Shown one piece after another: positions 1 to 64,000 of a DNA stretch of 64,000 nt (position 1 is its first letter; each line of letters begins with the position of its first letter). The position numbers and the translations under genes are program-made. This DNA is from Styela clava (taxonomy: Eukaryota; Chordata; Ascidiacea; Stolidobranchia; Styelidae). The stretch covers positions 7,284,001 to 7,348,000 of the forward strand of contig NC_135264.1 of NCBI RefSeq assembly GCF_964204865.1, read 5' to 3'. The notes beneath the pieces are model-generated. The model was not told the origin of the DNA. It worked only from the letters and a program-made list of their open reading frames with translations, and made no database searches.

Positions 1-40
1 TTGCATGGGTGACCGGCTGGGAATACCGAGTGTCGTAGGC
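1..40 (+). rRNA. 5S rRNA gene, 3' part cut by the window edge
   Basis: The window opens inside a 5S gene. The sequence covers gene positions 79 to 118, including the box C region and the 3' strand of the closing helix, and is followed by five T residues that can act as the Pol III terminator. It matches the complete copies downstream apart from ordinary array polymorphism. Confidence 0.9.
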
Positions 41-122
41 TTTTTGTCGCCGTTTCATTCGATTTTGCTCTGTTTTCCAACAACTGCGAAATACAAATAG
101 CCGAATAGACTACTACTTTATC

Positions 123-1838
123 GCCTACAACCATACCACGTTGAATGCACCCGTTATCGTTCGATCTCGGAAGTTAAGCAATGTCAGGCTCGGTTAGTAC
201 TTGCATGGGTGACCGGCTGGGAATACCGAGTGTCGTAGGCTTTTCGTCGCCGTTTCATTCGATTTTGCTCTGTTTTCCAACAACTGCGAAATACAAATAG
301 CCGAATAGACTACTACTTTATCGCCTACAACCATACCACGTTGAATGCACCCGATCTCGTTCGATCTCGGAAGTTAAGCAATGTCGGGCTCGGTTAGTAC
401 TTGCATGGGTGACCGACTGGGAATACCGAGTGTCGTAGGCTTTTCGTCGCCGTTTCATTCGATTTTGCTCTGTTTTCCAACAACTGCGAAATACAAATAG
501 CCGAATAGACTACTACTTTATCGCCTACAACCATACCACGTTGAATGCACCCGATCTCGTTCGATCTCGGAAGTTAAGCAATGTCGGGCTCGGTTAGTAC
601 TTGCATGGGTGACCAGCTGGGAATACCGAGTGTCGTAGGCTTTTCGTCGCCGTTTCATTCGATTTTGCTCTGTTTTCCAACAACTGTGAAATACAAATAG
701 CCGAATAGACTACTACTTTATCGCCTACAACCATACCACGTTGAATGCACCCGATCTCGTTCGATCTCGGAAGTTAAGCAATGTCGGGCTCGGTTAGTAC
801 TTGCATGGGTGACCGGCTGGGAATACCGAGTGTCCCAGGCTTTTCGTCGCCGTTTCGTTCGATTTTGCTCTGCTTTCCAACAACTGCGAAATACAAATAG
901 CCGAATAGACTACTACTTTATCGCCTACAACCATACCACGTTGAATGCACCCGATATCGTCGATCTCGGAAGTTAAGCAATGTCGGGTTCGGTTAGTACT
1001 TGCATGGGTGACCGGGTGGGAATACCGAGTGTCGTAAGCTTTTCGTCGTCGTTTCATTCGATTTTGCTGTGTTTTCTAACAACTGCGAAATACAAATAGC
1101 CGAATAGACTACTACTTCATCGCCTACAACCATACCACGTTGAATGCTCCCGATCTTGTTCGATCTCGGAAGTTAAGCAATGTCGGGCTTGGTTTGTACT
1201 TGCATGGGTGACCGGCTGGGAATACCGAGTGTCGTGGCTTTTCGTCGCCGTTTCATTCGATTTTGCTCTGTTTTCTAACAACTGCGAAATATAAATAGCC
1301 GAATAGACTACTACTTTATAGCCTACAACCATACCACGTTGAATGCACCCGATCTCGTTCGATCTCGGAAGTTAAGCAATGTCGGGCTCGGTTAGTACTT
1401 GCATGGGTGACCGGCTGGGAATACCGAGTGTCGTAGGCTTTTTGTCGCCGTTTCACTCGATTTTGCTCTGTTTTCCAACAACTGCGAAATACAAATAGCC
1501 GAATACACTACTACTTTATCGCCTACAACCATACCACGTTGAATGCACCCGTTATCGTTCGATCTCGGAAGTTAAGCAATGTCGGGCTCGGTTAGCACTT
1601 GCATGGGTGACCGGCTGGAAATACCGAGTGTCGTAGGCTTTTCGTCGCCGTTTCATTCGATTTTGCTCTGTTTTCCAACAACTGCGAAATACAAATAGCC
1701 GAATAGACTACTACTTTATCGCCTACAACCATACCACGTTGAATGCACCCGATCTCGTTCGATCTCGGAAGTTAAGCAATGTCGGGCTCGGTTAGTACTT
1801 GCATGGGTGACCTGCTGAGAATACCGAGTGTCGTAGGC
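123..1838 (+). rRNA. 5S rRNA genes, array block 1 (nine copies)
   Basis: Nine 5S genes start at 123, 323, 523, 723, 923, 1122, 1321, 1521 and 1721. Each is a Pol III-transcribed gene for the small RNA of the large ribosomal subunit. The 118-nt sequence has the metazoan 5S landmarks: GCCTAC at the 5' end pairing with GTAGGC at the 3' end, CATACCACG, a box A of the form AGTTAAGCAATGTCG, GGTTAGTACTTG and the box C GGGTGACCGGCTGGGAATACC. The copies at 923 and 1122 are 117 nt long because each has lost one base. The copy at 723 ends CCCAGGC instead of CGTAGGC, which weakens the terminal helix. Two copies, at 123 and 1521, carry TTATCG in place of ATCTCG near position 32. Confidence 0.95.
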
Positions 1839-4800
1839 TTTTCGTCGCCGTTTCATTCGATTTTGCTCTGTTTTCCAACAACTGCGAAATACAAATAGCC
1901 GAATAGACTACTACTTTATCGCTTACAACCATACCACGTTGAATGCACTCGATCTCGGAAGTTAAGCAATGTCGGGCTCGGTTAGTACTTGCATGGGTGA
2001 CCGGCTGGGAATACCGAGTGTCGTAGGCTTTTTGTCGCCGTTTCTTTCGATTTTGCTCTGTTTTCCAACAACTGCGAATACAAATAGCCGAATAGACTAC
2101 TACTTTATCGCCTACAACCATACCACGTTGAATGCACCCGTTATCGTTCGATCTCGGAAGTTAAGCAATGTGAGGCTCGGTTAGTACTTGCATGGGTGAC
2201 AGGCTGGGAATACCGAGTGTCGTAGGCTTTTCGTCGCCGTTTCATTCGATTTTGCTCTGTTTTCCAACAACTGCGAAATACAAATAGCCGAATAGACTAC
2301 TACTTTATCGCCTACAACCATACCACGTTGAATGCACCCGATCTCGTTCGATCTCGGAAGTTAAGCAATGTCGGGCTCGGTTAGTACTTGCATGGGTGAC
2401 CGGCTGGGAATACCGAGTGTCGTAGGCTTTTTGTCGCCGTTTCATTCGATTTTGCTCTGTTTTCCAACAACTGCGAAATACAAATAGCCGAATAGACTAC
2501 TACTTTATCGCCTACAACCATACCACGTCGAATGCACCCGATCTCGTTCGATCTCGGAAGTTAAGCAATGTCGGGCTCGGTTAGTACTTGCATGGGTGAC
2601 CGGCTGGGAATACCGAGTGTCGTAGGCTTTTCGTCGCCGCTTCATTCGATTTTGCTCTGTTTTCCAACAACTGCAAAATACAAATAGCCGAATAGACTAC
2701 TACTTTATCGCCTACAACCATACCACGTTGAATGCACCCGATCTCGTTCGATCTCGGAAGTTAAGCAATGTCGGGCTCGGTTAGTACTTGCATGGGTGAC
2801 CGGCTGGGAATACCGAGTGTCGTAGGCTTTTCGTCGCCGTTTCATTCGATTTTGCTCTGTTTTCCAACAACTGCGAAATACAAATAACCGAATAGACTAC
2901 TACTTTATTGCCTACAACCATACCACGTTGAATGCACCCGATCTCGTTCGATCTCGGAAGTTAAGCAATGTCGGGCTCGGTTAGTACTTGCTTGGGTGAC
3001 CGGCTGGGAATACCGAGTGGTGTAGGCTTTTCGTCGCCGCTTCATTCGATTTTGCTCTGTTTTCCAACAACTGCAAAATACAAATAGCTGAATAGACTAC
3101 TACTTTATCGCCTACAACCATACCACGTTGAATGCACCCGATCTCGTTCGATCTCGGAAGTTAAGCAATGTCGGGCTCGGTTAGTACTTGCATGGGTGAC
3201 CGGCTGGGAATACCGAATGTCGTAGGCTTTTCGTCGCCGTTTCATTCGATTTTGATCTGTTTTCCAACAACTGCGAAATACAAATAGTCGAATAGACTAC
3301 TACTTTATCGCCTACAACCATACCACGTTGAATGCACCCGATCTCGTTCGATCTCGGAAGTTAAGCAATGTCGGGCTCGGTTAGTACTTGCATGGGTGAC
3401 CGGCTGAGAATACCGAGTGTCGTAGGCTTTTCGTCGCCGTTTCATTCGATTTTGCTCTGTTTTCCAACAACTGCGAAATACAAATAGCCGAATAGACTAC
3501 TACTTTATCGCTTACAACCATACCACGTTGAATGCACTCGATCTCGGAAGTTAAGCAATGTCGGGCTCGGTTAGTACTTGCATGGGTGACCGGCTGGGAA
3601 TACCGAGTGTCGTAGGCTTTTTGTCGCCGTTTCTTTCGATTTTGCTCTGTTTTCCAACAACTGCGAATACAAATAGCCGAATAGACTACTACTTTATCGC
3701 CTACAACCATACCACGTTGAATGCACCCGTTATCGTTCGATCTCGGAAGTTAAGCAATGTGAGGCTCGGTTAGTACTTGCATGGGTGACAGGCTGGGAAT
3801 ACCGAGTGTCGTAGGCTTTTCGTCGCCGTTTCATTCGATTTTGCTCTGTTTTCCAACAACTGCGAAATACAAATAGCCGAATAGACTACTACTTTATCGC
3901 CTACAACCATACCACGTTGAATGCACCCGATCTCGTTCGATCTCGGAAGTTAAGCAATGTCGGGCTCGGTTAGTACTTGCATGGGTGACCGGCTGGGAAT
4001 ACCGAGTGTCGTAGGCTTTTTGTCGCCGTTTCATTCGATTTTGCTCTGTTTTCCAACAACTGCGAAATACAAATAGCCGAATAGACTACTACTTTATCGC
4101 CTACAACCATACCACGTCGAATGCACCCGATCTCGTTCGATCTCGGAAGTTAAGCAATGTCGGGCTCGGTTAGTACTTGCATGGGTGACCGGCTGGGAAT
4201 ACCGAGTGTCGTAGGCTTTTCGTCGCCGCTTCATTCGATTTTGCTCTGTTTTCCAACAACTGCAAAATACAAATAGCCGAATAGACTACTACTTTATCGC
4301 CTACAACCATACCACGTTGAATGCACCCGATCTCGTTCGATCTCGGAAGTTAAGCAATGTCGGGCTCGGTTAGTACTTGCATGGGTGACCGGCTGGGAAT
4401 ACCGAGTGTCGTAGGCTTTTCGTCGCCGTTTCATTCGATTTTGCTCTGTTTTCCAACAACTGCGAAATACAAATAACCGAATAGACTACTACTTTATTGC
4501 CTACAACCATACCACGTTGAATGCACCCGATCTCGTTCGATCTCGGAAGTTAAGCAATGTCGGGCTCGGTTAGTACTTGCTTGGGTGACCGGCTGGGAAT
4601 ACCGAGTGGTGTAGGCTTTTCGTCGCCGCTTCATTCGATTTTGCTCTGTTTTCCAACAACTGCAAAATACAAATAGCTGAATAGACTACTACTTTATCGC
4701 CTACAACCATACCACGTTGAATGCACCCGATCTCGTTCGATCTCGGAAGTTAAGCAATGTCGGGCTCGGTTAGTACTTGCATGGGTGACCGGCTGGGAAT

Positions 4801-4969
4801 ACCGAATGTCGTAGGCTTTTCGTCGCCGTTTCATTCGATTTTGATCTGTTTTCCAACAACTGCGAAATACAAATAGTCGAATAGACTACTACTTTATCGC
4901 CTACAACCATACCACGTTGAATGCACCCGATCTCGTTCGATCTCGGAAGTTAAGCAATGTCGGGCTCGG
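1792..4969 (+). repeat. Tandem duplication in the 5S array, period 1,589 bp
   Basis: Eight consecutive 5S units are present twice, with variants in the same order: the 10-bp-deleted copy, TGTGAGGCTC, GACAGGC, CTTGGGTGACC, GAGTGGTGTAGG and CGAATGTCG. The period is shorter than 1,600 because one unit has the 10-bp deletion and one spacer has lost a base. Confidence 0.9.
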
Positions 4970-5016
4970 TTAGTACTTGCATGGGTGACCGGCTGGGAAT
5001 ACCGAGTGTCGTAGGC
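1921..5016 (+). rRNA. 5S rRNA genes, array block 2 (two sets of eight)
   Basis: Sixteen copies fall into two sets of eight with the same order of variants, 1,589 bp apart. Set 1 starts at 1921, 2110, 2310, 2510, 2710, 2910, 3110 and 3310; set 2 at 3510, 3699, 3899, 4099, 4299, 4499, 4699 and 4899. The first member of each set (1921, 3510) is a 108-nt copy with a 10-bp internal deletion and starts GCTTAC. The sixth (2910, 4499) reads CTTGGGTGACC in box C and GGTGTAGGC at its 3' end. The shared private variants show that one set was copied as a block. The remaining copies look like functional genes. Confidence 0.95.
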
Positions 5017-5867
5017 TTTTCGTCGCCGTTTCATTCGATTTTGCTCTGTTTTCCAACAACTGCGAAATACAAATAGCCGAATAGACTACTACTTTATCGC
5101 CTACAACCATACCACGTTGAATGCACCCGATCTCGTTCGATCTCGGAAGTTAAGCAATGTCGTGCTCGGTTAGTACTTGCATGGGTGACAGGCTGGGAAT
5201 ACCGAGTGTCGTAGGCTTTTTGTCGCCGTTTCATTCGATTTTGCTCTGTTTTCCAACAACTGCGAAATACAAATAGCCGAATAGACTACTACTTTATCGC
5301 CTACAACCATACCACGTTGAATGCACCCGATCTCGTTCGATCTCGGAAGTTAAGCAATGTCGGGCTCGGTTAGTACTTGCATGGTTGACCGGCTGGGAAT
5401 ACCGAGTGTCGTAGGCTTTTCGTCGCCGTTTCATTCGATTTTGCTCTGTTTTCCAACAACTGCGAAATACAAATAGCCGAATAGACTACTACTTTATCGC
5501 CTACAACCATACCACGTTGAATGCACCCGATCTCGTTCGATCTCGGAAGTTAAGCAATGTCGGGCTCGGTTAGTACTTGCATGGGTGACAGGCTGGGAAT
5601 ACCGAGTGTCGAAGGCTTTTTGTCGCCGTTTCATTCGATTTTGCTCTGTTTTCCAACAACTGCGAAATACAAATAGCCGAATAGACTACTACTTTATCGC
5701 CTACAACCATACCACGTTGAATGCACCCGATCTCGTTCGATCTCGGAAGTTAAGCAATGTCGGGCTCGGTTAGTACTTGCATGGTTGACCGGCTGGGAAT
5801 ACCGAGTGTCGTAGGCTTTTCGTCGCCGTTTCATTCGATTTTGCTCTGTTTTCCAACAACTGCGAAA

Positions 5868-5875
5868 TACAAATA
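5868..5875 (+). promoter_or_regulatory. TATA-like upstream element of the 5S genes (reference copy)
   Basis: TACAAATA occupies -31 to -24 relative to the first base of the reference 5S gene. It recurs at the same distance before nearly all other copies, although the rest of the spacer varies. Upstream TATA-like boxes at this distance are known in insect and fungal 5S genes. Its role here is inferred from position and conservation. Confidence 0.6.
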
Positions 5876-5898
5876 GCCGAATAGACTACTACTTTATC

Positions 5899-6016
5899 GC
5901 CTACAACCATACCACGTTGAATGCACCCGATCTCGTTCGATCTCGGAAGTTAAGCAATGTCGGGCTCGGTTAGTACTTGCATGGGTGACCGGCTGGGAAT
6001 ACCGAGTGTCGTAGGC
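5899..6016 (+). rRNA. 5S rRNA, consensus copy used as reference
   Basis: This 118-nt copy carries the majority base at every position I compared and serves as the reference for the array. The first six bases (GCCTAC) pair with the last six (GTAGGC) to close helix I. Box A lies at gene positions 50-64 and box C at 80-97, where they occur in other animal 5S genes that bind TFIIIA. There is no intron or insertion. Position 31 onward holds a short direct repeat, CGATCTCG-TT-CGATCTCG, which is the likely source of the recurring 10-bp deletions elsewhere in the array. Four T residues follow directly. Confidence 0.96.
5948..5995 (+). promoter_or_regulatory. Internal control region of the reference 5S gene
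   Basis: Box A (AGTTAAGCAATGTCG, 5948-5962) and box C (TGCATGGGTGACCGGCTG, 5978-5995) lie inside the gene at gene positions 50-64 and 80-97, matching the type 1 Pol III promoter bound by TFIIIA and TFIIIC. Mutated box C forms occur elsewhere, for example GGTTGACC at 5,384 and CTTGGGTGACC at 2,990. Confidence 0.8.
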
Positions 6017-6020
6017 TTTT
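6017..6020 (+). terminator. Pol III terminator of the reference 5S gene
   Basis: A run of four T follows the last base of the gene, the minimal Pol III stop signal. Other copies have five T (for example 2029-2033), about eight T (11,818-11,825) or only three T (14,223-14,225 and 21,261-21,263). Confidence 0.8.
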
Positions 6021-6098
6021 CGTCGCCGTTTCATTCGATTTTGCTCTGTTTTCCAACAACTGCGAAATACAAATAGCCGAATAGACTACTACCTTATC
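6021..6098 (+). repeat. Typical 5S intergenic spacer
   Basis: After the T-run the spacer reads CGTCGCCGTTTCATTCG, then TTTTGCTCTG, then the TATA-like box, and ends CTACTACTTTATC just before the next gene. It holds no tRNA, spliced-leader RNA or other small RNA gene that I can recognise. Copies differ by single substitutions such as CCGTTTC/CCGCTTC and CTGCGAAA/CTGCAAAA. Confidence 0.85.
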
Positions 6099-9005
6099 GC
6101 CTACAACCATACCACGTCGAATGCACCCGATCTCGTTCGATCTCGGAAGTTAAGCAATGTCGGGCTCGGTTAGTACTTGCATGGGTGACCGGCTGGGAAT
6201 ACCGAGTGTCGTAGGCTTTTCGTCGCCGCTTCATTCGATTTTGCTCTGTTTTCCAACAACTGCAAAATACAAATAGCCGAATAGACTACTACTTTATCGC
6301 CTACAACCATACCACGTTGAATGCACCCGATCTCGTTCGATCTCGGAAGTTAAGCAATGTCGGGCTCGGTTAGTACTTGCTTGGGTGACCGGCTGGGAAT
6401 ACCGAGTGTCGTAGGCTTTTCGTCGCCGCTTCATTCGATTTTGCTCTGTTTTCCAACAACTGCAAAATACAAATAGCTGAATAGACTACTACTTTATCGC
6501 CTACAACCATACCACGTTGAATGCACCCGATCTCGTTCGATCTCGGAAGTTAAGCAATGTCGGGCTCGGTTAGTACTTGCATGGGTGACCGGCTGGGAAT
6601 ACCGAATGTCGTAGGCTTTTCGTCGCCGTTTCATTCGATTTTGCTCTGTTTTCCAACAACTGCGAAATACAAATAGCCGAATAGACTACTACTTTATCGC
6701 CTACAACCATACCACGTTGAATGCACCCGATCTCGTTCGATCTCGGAAGTTAAGCAATGTCGGGCTCGGTTAGTACTTGCATGGGTGACCGGCTGGGAAT
6801 ACCAAGTGTCGTAGGCTTTTCGTCGCCGTTTCATTCGATTTTGCTCTGTTTTCCAACAACTGCGAAATACAAATAGCCGAATAGACTACTACTTTATCGC
6901 CTACAACCATACCACGTTGAATGCACCCGATCTCGTTCGATCTCGGAAGTTAAGCAATGTCGGGCTCGGTTAGTACTTGCATGGGTGACAGGCTGGGAAT
7001 ACCGAGTGTCGTAGGCTTTTTGTCGCCGTTTCATTCGATTTTGCTCTGTTTTCCAACAACTGCGAAATACAAATAGCCGAACAGACTACTACTTTATCGC
7101 CTACAACCATACCACGTTGAATGCACCCGATCTCTTTCGATCTCGAAGTTAAGCAATGTCGGGCTCGGTTAGTACTTGCATGGGTGACCGGCTGGGAATA
7201 CCGAGTGTCGTAGGCTTTTCGTCGCCGTTTCATTCGATTTTGCTCTGTTTTCCAACAACTGCGAAATACAAATAGCCGAATAGACTACTACTTTATCGCC
7301 TACAACCATACCACGTTGAATGCACCCGATCTCGTTCGATCTCGGAAGTTAAGCAATGTCGGGCTCGGTTAGTACTTGCATGGGTGACCGGCTGGGAATA
7401 CCGAGTGTCGTAGGCTTTTTGTCGCCGTTTCACTCGATTTTGCTCTGTTTTCCAACAACTGCGAAATACAAATAGCCGAATACACTACTACTTTATCGCC
7501 TACAACCATACCATGTTGAATGCACCCGTTATCGTTCGATCTCGGAAGTTAAGCAATGTCGGGCTCGGTTAGTACTTGCATGGGTGACCGGCTGGGAATA
7601 CCGAATGTCGTAGGCTTTTCGTCGCCGTTTCATTCGATTTTGCTCTGTTTTCCAACAACTGCGAAATACAAATAGCCGAATAGACTACTACTTTATCGCC
7701 TACAACCATACCACGTTGAATGCACTCGATCTCGGAAGTTAAGCAATGTCGGGCTCGGTTAGTACTTGCATGGGTGACCGGCTGGGAATACCGAGTGTCG
7801 TAGGCTTTTTGTCGCCGTTTCATTCGATTTTGCTCTGTTTTCCAACAACTGCAAAATACAAATAGCCGAATAGACTACTACTTTATCGCCTACAACCATA
7901 CCACGTTGAATGCACCCGTTATCGTTCGATCTCGGAAGTTAAGCAATGTCATGCTCGGTTAGTACTTGCATGGGTGACCGGCTGGGAATACCGAGTGTCG
8001 TAGGCTTTTCGTCGCCGTTTCATTCCATTTTGCTCTGTTTTCCAACAACTGCGAAATACAAATAGCCGAATAGACTACTACTTTATCGCCTACAACCATA
8101 CCACGTTGAATGCACCCGATCTCGTTCGATCTCGGAAGTTAAGCAATGTCGGGCTCGGTTAGTACTTGCATGGGTGACCGGCTGGGAATACCGAGTGTCC
8201 TAGGCTTTTCGTCGCCGTTTCATTCGATTTTGCTCTGATTTCCAACAACTGCGAAATACAAATAGCCGAATAGACTACTACTTTATCGCCTACAACCATA
8301 CCACGTCGAATGCACCCGATCTCGTTCGATCTCGGAAGTTAAGCAATGTCGGGCTCGGTTAGTACTTGCATGGGTGACCGGCTGGGAATACCGAGTGTCG
8401 TAGGCTTTTCGTCGCCGCTTCATTCGATTTTGCTCTGTTTTCCAACAACTGCAAAATACAAATAGCCGAATAGACTACTACTTTATCGCCTACAACCATA
8501 CCACGTTGAATGCACCCGATCTCGTTCGATCTCGGAAGTTAAGCGATGTCGGGCTCGGTTAGTACTTGCATGGGTGACCGGCTGGGAATACCGAGTGTCG
8601 TAGGCTTTTCGTCGCCGTTTCATTCGATTTTGCTCTGTTTTCCAACAACTGCGAAATACAAATAGCCGAATAGACTACTACTTTATTGCCTACAACCATA
8701 CCACGTTGAATGCACCCGATCTCGTTCGATCTCGGAAGTTAAGCGATGTCGGGCTCGGTTAGTACTTGCATGGGTGACCGGCTGGGAATACCGAGTGTCG
8801 TAGGCTTTTCGTCGCCGTTTCATTCGATTTTGCTCTGTTTTCGAACAACTGCGAAATACAAATAGCCGAATAGACTACTACTTTATTGCCTACAACCATA
8901 CCACGTTGAATGCACCCGATCTCGTTCGATCTCGGAAGTTAAGCAATGTCGGGCTCGGTTAGTACTTGCATGGGTGACCGGCCGGGAATACCGAGTGTCG
9001 TAGGC

Positions 9006-9091
9006 CTTTTTTTCGTCGCCGTTCCATTTGTTTTTTCTCTGTTTTCTAACAACTGCAAAATACAAATAGCAGAACAGACTACTACTTTATC
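9006..9091 (+). repeat. Divergent spacer class in the 5S array
   Basis: This spacer has a longer T-run, CCGTTCCATT instead of CCGTTTCATT, a T-rich stretch in place of GATTTTGCTC, and AGCAGAACAGAC in place of AGCCGAATAGAC. It precedes a gene beginning GACTAC. The same linked set of variants recurs around 10,010-10,094, 10,214-10,299, 11,818-11,902, 13,220-13,304 and 14,623-14,704, and in the duplicated block at 18,856-18,940, 20,258-20,342 and 21,661-21,742. It is a second spacer family scattered through the array. Confidence 0.8.
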
Positions 9092-12000
9092 GACTACAAC
9101 CATACCACGTTGAATGCACCCGATCTCGTTCGATCTCGGAAGTTAAGCAATGTCGGGCTCGGTTAGTACTTGCATGGGTGACCGGCTGGGAATACCGAGT
9201 GTCGTAGGCTTTTCGTCGCCGCTTCATTCGATTTTGCTCTGTTTTCCAACAACTGCAAAATACAAATAGCCGAATAGACTACTGCGTTATCGCCTACAAC
9301 CATACCACGTTGAATGCACCCGATCTCGTTCGATCTCGGAAGTTAAGCAATGTCGGGCTCGGTTAGTACTTGCATGGGTGACCGGCTGGGAATACCGAGT
9401 GTCGTAGGCTTTTCGTCGCCGTTTCATTCGATTTTGCTCTGTTTTCCAACAACTGCGAAATACAAATAGCCGAATAGACTACTACTTTATCGCCTACAAC
9501 CATACCACGTTGAATGCACCCGATCTCGTTCGATCTCGGAAGTTAAGCAATGTCGGGCTTGGTTAGTACTTGCATGGGTGACCGGCTGGGAATACCGAGT
9601 GTCGTAGGCTTTTCGTCGCCGTTTCATTCGATTTTGCTCTGTTTTCTAACAGCTGCGAAATACAAATAGCCGAATAGACTACTACTTTATTGTCTACAAC
9701 CATACCACGGTGAATGCACCCGATCTCGTTCGATCTCGGAAGTTAAGCAATGTCGGGCTAGGTTAGTACTTGCATGGGTGACCGGCTGGGAATACCGAGT
9801 GTCGTAGGCTTTTCGTCGCCGTTTCATTCGATTTTGCTCTGTTTTCTAACAACTGCGAAATACAAATAGCCGAATAGACTACTACTTTATTGCCTACAAC
9901 CATACCACGTTGAATGCACCCGATCTCGTTCGATCTCGGAAGTTAAGCAATGTCGGGCTCGGTTAGTACTTGCATGGGTGACCGGCCGGGAATACCGAGT
10001 GTCGTAGGCTTTTTTTTCGTCGCCGTTCCATTCGTTTTTTCTCTGTTTTCTAAAACTGCAAAATACAAATAGCAGAACAGACTACTATTTTATCGACTAC
10101 AACCATACCACGTTGAATGCACACGATCTCGTTCGATCTCGAAAGTTAAGCAATGTCGGGGCTCGGTTAGTACTTGCATGGGTGACCGGCTGGGAATTCC
10201 GAGTGTCGTAGGCTTTTCTTTCGTCGCCGTTCCATTCGTTTTTTCTCTGTTTTCTAACAACTGCAAAATACAAATAGCAGAACAGACTACTACTTTATCG
10301 ACTACAACCATACCACGTTGAATGCACCCGATCTCGTTCGATCTCCGAAGTTAAGCAATGTCGGGCTCGGTTAGTACTTGCATGGGTGACCGACTGGGAA
10401 TACCGAGTGTCGTAGGCTTTTCGTCGCCGCTTCATTCGATTTTGCTCTGTTTTCCAACAACTGCGAAATACAAATAGCCGAATAGACTACTACTTTATCG
10501 CCTACAACCATACCACGTTGAATGCACCCGATCTCGTTCGATCTCCGAAGTTAAGCAATGTCGGGCTCGGTTAGTACTTGCATGGGTGACCGGCTGGGAA
10601 TACCGAGTGTCGTAGGCTTTTCGTCGCCGTTTCATTTGATTTTGCTCTGTTTTCCAACAACTGCAAAATACAAATACCCGAATAGACTACTACTTTATCG
10701 CCTACAACCATACCACGTTGAATGCACCCGATCTCGTTCGATCTCGGAAGTTAAGCAATGTCGGGCTCGGTTAGTACTTGCATGGGTGACCGGCTGGGAA
10801 TACCGAGTGTCGTAGGCTTTTCGTCGCCGTTTCATTCGATTTTGCTCTGTTTTCCAACAACTGCCTAATACAAATAGCCGAATAGACTACTACTTTATCG
10901 CCTACAACCATACCACGTTGAATACACCCGATCTCGTTCGATCTCGGAAGTTAAGCAATGTCGGGCTCGGTTAGTACTTGCATGGGTGACCGGCTGGGAA
11001 TACCGAGTGTCGTAGGCTTTTCGTCGCCGCTTCATTCGATTTTGCTCTGTTTTCCAACAACTGCAAAATACAAATAGCCGAATAGACTACTACTTTATCG
11101 CCTACAACCATACCACGTTGAATGCACCCGATCTCGTTCGATCTCGGAAGTTAAGCAATGTCGGGCTCGGTTAGTACTTGCATGGGTGACCGGCTGGGAA
11201 TACCGAGTGTCGTAGGCTTTTCGTCGCCGTTTCATTCGATTTTGCTCTGTTTTCCAACAACTGCGAAATACAAATAGCCGAATAGACTACTACTTTATCG
11301 CCTACAACCATACCACGTTGAATGCACCCGATCTCGTTCGATCTCGGAAGTTAAGCAATGTCGGGCTTGGTTAGTACTTGCATGGGTGACCGGCTGGGAA
11401 TGCCGAGTGTCGTAGGCTTTTCGTCGCCGTTTCATTCGATTTTGCTCTGTTTTCTAACAGCTGCAAAATACAAATAGCCGAATAGACTACTACTTTATCG
11501 CCTACAACCATATCACGGTGAATGCACCCGATCTCGTTCGATCTCGGAAGTTAAGCAATGTCGGGCTAGGTTAGTACTTGCATGAGTGACCGGCTGGGAA
11601 TACCGAGTGTCGTAGGCTTTTCGTCGCCGTTTCATTCGATTTTGCTCTGTTTTCTAACAACTGCGAAATACAAATAGCCGAATAGACTACTACTTTATTG
11701 CCTACAACCATACCACGTTGAATGCACCCGATCTCGTTCGATCTCGGAAGTTAAGCAATGTCGGGCTCGGTTAGTACTTGCATGGGTGACCGGCTGGGAA
11801 TACCGAGTGTCGTAGGCTTTTTTTTCGTCGCCGTTCCATTCGTTTTTTCTCTGTTTTCTAAAACTGCAAAATACAAATAGCAGAACAGACTACTACTTTA
11901 TCGACTACAACCATACCACGTTGAATGCACCCGATCTCGTTCGATCTCGAAAGTTAAGCAATGTCGGGCTCGGTTAGTACTTGCATGGGTGACCGGCTGG

Positions 12001-14104
12001 GAATTCCGAGTGTCGTAGGCTTTTCGTCGCCGCTTCATTCGATTTTGCTCTGTTTTCCAACAACTGCGAAATACAAATAGCCGAATAGACTACTACTTTA
12101 TCGCCTACAACCATACCACGTTGAATGCACCCGATCTCGTTCGATCTCGGAAGTTAAGCAATGTCGGGCTCGGTTAGTACTTGCATGGTTGACTGGCTGG
12201 GAATACCGAGTGTCGTAGGCTTTTCGTCGCCGTTTCATTTGATTTTGCTCTGTTTTCCAACAACTGCAAAATACAAATAGCCGAATAGACTACTACTTTA
12301 TCGCCTACAACCATACCACGTTGAATGCACCCGATCTCGTTCGATCTCGGAAGTTAAGCAATGTCGGGCTCGGTTAGTACTTGCTTGGGTGACCGGCTGG
12401 GAATACCGAGTGTCGTAGGCTTTTCGTCGCCGTTTCATTCGATTTTGCTCTGTTTTCCAACAACTGCGAAATACAAATAGCCGAATAGACTACTACTTTA
12501 TCGCCTACAACCATACCACGTTGAATACACCCGATCTCGTTCGATCTCGGAAGTTAAGCAATGTCGAGCTCGGTTAGTACTTGCATGGGTGACCGGCTGG
12601 GAATACCGAGTGTCGTAGGCTTTTCGTCGCCGTTTCATTCGATTTGGCTCTGTTTTCCAACGACTGCGAAATACAAATAGCCGAATAGACTACTACTTTA
12701 TCGCCTACAACCATACCACGTTGAATGCACTCGATCTCGTCGATCTCGGAAGGTAAGCAATGTCGGGTTCGGTTAGTACTTGCATGGGTGACAGGCTGGG
12801 AATACCGAGTGTCGTAAGCTTTTCGTCGTCGTTTCATTCGATTTTGCTGTGTTTTCTAACAACTGCGAAATACAAATAGCCGAATAGACTACTACTTTAT
12901 CGCCTACAACCATATCACGGTGAATGCACCCGATCTCGTTCGATCTCGGAAGTTAAGCAATGTCGGGCTAGGTTAGTACTTGCATGAGTGACCGGCTGGG
13001 AATACCGAGTGTCGTAGGCTTTTCGTCGCCGTTTCATTCGATTTTGCTCTGTTTTCTAACAACTGCGAAATACAAATAGCCGAATAGACTACTACTTTAT
13101 TGCCTACAACCATACCACGTTGAATGCACCCGATCTCGTTCGATCTCGGAAGTTAAGCAATGTCGGGCTCGGTTAGTACTTGCATGGGTGACCGGCTGGG
13201 AATACCGAGTGTCGTAGGCTTTTTTTTCGTCGCCGTTCCATTCGTTTTTTCTCTGTTTTCTAAAACTGCAAAATACAAATAGCAGAACAGACTACTACTT
13301 TATCGACTACAACCATACCACGTTGAATGCACCCGATCTCGTTCGATCTCGAAAGTTAAGCAATGTCGGGCTCGGTTAGTACTTGCATGGGTGACCGGCT
13401 GGGAATACCGAGTGTCGTAGGCTTTTCGTCGCCGTTTCATTCGATTTTGCTCTGTTTTCTAACAACTGCGAAATACAAATAGCCGGATAGACTACTACTT
13501 TATCGCCTACAACCATACCACGGTGAATGCACCCGATCTCGTTCGATCTCGGAAGTTAAGCAATGTCGGGCTCGGTTAGTACTTGCATGGGTGAACGGCT
13601 GGGAATACCGAGTGTCGTAGGCTTTTCCTCGCCGTTTCATTCGATTTTGCTCTGTTTTCCAACAACTGCGAAATACAAATAGCCGAATAGACTACTACTT
13701 TATTGCCTACAACCATACCACGTTGAATGCACCCGATCTCGTTCGATCTCGGAAGTTAAGCAATGTCGGGCTCGGTTAGTACTTGCATGGGTGACCGGCT
13801 GGGAATACCGAGTGTCGTAGGCTTTTCGTCGCCGCTTCATTCGATTTTGCTCTGTTTTCCAACAACTGCAAAATACAAATAGCCGAATAGACTACTACTT
13901 TATCGCCTACAACCATACCACGTTGAATGCACTCGATCTCGTTCGATCTCGGAAGTTAAGCAATGTCGGGCTCGGTTAGTACTTGCATGGGTGACCGGCT
14001 GGGAATACCGAGTGTCGTAGGCTTTTCGTCGCCGTTTCATTCGATTTTGCTCTGTTTTCCAACAACTGCGAAATACAAATAGCCGAATAGACTACTACTT
14101 TATC

Positions 14105-14222
14105 GCCTACAACCATACCACGTTGAATGCACCCGATCTCGTTCGATCTCGGAAGTTAAGCAATGTCGGGCTCGGTTAGTACTTGCATGGGTGACCGGCT
14201 GGGAATACCGAGTGTCGTAGGC
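14105..14222 (+). rRNA. 5S rRNA copy with a weakened terminator
   Basis: The gene body matches consensus, but the following T-run is cut to TTT by a T-to-C change (GGCTTTCCG). Three T is below the usual Pol III minimum, so transcripts might read through to the next T-run (TTTT in the spacer). The duplicate at 21,143-21,260 has the same change. Confidence 0.75.
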
Positions 14223-15304
14223 TTTCCGTCGCCGTTTCATTCGATTTTGCTCTGCTTTCCAACAACTGCAAAATACAAATAGCCGAATAGACTACTACTT
14301 TATCGCCTACAACCATACCACGTTGAATGCACCCGATCTCGTTTGATCTCGGAAGTTAAGCAATGTCGGGCTCGGTTAGTACTTGCATGGGTGACCGGCT
14401 GGGAATACCGAGTGTCGTAGGCTTTTTGTCGCCGTTTCATTCGATTTTGCTCTGTTTTCCAACAACTGCGAAATACAAATAGCCGAATAGACTACTACTT
14501 TATCGCCTACAACCATACCACGTTGAATGCACCCGTTATCGTTCGATCTCGGAAGTTAAGCAATGTCGGGCTCGGTTAGTACTTGCATGGGTGACCGGCT
14601 TGGAATACCGAGTGTCGTAGGCTTTTCGTCGCCGTTCCATTCGTTTTTTCTCTGTTTTCTAACAACTGCAAAATACAAATAGCAGAACAGACTACTACTT
14701 TATCGACTACAACCATACCACGTTGAATGCACCCGATCTCGTTCGATCTCGGAAGTTAAGCAATGTCGGGCTCGGTTAGTACTTGCATGGGTGACCGGCT
14801 GGGAATACCGAGTGTCGTAGGCTTTTCGTCGCCGCTTCATTCGATTTTGCTCTGTTTTCCAACAACTGCAAAATACAAATAGCCGAATAGACTACTACTT
14901 TATCGCCTACAACCATACCACGTTGAATGCACTCGATCTCGTTCGATCTCGGAAGTTAAGCAATGTCGGGCTCGGTTAGTACTTGCATGGGTGACCGGCT
15001 GGGAATACCGAGTGTCGTAGGCTTTTCGTCGCCGTTTCATTCGATTTTGCTCTGTTTTCCAACAACTGCGAAATACAAATAGCCGAATAGACTACTACTT
15101 TATCGCCTACAACCATACCACGTTGAATGCACCCGATCTCGTTCGATCTCGGAAGTTAAGCAATGTCGGTCTCGGTTAGTACTTGCATGGGTGACCGGCT
15201 GGGAATACTGAGTGTCGTAGGCTTTTCGTCGCCGTTTCATTCGATTTTGCTCTGTTTTCCAACAACTGCGAAATACAAATAGCCGAATAGACTACTTCTT
15301 TATC

Positions 15305-15506
15305 GCCTACAACCATACCACGTTGAATGCACCCGATCTCGTTCGATCTCGGAAGTTAAGCAATGTCTGGCTCGGTTAGTACTTGCATGGGTGACCGGCT
15401 GGGAATACCGAGTGACCCGATCTCGTTCGATCTCGGAAGTTAAGCAATGTCGGGCTCGGTTAGTACTTGCATGGTTGACCGGCTGGGAATACCGAGTGTC
15501 GTAGGC
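15305..15506 (+). pseudogene. Fused pair of truncated 5S genes
   Basis: The first gene runs to GAGTG at 15,414 and then continues directly into ACCCGATCTCG, gene position 27 of a second copy, which runs to 15,506. The 3' end of the first gene, the whole spacer and the first 26 nt of the second gene are missing. The second copy therefore has no upstream TATA-like box and no 5' strand for helix I. The same structure recurs at 16,332-16,533, 22,343-22,544 and 23,370-23,571. Confidence 0.85.
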
Positions 15507-15588
15507 TTTTCGTCGCCGTTTCATTCGATTTTGCTCTGTTTTCCAACAACTGCGAAATACAAATAGCCGAATAGACTACTACTTTATC

Positions 15589-15696
15589 GCCTACAACCAT
15601 ACCACGTTGAATGCACTCGATCTCGGAAGTTAAGCAATGTCGGGCTCGGTTAGTACCTGCATGGGTGACCGGCTGGGAATACCGAGTGTCGTAGGC
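15589..15696 (+). pseudogene. 5S copy with 10-bp internal deletion
   Basis: Only one of the two CGATCTCG repeats at gene positions 30-47 remains, giving a 108-nt gene that would lack part of helix III and its loop. Boxes A and C and the terminator are intact, so it could still be transcribed. The same deletion is seen in the copies starting at 1921, 3510, 7698, 16616, 17407, 22627, 23654, 24445, 28386 and 28587. Confidence 0.75.
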
Positions 15697-15981
15697 TTTT
15701 TGTCGCCGTTTCATTCGATTTTGCTCTGTTTTCCAACAACTGCAAAATACAAATAGCCGAATAGACTACTACTTTATCGCCTACAACCATACCACGTTGA
15801 ATGCACCCGATCTCGTTCGATCTCGGAAGTTAAGCAATGTCGGGCTCGGTTAGTACTTGCATGGGTGACCGGCTGGGAATACCGAGTGTCGTAGGCTTTT
15901 CGTCGCCGTTTCATTCGATTTTGCTCTGTTTTCCAACAACTGCGAAATACAAATAGCCGAATAGACTACTACTTTATTGCC

Positions 15982-16049
15982 GTTAAGCAATGTCGGGCTC
16001 GGTTAGTACTTGCATGGGTGACCGGCTGGGAATACCGAGTGTCGTAGGC
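15982..16049 (+). pseudogene. 5'-truncated 5S fragment
   Basis: The upstream spacer runs to TTTATTGC and then joins GTTAAGCAATG, gene position 51, so the first 50 nt are gone. Box A lacks its first base, and box C and the 3' end are normal. The duplicate is at 23,020-23,087. Confidence 0.85.
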
Positions 16050-16805
16050 TTTTCGTCGCCGTTTCATTCGATTTTGCTCTGTTTTCCAACAACTGCGAAA
16101 TACAAATAGCCGAATAGACTACTATTTTATCGCCTACAACCATACCACGTTGAATGCACCCGATCTCGTTCGATCTCGGAAGTTAAGCAATGTCGGTCTC
16201 GGTTAGTATTTGCATGGGTGACCGGCTGGTAATACTGAGTGTCGTAGGCTTTTCGTCGCCGTTTCATTCGATTTTGCTCTGTTTTCCAACAACTGCGAAA
16301 TACAAATAGCCGAATAGACTACTTCTTTATCGCCTACAACCATACCACGTTGAATGCACCCGATCTCGTTCGATCTCGGAAGTTAAGCAATGTCTGGCTC
16401 GGTTAGTACTTGCATGGGTGACCGGCTGGGAATACCGAGTGACCCGATCTCGTTCGATCTCGGAAGTTAAGCAATGTCGGGCTCGGTTAGTACTTGCATG
16501 GTTGACCGGCTGGGAATACCGAGTGTCGTAGGCTTTTCGTCGCCGTTTCATTCGATTTTGCTCTGTTTTCCAACAACTGCGAAATACAAATAGCCGAATA
16601 GACTACTACTTTATCGCCTACAACCATACCACGTTGAATGCACTCGATCTCGGAAGTTAAGCAATGTCGGGCTCGGTTAGTACCTGCATGGGTGACCGGC
16701 TGGGAATACCGAGTGTCGTAGGCTTTTTGTCGCCGTTTCATTCGATTTTGCTCTGTTTTCCAACAACTGCAAAATACAAATAGCCGAATAGACTACTACT
16801 TTATC

Positions 16806-16924
16806 GCCTACAACCATACCACGTTGAATGCACCCGATATCGATCGATCTCGGAAGTTAAGCAATGTCAGTTGCATGTATGTACTTGCATGGGTGACCGG
16901 CTGGGAATACCGAGTGTCGTAGGC
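16806..16924 (+). pseudogene. 5S copy with rewritten segment between boxes A and C
   Basis: The stretch that normally reads GTCGGGCTCGGTTAGTACTT is replaced by GTCAGTTGCATGTATGTACTT, one base longer. It looks like a templated error copied from the nearby TTGCATG of box C. The upstream part also reads GATATCGATCG instead of GATCTCGTTCG. This breaks helices II and V of the RNA. Relatives lie at 17,597, 23,844 and 24,635. Confidence 0.8.
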
Positions 16925-17797
16925 TTTTCGTCGCCGTTTCATTCGATTTTGCTCTGTTTTCCAACAACTGCGAAATACAAATAGCCGAATAGACTACTAT
17001 TTTATCGCCTACAACCATACCACGTTGAATGCACCCGATCTCGTTCGATCTCGGAAGTTAAGCAATGTCGGGCTCGGTTAGTACTTGCATGGGTGACCGG
17101 CTGGGAATACCGAGTGTCGTAGGCTTTTCGTCGCCGTTTCATTCGATTTTGCTCTGTTTTCCAACAACTGCGAAATACAAATAGCCGAATAGACTACTAC
17201 TTTATCGCCTACAACCATACCACGTTGAATGCACCCGATCTCGTTCGATCTCGGAAGTTAAGCAATGTCGGGCTCGGTTAGTACTTGCATGGTTGACCGG
17301 CTGGGAATACCGAGTGTCGTAGGATTTTCGTCGCCGTTTCGTTCGATTTTGCTCTGTTTTCCAACAACTGCGAAATACAAATAGCCGAATAGACTACTAC
17401 TTTATCGCCTACAACCATACCACGTTGAATGCACCCGATCTCGGAAGTTAAGCAATGTCGGGCTCGGTTAGTACCTGCATGGGTGACCGGCTGGGAATAC
17501 CGAGTGTCGTAGGCTTTTTGTCGCCGTTTCATTCGATTTTGCTTTGTTTTCCAACAACTGCAAAATACAAATAGCCGAATAGACTACTACTTTATCGCCT
17601 ACAACCATACCACGTTGAATGCACCCGTTATCGATCGATCTCGGAAGTTAAGCAATGTCAGTTGCATGTATGTACTTGCATGGGTGACCGGCTGGGAATA
17701 CCGAGTGTCGTAGGATTTTCGTCGCCGTTTCGTTCGATTTTGCTCTGTTTTCCAACAACTGCGAAATACAAATAGCAGAATAGACTACTGCTTAATC

Positions 17798-17901
17798 GCC
17801 TACGACCATACCACGTTGAATGCACCCGATCTCGTTTGATCTCGGAAGTTAAGCAATGTCGGGCTCGGTTAGTACTTGCATGGGTGACCGGCTGGGAATA
17901 C
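17798..17901 (+). pseudogene. 3'-truncated 5S gene
   Basis: The gene ends at GGGAATAC (gene position 104) and jumps into ATTCGATTTTG of the spacer. The 3' strand of helix I, the T-run and the start of the spacer, 30 bp in all, are missing. Unit length falls to 170 bp. The same form is at 18,168-18,271, 24,836-24,939 and 25,206-25,309. Without its terminator, transcription could run on into the spacer. Confidence 0.85.
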
Positions 17902-18337
17902 ATTCGATTTTGCTCTGTTTTCCAACAACTGCGAAATACAAATAGCCGAATAGACTACTACTTTATCGCCTACAACCATACCACGTTGAATGCACCCGAT
18001 CTCGTTCGATCTCGGAAGTTAAGCAATGTCGGGCTCGGTTAGTACTTGCATGGTTGACCGGCTGGGAATACCGAGTGTCGTAGGATTTTCGTCGCCGTTT
18101 CGTTCGATTTTGCTCTGTTTTCCAACAACTGCGAAATACAAATAGCAGAATAGACTACTGCTTAATCGCCTACGACCATACCACGTTGAATGCACCCGAT
18201 CTCGTTTGATCTCGGAAGTTAAGCAATGTCGGGCTCGGTTAGTACTTGCATGGGTGACAGGCTGGGAATACATTCGATTTTGCTCTGTTTTCCAACAACT
18301 GCGAAATACAAATAGCCGAATAGACTACTACTTTATC
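17798..18337 (+). repeat. Nested duplication, period 370 bp
   Basis: A two-gene unit made of a 3'-truncated copy (170-bp unit) and a full copy (200-bp unit) is present at 17,798 and 18,168, and in the large duplicate at 24,836 and 25,206. These units share AGCAGAATAGAC, CTTAATCG and CTACGACC, a recognisable subfamily. Confidence 0.85.
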
Positions 18338-21300
18338 GCCTACAACCATACCACGTTGAATGCACCCGATCTTGTTCGATCTCGGAAGTTAAGCAATGTC
18401 GGGCTTGGTTAGTACTTGCATGGGTGACCGGCTGGGAATGCCGAGTGTCGTAGGCTTTTCGTCGCCGTTTCATTCGATTTTGCTCTGTTTTCTAACAGCT
18501 GCAAAATACAAATAGCCGAATAGACTACTACTTTATCGCCTACAACCATATCACGGTGAATGCACCCGATCTCGTTCGATCTCGGAAGTTAAGCAATGTC
18601 GGGCTAGGTTAGTACTTGCATGAGTGACCGGCTGGGAATACCGAGTGTCGTAGGCTTTTCGTCGCCGTTTCATTCGATTTTGCTCTGTTTTCTAACAACT
18701 GCGAAATACAAATAGCCGAATAGACTACTACTTTATTGCCTACAACCATACCACGTTGAATGCACCCGATCTCGTTCGATCTCGGAAGTTAAGCAATGTC
18801 GGGCTCGGTTAGTACTTGCATGGGTGACCGGCTGGGAATACCGAGTGTCGTAGGCTTTTTTTTCGTCGCCGTTCCATTCGTTTTTTCTCTGTTTTCTAAA
18901 ACTGCAAAATACAAATAGCAGAACAGACTACTACTTTATCGACTACAACCATACCACGTTGAATGCACCCGATCTCGTTCGATCTCGAAAGTTAAGCAAT
19001 GTCGGGCTCGGTTAGTACTTGCATGGGTGACCGGCTGGGAATTCCGAGTGTCGTAGGCTTTTCGTCGCCGCTTCATTCGATTTTGCTCTGTTTTCCAACA
19101 ACTGCGAAATACAAATAGCCGAATAGACTACTACTTTATCGCCTACAACCATACCACGTTGAATGCACCCGATCTCGTTCGATCTCGGAAGTTAAGCAAT
19201 GTCGGGCTCGGTTAGTACTTGCATGGTTGACTGGCTGGGAATACCGAGTGTCGTAGGCTTTTCGTCGCCGTTTCATTTGATTTTGCTCTGTTTTCCAACA
19301 ACTGCAAAATACAAATAGCCGAATAGACTACTACTTTATCGCCTACATCCATACCACGTTGAATGCACCCGATCTCGTTCGATCTCGGAAGTTAAGCAAT
19401 GTCGGGCTCGGTTAGTACTTGCTTGGGTGACCGGCTGGGAATACCGAGTGTCGTAGGCTTTTCGTCGCCGTTTCATTCGATTTTGCTCTGTTTTCCAACA
19501 ACTGCGAAATACAAATAGCCGAATAGACTACTACTTTATCGCCTACAACCATACCACGTTGAATACACCCGATCTCGTTCGATCTCGGAAGTTAAGCAAT
19601 GTCGAGCTCGGTTAGTACTTGCATGGGTGACCGGCTGGGAATACCGAGTGTCGTAGGCTTTTCGTCGCCGTTTCATTCGATTTGGCTCTGTTTTCCAACG
19701 ACTGCGAAATACAAATAGCCGAATAGACTACTACTTTATCGCCTACAACCATACCACGTTGAATGCACTCGATCTCGTCGATCTCGGAAGGTAAGCAATG
19801 TCGGGTTCGGTTAGTACTTGCATGGGTGACAGGCTGGGAATACCGAGTGTCGTAAGCTTTTCGTCGTCGTTTCATTCGATTTTGCTGTGTTTTCTAACAA
19901 CTGCGAAATACAAATAGCCGAATAGACTACTACTTTATCGCCTACAACCATATCACGGTGAATGCACCCGATCTCGTTCGATCTCGGAAGTTAAGCAATG
20001 TCGGGCTAGGTTAGTACTTGCATGAGTGACCGGCTGGGAATACCGAGTGTCGTAGGCTTTTCGTCGCCGTTTCATTCGATTTTGCTCTGTTTTCTAACAA
20101 CTGCGAAATACAAATAGCCGAATAGACTACTACTTTATTGCCTACAACCATACCACGTTGAATGCACCCGATCTCGTTCGATCTCGGAAGTTAAGCAATG
20201 TCGGGCTCGGTTAGTACTTGCATGGGTGACCGGCTGGGAATACCGAGTGTCGTAGGCTTTTTTTTCGTCGCCGTTCCATTCGTTTTTTCTCTGTTTTCTA
20301 AAACTGCAAAATACAAATAGCAGAACAGACTACTACTTTATCGACTACAACCATACCACGTTGAATGCACCCGATCTCGTTCGATCTCGAAAGTTAAGCA
20401 ATGTCGGGCTCGGTTAGTACTTGCATGGGTGACCGGCTGGGAATACCGAGTGTCGTAGGCTTTTCGTCGCCGTTTCATTCGATTTTGCTCTGTTTTCTAA
20501 CAACTGCGAAATACAAATAGCCGGATAGACTACTACTTTATCGCCTACAACCATACCACGGTGAATGCACCCGATCTCGTTCGATCTCGGAAGTTAAGCA
20601 ATGTCGGGCTCGGTTAGTACTTGCATGGGTGAACGGCTGGGAATACCGAGTGTCGTAGGCTTTTCCTCGCCGTTTCATTCGATTTTGCTCTGTTTTCCAA
20701 CAACTGCGAAATACAAATAGCCGAATAGACTACTACTTTATTGCCTACAACCATACCACGTTGAATGCACCCGATCTCGTTCGATCTCGGAAGTTAAGCA
20801 ATGTCGGGCTCGGTTAGTACTTGCATGGGTGACCGGCTGGGAATACCGAGTGTCGTAGGCTTTTCGTCGCCGCTTCATTCGATTTTGCTCTGTTTTCCAA
20901 CAACTGCAAAATACAAATAGCCGAATAGACTACTACTTTATCGCCTACAACCATACCACGTTGAATGCACTCGATCTCGTTCGATCTCGGAAGTTAAGCA
21001 ATGTCGGGCTCGGTTAGTACTTGCATGGGTGACCGGCTGGGAATACCGAGTGTCGTAGGCTTTTCGTCGCCGTTTCATTCGATTTTGCTCTGTTTTCCAA
21101 CAACTGCGAAATACAAATAGCCGAATAGACTACTACTTTATCGCCTACAACCATACCACGTTGAATGCACCCGATCTCGTTCGATCTCGGAAGTTAAGCA
21201 ATGTCGGGCTCGGTTAGTACTTGCATGGGTGACCGGCTGGGAATACCGAGTGTCGTAGGCTTTCCGTCGCCGTTTCATTCGATTTTGCTCTGCTTTCCAA

Positions 21301-24300
21301 CAACTGCAAAATACAAATAGCCGAATAGACTACTACTTTATCGCCTACAACCATACCACGTTGAATGCACCCGATCTCGTTTGATCTCGGAAGTTAAGCA
21401 ATGTCGGGCTCGGTTAGTACTTGCATGGGTGACCGGCTGGGAATACCGAGTGTCGTAGGCTTTTTGTCGCCGTTTCATTCGATTTTGCTCTGTTTTCCAA
21501 CAACTGCGAAATACAAATAGCCGAATAGACTACTACTTTATCGCCTACAACCATACCACGTTGAATGCACCCGTTATCGTTCGATCTCGGAAGTTAAGCA
21601 ATGTCGGGCTCGGTTAGTACTTGCATGGGTGACCGGCTTGGAATACCGAGTGTCGTAGGCTTTTCGTCGCCGTTCCATTCGTTTTTTCTCTGTTTTCTAA
21701 CAACTGCAAAATACAAATAGCAGAACAGACTACTACTTTATCGACTACAACCATACCACGTTGAATGCACCCGATCTCGTTCGATCTCGGAAGTTAAGCA
21801 ATGTCGGGCTCGGTTAGTACTTGCATGGGTGACCGGCTGGGAATACCGAGTGTCGTAGGCTTTTCGTCGCCGCTTCATTCGATTTTGCTCTGTTTTCCAA
21901 CAACTGCAAAATACAAATAGCCGAATAGACTACTACTTTATCGCCTACAACCATACCACGTTGAATGCACTCGATCTCGTTCGATCTCGGAAGTTAAGCA
22001 ATGTCGGGCTCGGTTAGTACTTGCATGGGTGACCGGCTGGGAATACCGAGTGTCGTAGGCTTTTCGTCGCCGTTTCATTCGATTTTGCTCTGTTTTCCAA
22101 CAACTGCGAAATACAAATAGCCGAATAGACTACTACTTTATCGCCTACAACCATACCACGTTGAATGCACCCGATCTCGTTCGATCTCGGAAGTTAAGCA
22201 ATGTCGGTCTCGGTTAGTACTTGCATGGGTGACCGGCTGGGAATACTGAGTGTCGTAGGCTTTTCGTCGCCGTTTCATTCGATTTTGCTCTGTTTTCCAA
22301 CAACTGCGAAATACAAATAGCCGAATAGACTACTTCTTTATCGCCTACAACCATACCACGTTGAATGCACCCGATCTCGTTCGATCTCGGAAGTTAAGCA
22401 ATGTCTGGCTCGGTTAGTACTTGCATGGGTGACCGGCTGGGAATACCGAGTGACCCGATCTCGTTCGATCTCGGAAGTTAAGCAATGTCGGGCTCGGTTA
22501 GTACTTGCATGGTTGACCGGCTGGGAATACCGAGTGTCGTAGGCTTTTCGTCGCCGTTTCATTCGATTTTGCTCTGTTTTCCAACAACTGCGAAATACAA
22601 ATAGCCGAATAGACTACTACTTTATCGCCTACAACCATACCACGTTGAATGCACTCGATCTCGGAAGTTAAGCAATGTCGGGCTCGGTTAGTACCTGCAT
22701 GGGTGACCGGCTGGGAATACCGAGTGTCGTAGGCTTTTTGTCGCCGTTTCATTCGATTTTGCTCTGTTTTCCAACAACTGCAAAATACAAATAGCCGAAT
22801 AGACTACTACTTTATCGCCTACAACCATACCACGTTGAATGCACCCGATCTCGTTCGATCTCGGAAGTTAAGCAATGTCGGGCTCGGTTAGTACTTGCAT
22901 GGGTGACCGGCTGGGAATACCGAGTGTCGTAGGCTTTTCGTCGCCGTTTCATTCGATTTTGCTCTGTTTTCCAACAACTGCGAAATACAAATAGCCGAAT
23001 AGACTACTACTTTATTGCCGTTAAGCAATGTCGGGCTCGGTTAGTACTTGCATGGGTGACCGGCTGGGAATACCGAGTGTCGTAGGCTTTTCGTCGCCGT
23101 TTCATTCGATTTTGCTCTGTTTTCCAACAACTGCGAAATACAAATAGCCGAATAGACTACTATTTTATCGCCTACAACCATACCACGTTGAATGCACCCG
23201 ATCTCGTTCGATCTCGGAAGTTAAGCAATGTCGGTCTCGGTTAGTATTTGCATGGGTGACCGGCTGGTAATACTGAGTGTCGTAGGCTTTTCGTCGCCGT
23301 TTCATTCGATTTTGCTCTGTTTTCCAACAACTGCGAAATACAAATAGCCGAATAGACTACTTCTTTATCGCCTACAACCATACCACGTTGAATGCACCCG
23401 ATCTCGTTCGATCTCGGAAGTTAAGCAATGTCTGGCTCGGTTAGTACTTGCATGGGTGACCGGCTGGGAATACCGAGTGACCCGATCTCGTTCGATCTCG
23501 GAAGTTAAGCAATGTCGGGCTCGGTTAGTACTTGCATGGTTGACCGGCTGGGAATACCGAGTGTCGTAGGCTTTTCGTCGCCGTTTCATTCGATTTTGCT
23601 CTGTTTTCCAACAACTGCGAAATACAAATAGCCGAATAGACTACTACTTTATCGCCTACAACCATACCACGTTGAATGCACTCGATCTCGGAAGTTAAGC
23701 AATGTCGGGCTCGGTTAGTACCTGCATGGGTGACCGGCTGGGAATACCGAGTGTCGTAGGCTTTTTGTCGCCGTTTCATTCGATTTTGCTCTGTTTTCCA
23801 ACAACTGCAAAATACAAATAGCCGAATAGACTACTACTTTATCGCCTACAACCATACCACGTTGAATGCACCCGATATCGATCGATCTCGGAAGTTAAGC
23901 AATGTCAGTTGCATGTATGTACTTGCATGGGTGACCGGCTGGGAATACCGAGTGTCGTAGGCTTTTCGTCGCCGTTTCATTCGATTTTGCTCTGTTTTCC
24001 AACAACTGCGAAATACAAATAGCCGAATAGACTACTATTTTATCGCCTACAACCATACCACGTTGAATGCACCCGATCTCGTTCGATCTCGGAAGTTAAG
24101 CAATGTCGGGCTCGGTTAGTACTTGCATGGGTGACCGGCTGGGAATACCGAGTGTCGTAGGCTTTTCGTCGCCGTTTCATTCGATTTTGCTCTGTTTTCC
24201 AACAACTGCGAAATACAAATAGCCGAATAGACTACTACTTTATCGCCTACAACCATACCACGTTGAATGCACCCGATCTCGTTCGATCTCGGAAGTTAAG

Positions 24301-25309
24301 CAATGTCGGGCTCGGTTAGTACTTGCATGGTTGACCGGCTGGGAATACCGAGTGTCGTAGGATTTTCGTCGCCGTTTCGTTCGATTTTGCTCTGTTTTCC
24401 AACAACTGCGAAATACAAATAGCCGAATAGACTACTACTTTATCGCCTACAACCATACCACGTTGAATGCACCCGATCTCGGAAGTTAAGCAATGTCGGG
24501 CTCGGTTAGTACCTGCATGGGTGACCGGCTGGGAATACCGAGTGTCGTAGGCTTTTTGTCGCCGTTTCATTCGATTTTGCTTTGTTTTCCAACAACTGCA
24601 AAATACAAATAGCCGAATAGACTACTACTTTATCGCCTACAACCATACCACGTTGAATGCACCCGTTATCGATCGATCTCGGAAGTTAAGCAATGTCAGT
24701 TGCATGTATGTACTTGCATGGGTGACCGGCTGGGAATACCGAGTGTCGTAGGATTTTCGTCGCCGTTTCGTTCGATTTTGCTCTGTTTTCCAACAACTGC
24801 GAAATACAAATAGCAGAATAGACTACTGCTTAATCGCCTACGACCATACCACGTTGAATGCACCCGATCTCGTTTGATCTCGGAAGTTAAGCAATGTCGG
24901 GCTCGGTTAGTACTTGCATGGGTGACCGGCTGGGAATACATTCGATTTTGCTCTGTTTTCCAACAACTGCGAAATACAAATAGCCGAATAGACTACTACT
25001 TTATCGCCTACAACCATACCACGTTGAATGCACCCGATCTCGTTCGATCTCGGAAGTTAAGCAATGTCGGGCTCGGTTAGTACTTGCATGGTTGACCGGC
25101 TGGGAATACCGAGTGTCGTAGGATTTTCGTCGCCGTTTCGTTCGATTTTGCTCTGTTTTCCAACAACTGCGAAATACAAATAGCAGAATAGACTACTGCT
25201 TAATCGCCTACGACCATACCACGTTGAATGCACCCGATCTCGTTTGATCTCGGAAGTTAAGCAATGTCGGGCTCGGTTAGTACTTGCATGGGTGACCGGC
25301 TGGGAATAC
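18338..25309 (+). rRNA. 5S rRNA genes, array block 5 (second copy of the 7-kb duplication)
   Basis: Starts are 18338, 18538, 18738, 18941, 19141, 19341, 19541, 19741, 19940, 20140, 20343, 20543, 20743, 20943, 21143, 21343, 21543, 21743, 21943, 22143, 22343 (fused pair), 22627, 22817, 23020 (fragment), 23170, 23370 (fused pair), 23654, 23844, 24045, 24245, 24445, 24635, 24836 (3'-truncated), 25006 and 25206 (3'-truncated). Every entry is its block 4 counterpart plus 7,038. I saw very few differences, for example CTACATCC at 19,344 against CTACAACC at 12,306, and GACCGGC at 25,294 against GACAGGC at 18,256. Confidence 0.95.
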
Positions 25310-25375
25310 ATTCGATTTTGCTCTGTTTTCCAACAACTGCGAAATACAAATAGCCGAATAGACTACTACTTTATC

Positions 25376-27785
25376 GCCTACAACCATACCACGTTGAATG
25401 CACCCGATCTTGTTCGATCTCGGAAGTTAAGCAATGTCGGGCTTGGTTAGTACTTGCATGGGTGACCGGCTGGGAATACCGAGTGTCGTAGGCTTTTCGT
25501 CGCCGTTTCATTCGATTTTGCTCTGTTTTCTAACAACTGGGAAATACAAATAGCCGAATAGACTACTACTTTATCGCCTACAACCATACCACGGTGAATG
25601 CACCCGATCTCGTTCGATCTCGGAAGTTAAGCAATGTCGTGCTCGGTTAGTACTTGCATGGGTGACCGGCTGGGAATACCGAGTGTGGTAGGCTTTTTTT
25701 CGTCGCCGTTCCATTCGTTTTTGCTCTGTTTTCCAACAACTGCGAAATACAAATAGCCGAATAGACTACTACTTTATCGCCTACAACCATACCACGTTGA
25801 ATGCACCCGATCTCGTTCGATCTCGGAAGTTAAGCAATGTCGGGCTCGGTTAGTACTTGCATGGGTGACCGGCTGGGAATACCGAGTGTCGTAGGCTTTT
25901 CGTCGCCGTTTCATTCGATTTTGCTCTGTTTTCCAACAACTGCGAAATACAAATAGCCGAATAGACTACAGCTTTATCGCCTACAACCATACCACGTTGA
26001 ATGCACCCGATCTCGTTCGATCTCGGAAGTTAAGCAATGTCGGGCTCGGTTAGTACTTGCATGGTTGACCGGCTGGGAATACCGAGTGTCGTAGGATTTT
26101 CGTCGCCGTTTCGTTCGATTTTGCTCTGTTTTCCAACAACTGCGAAATACAAATAGCAGAATAGACTACTGCTTAATCGCCTACGACCATACCACGTTGA
26201 ATGCACCCGATCTCGTTTGATCTCGGAAGTTAAGCAATGTCGGGCTCGGTTAGTACTTGCATGGGTGACCGGCTGGGAATACCAAGTGTCGTAGGCTTTT
26301 CGTCGCCGTTTCATTCGATTTTGCTCTGTTTTCCAACAACTGCGAAATACAAATAGCCGAATAGACTACTACTTTATCGCCTACAACCATACCACGTTGA
26401 ATGCACCCGATCTTGTTTGATCTCGGAAGTTAAGCAATGTCGGGCTTGGTTAGTACTTGCATGGGTGACCGGCTGGGAATACCGAGTGTCGTAGGCTTTT
26501 CGTCGCCGTTTCATTCGATTTTGCTCTGTTTTCTAACAACTGGGAAATACAAATAGCCGAATAGACTACTACTTTATCGCCTACAACCATACCACGGTGA
26601 ATGCACCCGATCTCGTTCGATCTCGGAAGTTAAGCAATGTCGTGCTCGGTTAGTACTTGCATGGGTGACCGGCTGGGAATACCGAGTGTGGTAGGCTTTT
26701 TTTCGTCGCCGTTCCATTCGTTTTTGCTCTGTTTTCCAACAACTGCGAAATACAAATAGCCGAATAGACTACTACTTTATCGCCTACAACCATACCACGT
26801 TGAATGCACCCGATCTCGTTCGATCTCGGAAGTTAAGCAATGTCGGGCTCGGTTAGTACTTGCATGGGTGACCGGCTGGGAATACCGAGTGTCGTAGGCT
26901 TTTCGTCGCCGTTTCATTCGATTTTGCTCTGTTTTCCAACAACTGCGAAATACAAATAGCCGAATAGACTACAACTTTATCGCCTACAACCATACCACGT
27001 TGAATGCACCCGATCTCGTTCGATCTCGGAAGTTAAGCAATGTCGGGCTCGGTTAGTACTTGCATGGTTGACCGGCTGGGAATACCGAGTGTCGTAGGAT
27101 TTTCGTCGCCGTTTCGTTCGATTTTGCTCTGTTTTCCAACAACTGCGAAATACAAATAGCAGAATAGACTACTGCTTAATCGCCTACGACCATACCACGT
27201 TGAATGCACCCGATCTCGTTTGATCTCGGAAGTTAAGCAATGTCGGGCTCGGTTAGTACTTGCATGGGTGACCGGCTGGAAATACCAAGTGTCGTAGGCT
27301 TTTCGTCGCCGTTTCATTCGATTTTGCTCTGTTTTCCAACAACTGCGAAATACAAATAGCCGAATAGACTACTACTTTATCGCCTACAACCATACCACGT
27401 TGAATGCACCCGATCTTGTTTGATCTCGGAAGTTAAGCAATGTCGGGCTTGGTTAGTACTTGCATGGGTGACCGGCTGGGAATACCGAGTGTCGTAGGCT
27501 TTTCGTCGCCGTTTCATTCGATTTTGCTCTGTTTTCTAACAACTGGGAAATACAAATAGCCGAATAGACTACTACTTTATCGCCTACAACCATACCACGG
27601 TGAATGCACCCGATCTCGTTCGATCTCGGAAGTTAAGCAATGTCGTGCTCGGTTAGTACTTGCATGGGTGACCGGCTGGGAATACCGAGTGTGGTAGGCT
27701 TCTTTTTCGTCGCCGTTCCATTCGTTTTTGCTCTGTTTTCCAACAACTGCGAAATACAAATAGCCGAATAGACTACTACTTTATC
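25376..27785 (+). repeat. Tandem repeat in the 5S array, period 1,003 bp
   Basis: Five-gene groups start at 25,376, 26,379 and, partially, 27,382. Markers shared at this spacing include TGGGAAATAC in the spacer, TGTGGTAGGC, a T-rich spacer, and the CTTAATCG subfamily unit at 26,179 and 27,182. The same subfamily unit sits in the 370-bp repeat, which links the two regions. Confidence 0.85.
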
Positions 27786-28894
27786 GCCTACAACCATACC
27801 ACGTTGAATGCACCCGATCTCGTTCGATCTCGGAAGTTAAGCAATGTCGGGCTCGGTTAGTACTTGCATGGGTGACCGACTGGGAATACCGAGTGTCGTA
27901 GGCTTTTCGTCGCCGTTTCATTCGATTTTGCTCTGTTTTTCAACAACTGCGAAATACAAATAGCCGAATAGACTACTACTTTATCGCCTACAACCATACC
28001 ACGTTGAATGCACCCGATCTCGTTCGATCTCGGAAATTAAGCAATGTCGGGCTCGGTTAGTACTTGCATGGGTGACCGGCTGGGAATACCAAGTGTCGTA
28101 GGCTTTACGTCGCCGTTTCATTCGATTTTGTTCTGTTTTCCAACAACTACGAAATACAAATAGACGAATAGACTACTACTTTGTTGCCTACAACCATACC
28201 ACGTTGAATGCACCCGATCTTGTTCGATCTCGGAAGTTAAGCAATGTCGGGCTTGGTTAGTACTTGCATGGGTGACCGGCTGGGAATACCGAGTGTCGTA
28301 GGCTTTTCGTCGCCGTTTCATTCGATTTTGCTCTGTTTTTTAACAACTGCGAAATACAAATAGCCGAATAGACTACTACTTTATCGCCTACAACCATACC
28401 ACGTTGAATGCACCCGATCTCGGAAGTTAAGCAATGTCGGGCTCGGTTAGTACTTGCATGGGTGACCGGCTGGGAATACCGAGTGTCGTAGAATTTTTTT
28501 TCGTCGCCGAGTGTCGTTTCATTCGATTTTGCTCTGTTTTCTAACAACTGCAAAATACAAATAGCCGAATAGACTACTACTTTATCGCCTACAACCATAC
28601 CATGTTGAATGCACCCGATCTCGGAAGTTAAGCAATGTCGGGCTCGGTTAGTACTTGCATGGGTGACCGGCTGGGAATATCGAGTGTCGTAGGCTTTTCG
28701 TCGCCGTTTCATTCGATTTCGCTCTGTTTTCCAACAACTGCGAAAAACAAATAGCCGAATAGACTACTACTTTATCGCCTACAACCATACCACGTTGAAT
28801 GCACCCGATCTCGTTCGATCTCGGAAGTTAAGCAATGTCGGGCTCGGTTAGTACTTGCATGGGTGACCGGCTGTGAATACCGAGTGTCGTAGGC
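25376..28894 (+). rRNA. 5S rRNA genes, array block 6 (last 18 copies)
   Basis: Starts are 25376, 25576, 25779, 25979, 26179, 26379, 26579, 26782, 26982, 27182, 27382, 27582, 27786, 27986, 28196, 28386, 28587 and 28777. Five-gene groups repeat with a 1,003-bp period. Copies 25576, 26579 and 27582 read TGTGGTAGGC at the 3' end and GTCGTGCTC internally. Copies 28386 and 28587 carry the 10-bp deletion, and the spacer after 28386 is irregular, with a stray GAGTGTCG near 28,509. The last gene, at 28,777, looks normal and is followed by a nearly complete spacer. Confidence 0.95.
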
Positions 28895-28977
28895 TTTTCG
28901 TCGCCGTTTCATTCGATTTTGCTCTGTTTTCCAACAACTGCGAAATACAAATAGCCGAATAGACTACTACTTTATCG
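28895..28977 (+). repeat. Last 5S spacer and junction with the satellite
   Basis: The spacer is intact through CTACTACTTTATCG, and the G at 28,977 would be the first base of another 5S gene. The sequence instead continues GAGTAATTTTGG, which in the satellite is preceded by TAACG (43,621-43,632). The two sides share only CG at 28,976-28,977, a junction with at most minimal homology. Confidence 0.85.
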
Positions 28978-29601
28978 GAGTAATTTTGGCCCGCAAACGA
29001 CAAAAGTTTGCCGATCTCTGGTTTAGACGTCAGAGCCAGTGAAGTTAAACAGTCATCCCATCACAAATCCGCCACCCACTGCCCTTTCCTATTCTCGATC
29101 CTCTGCCCTGTCTCCCTCGCCCAACTGCTCCACCTCCCTCAATCTTCCTATCCTCGACCCACCGCCCTATCTCCCTCAACCGTCCTATCCTCGATCCACT
29201 GTCCTATTTCCCATCCCCTTCAACCTCTTTATCCTCGACTCATTGCCATATCCCCTTCAACTTTTCTTTCCTTCATTCATTGCACAATCTGCCTCAAACT
29301 TCTCACCCTCGACCCACTGTCGGACCTCCATCAACTTACTTACCTTCGACCCGCGACGCTACACCACTCAGGCCCTAACCTAACGGCGCCACAATCACGA
29401 CTAGATCGTCAAAAAGAACTCTACTATCTTGCGACCAACCTCCATGTGTTATACTGGTCGAGTATGCAAATGAGATGATTCAATCGTACGTCGACAAAAC
29501 ATGATTGACGGCATTCGTAAATGTAGGCTGGAATCTCAATTGGTAATCAATAACCATATTGAGTGGCTTAAAAATGTGCTACTAATTAAGCTACTGGTGG
29601 C
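28978..29601 (+). repeat. Satellite foldback half-module: core and right arm
   Basis: The core (about 28,978-29,045) leads into a C/T-rich minisatellite (about 29,080-29,370), then the distal arm containing CGACTAGATCGTC and the terminal segment ending CTACTGGTGG. The matching left arm is missing because the module is cut at the 5S junction. The minisatellite repeats with a period of about 37 bp around the motif CCTATCCTCGACCCAC. Open frames here are Pro/Ser/Leu-rich artefacts of the repeat. Confidence 0.8.
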
Positions 29602-30174
29602 ATCGGGTTTGAGGTGACTGTTTTTAAAATTTCGAAAGGTCATTCGATATCGACATGCCTGAGTTCATTTTCAGAAACTCATTCAATGTCGCATGTATTT
29701 CCGTTCAAGACAAAACACTGAGGAAATAATAAAATATTTGCACGCTTAGTCATTTTCAACGAATGTTCTGCCATATTCTGTTGTTCATACAAATTTCTTT
29801 TACGAGACTGAGAAGGCTGAAAATCGAAAACAGTCAAAAATAGGAGTCGCTCAGTGAGTGTAATCCCTTCCAAACTATTTTAGAGTCATGAAATGTTTTG
29901 TCGTAGCTAGCGTTACCAACTGCCGTTTAATTCAGCGTATAGTCCCAAAATTGAGCTTATCTTATCTGCAACTTAATGAAGTTGCAAAGGACGAAGTTAG
30001 TACGTTATCTTTCTCATCGCATTTACTAGAAAATGTTGAAGAAAAAAACTACCAGAGCACTATTGCTTATTTCGGATCAGCATCATATTTGTCACGAGAC
30101 TGACGACATGGCCAATTATTAAGGGCATAAAACGGCCTGTTAAATTTAGAAAACCGTTATTCCCAACAAAAAAA
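29602..30174 (+). repeat. AT-rich middle segment of the satellite
   Basis: This single-copy-looking segment separates modules. It contains a perfect 7-bp hairpin, GCAACTT-AATG-AAGTTGC (about 29,968-29,985). A 71-codon frame at 29,888-30,103 is open only in this copy; relatives at about 31,481 and 33,810 have a stop where this one reads CTAGAAAATG. I do not recognise a protein and treat it as non-coding. Confidence 0.7.
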
Positions 30175-31191
30175 CCATCAGTAGCCCAATTAGTGAAACA
30201 TTTTTAAACTGCCAATTAAGGTTATTGTTTATTAATATTTGAGATTCCAGTCTACATATACGAACGCTGTCAATCATGTTTTGTCGAAGTACGATTGAAT
30301 CATCTCATTGGCATACACGACCAGTATAACCCATGGAAGTTGGTCACAAGATAGTAAAGTTCAGTGTGGGGATCGGGTCGTGAATAAAGCGCCGTTAGGT
30401 CAGGTACCGAATAGTATAGCACCGTAGATCAAAGTAAGTTGTGGCAGATAGGGGAGTGGGTCTGAGGATAGCTAGGTTGAGGGAGATAGGACAGTAGGTC
30501 GAAAAGAGAGAGGTTGAGGGAGATAAAGCGGTGGTTCGAGAATGTGAAAGTTGGGGAGAAAGAGCAGAGGGTCTAGGAAAGTTGAGGAAGGTCGGGCAGT
30601 GTGTCATGGAGATAGGGCAGTGGGTCGAGGACAGTTTTAAGTGTTTAACGGAGTACTTTTGGCACGCAAACGACAAAAGTTTGCCGACCTCGGGTTTAGA
30701 CTTCAGAGCCAGTGAAGTTACTGCCCTTTCTCCCTCAACCTTCCTATCCTCGACCCACCGCCCTATCTCCCTCAACCGTCCTATCCTCGATCCACTGTCC
30801 TATTTCGCCCAAACTTCCTATCCCCTTTATCCTCGATTCATTGCCATATCTCCCTCAACTTTTCTTTCCTCTATCCACTGCACTATCCGCCTCAAATTAT
30901 CCACCCTCGACCCACTATCCGATCTCCATCAAGTTACTTACCTTCGACGCTAAACCACTCAGCCTCTAACCTAACGGCGCTACAATCACGACTAGATCGT
31001 CAAAAAGAACTCTACTATTTTGCGACCAACCTCCATGTGTTATACTGGTCGAGTATGCCAATGAGATGATTCAATCGTACGTCGACAAAACATGATTGAC
31101 GGCATTCGTAAATGTAGGCTGGAATCTCAATTGGTAATCAATAACCATAATGAGTGGCTCAAAAATGTGCTACTAATTAAGCTACTGGTGG
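30175..31191 (+). repeat. Complete foldback module
   Basis: The left arm (about 30,175-30,645) starts CCATCAGTAGCCC and passes TTGAGATTCCAG, GATTGAATCATCTCATTGGC and AACCCATGGAAGTTGGTC into a G/A-rich minisatellite built on GTTGAGGGAGATAGG. The core is about 30,646-30,718. The right arm (about 30,719-31,191) is the reverse complement in reverse order, ending GGAATCTCAA and CTACTGGTGG. Terminal inverted repeats of over 400 bp with internal tandem repeats are the hallmark of foldback transposons, but no transposase is present and mobility is unproven. Confidence 0.75.
30640..30720 (+). other. Module core with two short hairpins
   Basis: The symmetry centre between the two arms holds GCAAAC-GACAAAA-GTTTGC and then ACTTCA-GAGCCAG-TGAAGT, each a perfect 6-bp stem with a 7-base loop. 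The core is conserved in all modules (near 28,995, 32,428, 34,605, 36,320, 42,610, 43,640 and their duplicates). In some modules the first stem follows AATTTTGG (28,982-28,989), which resembles an Sm-binding site; most others read ACTTTTGG. Confidence 0.65.
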
Positions 31192-31937
31192 CATCGGGTT
31201 TGAGGTGACTGTTTTTAAAATTTCGAAAGGTCATTCGATATCGACATGCCTGAGTTCATTTTCAGAAACTCATTCAATGTCGCTTGTATTTCCGTTCAAG
31301 ACAAAACACTGAGGAAATAATGAAATATTTGCACGCTTAGTCATTTTCAACGAATGTTCTGCCATATTCTGTTGTACATACAAATTTCTTTTACGTGACT
31401 GAGAAGGCTGAAAAATCAAAAACAGTCAAAAATATGAGTCGCTCAGTGAGTGTAATCCCTTCCAAACTATTTTAGAGCCATGAAATGTTTTGTCGTAGCT
31501 AGCGTTACCAACTGCCCTTTAATTCAGCGTATAGTCCCAAAATTGAGCTTATCTTATCTGCAACTTAATGAAGTTGCAAAGGACGCAGTTAGTACGTTAT
31601 CTTTGGAATCGCATTTACTATAAAATGATGAAGAAAAATACTACCAGAGCACTATTGAATCATCTCATTGGCATACACGACCAGTATAACCCATGGAAGT
31701 TGGTCACAAGATGGTAAATTCAGTGTCGCGATCGGGTCGTGAATAAAGCGCCGCGTATTTAGTACGTTATCTTTGGCATCGCTTTTACTATAAAATGTTG
31801 AAGAAAAATACTACCAGAGCACTATTGCTTATTTCGGATCAGCATCATATTTGTCACGAGACTGACGACATGGCCAATTATTAAGGGCATAAAACGGCCT
31901 GTTAAATTTAGAAAACCGTTATTCCCAACAAAAAAAC
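31192..31937 (+). repeat. Middle segment with an internal rearrangement
   Basis: This follows the usual middle segment until about 31,654, where CACTATTGAATCATCTC joins the middle segment to a left-arm fragment. That fragment runs through AACCCATGGAAGTTGGTC to GCGCCGCGTA, and at about 31,757 the sequence returns to the middle segment. About 100 bp of left arm is therefore embedded out of place. The duplicate is at about 45,840-46,584. Confidence 0.7.
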
Positions 31938-32949
31938 CATCAGTAGCCCAATTAGTGAAACATTTTTAAACTGCCAATTAAGGTTATTGTTTATTAATAT
32001 TTGAGATTCCAGCCTACATATACGAATGCTGTCAATCATGTTTTGTCGAAGTACGATTGAATCATCTCATGGGCATACACGAAAAGTATAACCCATGGAA
32101 GTTGGTCACAAGATAGTAAAGTTCAGTGTGGCGATCGGGTCGTGAATAAAGCGCCGTTAGGTCAGGTACCGAATAGTATAGCACCGTAGGTCAAAGTAAG
32201 TTGTGGCAGATAGGGGAGTGGGTCTGAGGATAGCTAGGTTGAGGGAGATAGGACAGAAAGGAGAGAGGTTGAGGGAGATAAAGCGGTGGTTCGAGAATGT
32301 GAAAGTTGGGGAGAAAGAGCAGAGGGTCGAGGATAGGAAAGTTGAGGGAGGTCGGGCAGTGTGTCATGGAGATAGGGCAGTGGGTCGAGGACAGTTTTAA
32401 GTGTTTAACGGAGTACTTTTGGCACGCAAACGACAAAAGTTTGCCGACCTCGTGGGTAGACTTCAGAGCCAGTGAGGTGCTGCCCTTTCTCCCTCAACCT
32501 CCCGCCCTATCTCCTTCAACCGTCCTATCCTCGATCCACTGTCCTATTTCCCCCAAACTTGCTATCCCCTTCAACCTCTTTCCTCGAATCATTGCCATAT
32601 TTCCCTCAACTTTTCTTTCCTCTATACACTGCACTATCTGCCTCAAATTTCCTACCCTCGACCCACTTTCTGATCTCCATCAAGTTACTTATTGTCGACC
32701 TACGACGCTACACCACTCAGACCCTAACCTAACGGCGCTACAATCACGACTAGATCGTCAAAACGAACTCTACTATCTTGCGACCAACCTCCATGTGTTA
32801 TACTGGTCGAGTATGCCAATGAGATGATTCAATCGTACGTCGACAAAACAAGATTAACGGCATTCGTAAATGTAGGCTGGAATCTCAATTGGTAATCAAT
32901 AACCATAATGAGTGGCTTAAAAATGTGCTACTAATTAAGCTACTAGTGG
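31938..32949 (+). repeat. Foldback module
   Basis: The left arm is about 31,938-32,400, the core about 32,405-32,475 and the right arm about 32,476-32,949. The G/A-rich arm has lost part of one 37-bp repeat near 32,258 (GGACAGAAAGGAGAG). The C/T-rich arm is shortened near 32,500-32,590. The copies at 46,585-47,597 share these deletions. Confidence 0.75.
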
Positions 32950-33521
32950 CCTCGGGTTTGAGGTGACCGTTTTTGAATTTTCGAAAGGTCATTCGATATC
33001 GACATGCCTGAGTTCATTTTCAGAAACTCATTCAATGTCAATGTCATTCAATGCCTCAACCTTCCTATCCTCGACCCACCGCCCTATCTCCCTCAACCGT
33101 CCTATCCTCGATCCACTGTCCTATTTCGCCCAAACTTCCTATCCCCTTCAACCTCTTTATCCTCGATTCATTGCCATATCTCCCTCAACTTTTCTTTCCT
33201 CTATCCACTGCACTATCCGCCTCAAATTATCCACCCTCGACCCACTATCCGATCTCCATCAAGTTACTTACCTTCACCGCTATACCACTCAGCCTCTAAC
33301 CTAACGGCGCTACAATCACGACTAGATCGTCAAAATGAACTCTACTATCTTGCGACCAACCTCCATGTGTTATACTGGTCGAGTATGCCAATGAGATGAT
33401 TCAATCGTACGTCGACAAAACAAGATTAACGGCATTCGTAAATGTAGGCTGGAATCTCAATTGGTAATCAATAACCATAATGAGTGGCTTAAAAATGTGC
33501 TACTAATTAAGCTACTGGTGG
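32950..33521 (+). repeat. Recombined right-arm fragment
   Basis: About 90 bp of middle segment ends at TCAATGTCAATGTCATTCAA (about 33,031-33,050) and joins the C/T-rich minisatellite directly, with no left arm or core. The right arm then completes normally. This is a module reduced by deletion or unequal exchange. It is repeated at about 47,598-48,169. Confidence 0.7.
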
Positions 33522-34104
33522 CCTCGGGTTTGAGGTGACCGTTTTTAAAATTTCGAAAGGTCATTCGATATCGACATGCCTGAGTTCATTTTCAGAAACT
33601 CATTCAATGTCGCTTGTATTTCCGTTCAAGACAAAACGATGATGAAATAATAAAATATTTGCACGCTTAGTCATTTTCAACGAATGTTCTGCCATATTCT
33701 GTTGTACATACAAATTTCTTTTACGTGACTGAGAAGGCTGAAAAGTCAAAAACAGTCAAAAATATAAGTCGCTCAGTGAGTGTAATCCCTTCCAAACTAT
33801 TTTAGAGCCATGAAATGTTTTGTCGTAGCTAGCGTTACCAACTGCCCTTTAATTCAGCGTATAGTCCCAAAATTGAGCTTATCTTATCTGCAACTTAATG
33901 AAGTTGCAAAGGACGCAGTTAGTACGTTATCTTTGGCATCGCTTTTACTATAAAATGTTGAAAAAAAATACTTTATACCGACCAGAGCACTATTGCTTAT
34001 TTCGGATCAGCATCATATCTGTCACAAGACTCAAGACATGCCAATTATTGAGGGCATAAAACGGGCTGCTAAAATTTAGAAAACTGTTATTCTCAACAAA
34101 AAAA
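33522..34104 (+). repeat. AT-rich middle segment
   Basis: This is a standard middle segment with small differences, such as AAAACGATGATG at about 33,635 and a short insertion (TTTATACCG) near 33,972. No gene is seen in it. Confidence 0.7.
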
Positions 34105-35141
34105 CCATCAGTAGCCCAATTAGTAAAACATTTTTAAACTGCCAATTAAGGTTATTGTTTATTATTTGAGATTCCAGCCTACATATACGAATGCTGTCAA
34201 TCATGTTTTGTCGAAGTACGATTGAATCATCTCATTGGCATACACGACCAGTATAACCCATGGAAGTTGGTCACAAGATAGTAAAGTTCAGTGTGGCGAT
34301 CGGGTCGTGATTAAAGCGCCGTTAGGTCAGGTACCGAATAGTATAGCACCGTAGGTCAAAGATAAGTAAGTTGTGGCAGATAGGGGAGTGGGTCTGAGGA
34401 TAGCTAGGTTGAGGGAGATAGGACAGTAAGTCGAAAAGAGAGAGGTTGAGGGAGATAAAGCGGTGGTTCGAGAATGTGAAAGTTGGGGAGAAAGAGCAGA
34501 GGGTCGAGGATAGGAAAATTGAGGGAGGTCGGGCAGTGTGTCATGGAGATAGGGCAGTGGGTCGAGGACAGTTTTAAGTGTTTAACGGAGTACTTTTGGA
34601 ACGCAAACGACAAAAGTTTGCCGACCTCGGGTTTAGACTTCATCAGAGCCAGTGAAGTTGCCCTTTATCCTTCAACCTTCCTATCCTCGACCCACCGCCC
34701 TATCTCCCTCAACCGTCCTATCCTCGATCCACTGTCCTATTTCGCCCAAACTTCCTATCCCCTTCAACCTCTTTATCCTCCACTCATTGCCATATCTCCC
34801 TCAACTTTTCTTTAATCTATCCACTGCACTATCTGCCTTAAATGTCCCACCCTCGACCCAGTTTCCGATCTCCATCAAGTTACTTACCTTCGATCTACGA
34901 CGCTATACCACTCGGCCATAACCTAACGGTGCTGCAATCACGACTAGATCGTCAAAAAGAACTCCACCATCTTGCAACCAACTTCCATGTGTCATACTGG
35001 TCGAGTATGCCAATGAGATGATTCAATCGTACGTCGACAAAACATGATTGACGGCATTCGTAAATGTAGGCTGGAATCTCAATTGGTAATCAATAACCAT
35101 AATGAGTGGCTTAAAAATGTGCTACTACATAAGCTACTGAT
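34105..35141 (+). repeat. Foldback module
   Basis: The left arm is about 34,105-34,575, the core about 34,580-34,655 and the right arm about 34,656-35,141. The first distal sequence of the left arm is shortened by a few bases (TTTATTATTTGAG), and the right terminus reads CTACATAAGCTACTGATGG rather than CTAATTAAGCTACTGGTGG. It is repeated at 48,753-49,789. Confidence 0.75.
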
Positions 35142-35725
35142 GGCGTCGGGTTTGAGGTGATTGTTTTAATTTTGAAATGCCATTCGATATCGACATACCT
35201 GAGTTCGTTTTCCGAAACTCATTCAATGTCGCTTTTATTTCCGTTCAAGGCAAAAAGATGAGGAAATAATTAAATATTTGCACGCGTACTCATTTTCAAC
35301 GAATGTTCTGCCATATTCTGTTGTGTATACAAATTTCTTGTTCGTTACTGAGGAGACTGAAAAGTCAAAAACAGTCAAAAATATAAGTCGCTCAGTGAGT
35401 GTAATCCCTTCCAAACTATTTTAGAGCCATGAAATGTTTTGTCGTAGCTAGCGTTGCCAACTTCCCTTTAATTCAGCGCATAGTCTCAAAATTGAGCTTA
35501 TCTTATTTGCAACTTAATAATGAAGTTGAAAAGGACGCAGTTATTACGTAATCTTTGGCATCGCTTTTACTATAAAATGTTGAAGAAAAATACTTATACG
35601 GACCAGAACACTATTGCTTATTTCGGATCAGCATCATATTTGTCACGAGACTGACGACATGGCCAATTATTAAGGGCATAAAACGTCCTATTAAAATTTA
35701 GAAATCTGTTATTCCCAACAAAAAA
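35142..35725 (+). repeat. AT-rich middle segment
   Basis: This is a more divergent middle segment, with GTCGCTTTTATTTCC, AAAAGATGAGG and CTTGTTCGTTACTG. It matches 49,790-50,373 and, less closely, 60,500-61,079. No gene is seen. Confidence 0.7.
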
Positions 35726-36913
35726 CCATCAGTAGCCTAATTAGTAAAACATTTTTCAACTGCCAATTAAGGTTATTGTTTAATATTTGAGATTCCAGCC
35801 TACATATACGAATGCTGTCAATCATGTTTTGTCGACGTACGATTGAATCATCTCATTGGCATACACGGACAGTATAACCCATGGAAGTTGGTCGCAAGAT
35901 AGTATAGTTCAGTGTGGCGATCAAGTCGTGAATAAAGCGCCGTTAGGTCAGGTATCGAATAGTATGCCACCGTAGGTCAAAGATAGGTAAGTTGTGGCAG
36001 ATAAGGCAGTGGGTCCAAGGATAGGTAGGTTGAGGGAGATAGGACAGTAGGTCGAAAAGAGAGAGGTTGAGGGAGATGAAGCGGTAGTTCAAGGTTGTGA
36101 ATGTTGTGGAGATAGAGCAGTGGGTCGAGGATAGGTAGGTGGCGTAGTGGGCCGAGGATAGGATGTTTGAGGGAGCTAGGGCAGTCGGTTGAGGATAGGA
36201 AAGTTGAAGGAGGTCGGGCAGTAGGTCGAGTATAGATAGGTAAGTAAGTAGATGGAGGTAGGGCAAGTTGGTCGAGGACGGTTTTAAGTGTTCTTTCTTT
36301 AACGGAGTAACTTTGGCCCGCAAACGACAAAAGTTTGCCGACCTCTGGTTTAGACGTCAGAGCCAGTGAAGTTAAACAGTCACACAAATCCGCCACCCAC
36401 TGCCCTTTCCTATTCTCGATCCTCTGCCCTGTCTCCCTCGCCCAACTGCTCCACCTCCCTCAACCTTCCTATCCTCGACCCAACGCCCTATCTTCCTCAA
36501 CCGTCCTATCCTCGATCCACTGTTCTATTCCCATCCCCTTCAACCTCTTTATCCTCGACTCATTGCCATAGCTCCTTCAACGTTTCTTTCCTCTATCCAC
36601 TGCACTATCCGCCTCAAATTATCCACCCTCGACCCACTATCCGATCTCCATCAAGTTACTTACCTTCAACGCTATACCACTCAGCCTCTAACCTAACGGC
36701 GCTACAATCACGACTAGATCGTCAAAAAGAACTCTACTATTTTGCGACCAACCTCCATGTGTTATACTGGTCGAGTATGCCAATGAGATGATTCAATCGT
36801 ACGTCGACAAAACATGATTGACGGCATTCGTAAATGTAGGCTGGAATCTCAATTGGTAATCAATAACCATAATGAGTGGCTTAAAAATGTGCTACTAATT
36901 AAGCTACTGGTGG
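35726..36913 (+). repeat. Foldback module with the longest minisatellite arm
   Basis: The G/A-rich left arm (about 35,985-36,285) holds more 37-bp repeats than other modules. The core is at about 36,300-36,370. The right arm begins with CCTCTGCCCTGTCTCC and CTCGCCCAACTGC, a subfamily also found at 29,098, 43,748, 51,070, 58,395 and 61,777. It is repeated at 50,374-51,561. Confidence 0.75.
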
Positions 36914-37637
36914 CATCGGGTTTGAGGTGACTGTTTTTAAAATTTCGAAAGGTCATTCGATATCGACATGCCTGAGTTCATTTTCAGAAACTCATTCAAT
37001 GTCGCTTGTATTTCCGTTCAAGACAAAACACTGAGGAAATAATAAAATATTTGCAGTCATTTTCAACGAATGTTCTGCCATATTCTGTTGTATATACAAA
37101 TTTCTTTTACGTGACTGAGAGGGCTGAAAAATCAAAAACAGTCAAAAATATGAGTCGCTCAGTGAGTGTAATCCCTTCCAAACTATTTTAGAGCTAGCGT
37201 TACCAACTGCCCTTTACATCAGCGTATAGTCCCAAAATTGAGCTTATCTCATCTGCAACTTAATGAAGTTGCAAAGGACGCAGTTAGTACGTTATCTTTG
37301 GCATCGCATTTACTATAAACTGTTGAAGAAAAATACCACCAGAGCACTATTGCTTATTTCGGATCAGCATCATATTTGTCACGAGACTGACGATATGGCC
37401 AATTATTAAGGGCATAAAACGGCCTGTTGAAATTTAGAAAACCGTTATTCCCAACAAAAAAACCATCAGTAGCCCAATTAGTAAAACATTTTTAAACTGC
37501 CAATTAAGGTTATTGTTTAATATTTGAGATTCCAGCCTACATATACGAATGCTGTCAATCATGTTTTGTCGAAGTACGATTGAATCATCTCATTGGCATA
37601 CACGACCAGTATAACCCATGGAAGTTGGTCACAAGAT
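36914..37637 (+). repeat. Middle segment and start of a left arm, interrupted by the retrotransposon
   Basis: The middle segment lacks about 10 bp (ATTTGCAGTCATTTTC) and the ATGAAATG stretch near 37,193. The left arm begins at about 37,463 and runs to GGTCACAAGAT at 37,637, where the retrotransposon begins. The same two small deletions appear at 62,420 and 62,555, identifying the unoccupied relative of this unit. Confidence 0.75.
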
Positions 37638-38054
37638 AACAGCCAAGGAATCACTTTGGACTCGCAAGAACCAGAAATTCAGCTTGCCCAAAACGTGCCT
37701 CCAACACAATGGGGAGAGGATAGGACGTTCTTATGTACGCCGCCTTTCCAGCCTAACACAGATAATGTTTTCGAAGCCAGAGAAATTGAAGACGGAGGTC
37801 CAATGGCATACTTATTTGCCCCAAGGTCACAGCAAACTTCTCGGAAGAAGGCTATTGCCAACAAGAATGTGACTCTGTTAAAATCGTCGAACCCAGTAGC
37901 TTCTCTAAACCGACCAAGAAGTCACAGCGACCTGAGAGGGAGACCGGATTCACCATCACAAAAAAGAATGAATACCAGTCCAGAAAAACCCGACTCCAGC
38001 GAAAGGAAAAAAACCAAACCGGTTAAAAAAGCAGTCAACACCGAAAAGAAATAA
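37638..38054 (+). pseudogene. ORF1 C-terminal fragment, copy 1
   Basis: About 138 codons of open frame remain, ending in TAA at 38,052-38,054. The frame continues upstream into satellite sequence only by chance, so the real start has been lost by 5' truncation. The remaining part is hydrophilic, with a Ser/Pro/Arg-rich stretch (RPRSHSDLRGRPDSPSQKR) and a Lys-rich tail. This resembles the basic tail that follows the nucleic-acid-binding domains of ORF1 proteins in L1/Tx1 elements. No zinc knuckle or RRM is left in the fragment. Identification rests mainly on its position, with 9 bases between its stop and the ORF2 ATG. Confidence 0.7.
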
Positions 38055-38063
38055 ACTTACTAG

Positions 38064-41000
38064 ATGCGGTTGTGCTCCATCAACGTAAACGGATTTAGTA
38101 TACACAGGGCAGAAATAGAAACTCTTATCAAAAACTAAAAACCGGATATCTTACTCATACAGGAAATGCACAAAATTAATATAGTTCCAATAGAGTCATG
38201 GTCCAAAAATCTCCATTACAAATTATATCACAAACGCTATCTCATAACAGGTCGGACATCAAATTCTTTAAATCGGGTACTGGTATCCTAGTTCACGAAA
38301 AAACTGAAAATACTGTTATCAACTATGAAATCATAACTGAAAACAGGGTTGATCTGCTACGTATAAAACTCGACGAAACACCTTTGAACATCGTGAACGT
38401 TTATGTCCCATCAGGAAGACAAGGTGCTCAAACCACCTTTTTTCGAGATTTATCGGAAAAATTGACTGAAAAGTTGCAATGTATGCAGCATCTTGTGATG
38501 TGCGGTGATTTTAACTCTATATTGGACAAAAAGGATGCTTATTTTGTAAAGGAATTTACTCTCTCCAAAGCCGAAAAAATTTTTGACGCCTTCCTTACGG
38601 AACATGATATTATCGACCCATTTAGATATAGATACCCGGATAAAAAAGTGTTTACTATGAAAATCCATAAACAATCTCGACGTATTGATCGAATCCATCA
38701 CTCAAGAAACTTGGATCCAATAGTCAAAAAATTTCAATATTATCCAAATCTCGTTTCGGACCACATGCTATTCTCATTCCTTGAAATTGGGGAGTACACA
38801 CAACCTCGGTGGGGGAAAGGTGCATGGCGGAACAACGTGTCGCATTACGCCGACGATATTTATATTGAAGTCATAACCCATAAGTTTGAAGAGTGCCTTG
38901 ATTTCATGGGCCACTTCGTTACAGCCCAACAGTGGGGGGACTACTTTAAACACCAAATTAAAAGTGAGACAATCAACTTCTCGATATATAAAGCAAAATA
39001 TAAAAGGGACCAAAAACTTCAAATTGAACAAGAATTAGCGGAGCTGATTAGAAACGGAAATGATTCGGACACCAATAAAATTTATGAATTAAAATCAAAA
39101 TTACAGGCCATACAGAAACAAAAAGTTGCTTTTACCAAAACAATAGCTCATATCGAAGCCACTGAGGAGGAAGAAAAACCATCCCGCTTCTTCTATGATA
39201 AAATCAGATACAGAAAAAACAAATGCACTCTACGAAAGCTTGTCCTCCCCAATGGGGAAACTACAACAGACAAAGAAACCATCTTAGAAACAACTCATGA
39301 ATTTTATAGCGACCTCTGGGGAATGAAATCAAACACAGATGAAATACAACAGCGACACCTAGTTGACCTAATGAGTGAACCTAAAATCATACATGAAGTT
39401 TCCGAAAATCTGGACCTACCTATAACTGAAGAGGAAATTTATAATACTATCAAACAAATGGACATTATAAATCACCTGGTTTTGACGGTCTAGCAAAAGA
39501 GTTTTACATCACTTTTTGGCCTTTAATAAAATTACAGTTCACCCAATTGATGAATAATATCTTGATATCCGGACAAATACCGAACAGTTGGCGCTACGCA
39601 AGGATTATTCTGTGTCATAAAAAAGGGGAAAGGACGATGCTAAAAAACTGGCGTCCAATTGCGAACCTTAACGTCGATTACAAAATCATGACAAAAATTC
39701 TGTCCAACCGCCTTAAAATCGCTTTGGACGGGGTAATCTCAAGTACTCAAAAATCGACTTTACCCGGAAGATCAATACAGGATATTCATAACAACCTGGA
39801 TAGCGTAATTCGTTACTCTCACGAAAAAAATATTCCGTCATGCATCATGACAGTCGACCAACTCAAGGCATTCGATACGGTTGACCACCAGTTTCTTTTC
39901 AATCTACTGGAAACGGTGGGAGGGACCGAAAAAACAACCAATCTGATAAAAGGCCTATACTCCAATATCGTAAGCATCGTTGATGTTAATGGTGCATTCA
40001 CCGAGGAAATCCGGATCCTGCGTGGGATACGACAAGGATGCCCCCTCAGCATGCTCCTTTATACGTTGAATGCGGAACCGCTGGCCAGGCTTGTTCTCGC
40101 AAATAAACGTATCAAGGGAGTTATGCTGGGGAGGAAGGAAGAAAAATTAGAACAATATGCTGCCGACGCCACTTTTATAACATGCTCCCCTTTTTCACTG
40201 GAACACATTTTCAATGAATTATGGAGATACTCAGAAGCAACAGGACAGAGGGTGAACCCGGATAAAACTGAGATTTTGTGCATTACATACCCAGCTGAAA
40301 CTTCATTAAACTTAACGCAATACAAAAGATTTGGGAAAAATAAAATAAAAATTCTGGGAGTTTACTTCGGTCGAGGATCTATTGAAACTACATGGACGGA
40401 AAAGTGTGCAGATGTCAGGCAAATCCTTAACTGCACTAAACCAAGAATGCTGTCCTGGAGGGGTAGAATGACTGTTCTAAACTCCCTGGCCCTCTCGTTG
40501 ATTAATTACAGTGCTAGAGTTCACATCATTCTTTTGTCATTCATCCATCAGCTACAATCCGACCTTTTTAGGTACCTCTGGTTTCCGGAAACTATTGAGG
40601 TGGTGTCCAGAAAAAAATTGCTACACCACATTTCAAATGGAGGCATCAATATGCTTGACGTCAAACTGAAGGCACAAGCATGCTTGGTATACAAGATCAG
40701 CCAGCTATGTGCCATATCATCCCCGACCGAATTCTGGCACCATGAAGCCCTGTTTTCATTAGGATCAAGAATAATGTCACTCAACAAATCACTGTATTCC
40801 AACTCTAGGCCTCACTCAATCAAAGTTAATCTCCACTGGCGACATCTACTTAATATTATTCATGTATTAGATTTCACTCCGGACGAATGGACCACAACAT
40901 CCTTAAAGATAATATATAACAGGCTAAAATTAAAGACATACGATCAACCAAAATCAGACCTAACACGGGACTGGTATGCGATACATCTCTTGGACCGAAA

Positions 41001-41550
41001 TTTGAAACATCATTTTACTAACATCGAGCGTCAAACATCATATCTAATTGTCATGGATGGATTTTTGTTTGGCCATAGGAAATGGCGGTATGGAATGATT
41101 CGTCGAGATGTAAACAAGCGTCCAATGAAACTCAATTGCAAACTCTGTGCAAATAACCAGGATAAAACAAGTCACATTTTTCTCGAATGTCCGGAGTACC
41201 AGAATCTACATGAAGAACTAAGATTGACAATGGAAAGGGTCTGTGGCATGCAGCTGGATATATCCCTACAATCAATTTTTGAAAACTCATACACAGGGGT
41301 AAATAGTTTGGCAATCCTGAAAATGTACAACATATTCAAGTTGGAAATCATCTCACTCAAACATAATCTGGACAGGGATAACCGATACATAAATCCAGAA
41401 GATTCATCTATACTTCTCGAAACCGTCTTCCGTAATTTCAAAACCTGGATGTACATAATCAAGGATCGATATGGATCAACAGACCTCTACAATTTGTCGA
41501 ACGAGTGGGAGAATGCATTGGATGGGATCATACAGGATGCACGACCTTAA
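38064..41550 (+). pseudogene. ORF2 (endonuclease-reverse transcriptase), copy 1, broken
   Basis: The endonuclease begins at ATG 38,064 with the NVNG motif, meets a TAA stop at 38,136-38,138, continues as PDILLIQEMH, then shifts frame between about 38,200 and 38,270. From 38,198 a 431-codon frame carries the rest of the endonuclease (CGDFNS, RRIDRI, SDH). One A is missing at about 39,464, just before the KSPGFDG motif, and the frame ends at 39,493. The RT continues in the other frame to 41,550 with KAFD, RQGCPLS and a CCHC knuckle. The catalytic box reads YAAD rather than YADD (GCC at 40,162-40,164), removing the first metal-binding Asp. The copy is inactive for at least four independent reasons. 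Confidence 0.9.
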
Positions 41551-41919
41551 TTGGCTGAGAAGTAAGACGCACAATCTGGAACTTTCTAATCAGTCACCAC
41601 AAATGGTAGCCAACATCAGTCGTATTAGCCAACCAGGCCTGACCTACACCAATCGCGGGATAGTATATAAATGGTTTTGACGACTATCCATGTACTACTA
41701 CTACGGATGACCGATACGTCCGAAAATTACTGGTTTTGGTTTTTATAAAACATAAGCAATACCATCTCGAATTGCGGATATGATGTTAGGAAGCTTACCA
41801 TACTAGTTTGGTAAAGACGATCCCTTTATCAAGGGATAATGAGTCTAATACTTCCGTTGGCATTACTGGGCATGAAGGCATTGGGCTGGATTCCAGTAAT
41901 GTCATCCTGATCCGTTAAG
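41551..41919 (+). other. 3' UTR of retrotransposon copy 1
   Basis: About 370 bases separate the ORF2 stop from the poly(A). Three perfect short inverted repeats lie close together near the end: TTACCA/TGGTAA (41,795-41,814), ATCCCTT-TATC-AAGGGAT (41,820-41,837) and CATTACTGG/CCAGTAATG (41,861-41,901). A structured 3' end is a common recognition signal for the element's own reverse transcriptase. I see no AATAAA before the A-run. Confidence 0.75.
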
Positions 41920-41933
41920 AAAAAAAAAAAAAA
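41920..41933 (+). other. Poly(A) tail of retrotransposon copy 1
   Basis: Fourteen A residues follow CCGTTAAG and abut satellite sequence GTGAATAAAGCG. This marks the 3' end of the element and its + orientation. Confidence 0.9.
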
Positions 41934-42131
41934 GTGAATAAAGCGCCGCGTAGTTAGTACGTTATCTTTGGCATCGCTTTTACTATAAAAAGTTGAAGAA
42001 AAATACTACCAGAGCACTATTGCTTATTTCGGATCAGCATCATATTTGTCACGAGACTGACGACATGGCCAATTATTAAGGGCATAAAACGGCCCGTTAA
42101 AATTTAGAAAACCGTTATTCCCAACAAAGAA
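41934..42131 (+). repeat. Satellite resuming after the retrotransposon
   Basis: The flank begins GTGAATAAAGCGCCGCGTAG and enters the middle segment at TTAGTACGTTATC. The GCGCCGCGTA junction matches the rearranged segment near 31,750 and the unoccupied site near 63,000, so it existed before the insertion. Confidence 0.8.
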
Positions 42132-43069
42132 CCATCAGTAGCCCAATTAGTAAAACATTTTTAAACTGCCAATTAGGGTTATTGTTTAATATTTGAGATT
42201 TCAGCCTACATATACGAATGCTGTCAATCATGTTTTGTCGAAGTACGATTGAATCATCTCATTGGCATACACGACCAGTATAACCCAGTAAAGTTCAGTG
42301 TGGCGATCGGGTCGTGAAAATAGCGCCGTTAGGTCAGGTATCGAATAGTATGGCACCGTAGGTCAAAGATAGGTAAGTTGTGGCAGATAAGGCAGTGGGT
42401 CCGAGGATAGGTAGGTTGAGGGAGATAGTACAGTAAGTCGAAAAAAGAGAGGTTGAGGGAGATAAAGCGGTGGTTCGAGAATGTGAAAGTTGGGGAGAAA
42501 GAGCAGAGGGTCGAGGATAGGAAAGTTGAGGGAGGTCGGCCAGTGTGTCATGGAGATAGGGCAGTGGGTCGAGGACAGTTTTCAGTGTTCAACGGAGTAC
42601 TTTTGGCACGCAAACGACAAAAGTTTGCCGACCTCGGGTTTTGACTTAAGAGCCAGTGAAGTTACTGCCCTATCTCCCTCAACCGTCCAATCCTCGATCC
42701 ACTGTCCTATTTTGCCCAATCTTCCTATCCCCTTCGACCTCTTTATCCTCGACTCATTACCATATCTCCCTCAACTTTTCTTTCCTCTATCCACTGGACT
42801 ATCTGCCTCAAATTTCCCACCCTCGACCCACTTTCCGATCTCCATCAAGTTACTTACCTTCGACCTACGACGCTATACCACTCAGCCCCTAACCTAACGG
42901 CGCTACAATCACGACTAGATCGTCAAAAAGAACTCCACCGTCTTGCAACCAACTTCCATGTGTTATACTGGTCGAGTATGCCAATGAGATGATTCAAACG
43001 TACGTCGACAAAACATGATTGACGGCATTCGTAAATGTAGGCTGGAATCTCAATTGGTAATCAATAACC
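42132..43069 (+). repeat. Foldback module, first half of a long palindrome
   Basis: The left arm is about 42,132-42,590 (missing the CATGGAAGTTGGTCACAAG stretch near 42,287), the core about 42,595-42,660 and the right arm about 42,661-43,069. The right arm stops at GTGGCTTAAAAA (43,088) and meets the next left arm with no middle segment between. Confidence 0.75.
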
Positions 43070-43260
43070 ATAATGAGTGGCTTAAAAAGGTTATTGTTTA
43101 ATAATTGAGATACCAGCCTACATATACGAATGCTGTCAATCATGTTTTGTCGACGTACGATTGAATCATCTCATTGGCATACACGACCAGTATAACCCAT
43201 GGAAGTTGGTCGCAAGATAGTAAAGTTCGGTGTGGCGATCGGGTTGTGAATAAAGCGCCG
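42900..43260 (+). repeat. Head-to-head inverted repeat with a 19-base centre
   Basis: The right arm of one module runs directly into the left arm of the next. CAATAACC (43,062-43,069) and GGTTATTG (43,089-43,096) bound a 19-base loop, and the complementarity extends outward through TGTAGGCTGG/CCAGCCTACA, ACATGATTGAC/GTCAATCATGT and ACTGGTCG/CGACCAGT to GGCGCT/AGCGCC. This could extrude as a large cruciform. The duplicate centre is at 57,709-57,743. Confidence 0.8.
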
Positions 43261-44248
43261 TTAGATCAGGTATCGAATAGTATGGCACCGTAGGTGAAAG
43301 ATAGGTAAGTTGCGGCAGATAAGGCAGTGGGTCCAAGGATAGGTAGGTTGAGTGAGATAGGACAGTAGGTCGAAAAGAGAGAGGTTGAGGGAGATAAAGC
43401 GGTAGTTCGAGGATGTGAAAGTTGGGGAGATAGAGCAGTGGGTTGAGGATAGGTAGGTGGCGTAGTGGGCCGAGGATAGGATGTTTGAGGGAGCTAGGGC
43501 AGTTGGTTGAGAATAGGAAAGTTGGAGGAGGTCGGCCAGTAGGTCGAGTATAGATAGGCAAGTAAGTAGATGGAGGTAGGGCAGTGGGTCGAGGACGGAC
43601 GGTTTTAAGTGTTCTTTCTTTAACGGAGTAATTTTGGCCCGCAAACGACAAAAGTTTGCCGACCTCTGGTTTAGACGTCAGAGCCAGTGAAGTTAAACAG
43701 TCATCCCATCACAAATTCGCCACCCACTGCCCTTTCCTATTCTCGATCCTCTGCCCTGTCTCCCTCGCCCAACTGCTCCACCTCCCTCAACCTTACTATC
43801 CTCGACCCACCGCCCTATCTCCCTCAACCGTCCTATCCCCGATCCACTGTCCTATTTCCCATCCCCTTCAACCTCTTTATCCTCGACTCATTGCCATAGC
43901 TCCTTCAACTTTTCTTTCCTTCCTTCACTGCACTATCTGCTTCAAACTTCTCACCCTCGACCCACTGTCGGACCTCCATCAACTTACTTACCTTCGACCC
44001 GCGACGCTACACCACTCAGCCCCTAACCTAACGGCGCTACAATCACGACTAGATCGTCAAAAAGAACTCTACTATCTTGCGACCAACCTCCATGTGTTAT
44101 ACTGGTCGAGTATGCCAATGAGATGATTCAATCGTACGTCGACAAAACATGATTGACGGCATTCGTAAATGTAGGCTGGAATCTCAATTGGTAATCAATA
44201 ACCATAATGAGTGGCTTAAAAATGTGCTACTAATTAAGCTACTGGTGG
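43089..44248 (+). repeat. Foldback module linking the two higher-order units
   Basis: The left arm is about 43,089-43,615 with a long G/A-rich minisatellite, the core about 43,618-43,690 with the AATTTTGG variant, and the right arm about 43,691-44,248. Its core and right arm are the counterpart of the half-module at 28,978 that adjoins the 5S array. Confidence 0.75.
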
Positions 44249-44826
44249 CATCGGGTTTGAGGTGACTGTTTTTAAAATTTCGAAAGGTCATTCGATATCG
44301 ACATGCCTGAGTTCATTTTCAGAAACTCATTCAATGTCGCTTGTATTTCCGTTCAAGACAAAACACTGAGGAAATAATAAAATATTTGCACGCTTAGTAA
44401 TTTTCAACGAATGTTCTGCCATATTCTGTTGTACATACAAATTTCTTTTACGTGACTGAGAAGGCTGAAAAGTCAAAAACAGTCAAAAATATGAGTCGCT
44501 CAGTGAGTGTAATCTCTTCCAAACTATTTTAGAGCCATGAAATGTTTTGTCGTAGCTAGCGTTACCAACTGCCCTTTAATTCAGCGTATAGTCCCAAAAT
44601 TGAGCTTATCTTATCTGCAACTTAATGAAGTTGCAAAGGACGCAGTTAGTACGTTATCTTTGGCATCGCTTTTACTATAAAATGTTGAAGAAAAATACTA
44701 CCAGAGCACTATCGCTTATTTCGGACCAGAATCATATTTGTCACGAGACTGACGACATGGCCAATAATTAGGGGCAAAAAACGGCTTGTTAAAATTTAGA
44801 ATACCGTTATTCCCAACAAAAAAAAG
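44249..44826 (+). repeat. AT-rich middle segment
   Basis: Counterpart of 29,602-30,174, but with the subfamily variants GGGGCAAAAAACGG and AAAAAGCATCAG that also mark 59,410-59,475 and 63,135-63,195. No gene is seen. Confidence 0.7.
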
Positions 44827-47800
44827 CATCAGTAGCCCAATTAGTAAAACATTTTTAAACTGCTAATTAAGGTTATTGTTTAATATTTGAGATTCCAGCC
44901 TACATATACGAATGCTGTCAATCATGTTTTGTCGAAGTACGATTGAATCATCTCATTGGCATACACGACCAGTATAAACCATGAAAGTTGGTCACAAGAT
45001 AGTAAAGTTCAGTGTGGCGATCGGGTTGTGAATAAAGCGCCGTTAGGTCAGGTACCGAATAGTATAGCACCGTAGGCAAAAGTAAGTTGTGGCAGATAGG
45101 GGAGTGGGTCTGAGGATAGCTAGGTTGAGGGAGATAGGACAGTAAGTCGAAAAGAGAGAGGTTGAGGGAGATAAAGCGGTGGTTCGAGAATGTGAAAGTT
45201 GGGGAGAAAGAGCAGAGGGTCTAGGAAAGTTGAGGAAGGTCGGGCAGTGTGTCATGGAGATAGGGCAGTGGGTCGAGGACAGTTTTAAGTGTTTAACGGA
45301 GTACTTTTGGCACGCAAACGACAAAAGTTTGCCGACCTCGGGTTTAGACTTCAGAGCCAGTGAAGTTACTGCCCTTTCTCCCTCAACCTTCCTATCCTCA
45401 ACCCACCGCCCTATCTCCCTCAACCGTCCTATCCTCGATCCACTGTCCTATTTCGCCCAAACTTCCTATCCCCTTTATCCTCGATTCATTGCCATATCTC
45501 CCTCAACTTTTCTTTCCTCTATCCACTGCACTATCCGCCTCAAATTATCCACCCTCGACCCACTATCCGATCTCCATCAAGTTACTTACCTTCGACGCTA
45601 AACCACTCAGCCTCTAACCTAACGGCGCTACAATCACGACTAGATCGTCAAAAAGAACTCTACTATTTTGCGACCAACCTCCATGTGTTATACTGGTCGA
45701 GTATGCCAATGAGATGATTCAATCGTACGTCGACAAAACATGATTGACGGCATTCGTAAATGTAGGCTGGAATCTCAATTGGTAATCAATAACCATAATG
45801 AGTGGCTCAAAAATGTGCTACTAATTAAGCTACTGGTGGCATCGGGTTTGAGGTGACTGTTTTTAAAATTTCGAAAGGTCATTCGATATCGACATGCCTG
45901 AGTTCATTTTCAGAAACTCATTCAATGTCGCTTGTATTTCCGTTCAAGACAAAACACTGAGGAAATAATGAAATATTTGCACGCTTAGTCATTTTCAACG
46001 AATGTTCTGCCATATTCTGTTGTACATACAAATTTCTTTTACGTGACTGAGAAGGCTGAAAAATCAAAAACAGTCAAAAATATGAGTCGCTCAGTGAGTG
46101 TAATCCCTTCCAAACTATTTTAGAGCCATGAAATGTTTTGTCGTAGCTAGCGTTACCAACTGCCCTTTAATTCAGCGTATAGTCCCAAAATTGAGCTTAT
46201 CTTATCTGCAACTTAATGAAGTTGCAAAGGACGCAGTTAGTACGTTATCTTTGGAATCGCATTTACTATAAAATGATGAAGAAAAATACTACCAGAGCAC
46301 TATTGAATCATCTCATTGGCATACACGACCAGTATAACCCATGGAAGTTGGTCACAAGATGGTAAATTCAGTGTCGCGATCGGGTCGTGAATAAAGCGCC
46401 GCGTATTTAGTACGTTATCTTTGGCATCGCTTTTACTATAAAATGTTGAAGAAAAATACTACCAGAGCACTATCGCTTATTTCGGATCAGCATCATATTT
46501 GTCACGAGACTGACGACATGGCCAATTATTAAGGGCATAAAACGGCCTGTTAAATTTAGAAAACCGTTATTCCCAACAAAAAAACCATCAGTAGCCCAAT
46601 TAGTGAAACATTTTTAAACTGCCAATTAAGGTTATTGTTTATTAATATTTGAGATTCCAGCCTACATATACGAATGCTGTCAATCATGTTTTGTCGAAGT
46701 ACGATTGAATCATCTCATGGGCATACACGAAAAGTATAACCCATGGAAGTTGGTCACAAGATAGTAAAGTTCAGTGTGGCGATCGGGTCGTGAATAAAGC
46801 GCCGTTAGGTCAGGTACCGAATAGTATAGCACCGTAGGTCAAAGTAAGTTGTGGCAGATAGGGGAGTGGGTCTGAGGATAGCTAGGTTGAGGGAGATAGG
46901 ACAGAAAGGAGAGAGGTTGAGGGAGATAAAGCGGTGGTTCGAGAATGTGAAAGTTGGGGAGAAAGAGCAGAGGGTCGAGGATAGGAAAGTTGAGGGAGGT
47001 CGGGCAGTGTGTCATGGAGATAGGGCAGTGGGTCGAGGACAGTTTTAAGTGTTTAACGGAGTACTTTTGGCACGCAAACGACAAAAGTTTGCCGACCTCG
47101 TGGGTAGACTTCAGAGCCAGTGAGGTGCTGCCCTTTCTCCCTCAACCTCCCGCCCTATCTCCTTCAACCGTCCTATCCTCGATCCACTGTCCTATTTCCC
47201 CCAAACTTGCTATCCCCTTCAACCTCTTTCCTCGAATCATTGCCATATTTCCCTCAACTTTTCTTTCCTCTATACACTGCACTATCTGCCTCAAATTTCC
47301 TACCCTCGACCCACTTTCTGATCTCCATCAAGTTACTTATTGTCGACCTACGACGCTACACCACTCAGACCCTAACCTAACGGCGCTACAATCACGACTA
47401 GATCGTCAAAACGAACTCTACTATCTTGCGACCAACCTCCATGTGTTATACTGGTCGAGTATGCCAATGAGATGATTCAATCGTACGTCGACAAAACATG
47501 ATTGACGGCATTCGTAAATGTAGGCTGGAATCTCAATTGGTAATCAATAACCATAATGAGTGGCTTAAAAATGTGCTACTAATTAAGCTACTAGTGGCCT
47601 CGGGTTTGAGGTGACCGTTTTTGAATTTTCGAAAGGTCATTCGATATCGACATGCCTGAGTTCATTTTCAGAAACTCATTCAATGTCAATGTCATTCAAT
47701 GCCTCAACCTTCCTATCCTCGACCCACCGCCCTATCTCCCTCAACCGTCCTATCCTCGATCCACTGTCCTATTTCGCCCAAACTTCCTATCCCCTTCAAC

Positions 47801-50800
47801 CTCTTTATCCTCGATTCATTGCCATATCTCCCTCAACTTTTCTTTCCTCTATCCACTGCACTATCCGCCTCAAATTATCCACCCTCGACCCACTATCCGA
47901 TCTCCATCAAGTTACTTACCTTCACCGCTATACCACTCAGCCTCTAACCTAACGGCGCTACAATCACGACTAGATCGTCAAAATGAACTCTACTATCTTG
48001 CGACCAACCTCCATGTGTTATACTGGTCGAGTATGCCAATGAGATGATTCAATCGTACGTCGACAAAACAAGATTAACGGCATTCGTAAATGTAGGCTGG
48101 AATCTCAATTGGTAATCAATAACCATAATGAGTGGCTTAAAAATGTGCTACTAATTAAGCTACTGGTGGCCTCGGGTTTGAGGTGACCGTTTTTAAAATT
48201 TCGAAAGGTCATTCGATATCGACATGCCTGAGTTCATTTTCAGAAACTCATTCAATGTCGCTTGTATTTCCGTTCAAGACAAAACGATGATGAAATAATA
48301 AAATATTTGCACGCTTAGTCATTTTCAACGAATGTTCTGCCATATTCTGTTGTACATACAAATTTCTTTTACGTGACTGAGAAGGCTGAAAAGTCAAAAA
48401 CAGTCAAAAATATAAGTCGCTCAGTGAGTGTAATCCCTTCCAAACTATTTTAGAGCCATGAAATGTTTTGTCGTAGCTAGCGTTACCAACTGCCCTTTAA
48501 TTCAGCGTATAGTCCCAAAATTGAGCTTATCTTATCTGCAACTTAATGAAGTTGCAAAGGACGCAGTTAGTACGTTATCTTTGGCATCGCTTTTACTATA
48601 AAATGTTGAAAAAAAATACTTTATACCGACCAGAGCACTATTGCTTATTTCGGATCAGCATCATATCTGTCACAAGACTCAAGACATGCCAATTATTGAG
48701 GGCATAAAACGGGCTGCTAAAATTTAGAAAACTGTTATTCTCAACAAAAAAACCATCAGTAGCCCAATTAGTAAAACATTTTTAAACTGCCAATTAAGGT
48801 TATTGTTTATTATTTGAGATTCCAGCCTACATATACGAATGCTGTCAATCATGTTTTGTCGAAGTACGATTGAATCATCTCATTGGCATACACGACCAGT
48901 ATAACCCATGGAAGTTGGTCACAAGATAGTAAAGTATAGTGTGGCGATCGGGTCGTGATTAAAGCGCCGTTAGGTCAGGTACCGAATAGTATAGCACCGT
49001 AGGTCAAAGATAAGTAAGTTGTGGCAGATAGGGGAGTGGGTCTGAGGATAGCTAGGTTGAGGGAGATAGGACAGTAAGTCGAAAAGAGAGAGGTTGAGGG
49101 AGATAAAGCGGTGGTTCGAGAATGTGAAAGTTGGGGAGAAAGAGCAGAGGGTCGAGGATAGGAAAATTGAGGGAGGTCGGGCAGTGTGTCATGGAGATAG
49201 GGCAGTGGGTCGAGGACAGTTTTAAGTGTTTAACGGAGTACTTTTGGAACGCAAACGACAAAAGTTTGCCGACCTCGGGTTTAGACTTCATCAGAGCCAG
49301 TGAAGTTGCCCTTTATCCTTCAACCTTCCTATCCTCGACCCACCGCCCTATCTCCCTCAACCGTCCTATCCTCGATCCACTGTCCTATTTCGCCCAAACT
49401 TCCTATCCCCTTCAACCTCTTTATCCTCCACTCATTGCCATATCTCCCTCAACTTTTCTTTAATCTATCCACTGCACTATCTGCCTTAAATGTCCCACCC
49501 TCGACCCAGTTTCCGATCTCCATCAAGTTACTTACCTTCGATCTACGACGCTATACCACTCGGCCATAACCTAACGGTGCTGCAATCACGACTAGATCGT
49601 CAAAAAGAACTCCACCATCTTGCAACCAACTTCCATGTGTCATACTGGTCGAGTATGCCAATGAGATGATTCAATCGTACGTCGACAAAACATGATTGAC
49701 GGCATTCGTAAATGTAGGCTGGAATCTCAATTGGTAATCAATAACCATAATGAGTGGCTTAAAAATGTGCTACTACATAAGCTACTGATGGCGTCGGGTT
49801 TGAGGTGATTGTTTTAATTTTGAAATGCCATTCGATATCGACATACCTGAGTTCGTTTTCCGAAACTCATTCAATGTCGCTTTTATTTCCGTTCAAGGCA
49901 AAAAGATGAGGAAATAATTAAATATTTGCACGCGTACTCATTTTCAACGAATGTTCTGCCATATTCTGTTGTGTATACAAATTTCTTGTTCGTTACTGAG
50001 GAGACTGAAAAGTCAAAAACAGTCAAAAATATAAGTCGCTCAGTGAGTGTAATCCCTTCCAAACTATTTTAGAGCCATGAAATGTTTTGTCGTAGCTAGC
50101 GTTGCCAACTTCCCTTTAATTCAGCGCATAGTCTCAAAATTGAGCTTATCTTATTTGCAACTTAATAATGAAGTTGAAAAGGACGCAGTTATTACGTAAT
50201 CTTTGGCATCGCTTTTACTATAAAATGTTGAAGAAAAATACTTATACGGACCAGAACACTATTGCTTATTTCGGATCAGCATCATATTTGTCACGAGACT
50301 GACGACATGGCCAATTATTAAGGGCATAAAACGTCCTATTAAAATTTAGAAATCTGTTATTCCCAACAAAAAACCATCAGTAGCCTAATTAGTAAAACAT
50401 TTTTCAACTGCCAATTAAGGTTATTGTTTAATATTTGAGATTCCAGCCTACATATACGAATGCTGTCAATCATGTTTTGTCGACGTACGATTGAATCATC
50501 TCATTGGCATACACGGACAGTATAACCCATGGAAGTTGGTCGCAAGATAGTATAGTTCAGTGTGGCGATCAAGTCGTGAATAAAGCGCCGTTAGGTCAGG
50601 TATCGAATAGTATGCCACCGTAGGTCAAAGATAGGTAAGTTGTGGCAGATAAGGCAGTGGGTCCAAGGATAGGTAGGTTGAGGGAGATAGGACAGTAGGT
50701 CGAAAAGAGAGAGGTTGAGGGAGATGAAGCGGTAGTTCAAGGTTGTGAATGTTGTGGAGATAGAGCAGTGGGTCGAGGATAGGTAGGTGGCGTAGTGGGC

Positions 50801-52285
50801 CGAGGATAGGATGTTTGAGGGAGCTAGGGCAGTCGGTTGAGGATAGGAAAGTTGAAGGAGGTCGGGCAGTAGGTCGAGTATAGATAGGTAAGTAAGTAGA
50901 TGGAGGTAGGGCAAGTTGGTCGAGGACGGTTTTAAGTGTTCTTTCTTTAACGGAGTAACTTTGGCCCGCAAACGACAAAAGTTTGCCGACCTCTGGTTTA
51001 GACGTCAGAGCCAGTGAAGTTAAACAGTCACACAAATCCGCCACCCACTGCCCTTTCCTATTCTCGATCCTCTGCCCTGTCTCCCTCGCCCAACTGCTCC
51101 ACCTCCCTCAACCTTCCTATCCTCGACCCAACGCCCTATCTTCCTCAACCGTCCTATCCTCGATCCACTGTTCTATTCCCATCCCCTTCAACCTCTTTAT
51201 CCTCGACTCATTGCCATAGCTCCTTCAACGTTTCTTTCCTCTATCCACTGCACTATCCGCCTCAAATTATCCACCCTCGACCCACTATCCGATCTCCATC
51301 AAGTTACTTACCTTCAACGCTATACCACTCAGCCTCTAACCTAACGGCGCTACAATCACGACTAGATCGTCAAAAAGAACTCTACTATTTTGCGACCAAC
51401 CTCCATGTGTTATACTGGTCGAGTATGCCAATGAGATGATTCAATCGTACGTCGACAAAACATGATTGACGGCATTCGTAAATGTAGGCTGGAATCTCAA
51501 TTGGTAATCAATAACCATAATGAGTGGCTTAAAAATGTGCTACTAATTAAGCTACTGGTGGCATCGGGTTTGAGGTGACTGTTTTTAAAATTTCGAAAGG
51601 TCATTCGATATCGACATGCCTGAGTTCATTTTCAGAAACTCATTCAATGTCGCTTGTATTTCCGTTCAAGACAAAACACTGAGGAAATAATAAAATATTT
51701 GCAGTCATTTTCAACGAATGTTCTGCCATATTCTGTTGTATATACAAATTTCTTTTACGTGACTGAGAGGGCTGAAAAATCAAAAACAGTCAAAAATATG
51801 AGTCGCTCAGTGAGTGTAATCCCTTCCAAACTATTTTAGAGCTAGCGTTACCAACTGCCCTTTACATCAGCGTATAGTCCCAAAATTGAGCTTATCTCAT
51901 CTGCAACTTAATGAAGTTGCAAAGGACGCAGTTAGTACGTTATCTTTGGCATCGCATTTACTATAAACTGTTGAAGAAAAATACCACCAGAGCACTATTG
52001 CTTATTTCGGATCAGCATCATATTTGTCACGAGACTGACGATATGGCCAATTATTAAGGGCATAAAACGGCCTGTTGAAATTTAGAAAACCGTTATTCCC
52101 AACAAAAAAACCATCAGTAGCCCAATTAGTAAAACATTTTTAAACTGCCAATTAAGGTTATTGTTTAATATTTGAGATTCCAGCCTACATATACGAATGC
52201 TGTCAATCATGTTTTGTCGAAGTACGATTGAATCATCTCATTGGCATACACGACCAGTATAACCCATGGAAGTTGGTCACAAGAT
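44827..52285 (+). repeat. Satellite part of the second higher-order unit, before the retrotransposon
   Basis: The modules are copies of those in the first unit: full module 44,827-45,840; rearranged middle segment 45,841-46,584; full module 46,585-47,597; right-arm fragment 47,598-48,169; middle segment 48,170-48,752; module 48,753-49,789; middle segment 49,790-50,373; module 50,374-51,561; middle segment 51,562-52,110; and the start of a left arm to 52,285. It holds only the Pro/Ser/Leu-rich frames produced by the minisatellite. Confidence 0.8.
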
Positions 52286-52702
52286 AACAGCCAAGGAATC
52301 ACTTTGGACTCGCAAGAACCAGAAATTCAGCTTGCCCAAAACGTGCCTCCAACACAATGGGGAGAGGATAGGACGTTCTTATGTACGCCGCCTTTCCAGC
52401 CTAACACAGATAATGTTTTCGAAGCCAGAGAAATTGAAGACGGAGGTCCAATGGCATACTTATTTGCCCCAAGGTCACAGCAAACTTCTCGGAAGAAGGC
52501 TATTGCCAACAAGAATGTGACTCTGTTAAAATCGTCGAACCCAGTAGCTTCTCTAAACCGACCAAGGAGTCACAGCGACCTGAGAGGGAGACCGGATTCA
52601 CCATCACAAAAAAGAATGAATACCAGTCCAGAAAAACCCGACTCCAGCGAAAGGAAAAAAACCAAACCGGTTAAAAAAGCAGTCAACACCGAAAAGAAAT
52701 AA
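52286..52702 (+). pseudogene. ORF1 C-terminal fragment, copy 2
   Basis: The same 5'-truncated, Ser/Arg/Lys-rich tail as in copy 1. One silent change was seen (AGG for AGA in the SLNRPRSHS region, near 52,567). It ends 9 bases before the ORF2 ATG at 52,712. Confidence 0.7.
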
Positions 52703-52711
52703 ACTTACTAG

Positions 52712-52845
52712 ATGCGGTTGTGCTCCATCAACGTAAACGGATTTAGTATACACAGGGCAGAAATAGAAACTCTTATCAAAAACTAAAAACCGGATATCTT
52801 ACTCATACAGGAAATGCACAAAATTAATATAGTTCCTATAGAGTC
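52712..52845 (+). pseudogene. Broken N-terminus of ORF2 endonuclease, copy 2
   Basis: ATG at 52,712 opens a 24-codon frame with the NVNG motif of APE-type endonucleases, ended by TAA at 52,784-52,786. The same frame continues after the stop with PDILLIQEMH, which carries the catalytic Glu. It must then shift frame to join the long ORF that follows. Copy 1 has the same stop and shift, so both lesions predate the duplication. Confidence 0.75.
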
Positions 52846-55800
52846 ATGGTCCAAAAATCTCCATTACAAATTATATCACAAACGCTATCTCATAACAGGT
52901 CGGACATCAAATTCTTTAAATCGGGTACTGGTATCCTAGTTCACGAAAAAACTGAAAATACTGTTATCAACTATGAAATCATAACTGAAAACAGGGTTGA
53001 TCTGCTACGTATAAAACTCGACGAAACACCTTTGAACATCGTGAACGTTTATGTCCCATCAGGAAGACAAGGTGCTCAAACCACCTTTTTTCGAGATTTA
53101 TCGGAAAAATTGACTGAAAAGTTGCAATGTATGCAGCATCTTGTGATGTGCGGTGATTTTAACTCTATATTGGACAAAAAGGATGCTTATTTTGTAAAGG
53201 AATTTACTCTCTCCAAAGCCGAAAAAATTTTTGACGCCTTCCTTACGGAACATGATATTATCGACCCATTTAGATATAGATACCCGGATAAAAAAGTGTT
53301 TACTATGAAAATCCATAAACAATCTCGACGTATAGATCGAATCCATCACTCAAGAAACTTGGATCCAATAGTCAAAAAATTTCAATATTATCCAAATCTC
53401 GTTTCGGACCACATGCTATTCTCATTCCTTGAAATTGGGGAGTACACACAACCTCGGTGGGGGAAAGGTGCATGGCGGAACAACGTGTCGCATTACGCCG
53501 ACGATATTTATATTGAAATCATAACCCATAAGTTTGAAGAGTGCCTTGATTTCATGGGCCACTTCGTTACAGCCCAACAGTGGGGGGACTACTTTAAACA
53601 CCAAATTAAAAGTGAGACAATCAACTTCTCGATATATAAAGCAAAATATAAAAGGGACCAAAAACTTCAAATTGAACAAGAATTAGCGGAGCTGATTAGA
53701 AACGGAAATGATTCGGACACCAATAAAATTTATGAATTAAAATCAAAATTACAGGCCATACAGAAACAAAAAGTTGCTTTTACCAAAACAATAGCTCATA
53801 TCGAAGCCACTGAGGAGGAAGAAAAACCATCCCGCTTCTTCTATGATAAAATCAGATACAGAAAAAACAAATGCACTCTACGAAAGCTTGTCCTCCCCAA
53901 TGGGGAAACTACAACAGACAAAGAAACCATCTTAGAAACAACTCATGAATTTTATAGCGACCTCTGGGGAATGAAATCAAACACAGATGAAATACAACAG
54001 CGACACCTAGTTGACCTAATGAGTGAACCTAAAATCATACATGAAGTTTCCGAAAATCTGGACCTACCTATAACTGAAGAGGAAATTTATAATACTATCA
54101 AACAAATGGACAATTATAAATCACCTGGTTTTGACGGTCTAGCAAAAGAGTTTTACATCACTTTTTGGCCTTTAATAAAATTACAGTTCACCCAATTGAT
54201 GAATAATATCTTGATATCCGGACAAATACCGAACAGTTGGCGCTACGCAAGGATTATTCTGTGTCATAAAAAAGGGGAAAGGACGATGCTAAAAAACTGG
54301 CGTCCAATTGCGAACCTTAACGTCGATTACAAAATCATGACAAAAATTCTGTCCAACCGCCTTAAAATCGCTTTGGACGGGGTAATCTCAAGTACTCAAA
54401 AATCGACTTTACCCGGAAGATCAATACAGGATATTCATAACAACCTGGATAGCGTAATTCGTTACTCTCACGAAAAAAATATTCCGTCATGCATCATGAC
54501 AGTCGACCAACTCAAGGCATTCGATACGGTTGACCACCAGTTTCTTTTCAATCTACTGGAAACGGTGGGAGGGACCGAAAAAACAACCAATCTGATAAAA
54601 GGCCTATACTCCAATATCGTAAGCATCGTTGATGTTAATGGTGCATTCACCGAGGAAATCCGGATCCTGCGTGGGATACGACAAGGATGCCCCCTCAGCA
54701 TGCTCCTTTATACGTTGAATGCGGAACCGCTGGCCAGGCTTGTTCTCGCAAATAAACGTATCAAGGGAGTTATGCTGGGGAGGAAGGAAGAAAAATTAGA
54801 ACAATATGCTGACGACGCCACTTTTATAACATGCTCCCCTTTTTCACTGGAACACATTTTCAATGAATTATGGAGATACTCAGAAGCAACAGGACAGAGG
54901 GTGAACCCGGATAAAACTGAGATTTTGTGCATTACATACCCAGCTGAAACTTCATTAAACTTAACGCAATACAAAAGATTTGGGAAAAATAAAATAAAAA
55001 TTCTGGGAGTTTACTTCGGTCGAGGATCTATTGAAACTACATGGACGGAAAAGTGTGCAGATGTCAGGCAAATCCTTAACTGCACTAAACCAAGAATGCT
55101 GTCCTGGAGGGGTAGAATGACTGTTCTAAACTCCCTGGCCCTCTCGTTGATTAATTACAGTGCTAGAGTTCACATCATTCTTTTGTCATTCATCCATCAG
55201 CTACAATCCGACCTTTTTAGGTACCTCTGGTTTCCGGAAACTATTGAGGTGGTGTCCAGAAAAAAATTGCTACACCACATTTCAAATGGAGGCATCAATA
55301 TGCTTGACGTCAAACTGAAGGCACAAGCATGCTTGGTATACAAGATCAGCCAGCTATGTGCCATATCATCCCCGACCGAATTCTGGCACCATGAAGCCCT
55401 GTTTTCATTAGGATCAAGAATAATGTCACTCAACAAATCACTGTATTCCAACTCTAGGCCTCACTCAATCAAAGTTAATCTCCACTGGCGACATCTACTT
55501 AATATTATTCATGTATTAGATTTCACTCCGGACGAATGGACCACAACATCCTTAAAGATAATATATAACAGGCTAAAATTAAAGACATACGATCAACCAA
55601 AATCAGACCTAACACGGGACTGGTATGCGATACATCTCTTGGACCGAAATTTGAAACATCATTTTACTAACATCGAGCGTCAAACATCATATCTAATTGT
55701 CATGGATGGATTTTTGTTTGGCCATAGGAAATGGCGGTATGGAATGATTCGTCGAGATGTAAACAAGCGTCCAATGAAACTCAATTGCAAACTCTGTGCA

Positions 55801-56199
55801 AATAACCAGGATAAAACAAGTCACATTTTTCTCGAATGTCCGGAGTACCAGAATCTACATGAAGAACTAAGATTGACAATGGAAAGGGTCTGTGGCATGC
55901 AGCTGGATATATCCCTACAATCAATTTTTGAAAACTCATACACAGGGGTAAATAGTTTGGCAATCCTGAAAATGTACAACATATTCAAGTTGGAAATCAT
56001 CTCACTCAAACATAATCTGGACAGGGATAACCGATACATAAATCCAGAAGATTCATCTATACTTCTCGAAACCGTCTTCCGTAATTTCAAAACCTGGATG
56101 TACATAATCAAGGATCGATATGGATCAACAGACCTCTACAATTTGTCGAACGAGTGGGAGAATGCATTGGATGGGATCATACAGGATGCACGACCTTAA
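52846..56199 (+). CDS. ORF2 endonuclease/reverse transcriptase, 1,117-codon open frame, copy 2
   Basis: ORF2 proteins of this superfamily nick the target DNA and prime cDNA synthesis from the nick. Residues 1-200 hold the C-terminal two thirds of an APE-type endonuclease: NVYVPSG (67-73), CGDFNSILD (102-110), RRIDRI (161-166) and SDH (187-189). A charged linker (about 260-410) leads to the RT: KSPGFDG (425-431), WRPIANLNVDYK (485-496), LPGRSIQD (522-529), motif A DQLKAFD with catalytic D554, RQGCPLS (612-618) and motif C YADD (654-657). A CCHC knuckle (C981, C984, H993, C998) and a C-terminal tail follow. The ATG at 52,846 is only where the open frame begins after the upstream frameshift. With the first third of the endonuclease out of frame, a working nuclease is unlikely, though the RT looks intact. 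Confidence 0.88.
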   Translation: MVQKSPLQIISQTLSHNRSDIKFFKSGTGILVHEKTENTVINYEIITENRVDLLRIKLDETPLNIVNVYVPSGRQGAQTTFFRDLSEKLTEKLQCMQHLVMCGDFNSILDKKDAYFVKEFTLSKAEKIFDAFLTEHDIIDPFRYRYPDKKVFTMKIHKQSRRIDRIHHSRNLDPIVKKFQYYPNLVSDHMLFSFLEIGEYTQPRWGKGAWRNNVSHYADDIYIEIITHKFEECLDFMGHFVTAQQWGDYFKHQIKSETINFSIYKAKYKRDQKLQIEQELAELIRNGNDSDTNKIYELKSKLQAIQKQKVAFTKTIAHIEATEEEEKPSRFFYDKIRYRKNKCTLRKLVLPNGETTTDKETILETTHEFYSDLWGMKSNTDEIQQRHLVDLMSEPKIIHEVSENLDLPITEEEIYNTIKQMDNYKSPGFDGLAKEFYITFWPLIKLQFTQLMNNILISGQIPNSWRYARIILCHKKGERTMLKNWRPIANLNVDYKIMTKILSNRLKIALDGVISSTQKSTLPGRSIQDIHNNLDSVIRYSHEKNIPSCIMTVDQLKAFDTVDHQFLFNLLETVGGTEKTTNLIKGLYSNIVSIVDVNGAFTEEIRILRGIRQGCPLSMLLYTLNAEPLARLVLANKRIKGVMLGRKEEKLEQYADDATFITCSPFSLEHIFNELWRYSEATGQRVNPDKTEILCITYPAETSLNLTQYKRFGKNKIKILGVYFGRGSIETTWTEKCADVRQILNCTKPRMLSWRGRMTVLNSLALSLINYSARVHIILLSFIHQLQSDLFRYLWFPETIEVVSRKKLLHHISNGGINMLDVKLKAQACLVYKISQLCAISSPTEFWHHEALFSLGSRIMSLNKSLYSNSRPHSIKVNLHWRHLLNIIHVLDFTPDEWTTTSLKIIYNRLKLKTYDQPKSDLTRDWYAIHLLDRNLKHHFTNIERQTSYLIVMDGFLFGHRKWRYGMIRRDVNKRPMKLNCKLCANNQDKTSHIFLECPEYQNLHEELRLTMERVCGMQLDISLQSIFENSYTGVNSLAILKMYNIFKLEIISLKHNLDRDNRYINPEDSSILLETVFRNFKTWMYIIKDRYGSTDLYNLSNEWENALDGIIQDARP

Positions 56200-56567
56200 T
56201 TGGCTGAGAAGTAAGACGCACAATCTGGAACTTTCTAATCAGTCACCACAAATGGTAGCCAACATCAGTCGTATTAGCCAACCAGGCCTGACCTACACCA
56301 ATCGCGGGATAGTATATAAATGGTTTTGACGACTATCCATGTACTACTACTACGGATGACCGATACGTCCGAAAATTACTGGTTTTGTTTTTATAAAACA
56401 TAAGCAATACCATCTCGAATTGCGGATATGATGTTAGGAAGCTTACCATACTAGTTTGGTAAAGACGATCCCTTTATCAAGGGATAATGAGTCTAATACT
56501 TCCGTTGGCATTACTGGGCATGAAGGCATTGGGCTGGATTCCAGTAATGTCATCCTGATCCGTTAAG
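56200..56567 (+). other. 3' UTR of retrotransposon copy 2
   Basis: Same layout as copy 1, with the three short hairpins preserved ahead of the A-run (TTACCA/TGGTAA, ATCCCTT/AAGGGAT, CATTACTGG/CCAGTAATG). It is one base shorter because of a G lost near 56,388. Confidence 0.75.
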
Positions 56568-56580
56568 AAAAAAAAAAAAA

Positions 56581-58894
56581 GTGAATAAAGCGCCGCGTAG
56601 TTAGTACGTTATCTTTGGCATCGCTTTTACTATAAAAAGTTGAAGAAAAATACTACCAGAGCACTATTGCTTATTTCGGATCAGCATCATATTTGTCACG
56701 AGACTGACGACGTGGCCAATTATTAAGGGCATAAAACGGCCCGTTAAAATTTAGAAAACCGTTATTCCCAACAAAGAACCATCAGTAGCCCAATTAGTAA
56801 AACATTTTTAAACTGCCAATTAGGGTTATTGTTTAATATTTGAGATTTCAGCCTACATATACGAATGCTGTCAATCATGTTTTGTCGAAGTACGATTGAA
56901 TCATCTCATTGGCATACACGACCAGTATAACCCAGTAAAGTTCAGTGTGGCGATCGGGTCGTGAAAATAGCGCCGTTAGGTCAGGTATCGAATAGTATGG
57001 CACCGTAGGTCAAAGATAGGTAAGTTGTGGCAGATAAGGCAGTGGGTCCGAGGATAGGTAGGTTGAGGGAGATAGTACAGTAAGTCGAAAAAAGAGAGGT
57101 TGAGGGAGATAAAGCGGTGGTTCGAGAATGTGAAAGTTGGGGAGAAAGAGCAGAGGGTCGAGGATAGGAAAGTTGAGGGAGGTCGGCCAGTGTGTCATGG
57201 AGATAGGGCAGTGGGTCGAGGACAGTTTTCAGTGTTCAACGAAGTACTTTTGGCACGCAAACGACAAAAGTTTGCCGACCTCGGGTTTTGACTTCAGAGC
57301 CAGTGAAGTTACTGCCCTATCTCCCTCAACCGTCCAATCCTCGATCCACTGTCCTATTTTGCCCAATCTTCCTATCCCCTTCGACCTCTTTATCCTCGAC
57401 TCACTACCATATCTCCCTCAACTTTTCTTTCCTCTATCCACTGGACTATCTGCCTCAAATTTCCCACCCTCGACCCACTTTCCGATCTCCATCAAGTTAC
57501 TTACCTTCGACCTACGACGCTATACCACTCAGCCCCTAACCTAACGGCGCTACAATCACGACTAGATCGTCAAAAAGAACTCCACCGTCTTGCAACCAAC
57601 TTCCATGTGTTATACTGGTCGAGTATGCCAATGAGATGATTCAAACGTACGTCGACAAAACATGATTGACGGCATTCGTAAATGTAGGCTGGAATCTCAA
57701 TTGGTAATCAATAACCATAATGAGTGGCTTAAAAAGGTTATTGTTTAATAATTGAGATACCAGCCTACATATACGAATGCTGTCAATCATGTTTTGTCGA
57801 CGTACGATTGAATCATCTCATTGGCATACACGACCAGTATAACCCATGGAAGTTGGTCGCAAGATAGTAAAGTTCGGTGTGGCGATCGGGTTGTGAATAA
57901 AGCGCCGTTAGATCAGGTATCGAATAGTATGGCACCGTAGGTGAAAGATAGGTAAGTTGCGGCAGATAAGGCAGTGGGTCCAAGGATAGGTAGGTTGAGT
58001 GAGATAGGACAGTAGGTCGAAAAGAGAGAGGTTGAGGGAGATAAAGCGGTAGTTCGAGGATGTGAAAGTTGGGGAGATAGAGCAGTGGGTTGAGGATAGG
58101 TAGGTGGCGTAGTGGGCCGAGGATAGGATGTTTGAGGGAGCTAGGGCAGTTGGTTGAGAATAGGAAAGTTGGAGGAGGTCGGCCAGTAGGTCGAGTATAG
58201 ATAGGCAAGTAAGTAGATGGAGGTAGGGCAGTGGGTCGAGGACGGACGGTTTTAAGTGTTCTTTCTTTAACGGAGTAATTTTGGCCCGCAAACGACAAAA
58301 GTTTGCCGACCTCTGGTTTAGACGTCAGAGCCAGTGAAGTTAAACAGTCATCCCATCACAAATTCGCCACCCACTGCCCTTTCCTATTCTCGATCCTCTG
58401 CCCTGTCTCCCTCGCCCAACTGCTCCACCTCCCTCAACCTTACTATCCTCGACCCACCGCCCTATCTCCCTCAACCGTCCTATCCCCGATCCACTGTCCT
58501 ATTTCCCATCCCCTTCAACCTCTTTATCCTCGACTCATTGCCATAGCTCCTTCAACTTTTCTTTCCTTCCTTCACTGCACTATCTGCTTCAAACTTCTCA
58601 CCCTCGACCCACTGTCGGACCTCCATCAACTTACTTACCTTCGACCCGCGACGCTACACCACTCAGCCCCTAACCTAACGGCGCTACAATCACGACTAGA
58701 TCGTCAAAAAGAACTCTACTATCTTGCGACCAACCTCCATGTGTTATACTGGTCGAGTATGCCAATGAGATGATTCAATCGTACGTCGACAAAACATGAT
58801 TGACGGCATTCGTAAATGTAGGCTGGAATCTCAATTGGTAATCAATAACCATAATGAGTGGCTTAAAAATGTGCTACTAATTAAGCTACTGGTG
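56581..58894 (+). repeat. Satellite after retrotransposon copy 2
   Basis: Middle segment 56,581-56,778; module 56,779-57,716; the second long palindrome centred at about 57,726; and a full module 57,736-58,894. All follow the first unit at an offset of 14,647, with small differences such as CGACGTGGCC at 56,708 and AGTGAAGTTACTG preceded by GACTTCAG at 57,292. Confidence 0.8.
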
Positions 58895-60500
58895 GCATCG
58901 GGTTTGAGGTGACTGTTTTTAAAATTTCGAAAGGTCATTCGATATCGACATGCCTGAGTTCATTTTCAGAAACTCATTCAATGTCGCTTGTATTTCCGTT
59001 CAAGACAAAACACTGAGGAAATAATAAAATATTTGCACGCTTAGTAATTTTCAACGAATGTTCTGCCATATTCTGTTGTACATACAAATTTCTTTTACGT
59101 GACTGAGAAGGCTGAAAAGTCAAAAACAGTCAAAAATATGAGTCGCTCAGTGAGTGTAATCTCTTCCAAACTATTTTAGAGCCATGAAATGTTTTGTCGT
59201 AGCTAGCGTTACCAACTGCCCTTTAATTCAGCGTATAGTCCCAAAATTGAGCTTATCTTATCTGCAACTTAATGAAGTTGCAAAGGACGCAGTTAGTACG
59301 TTATCTTTGGCATCGCTTTTACTATAAAATGTTGAAGAAAAATACTACCAGAGCACTATCGCTTATTTCGGACCAGAATCATATTTGTCACGAGACTGAC
59401 GACATGGCCAATAATTAGGGGCAAAAAACGGCTTGTTAAAATTTAGAATACCGTTATTCCCAACAAAAAAAAGCATCAGTAGCCCAATTAGTAAAACATT
59501 TTTAAACTGCTAATTAAGGTTATTGTTTAATATTTGAGATTCCAGCCTACATATACGAATGCTGTCAATCATGTTTTGTCGAAGTACGATTGAATCATCT
59601 CATTGGCATACACGACCAGTATAAACCATGAAAGTTGGTCACAAGATAGTAAAGTTCAGTGTGGCGATCGGGTTGTGAATAAAGCGCCGTTAGGTCAGGT
59701 ACCGAATAGTATAGCACCGTAGGCAAAAGTAAGTTGTGGCAGATAGGGGAGTGGGTCTGAGGATAGCTAGGTTGAGGGAGATAGGACAGTAAGTCGAAAA
59801 GAGAGAGGTTGAGGGAGATAAAGCGGTGGTTCGAGAATGTGAAAGTTGGGGAGAAAGAGCAGAGGGTCTAGGAAAGTTGAGGAAGGTCGGGCAGTGTGTC
59901 GAGGACAGTTTTAAGTGTTTAACGGAGTACTTTTGGCACGCAAACGACAAAAGTTTGCCGACCTCGGGTTTAGACTTCAGAGCCAGTGAAGTTACTGCCC
60001 TTTCTCCCTCAACCGTCCTACCCTCGACCCACCGCCCTATCTCCCACAACCGTCCTATCCTCGACCCACCGCCCTACCTCTCTCAACCGTCTTATCCTCG
60101 ACCCACTGTCCTATTTCCCATCCCCTTCAACCTCGACTCATTGCCATATCTCCCTCAACTTTTCTTTCCTCTATCCACTGCACTATCTGCCTCAAATATC
60201 CCACCCTCGACCCAGTTTCCGATCTCCATCAAGTAACTTACCTTCGATCTACGACGCTATACCACTCGGCCCTAACCTAACGGTGATACAATCACGACTA
60301 GATCGTCAAAAAGAACTCCACCATCTTGCAACCAACTTCCATGTGTTATACTGGTCGAGTATGCCAATGAGATGATTCAATCGTACGTCGACAAAACATG
60401 ATTGACGGCATTCGTAAATGTAGGCTGGAATCTCAATTGGTAATCAATAACCATAATGAGTGGCTTAAAAATGTGCTACTACATAAGCTACTGATGGCGT
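58895..60500 (+). repeat. Start of a third higher-order unit, then a jump to another module
   Basis: Through about 59,900 the sequence follows the second unit (44,249-45,250). It then lacks ATGGAGATAGGGCAGTGGG and continues into a module whose right half resembles 49,315-49,789 (CTACATAAGCTACTGATGG terminus). About 4 kb of the higher-order unit is therefore missing here. The C/T-rich arm at 59,996-60,130 has an expanded run of nearly identical 37-bp repeats. Confidence 0.75.
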
Positions 60501-62290
60501 CGGGTTTGAGGTGATTGTTTTAATTTTGAAATGCCATTCGATATCGACATACCTGAGTTCGTTTTCCGAAACTCATTCAATGTCGCTTTTATTTCCGTTC
60601 AAGGCAAAAAGATGAGGAAATAATAAAATATTTGCACGCGTACTCATTTTCAACGAATGTTCTGCCATATTCTGTTGTGTATACAAATTTCTTGTTCGTG
60701 ACTGAGGAGACTGAAAAGTCAAAAACAGTCAAAAATATAAGTCGCTCAGTGAGTGTAATCCCTTCCAAACTATTTTAGAGCCATGAAATGTTTTGTCGTA
60801 GCTAGCGTTGCCAACTTCCCTTTAATTCAGCGCATAGTCTCAAAATTGAGCTTATCTTATTTGCAACTTAATAATGAAGTTGAAAAGGACGCAGTTATTA
60901 CGTAATCTTTGGCATCGCATTTACTATAAAATGTTGAAGAAAAATACTTATACGGACCTGAACACTATTGCTCATTTCGGATCAGCATCATATTTGTCAC
61001 GAGACTGACGACATGGCCAATTACTAAGGGCATAAAACGTCCTATTAAAATTTAGAAATCTGTTATTCCCAACAAAAAACCATCAGTAGCCTAATTAGTA
61101 AAACATTTTTCAACTGCCAATTAAGGTTATTGTTTAATATTTGAGATTTCAGCCTACATATACGAATGCTGTCAATCATGTTTTGTCGACGTACGATTGA
61201 ATCATCTCATTGGCATACACGGCCAGTATAACCCATGGAAGTTGGTCGCAAGATAGTATAGTTCAGTGTGGCGATCAAGTCGTGAATAAAGCGCCGTTAG
61301 GTCAGGTATCGAATAGTATGGCACCGTAGGTCAAAGATAGGTAAGTTGTGGCAGATAAGGCAGTGGGTCCAAGGATAGATAGGTTGAGGGAGATAGGACA
61401 GTAGGTCGAAAAGAGAGAGGTTGAGGGAGATGAAGCGGTAGTTCAAGGATGTGAATGTTGTGGAGATAGAGCAGTGGGTCGAGGATAGGTAGGTGGCGTA
61501 GTGGGCCGAGGATAGGATGTTTGAGGGAGCTAGGGCAGTCGGTTGAGGATAGGAAAGTTGAAGGAGGTCGGGCAGTAGGTCGAGTATAGATAGGTAAGTA
61601 AGTAGATGGAGGTAGGGCAAGTTGGTCGAGGACGGTTTTAAGTTTTCTTTCTTTAACGGAGTAATTTTGGCCCGCAAACGACAAAAGTTTGCCGACCTCT
61701 GGTTTAGACGTCAGAGCCAGTGAAGTTAAACAGTCACACAAATCCGCCACCCACTGCCCTTTCCTATTCTCGATCCTCTGCCCTGTCTCCCTCGCCCAAC
61801 TGCTCCACCTCCCTCAACCTTCCTATCCTCGACCCAACGCCCTATCTTCCTCAACCGTCCTATCCTCGATCCACTGTCCTATTCCCATCCCCTTCAACCT
61901 CTTTATCCTCGACTCATTGCCATATCTCCTTCAACTTTTCTTTCCTTCATTCACTGCACTATCTGCTTCAAACTTCCCACCCTCGACCCACTGTCGGACC
62001 TCAATCAACTTACTTACCTTCGAGCCACGACGCTACACCACTCAGCCCCTAACCTAACGACGCTACAATCACGAATAGATCGTCAAAAAGAACTCTACTA
62101 TCTTGCGACCAACCTCCATGTGTTATACTGGTCGAGTATGCCAATGATATGATTCAATCGTACGTCGACAAAACATGATTGACGGCATTCGTAAATGTAG
62201 GCTGGAATCTCAATTGGTAATCAATAACCATAATGAGTGGCTTAAAAATATGCTACTAATTAAGCTACTGGTGGCATCGGGTTTGAGGTG
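60501..62290 (+). repeat. Middle segment and module, third unit
   Basis: The middle segment 60,501-61,079 and the module 61,080-62,290 correspond to 35,142-36,913 and 49,790-51,561. The right arm differs at TCGAGCCACGACG and CACGAATAGATCG, and the distal arm reads CAATGATATG where others have CAATGAGATG. Confidence 0.75.
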
Positions 62291-63190
62291 ACTGTTTTTA
62301 AAATTTCGAAAGGTCATTCGATATCGACATGCCTGAGTTCATTGTCAGAAACTCATTCAATGTCGCTTGTATTTCCGTTCAAGACAAAACACTGAGGAAA
62401 TAATAAAATATTTGCAGTCATTTTCAACGAATGTTCTGCCATATTCTGTTGTATATACAAATTTCTTTTACGTGACTGAGAGGGCTGAAAAATCAAAAAC
62501 AGTCAAAAATATGAGTCGCTCAGTGAGTGTAATCCCTTCCAAACTATTTTAGAGCTAGCGTTACCAACTGCCCTTTAATTCAGCGTATAGTCCCAAAATT
62601 GAGCTTATCTTATCTGCAACTTAATGAAGTTGCAAAGGACGCAGTTAGTACGTTATCTTTGGCATCGCATTTACTATAAACTGTTGAAGAAAAATAGATA
62701 TTTGTCACGAGACTGACGACATGGCCAATTATTAAGGGCATAAAACGGCCTGTTGAAATTTAGAAAACCGTTATTCCCAACAAAGAAAACATCAGTAGCC
62801 CAATTAGTAAAACATTTTTAAACTGCCAATTAAGGTTATTGTTTAATATTTGAGATTCCAGCCTACATATACGAATGCTGTCAATCATTTTTTGTCGAAG
62901 TACGATTGAATCATCTCATTGGCATACACGACCAGTATAACCCATGGAAGTTGGTCACAAGATCGTAAATTCAGTGTGGCGATCGGGTCGCGAATAAAGC
63001 GCCGCGTAGTTAGTACGTTATCTTTGGCATCGCTTTTACTATAAAATGTTGAAGAAAAATACTACCAGAGCACTATCGCTTATTTCGGACCAGAATCATA
63101 TTTGTCACGAGACTGACGACATGGCCAATAATTAAGGGCAAAAAACGGCCTGTTAAAATTTAGAATACCGTTATTCCCAACAAAAAAAAG
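62291..63190 (+). repeat. Middle segment and left-arm fragment containing the unoccupied retrotransposon site
   Basis: The segment shares the private deletions of the unit that holds the retrotransposon (ATTTGCAGTCATT; TTTTAGAGCTAGCG). It also lacks about 40 bp at 62,696 (AAAAATAGATATTTGTC). The left arm starts at about 62,788, runs through GGTCACAAGATCG and GTCGCGAATAAAGCGCCGCGTAG, and re-enters a middle segment at about 63,005. Confidence 0.8.
62941..63010 (+). other. Empty target site of the retrotransposon
   Basis: Here GGTCACAAGAT (ending 62,963) is followed by 26 bases (62,964-62,989) and then GCGAATAAAGCGCCGCGTAG. In the occupied copies the same left flank is followed by the element and then by GTGAATAAAGCGCCGCGTAG. 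The 26 bases are absent from both occupied sites. Confidence 0.85.
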
Positions 63191-64000
63191 CATCAGTAGC
63201 CCAATTAGTAAAACATTTTTAAACTGCTAATTAAAGTTATTGTTTAATATTTGAGATTCCAGCCTACATATACGAATGCTGTCAATCATGTTTTGTCGAA
63301 GTACGATTGAATCATCTCATTGGCATACACGACCAGTATAACCCATGAAAGTTGGTCACAAGATAGTAAAGTTCAGTGTGGCGATCGGGTTGTGAATAAA
63401 GCGCCGTTAGGTCAGGTACCGAATAGTATAGCACCGTAGGCAAAAGTAAGTTGTGGCAGATAGGGGAGTGGGTCTGAGGATAGCTAGGTTGAGGGAGATA
63501 GGACAGTAAGTCGAAAAGAGAGAGGTTGAGGGAGATAAAGCGGTGGTTCGAGAATGTGAAAGTTGGGGAGAAAGAGCAGAGGGTCTAGGAAAGTTGAGAA
63601 AGGTCGGGCAGTGTGTCGAGGACAGTTTTAAGTGTTTAACGGAGTACTTTTGGCACGCAAACGACAAAAGTTTGCCGACCTCGGGTTTAGACTTCAGAGC
63701 CAGTGAAGTTACTGCCCTTTCTCCCTCAACCTTCCTACCCTCGACCCACCGCCCTATCTCCCACAACCGTCCTATCCTCGACCCACCGCCCTATCTCTCT
63801 CAACCGTTTTATCCTCGACCCACTGTCCTATTTCCCATCCCCTTCAACCTCTTAATCCTCGACTCATTGCCATATCTCCTTCAACTTTTCTTTCCTTCAT
63901 CCACTGCACTATCTGCCGCAAACTTCCCACCCTCGACCCACTGTCGGACCTCCATCAACACGACGCTACACCACTCAGCCCCTAACCTAACGGCGCTACA
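63191..64000 (+). repeat. Foldback module cut by the window end
   Basis: The left arm is about 63,191-63,640, the core about 63,645-63,715 and the C/T-rich right arm runs from about 63,716 to the window edge. It is closest to the module at 59,474-60,290, sharing the missing ATGGAGATAGGGCAG stretch. The distal right arm has a short deletion near 63,958 (CATCAACACGACGC). Confidence 0.75.

Follow-up and report, generated by a model that had tools for sequence, protein, structure and literature searches.

The satellite that adjoins the 5S rDNA array in this part of the Styela clava genome is, in our judgement, most probably a transposon-derived satellite whose units grew from a larger scattered repeat, and not a foldback transposon. 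The analysis covered a window of 64,000 nt (contig C19, positions 7284001-7348000, of an assembly of 376.6 Mb in 379 contigs). We propose that the satellite unit is R-S-L, a spacer (S) between inverted arms (R and L), with a 37-bp minisatellite on the outer side of each arm. The initial annotation of the window had interpreted the inverted-repeat module at 30175-31191 as a foldback-like mobile element; the anatomy that it described is present, but the module appears to lie across the seam of two tandem units.

The satellite consists of head-to-tail tandem units, each with a long internal dyad (Table 1). The exact core motif occurs 16 times in 28978-64000, every time on the + strand, in agreement with the original description of an ordered satellite. 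A higher-order repeat of 14,648 bp is present twice (28978-43625 and 43626-58272), and its two copies are 97.2-100% identical per kb. Homogenised arrays of the satellite are found at several chromosomal places, on C2, C3, C5, C13 and C19, with units that are 90.9-100% alike (mean 94.6%). The 5S array passes into the satellite within a core, at 28960-28990, where a short common stretch, TTTA(T/A)CG, was recognized by eye, as expected for an illegitimate junction. Near this junction, two 5S copies (28386-28494 and 28587-28695) measure 109 bases against 119, and score 79.9 and 83.1 bits in Rfam. Nothing besides 5S reached Rfam gathering scores in 26000-64000, and no tRNA genes were detected in 28978-64000.

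Table 1. Positions of the features discussed, numbered from the first base of the window
Feature	Position	Strand	Basis or remark
5S rDNA tandem array, ~200-bp unit, adjoining the satellite	1-28977	+	TRF, 144.6 copies; Rfam 5S matches (searched from 26000 on)
Complex satellite of tandem R-S-L units, reaching the window end	28978-64000	+	self-BLAST, core motifs
Module of the initial annotation, read as one unit's left arm, seam and the next unit's right arm	30175-31191	+	self-BLAST, gapped scoring
Left arm (L), including the outer part of the purine-rich minisatellite	30175-30525	+	self-BLAST
Left 37-bp degenerate minisatellite, 71% purine	30393-30630	+	period and composition
Core, interpreted as the seam between consecutive units	30631-30722	+	flank comparison
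Core stretch matching the edge of the scattered copies' hAT-like element	30654-30692	+	limits by eye
Right 37-bp degenerate minisatellite, 26% purine	30723-30965	+	TRF, composition
Right arm (R), inverted relative to L	30847-31191	-	self-BLAST
Spacer S of the module's unit, with an extra partial left-arm duplication at 31649-31750	31192-31941	+	
Short spacer palindrome	31559-31578	.	folding against shuffles
LINE copy 1, within a left arm	37638-41933	+	poly(A) joined to GTGAATAAAGCGCC at 41934
LINE copy 2, longest open frame 52828-56199	52286-56580	+	same insertion, duplicated with the higher-order repeat
Unoccupied counterpart of the LINE-bearing partial left arm	62880-63060	+	

When 28978-64000 was compared with itself by BLAST, an inverted pair was recovered at the outer limits originally claimed for the module (30175-30525 against 30847-31191, 78% identity). 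Gapped scoring extended this self-alignment, which had been proposed as a check, to 15 of 15 testable cores (15 of the 16, the first being left out at the array edge), all with inverted arms of 76-82% identity and scores of 79.5-266; each core outscored its own 30 shuffles, and the top shuffle for any core reached 63. The degenerate repeats of about 37 bp, purine-rich on the left and pyrimidine-rich on the right, were also described correctly: 37 bp was the best period in all four minisatellite stretches measured, the purine contents are those in Table 1, and the GC skew within the module is +0.64 on the left and -0.72 on the right. The long terminal inverted repeats are indeed inverted arms, but they are not terminal, as similarity fades at their ends and peaks inside the arms. 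Identity to the arm consensus was 80% just inside the outer edge against 61-71% just outside, and weak similarity may continue beyond the outer ends (19 of 500 shuffles were as good in a local test; three anchored scorings gave 1/60, 0/60 and 60/60). The best-conserved 100 columns between the arms are internal, with 6 mismatches (13 of 10000 permutations). The core is conserved in that it recurs, but the two hairpins ascribed to it are unremarkable (z -1.27 and -1.19, equalled by 23 and 27 of 200 shuffles); the strongest hairpin among the four stretches folded was the spacer palindrome at 31559-31578 (z -2.35, 4 of 200 shuffles as good).

Several candidate properties of the unit were rejected, found weak support or drew no matches. 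Frames of 110-180 aa running outward from the core were discarded, the open stretches of the minisatellites (80 and 77 codons) being equalled by 141 and 72 of 300 shuffles. An inverted-dimer reading of the entire unit, in which the spacer would hold a second centre of dyad symmetry, found weak support. A 24-base exact arm pattern matched neither viral contigs (0) nor prokaryote genomes (0), and the module had no match in plasmids.

In the region around a 28-bp box, the left and right arms within a module share 82-86% identity (14 modules paired), whereas each left arm is 96.7-100% identical to its best-matching other left arm, in a comparison that includes the higher-order duplicates. Because left arms are closer to other left arms than to their own right arm, the two arms of a module have not been homogenised with each other and are old and separate. 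Selective maintenance of the dyad, perhaps for a role at centromeres or in protein binding, might be considered in view of the inner arm block with its 6 mismatches in 100 columns, the exact box in 29 of 37 matches within the window and the arrays on several contigs, and the long dyads of Tribolium satellites are discussed as centromere-related in one report (PMC13081366). We regard such selection as quite improbable, given that the low diversity of the boxes from unit to unit is unexceptional (339 of 5000 randomly drawn window pairs were equally low), that the core hairpins do no better than shuffles and that the arm is interrupted by LINEs.

The initial annotation had suggested searching the genome for isolated copies. 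With the module as query, 102 match rows were obtained on C19, C3, C2, C13 and C5 (best 40 of 1693 candidates), many of them one place counted on both strands. The exact arm box occurs 565 + 693 times genome-wide, with 0 occurrences of the reversed control. Among the approximately 100 box places listed, out of 1258, all three isolated box pairs were ordered right arm-left arm (R-S-L), a phase half a unit off the module. Eight loci (L041-L048) were fetched from the box search: L041, L042, L043, L044 (two units) and L046 (left end cut by the fetch) contain near-complete R-S-L matching the satellite consensus at 81-89%, and L045, L047 and L048 are partial. Two flank contexts were distinguished, a type-1 pair common to L041 and L044, and a type-2 pair common to L042, L043, L045 and L046, of which L048 has the right flank; L047 was left unassigned. 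Six more loci came from a spacer search (best 40 of 1206 candidates): L063 is type 1, L064 type 1 with type-2 parts, L065 and L067 are type 2, and L066 and L068 are satellite. No isolated copy in the L-core-R frame was present among the box places listed and the loci fetched. Scattered copies therefore exist, but the ones examined are in the R-S-L phase, within larger repeats or satellite, with no target duplication seen by eye at unit ends. Arm boxes are also dense on C1:12926669-13005540, and composite flank recurs every 3.8-4.1 kb on C3:7421238-7440982; these are further tandem arrays of related repeats.

In the copies examined, the scattered R-S-L is an internal piece of larger repeats with reverse-transcriptase and RNase H remnants. 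A search with 233 bp from the left flank of type 2 returned 2204 first-look candidates, the best 40 of which were scored, on 12 contigs and at 96-100% identity. Composite copies on C1 (two), C9, C14 and C17 have long stretches in common, for the most part at 94-98% identity. Of the initial 21.1 kb of the C17 stretch, about 18.7 kb has a counterpart in at least one of the two C1 copies, with no single collinear block. One R-S-L lies in each of the C17, C14 and C9 copies, the C9 unit being short by about 110 bp. The composite contains an RNase H fragment (E 8.1e-9) and a reverse-transcriptase fragment slightly below the Pfam cut-off (E 1.7e-6), while a frame that we take to be gag-like from its features had no Pfam match. 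To the left of R-S-L, type-2 copies carry two inverted termini about 1.74 kb apart (L053, 2449 to 4184), which, from their terminus features, we presume to be the ends of a hAT-like element. Its short terminal inverted repeats are 75% identical (L053, 2442-2568 against 4191-4068), its putative target duplication is degenerate (CTCTAAGA against ATTTAGAA, 4 of 8 by eye), and no frame of at least 150 aa lies inside it in L053.

The scattered copies raise the question of whether the unit, taken in its R-S-L phase, could be a mobile element, foldback-type or other, that inserted into the composites, or the descendant of one. Arms inverted about a spacer and bearing minisatellites would suit such an element, and the two flank contexts are compatible with an R-S-L that once moved by itself. 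We nevertheless think it unlikely: the two contexts share ends only in part, the outermost bases of the unit are not inverted repeats of each other (by eye), and no target duplications were seen by eye at unit ends in the loci read. All 14 scattered or outlying loci fetched fall into these two contexts or satellite, or are fragments left unassigned, and a single exact pattern for an empty site (type 2 only) had 0 matches in the genome.

Three window cores were compared with the inner terminus of the hAT-like element and its neighbourhood, and matched at 73/80, 61/67 and 64/69 bases. Two of the three also matched the opposite flank (22/23 and 26/29 bases); the third, at the 5S junction, is without the opposite-flank part. 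The satellite core thus holds about 40 bp of the hAT-like element's edge, fused to the opposite flank, whereas the element is longer in scattered copies. Because the edge is fused to the other flank within the core, we read the core, on this sequence comparison, as a tandem-duplication seam between neighbouring R-S-L units, and the module at 30175-31191 would consequently straddle two units.

The seam bears directly on the possibility that the module is a foldback-like DNA transposon in the L-core-R frame, bounded by 30175 and 31191, and that its copies turned into an ordered satellite. Inverted arms with an internal minisatellite do recall foldback anatomy, and the seeding of a satellite by a foldback element has a published precedent (PMC4079207). 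Even so, we consider this reading extremely improbable, as the core holds another element's edge, the isolated copies are in the other phase, the arm ends are not sharp, the best-conserved arm block is internal and not terminal, and the window has no unit-encoded transposase frame. The longer, transposase-encoding version envisaged in the initial annotation was not found in the window, where the long coding sequence belongs to a LINE that has inserted into an arm.

A tree of 57 R-S-L sequences placed 49 satellite units (C2, C3, C5, C13 and C19) and 8 scattered units on either side of one split, with support of 0.89. The tree was rooted at its midpoint, with the window's higher-order duplicates dropped and units below the length cut-off left out, and such rooting means that by itself it gives no direction. 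The satellite units form two subfamilies, of 21 (support 0.99) and 28 units (0.66), each on several contigs. At one C19 locus (L013, C19:8469500-8479400), the two subfamilies alternate over six successive units, a dimeric higher-order pattern that differs from the 14.65-kb repeat of the window. If the satellite had come first, and a monomer opened at its seam had been captured by composite repeats, the same breakpoints would be predicted and the outcome would look similar, the truncated edge of the hAT-like element aside; in the tree, moreover, the satellite and the scattered units are reciprocal. This order of events seems distinctly unlikely to us, since scattered copies have more of the hAT-like element than the mere edge that the satellite keeps, and type-1 copies are without that edge.

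We therefore favour growth of the satellite from a scattered unit that would have come first. R-S-L exists in many scattered copies as an internal part of larger composites, and one of these, or a close relative, would have undergone a tandem duplication whose breakpoints lay immediately beyond the minisatellites. This duplication would have fused the edge of the neighbouring hAT-like element to the other flank and so produced the core. The unit may then have been amplified by unequal exchange or by circle-mediated re-insertion, followed by formation of higher-order repeats (in the window, the 14.65-kb repeat including the LINE), to give arrays that are now on at least five contigs. The arms also double as a landing site for a LINE of the L1 superfamily, at GTC|GTGA.

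The two LINE copies of the window agree at 4293 of the 4298 bases compared, in an alignment with 4 gap columns, and their near-identity in the two higher-order repeats indicates a single insertion. This LINE family (family 1) matched RVT_1 (E 2.4e-31), with LINE-1 ORF2 proteins as its best solved relatives, and Exo_endo_phos below threshold (E 3.6e-5, 24.1 bits against a cut-off of 24.5). By these matches, the window LINE can be assigned to the L1 superfamily, with a reverse transcriptase and, from the sub-threshold match, a putative L1-type endonuclease. Comparison of the occupied arm with its unoccupied equivalent at 62880-63060 indicated, by eye, the loss of 26 bp of target and no duplication. 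The existence of that unoccupied equivalent rules out the LINE as an autonomous form of the module.

A genome search with family 1 (best 40 of 166 candidates scored) yielded seven events, defined as copies at 98-100% identity with a readable 3' end. Four of the seven join poly(A) to GTGA at the same arm nucleotide, in the left arm in the window and in the right arm at C19 8.46 Mb, on C9 and on C1; three are off site (C4, C14 1.90 Mb and C14 1.687 Mb). A C17 copy of 89% identity likewise lies off the arm site, and including it would give 4/8. Two near-identical C16 copies (L026, without the LINE 3' end, and another that was not fetched) were left out of the count, as were the distant fragments L039 and L040, neither with the arm site. 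The chance of 4/7 at one site is 6.6e-19, a rough figure that assumes uniform insertion and 2204 units. Genome-wide, poly(A) followed by the arm site occurs at 4 places (the two window copies, C19 and C1) with 0 for the reversed control; the C9 junction is a variant that departs from this pattern. The C9 and C19 copies are flanked by satellite. Target duplications were read by eye as GTGATGGAAG on C9, GTGATTGT on C19 and GAGAAGCRAAGC on C14, and the target of the C14 copy ends in AAGCGC, as the arm site does (by eye).

A second LINE family, with 38% protein identity to family 1 over 518 aa, lies within a few bases of the same arm site on C3, C2 and C13, apparently as one amplified event. Its 3' ends were read in 6 of the 9 best copies, and one of four distinct events was at the arm site, the others being in the spacer, in minisatellite-like DNA (by eye) and elsewhere; an equal site preference of this family is therefore unsupported. 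A preference for the arm site, not a strict one (3/7 elsewhere), is well supported for family 1 only. The 5' ends of family 1 copies on C19 (8.458 Mb, L060 + L038) and C14 (1.908 Mb, L036 + L062) start with a spacer-like stretch, GAGGTGACTGTTTTTAAAATTT, which in the C14 copy matches consensus 611-637 (27 bp), though that copy sits outside the satellite. This satellite-derived stretch in both copies suggests transcripts that began in satellite DNA. Family 1 could equally well be or not be a target-preferring L1-superfamily lineage at home in the arms of satellite and composites, which enters either arm at the same nucleotide, possibly through recognition of the arm by its endonuclease, and has the satellite as its reservoir.

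Other junctions were noted during this survey. In L025 (C14:1687010-1687555), the LINE meets non-satellite DNA at GTGA, and a 5S-like minus-strand stretch lies nearby (by eye). In L012 (2500-2560), unknown DNA joins the satellite at AAGCGCCGTTAGG, a few bases from the LINE landing site. Five distant LINE-like fragments (L030-L034, on C8, C1, C9, C3 and C4) have a common sequence after the A-run, and 3/5 begin at the same query position; they probably form a single family of composite repeats, and on account of the common 3' flank they were not counted as insertions.

A transposon-derived satellite with a dyad monomer is a known kind. The 1061-bp satellite of Tribolium brevicornis, with inverted segments of about 470 bp, is called the most prominent reported, and this satellite and TmSat2 of T. 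madens resemble that of Styela in having monomers with hundreds of bases of inverted repeat (PMC13081366). Relative to what is described there, the Styela satellite differs in its 37-bp minisatellite arms, in the unit also being scattered in composites and in the transposon edge at the seam. The foldback element Tetris of Drosophila virilis resembles R-S-L as a dispersed repeat that has inverted arms with tandem repeats inside and that gave rise to satellite arrays; it has defined ends and target duplications of 8-10 bp, and what was amplified were its internal tandem repeats (PMC4079207). In Styela, by contrast, the whole R-S-L was amplified, and such ends and duplications were not found in the loci read. 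Inverted arms with internal tandem repeats are shared with foldback elements generally (FB, Galileo, TU and Tetris), but defined outer ends are not.

For the LINE, the closest parallel is the Tx1 group. In Xenopus, Tx1L sits inside the Tx1D repeat. Target-specific insertion is reported for the Tx1 group and, as with family 1, an L1-superfamily LINE is inserted repeatedly at one site of another repeat (PMC3747384). The target of family 1 differs in being either arm of an inverted-repeat satellite or composite, with 3/7 events off target. LINE targets named in a further source are rRNA, tRNA, spliced-leader and snRNA genes, microsatellites, telomeric repeats and other transposons (PMC8869645), and we found nothing recognisable as a satellite-specific LINE in the open-licence literature.

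The satellite of S. clava suggests that a dyad satellite can originate when an internal portion of a scattered composite is duplicated in tandem and the seam is kept in the monomers, an origin that contrasts with the multiplication of a foldback element. It also carries a caution, in that the most striking symmetric 'module' in a tandem array can be the junction of its units. LINE family 1 is a case, open to testing, of a non-LTR element with a preference for one nucleotide common to two inverted arms, and this site preference is the part of the finding most worth following.
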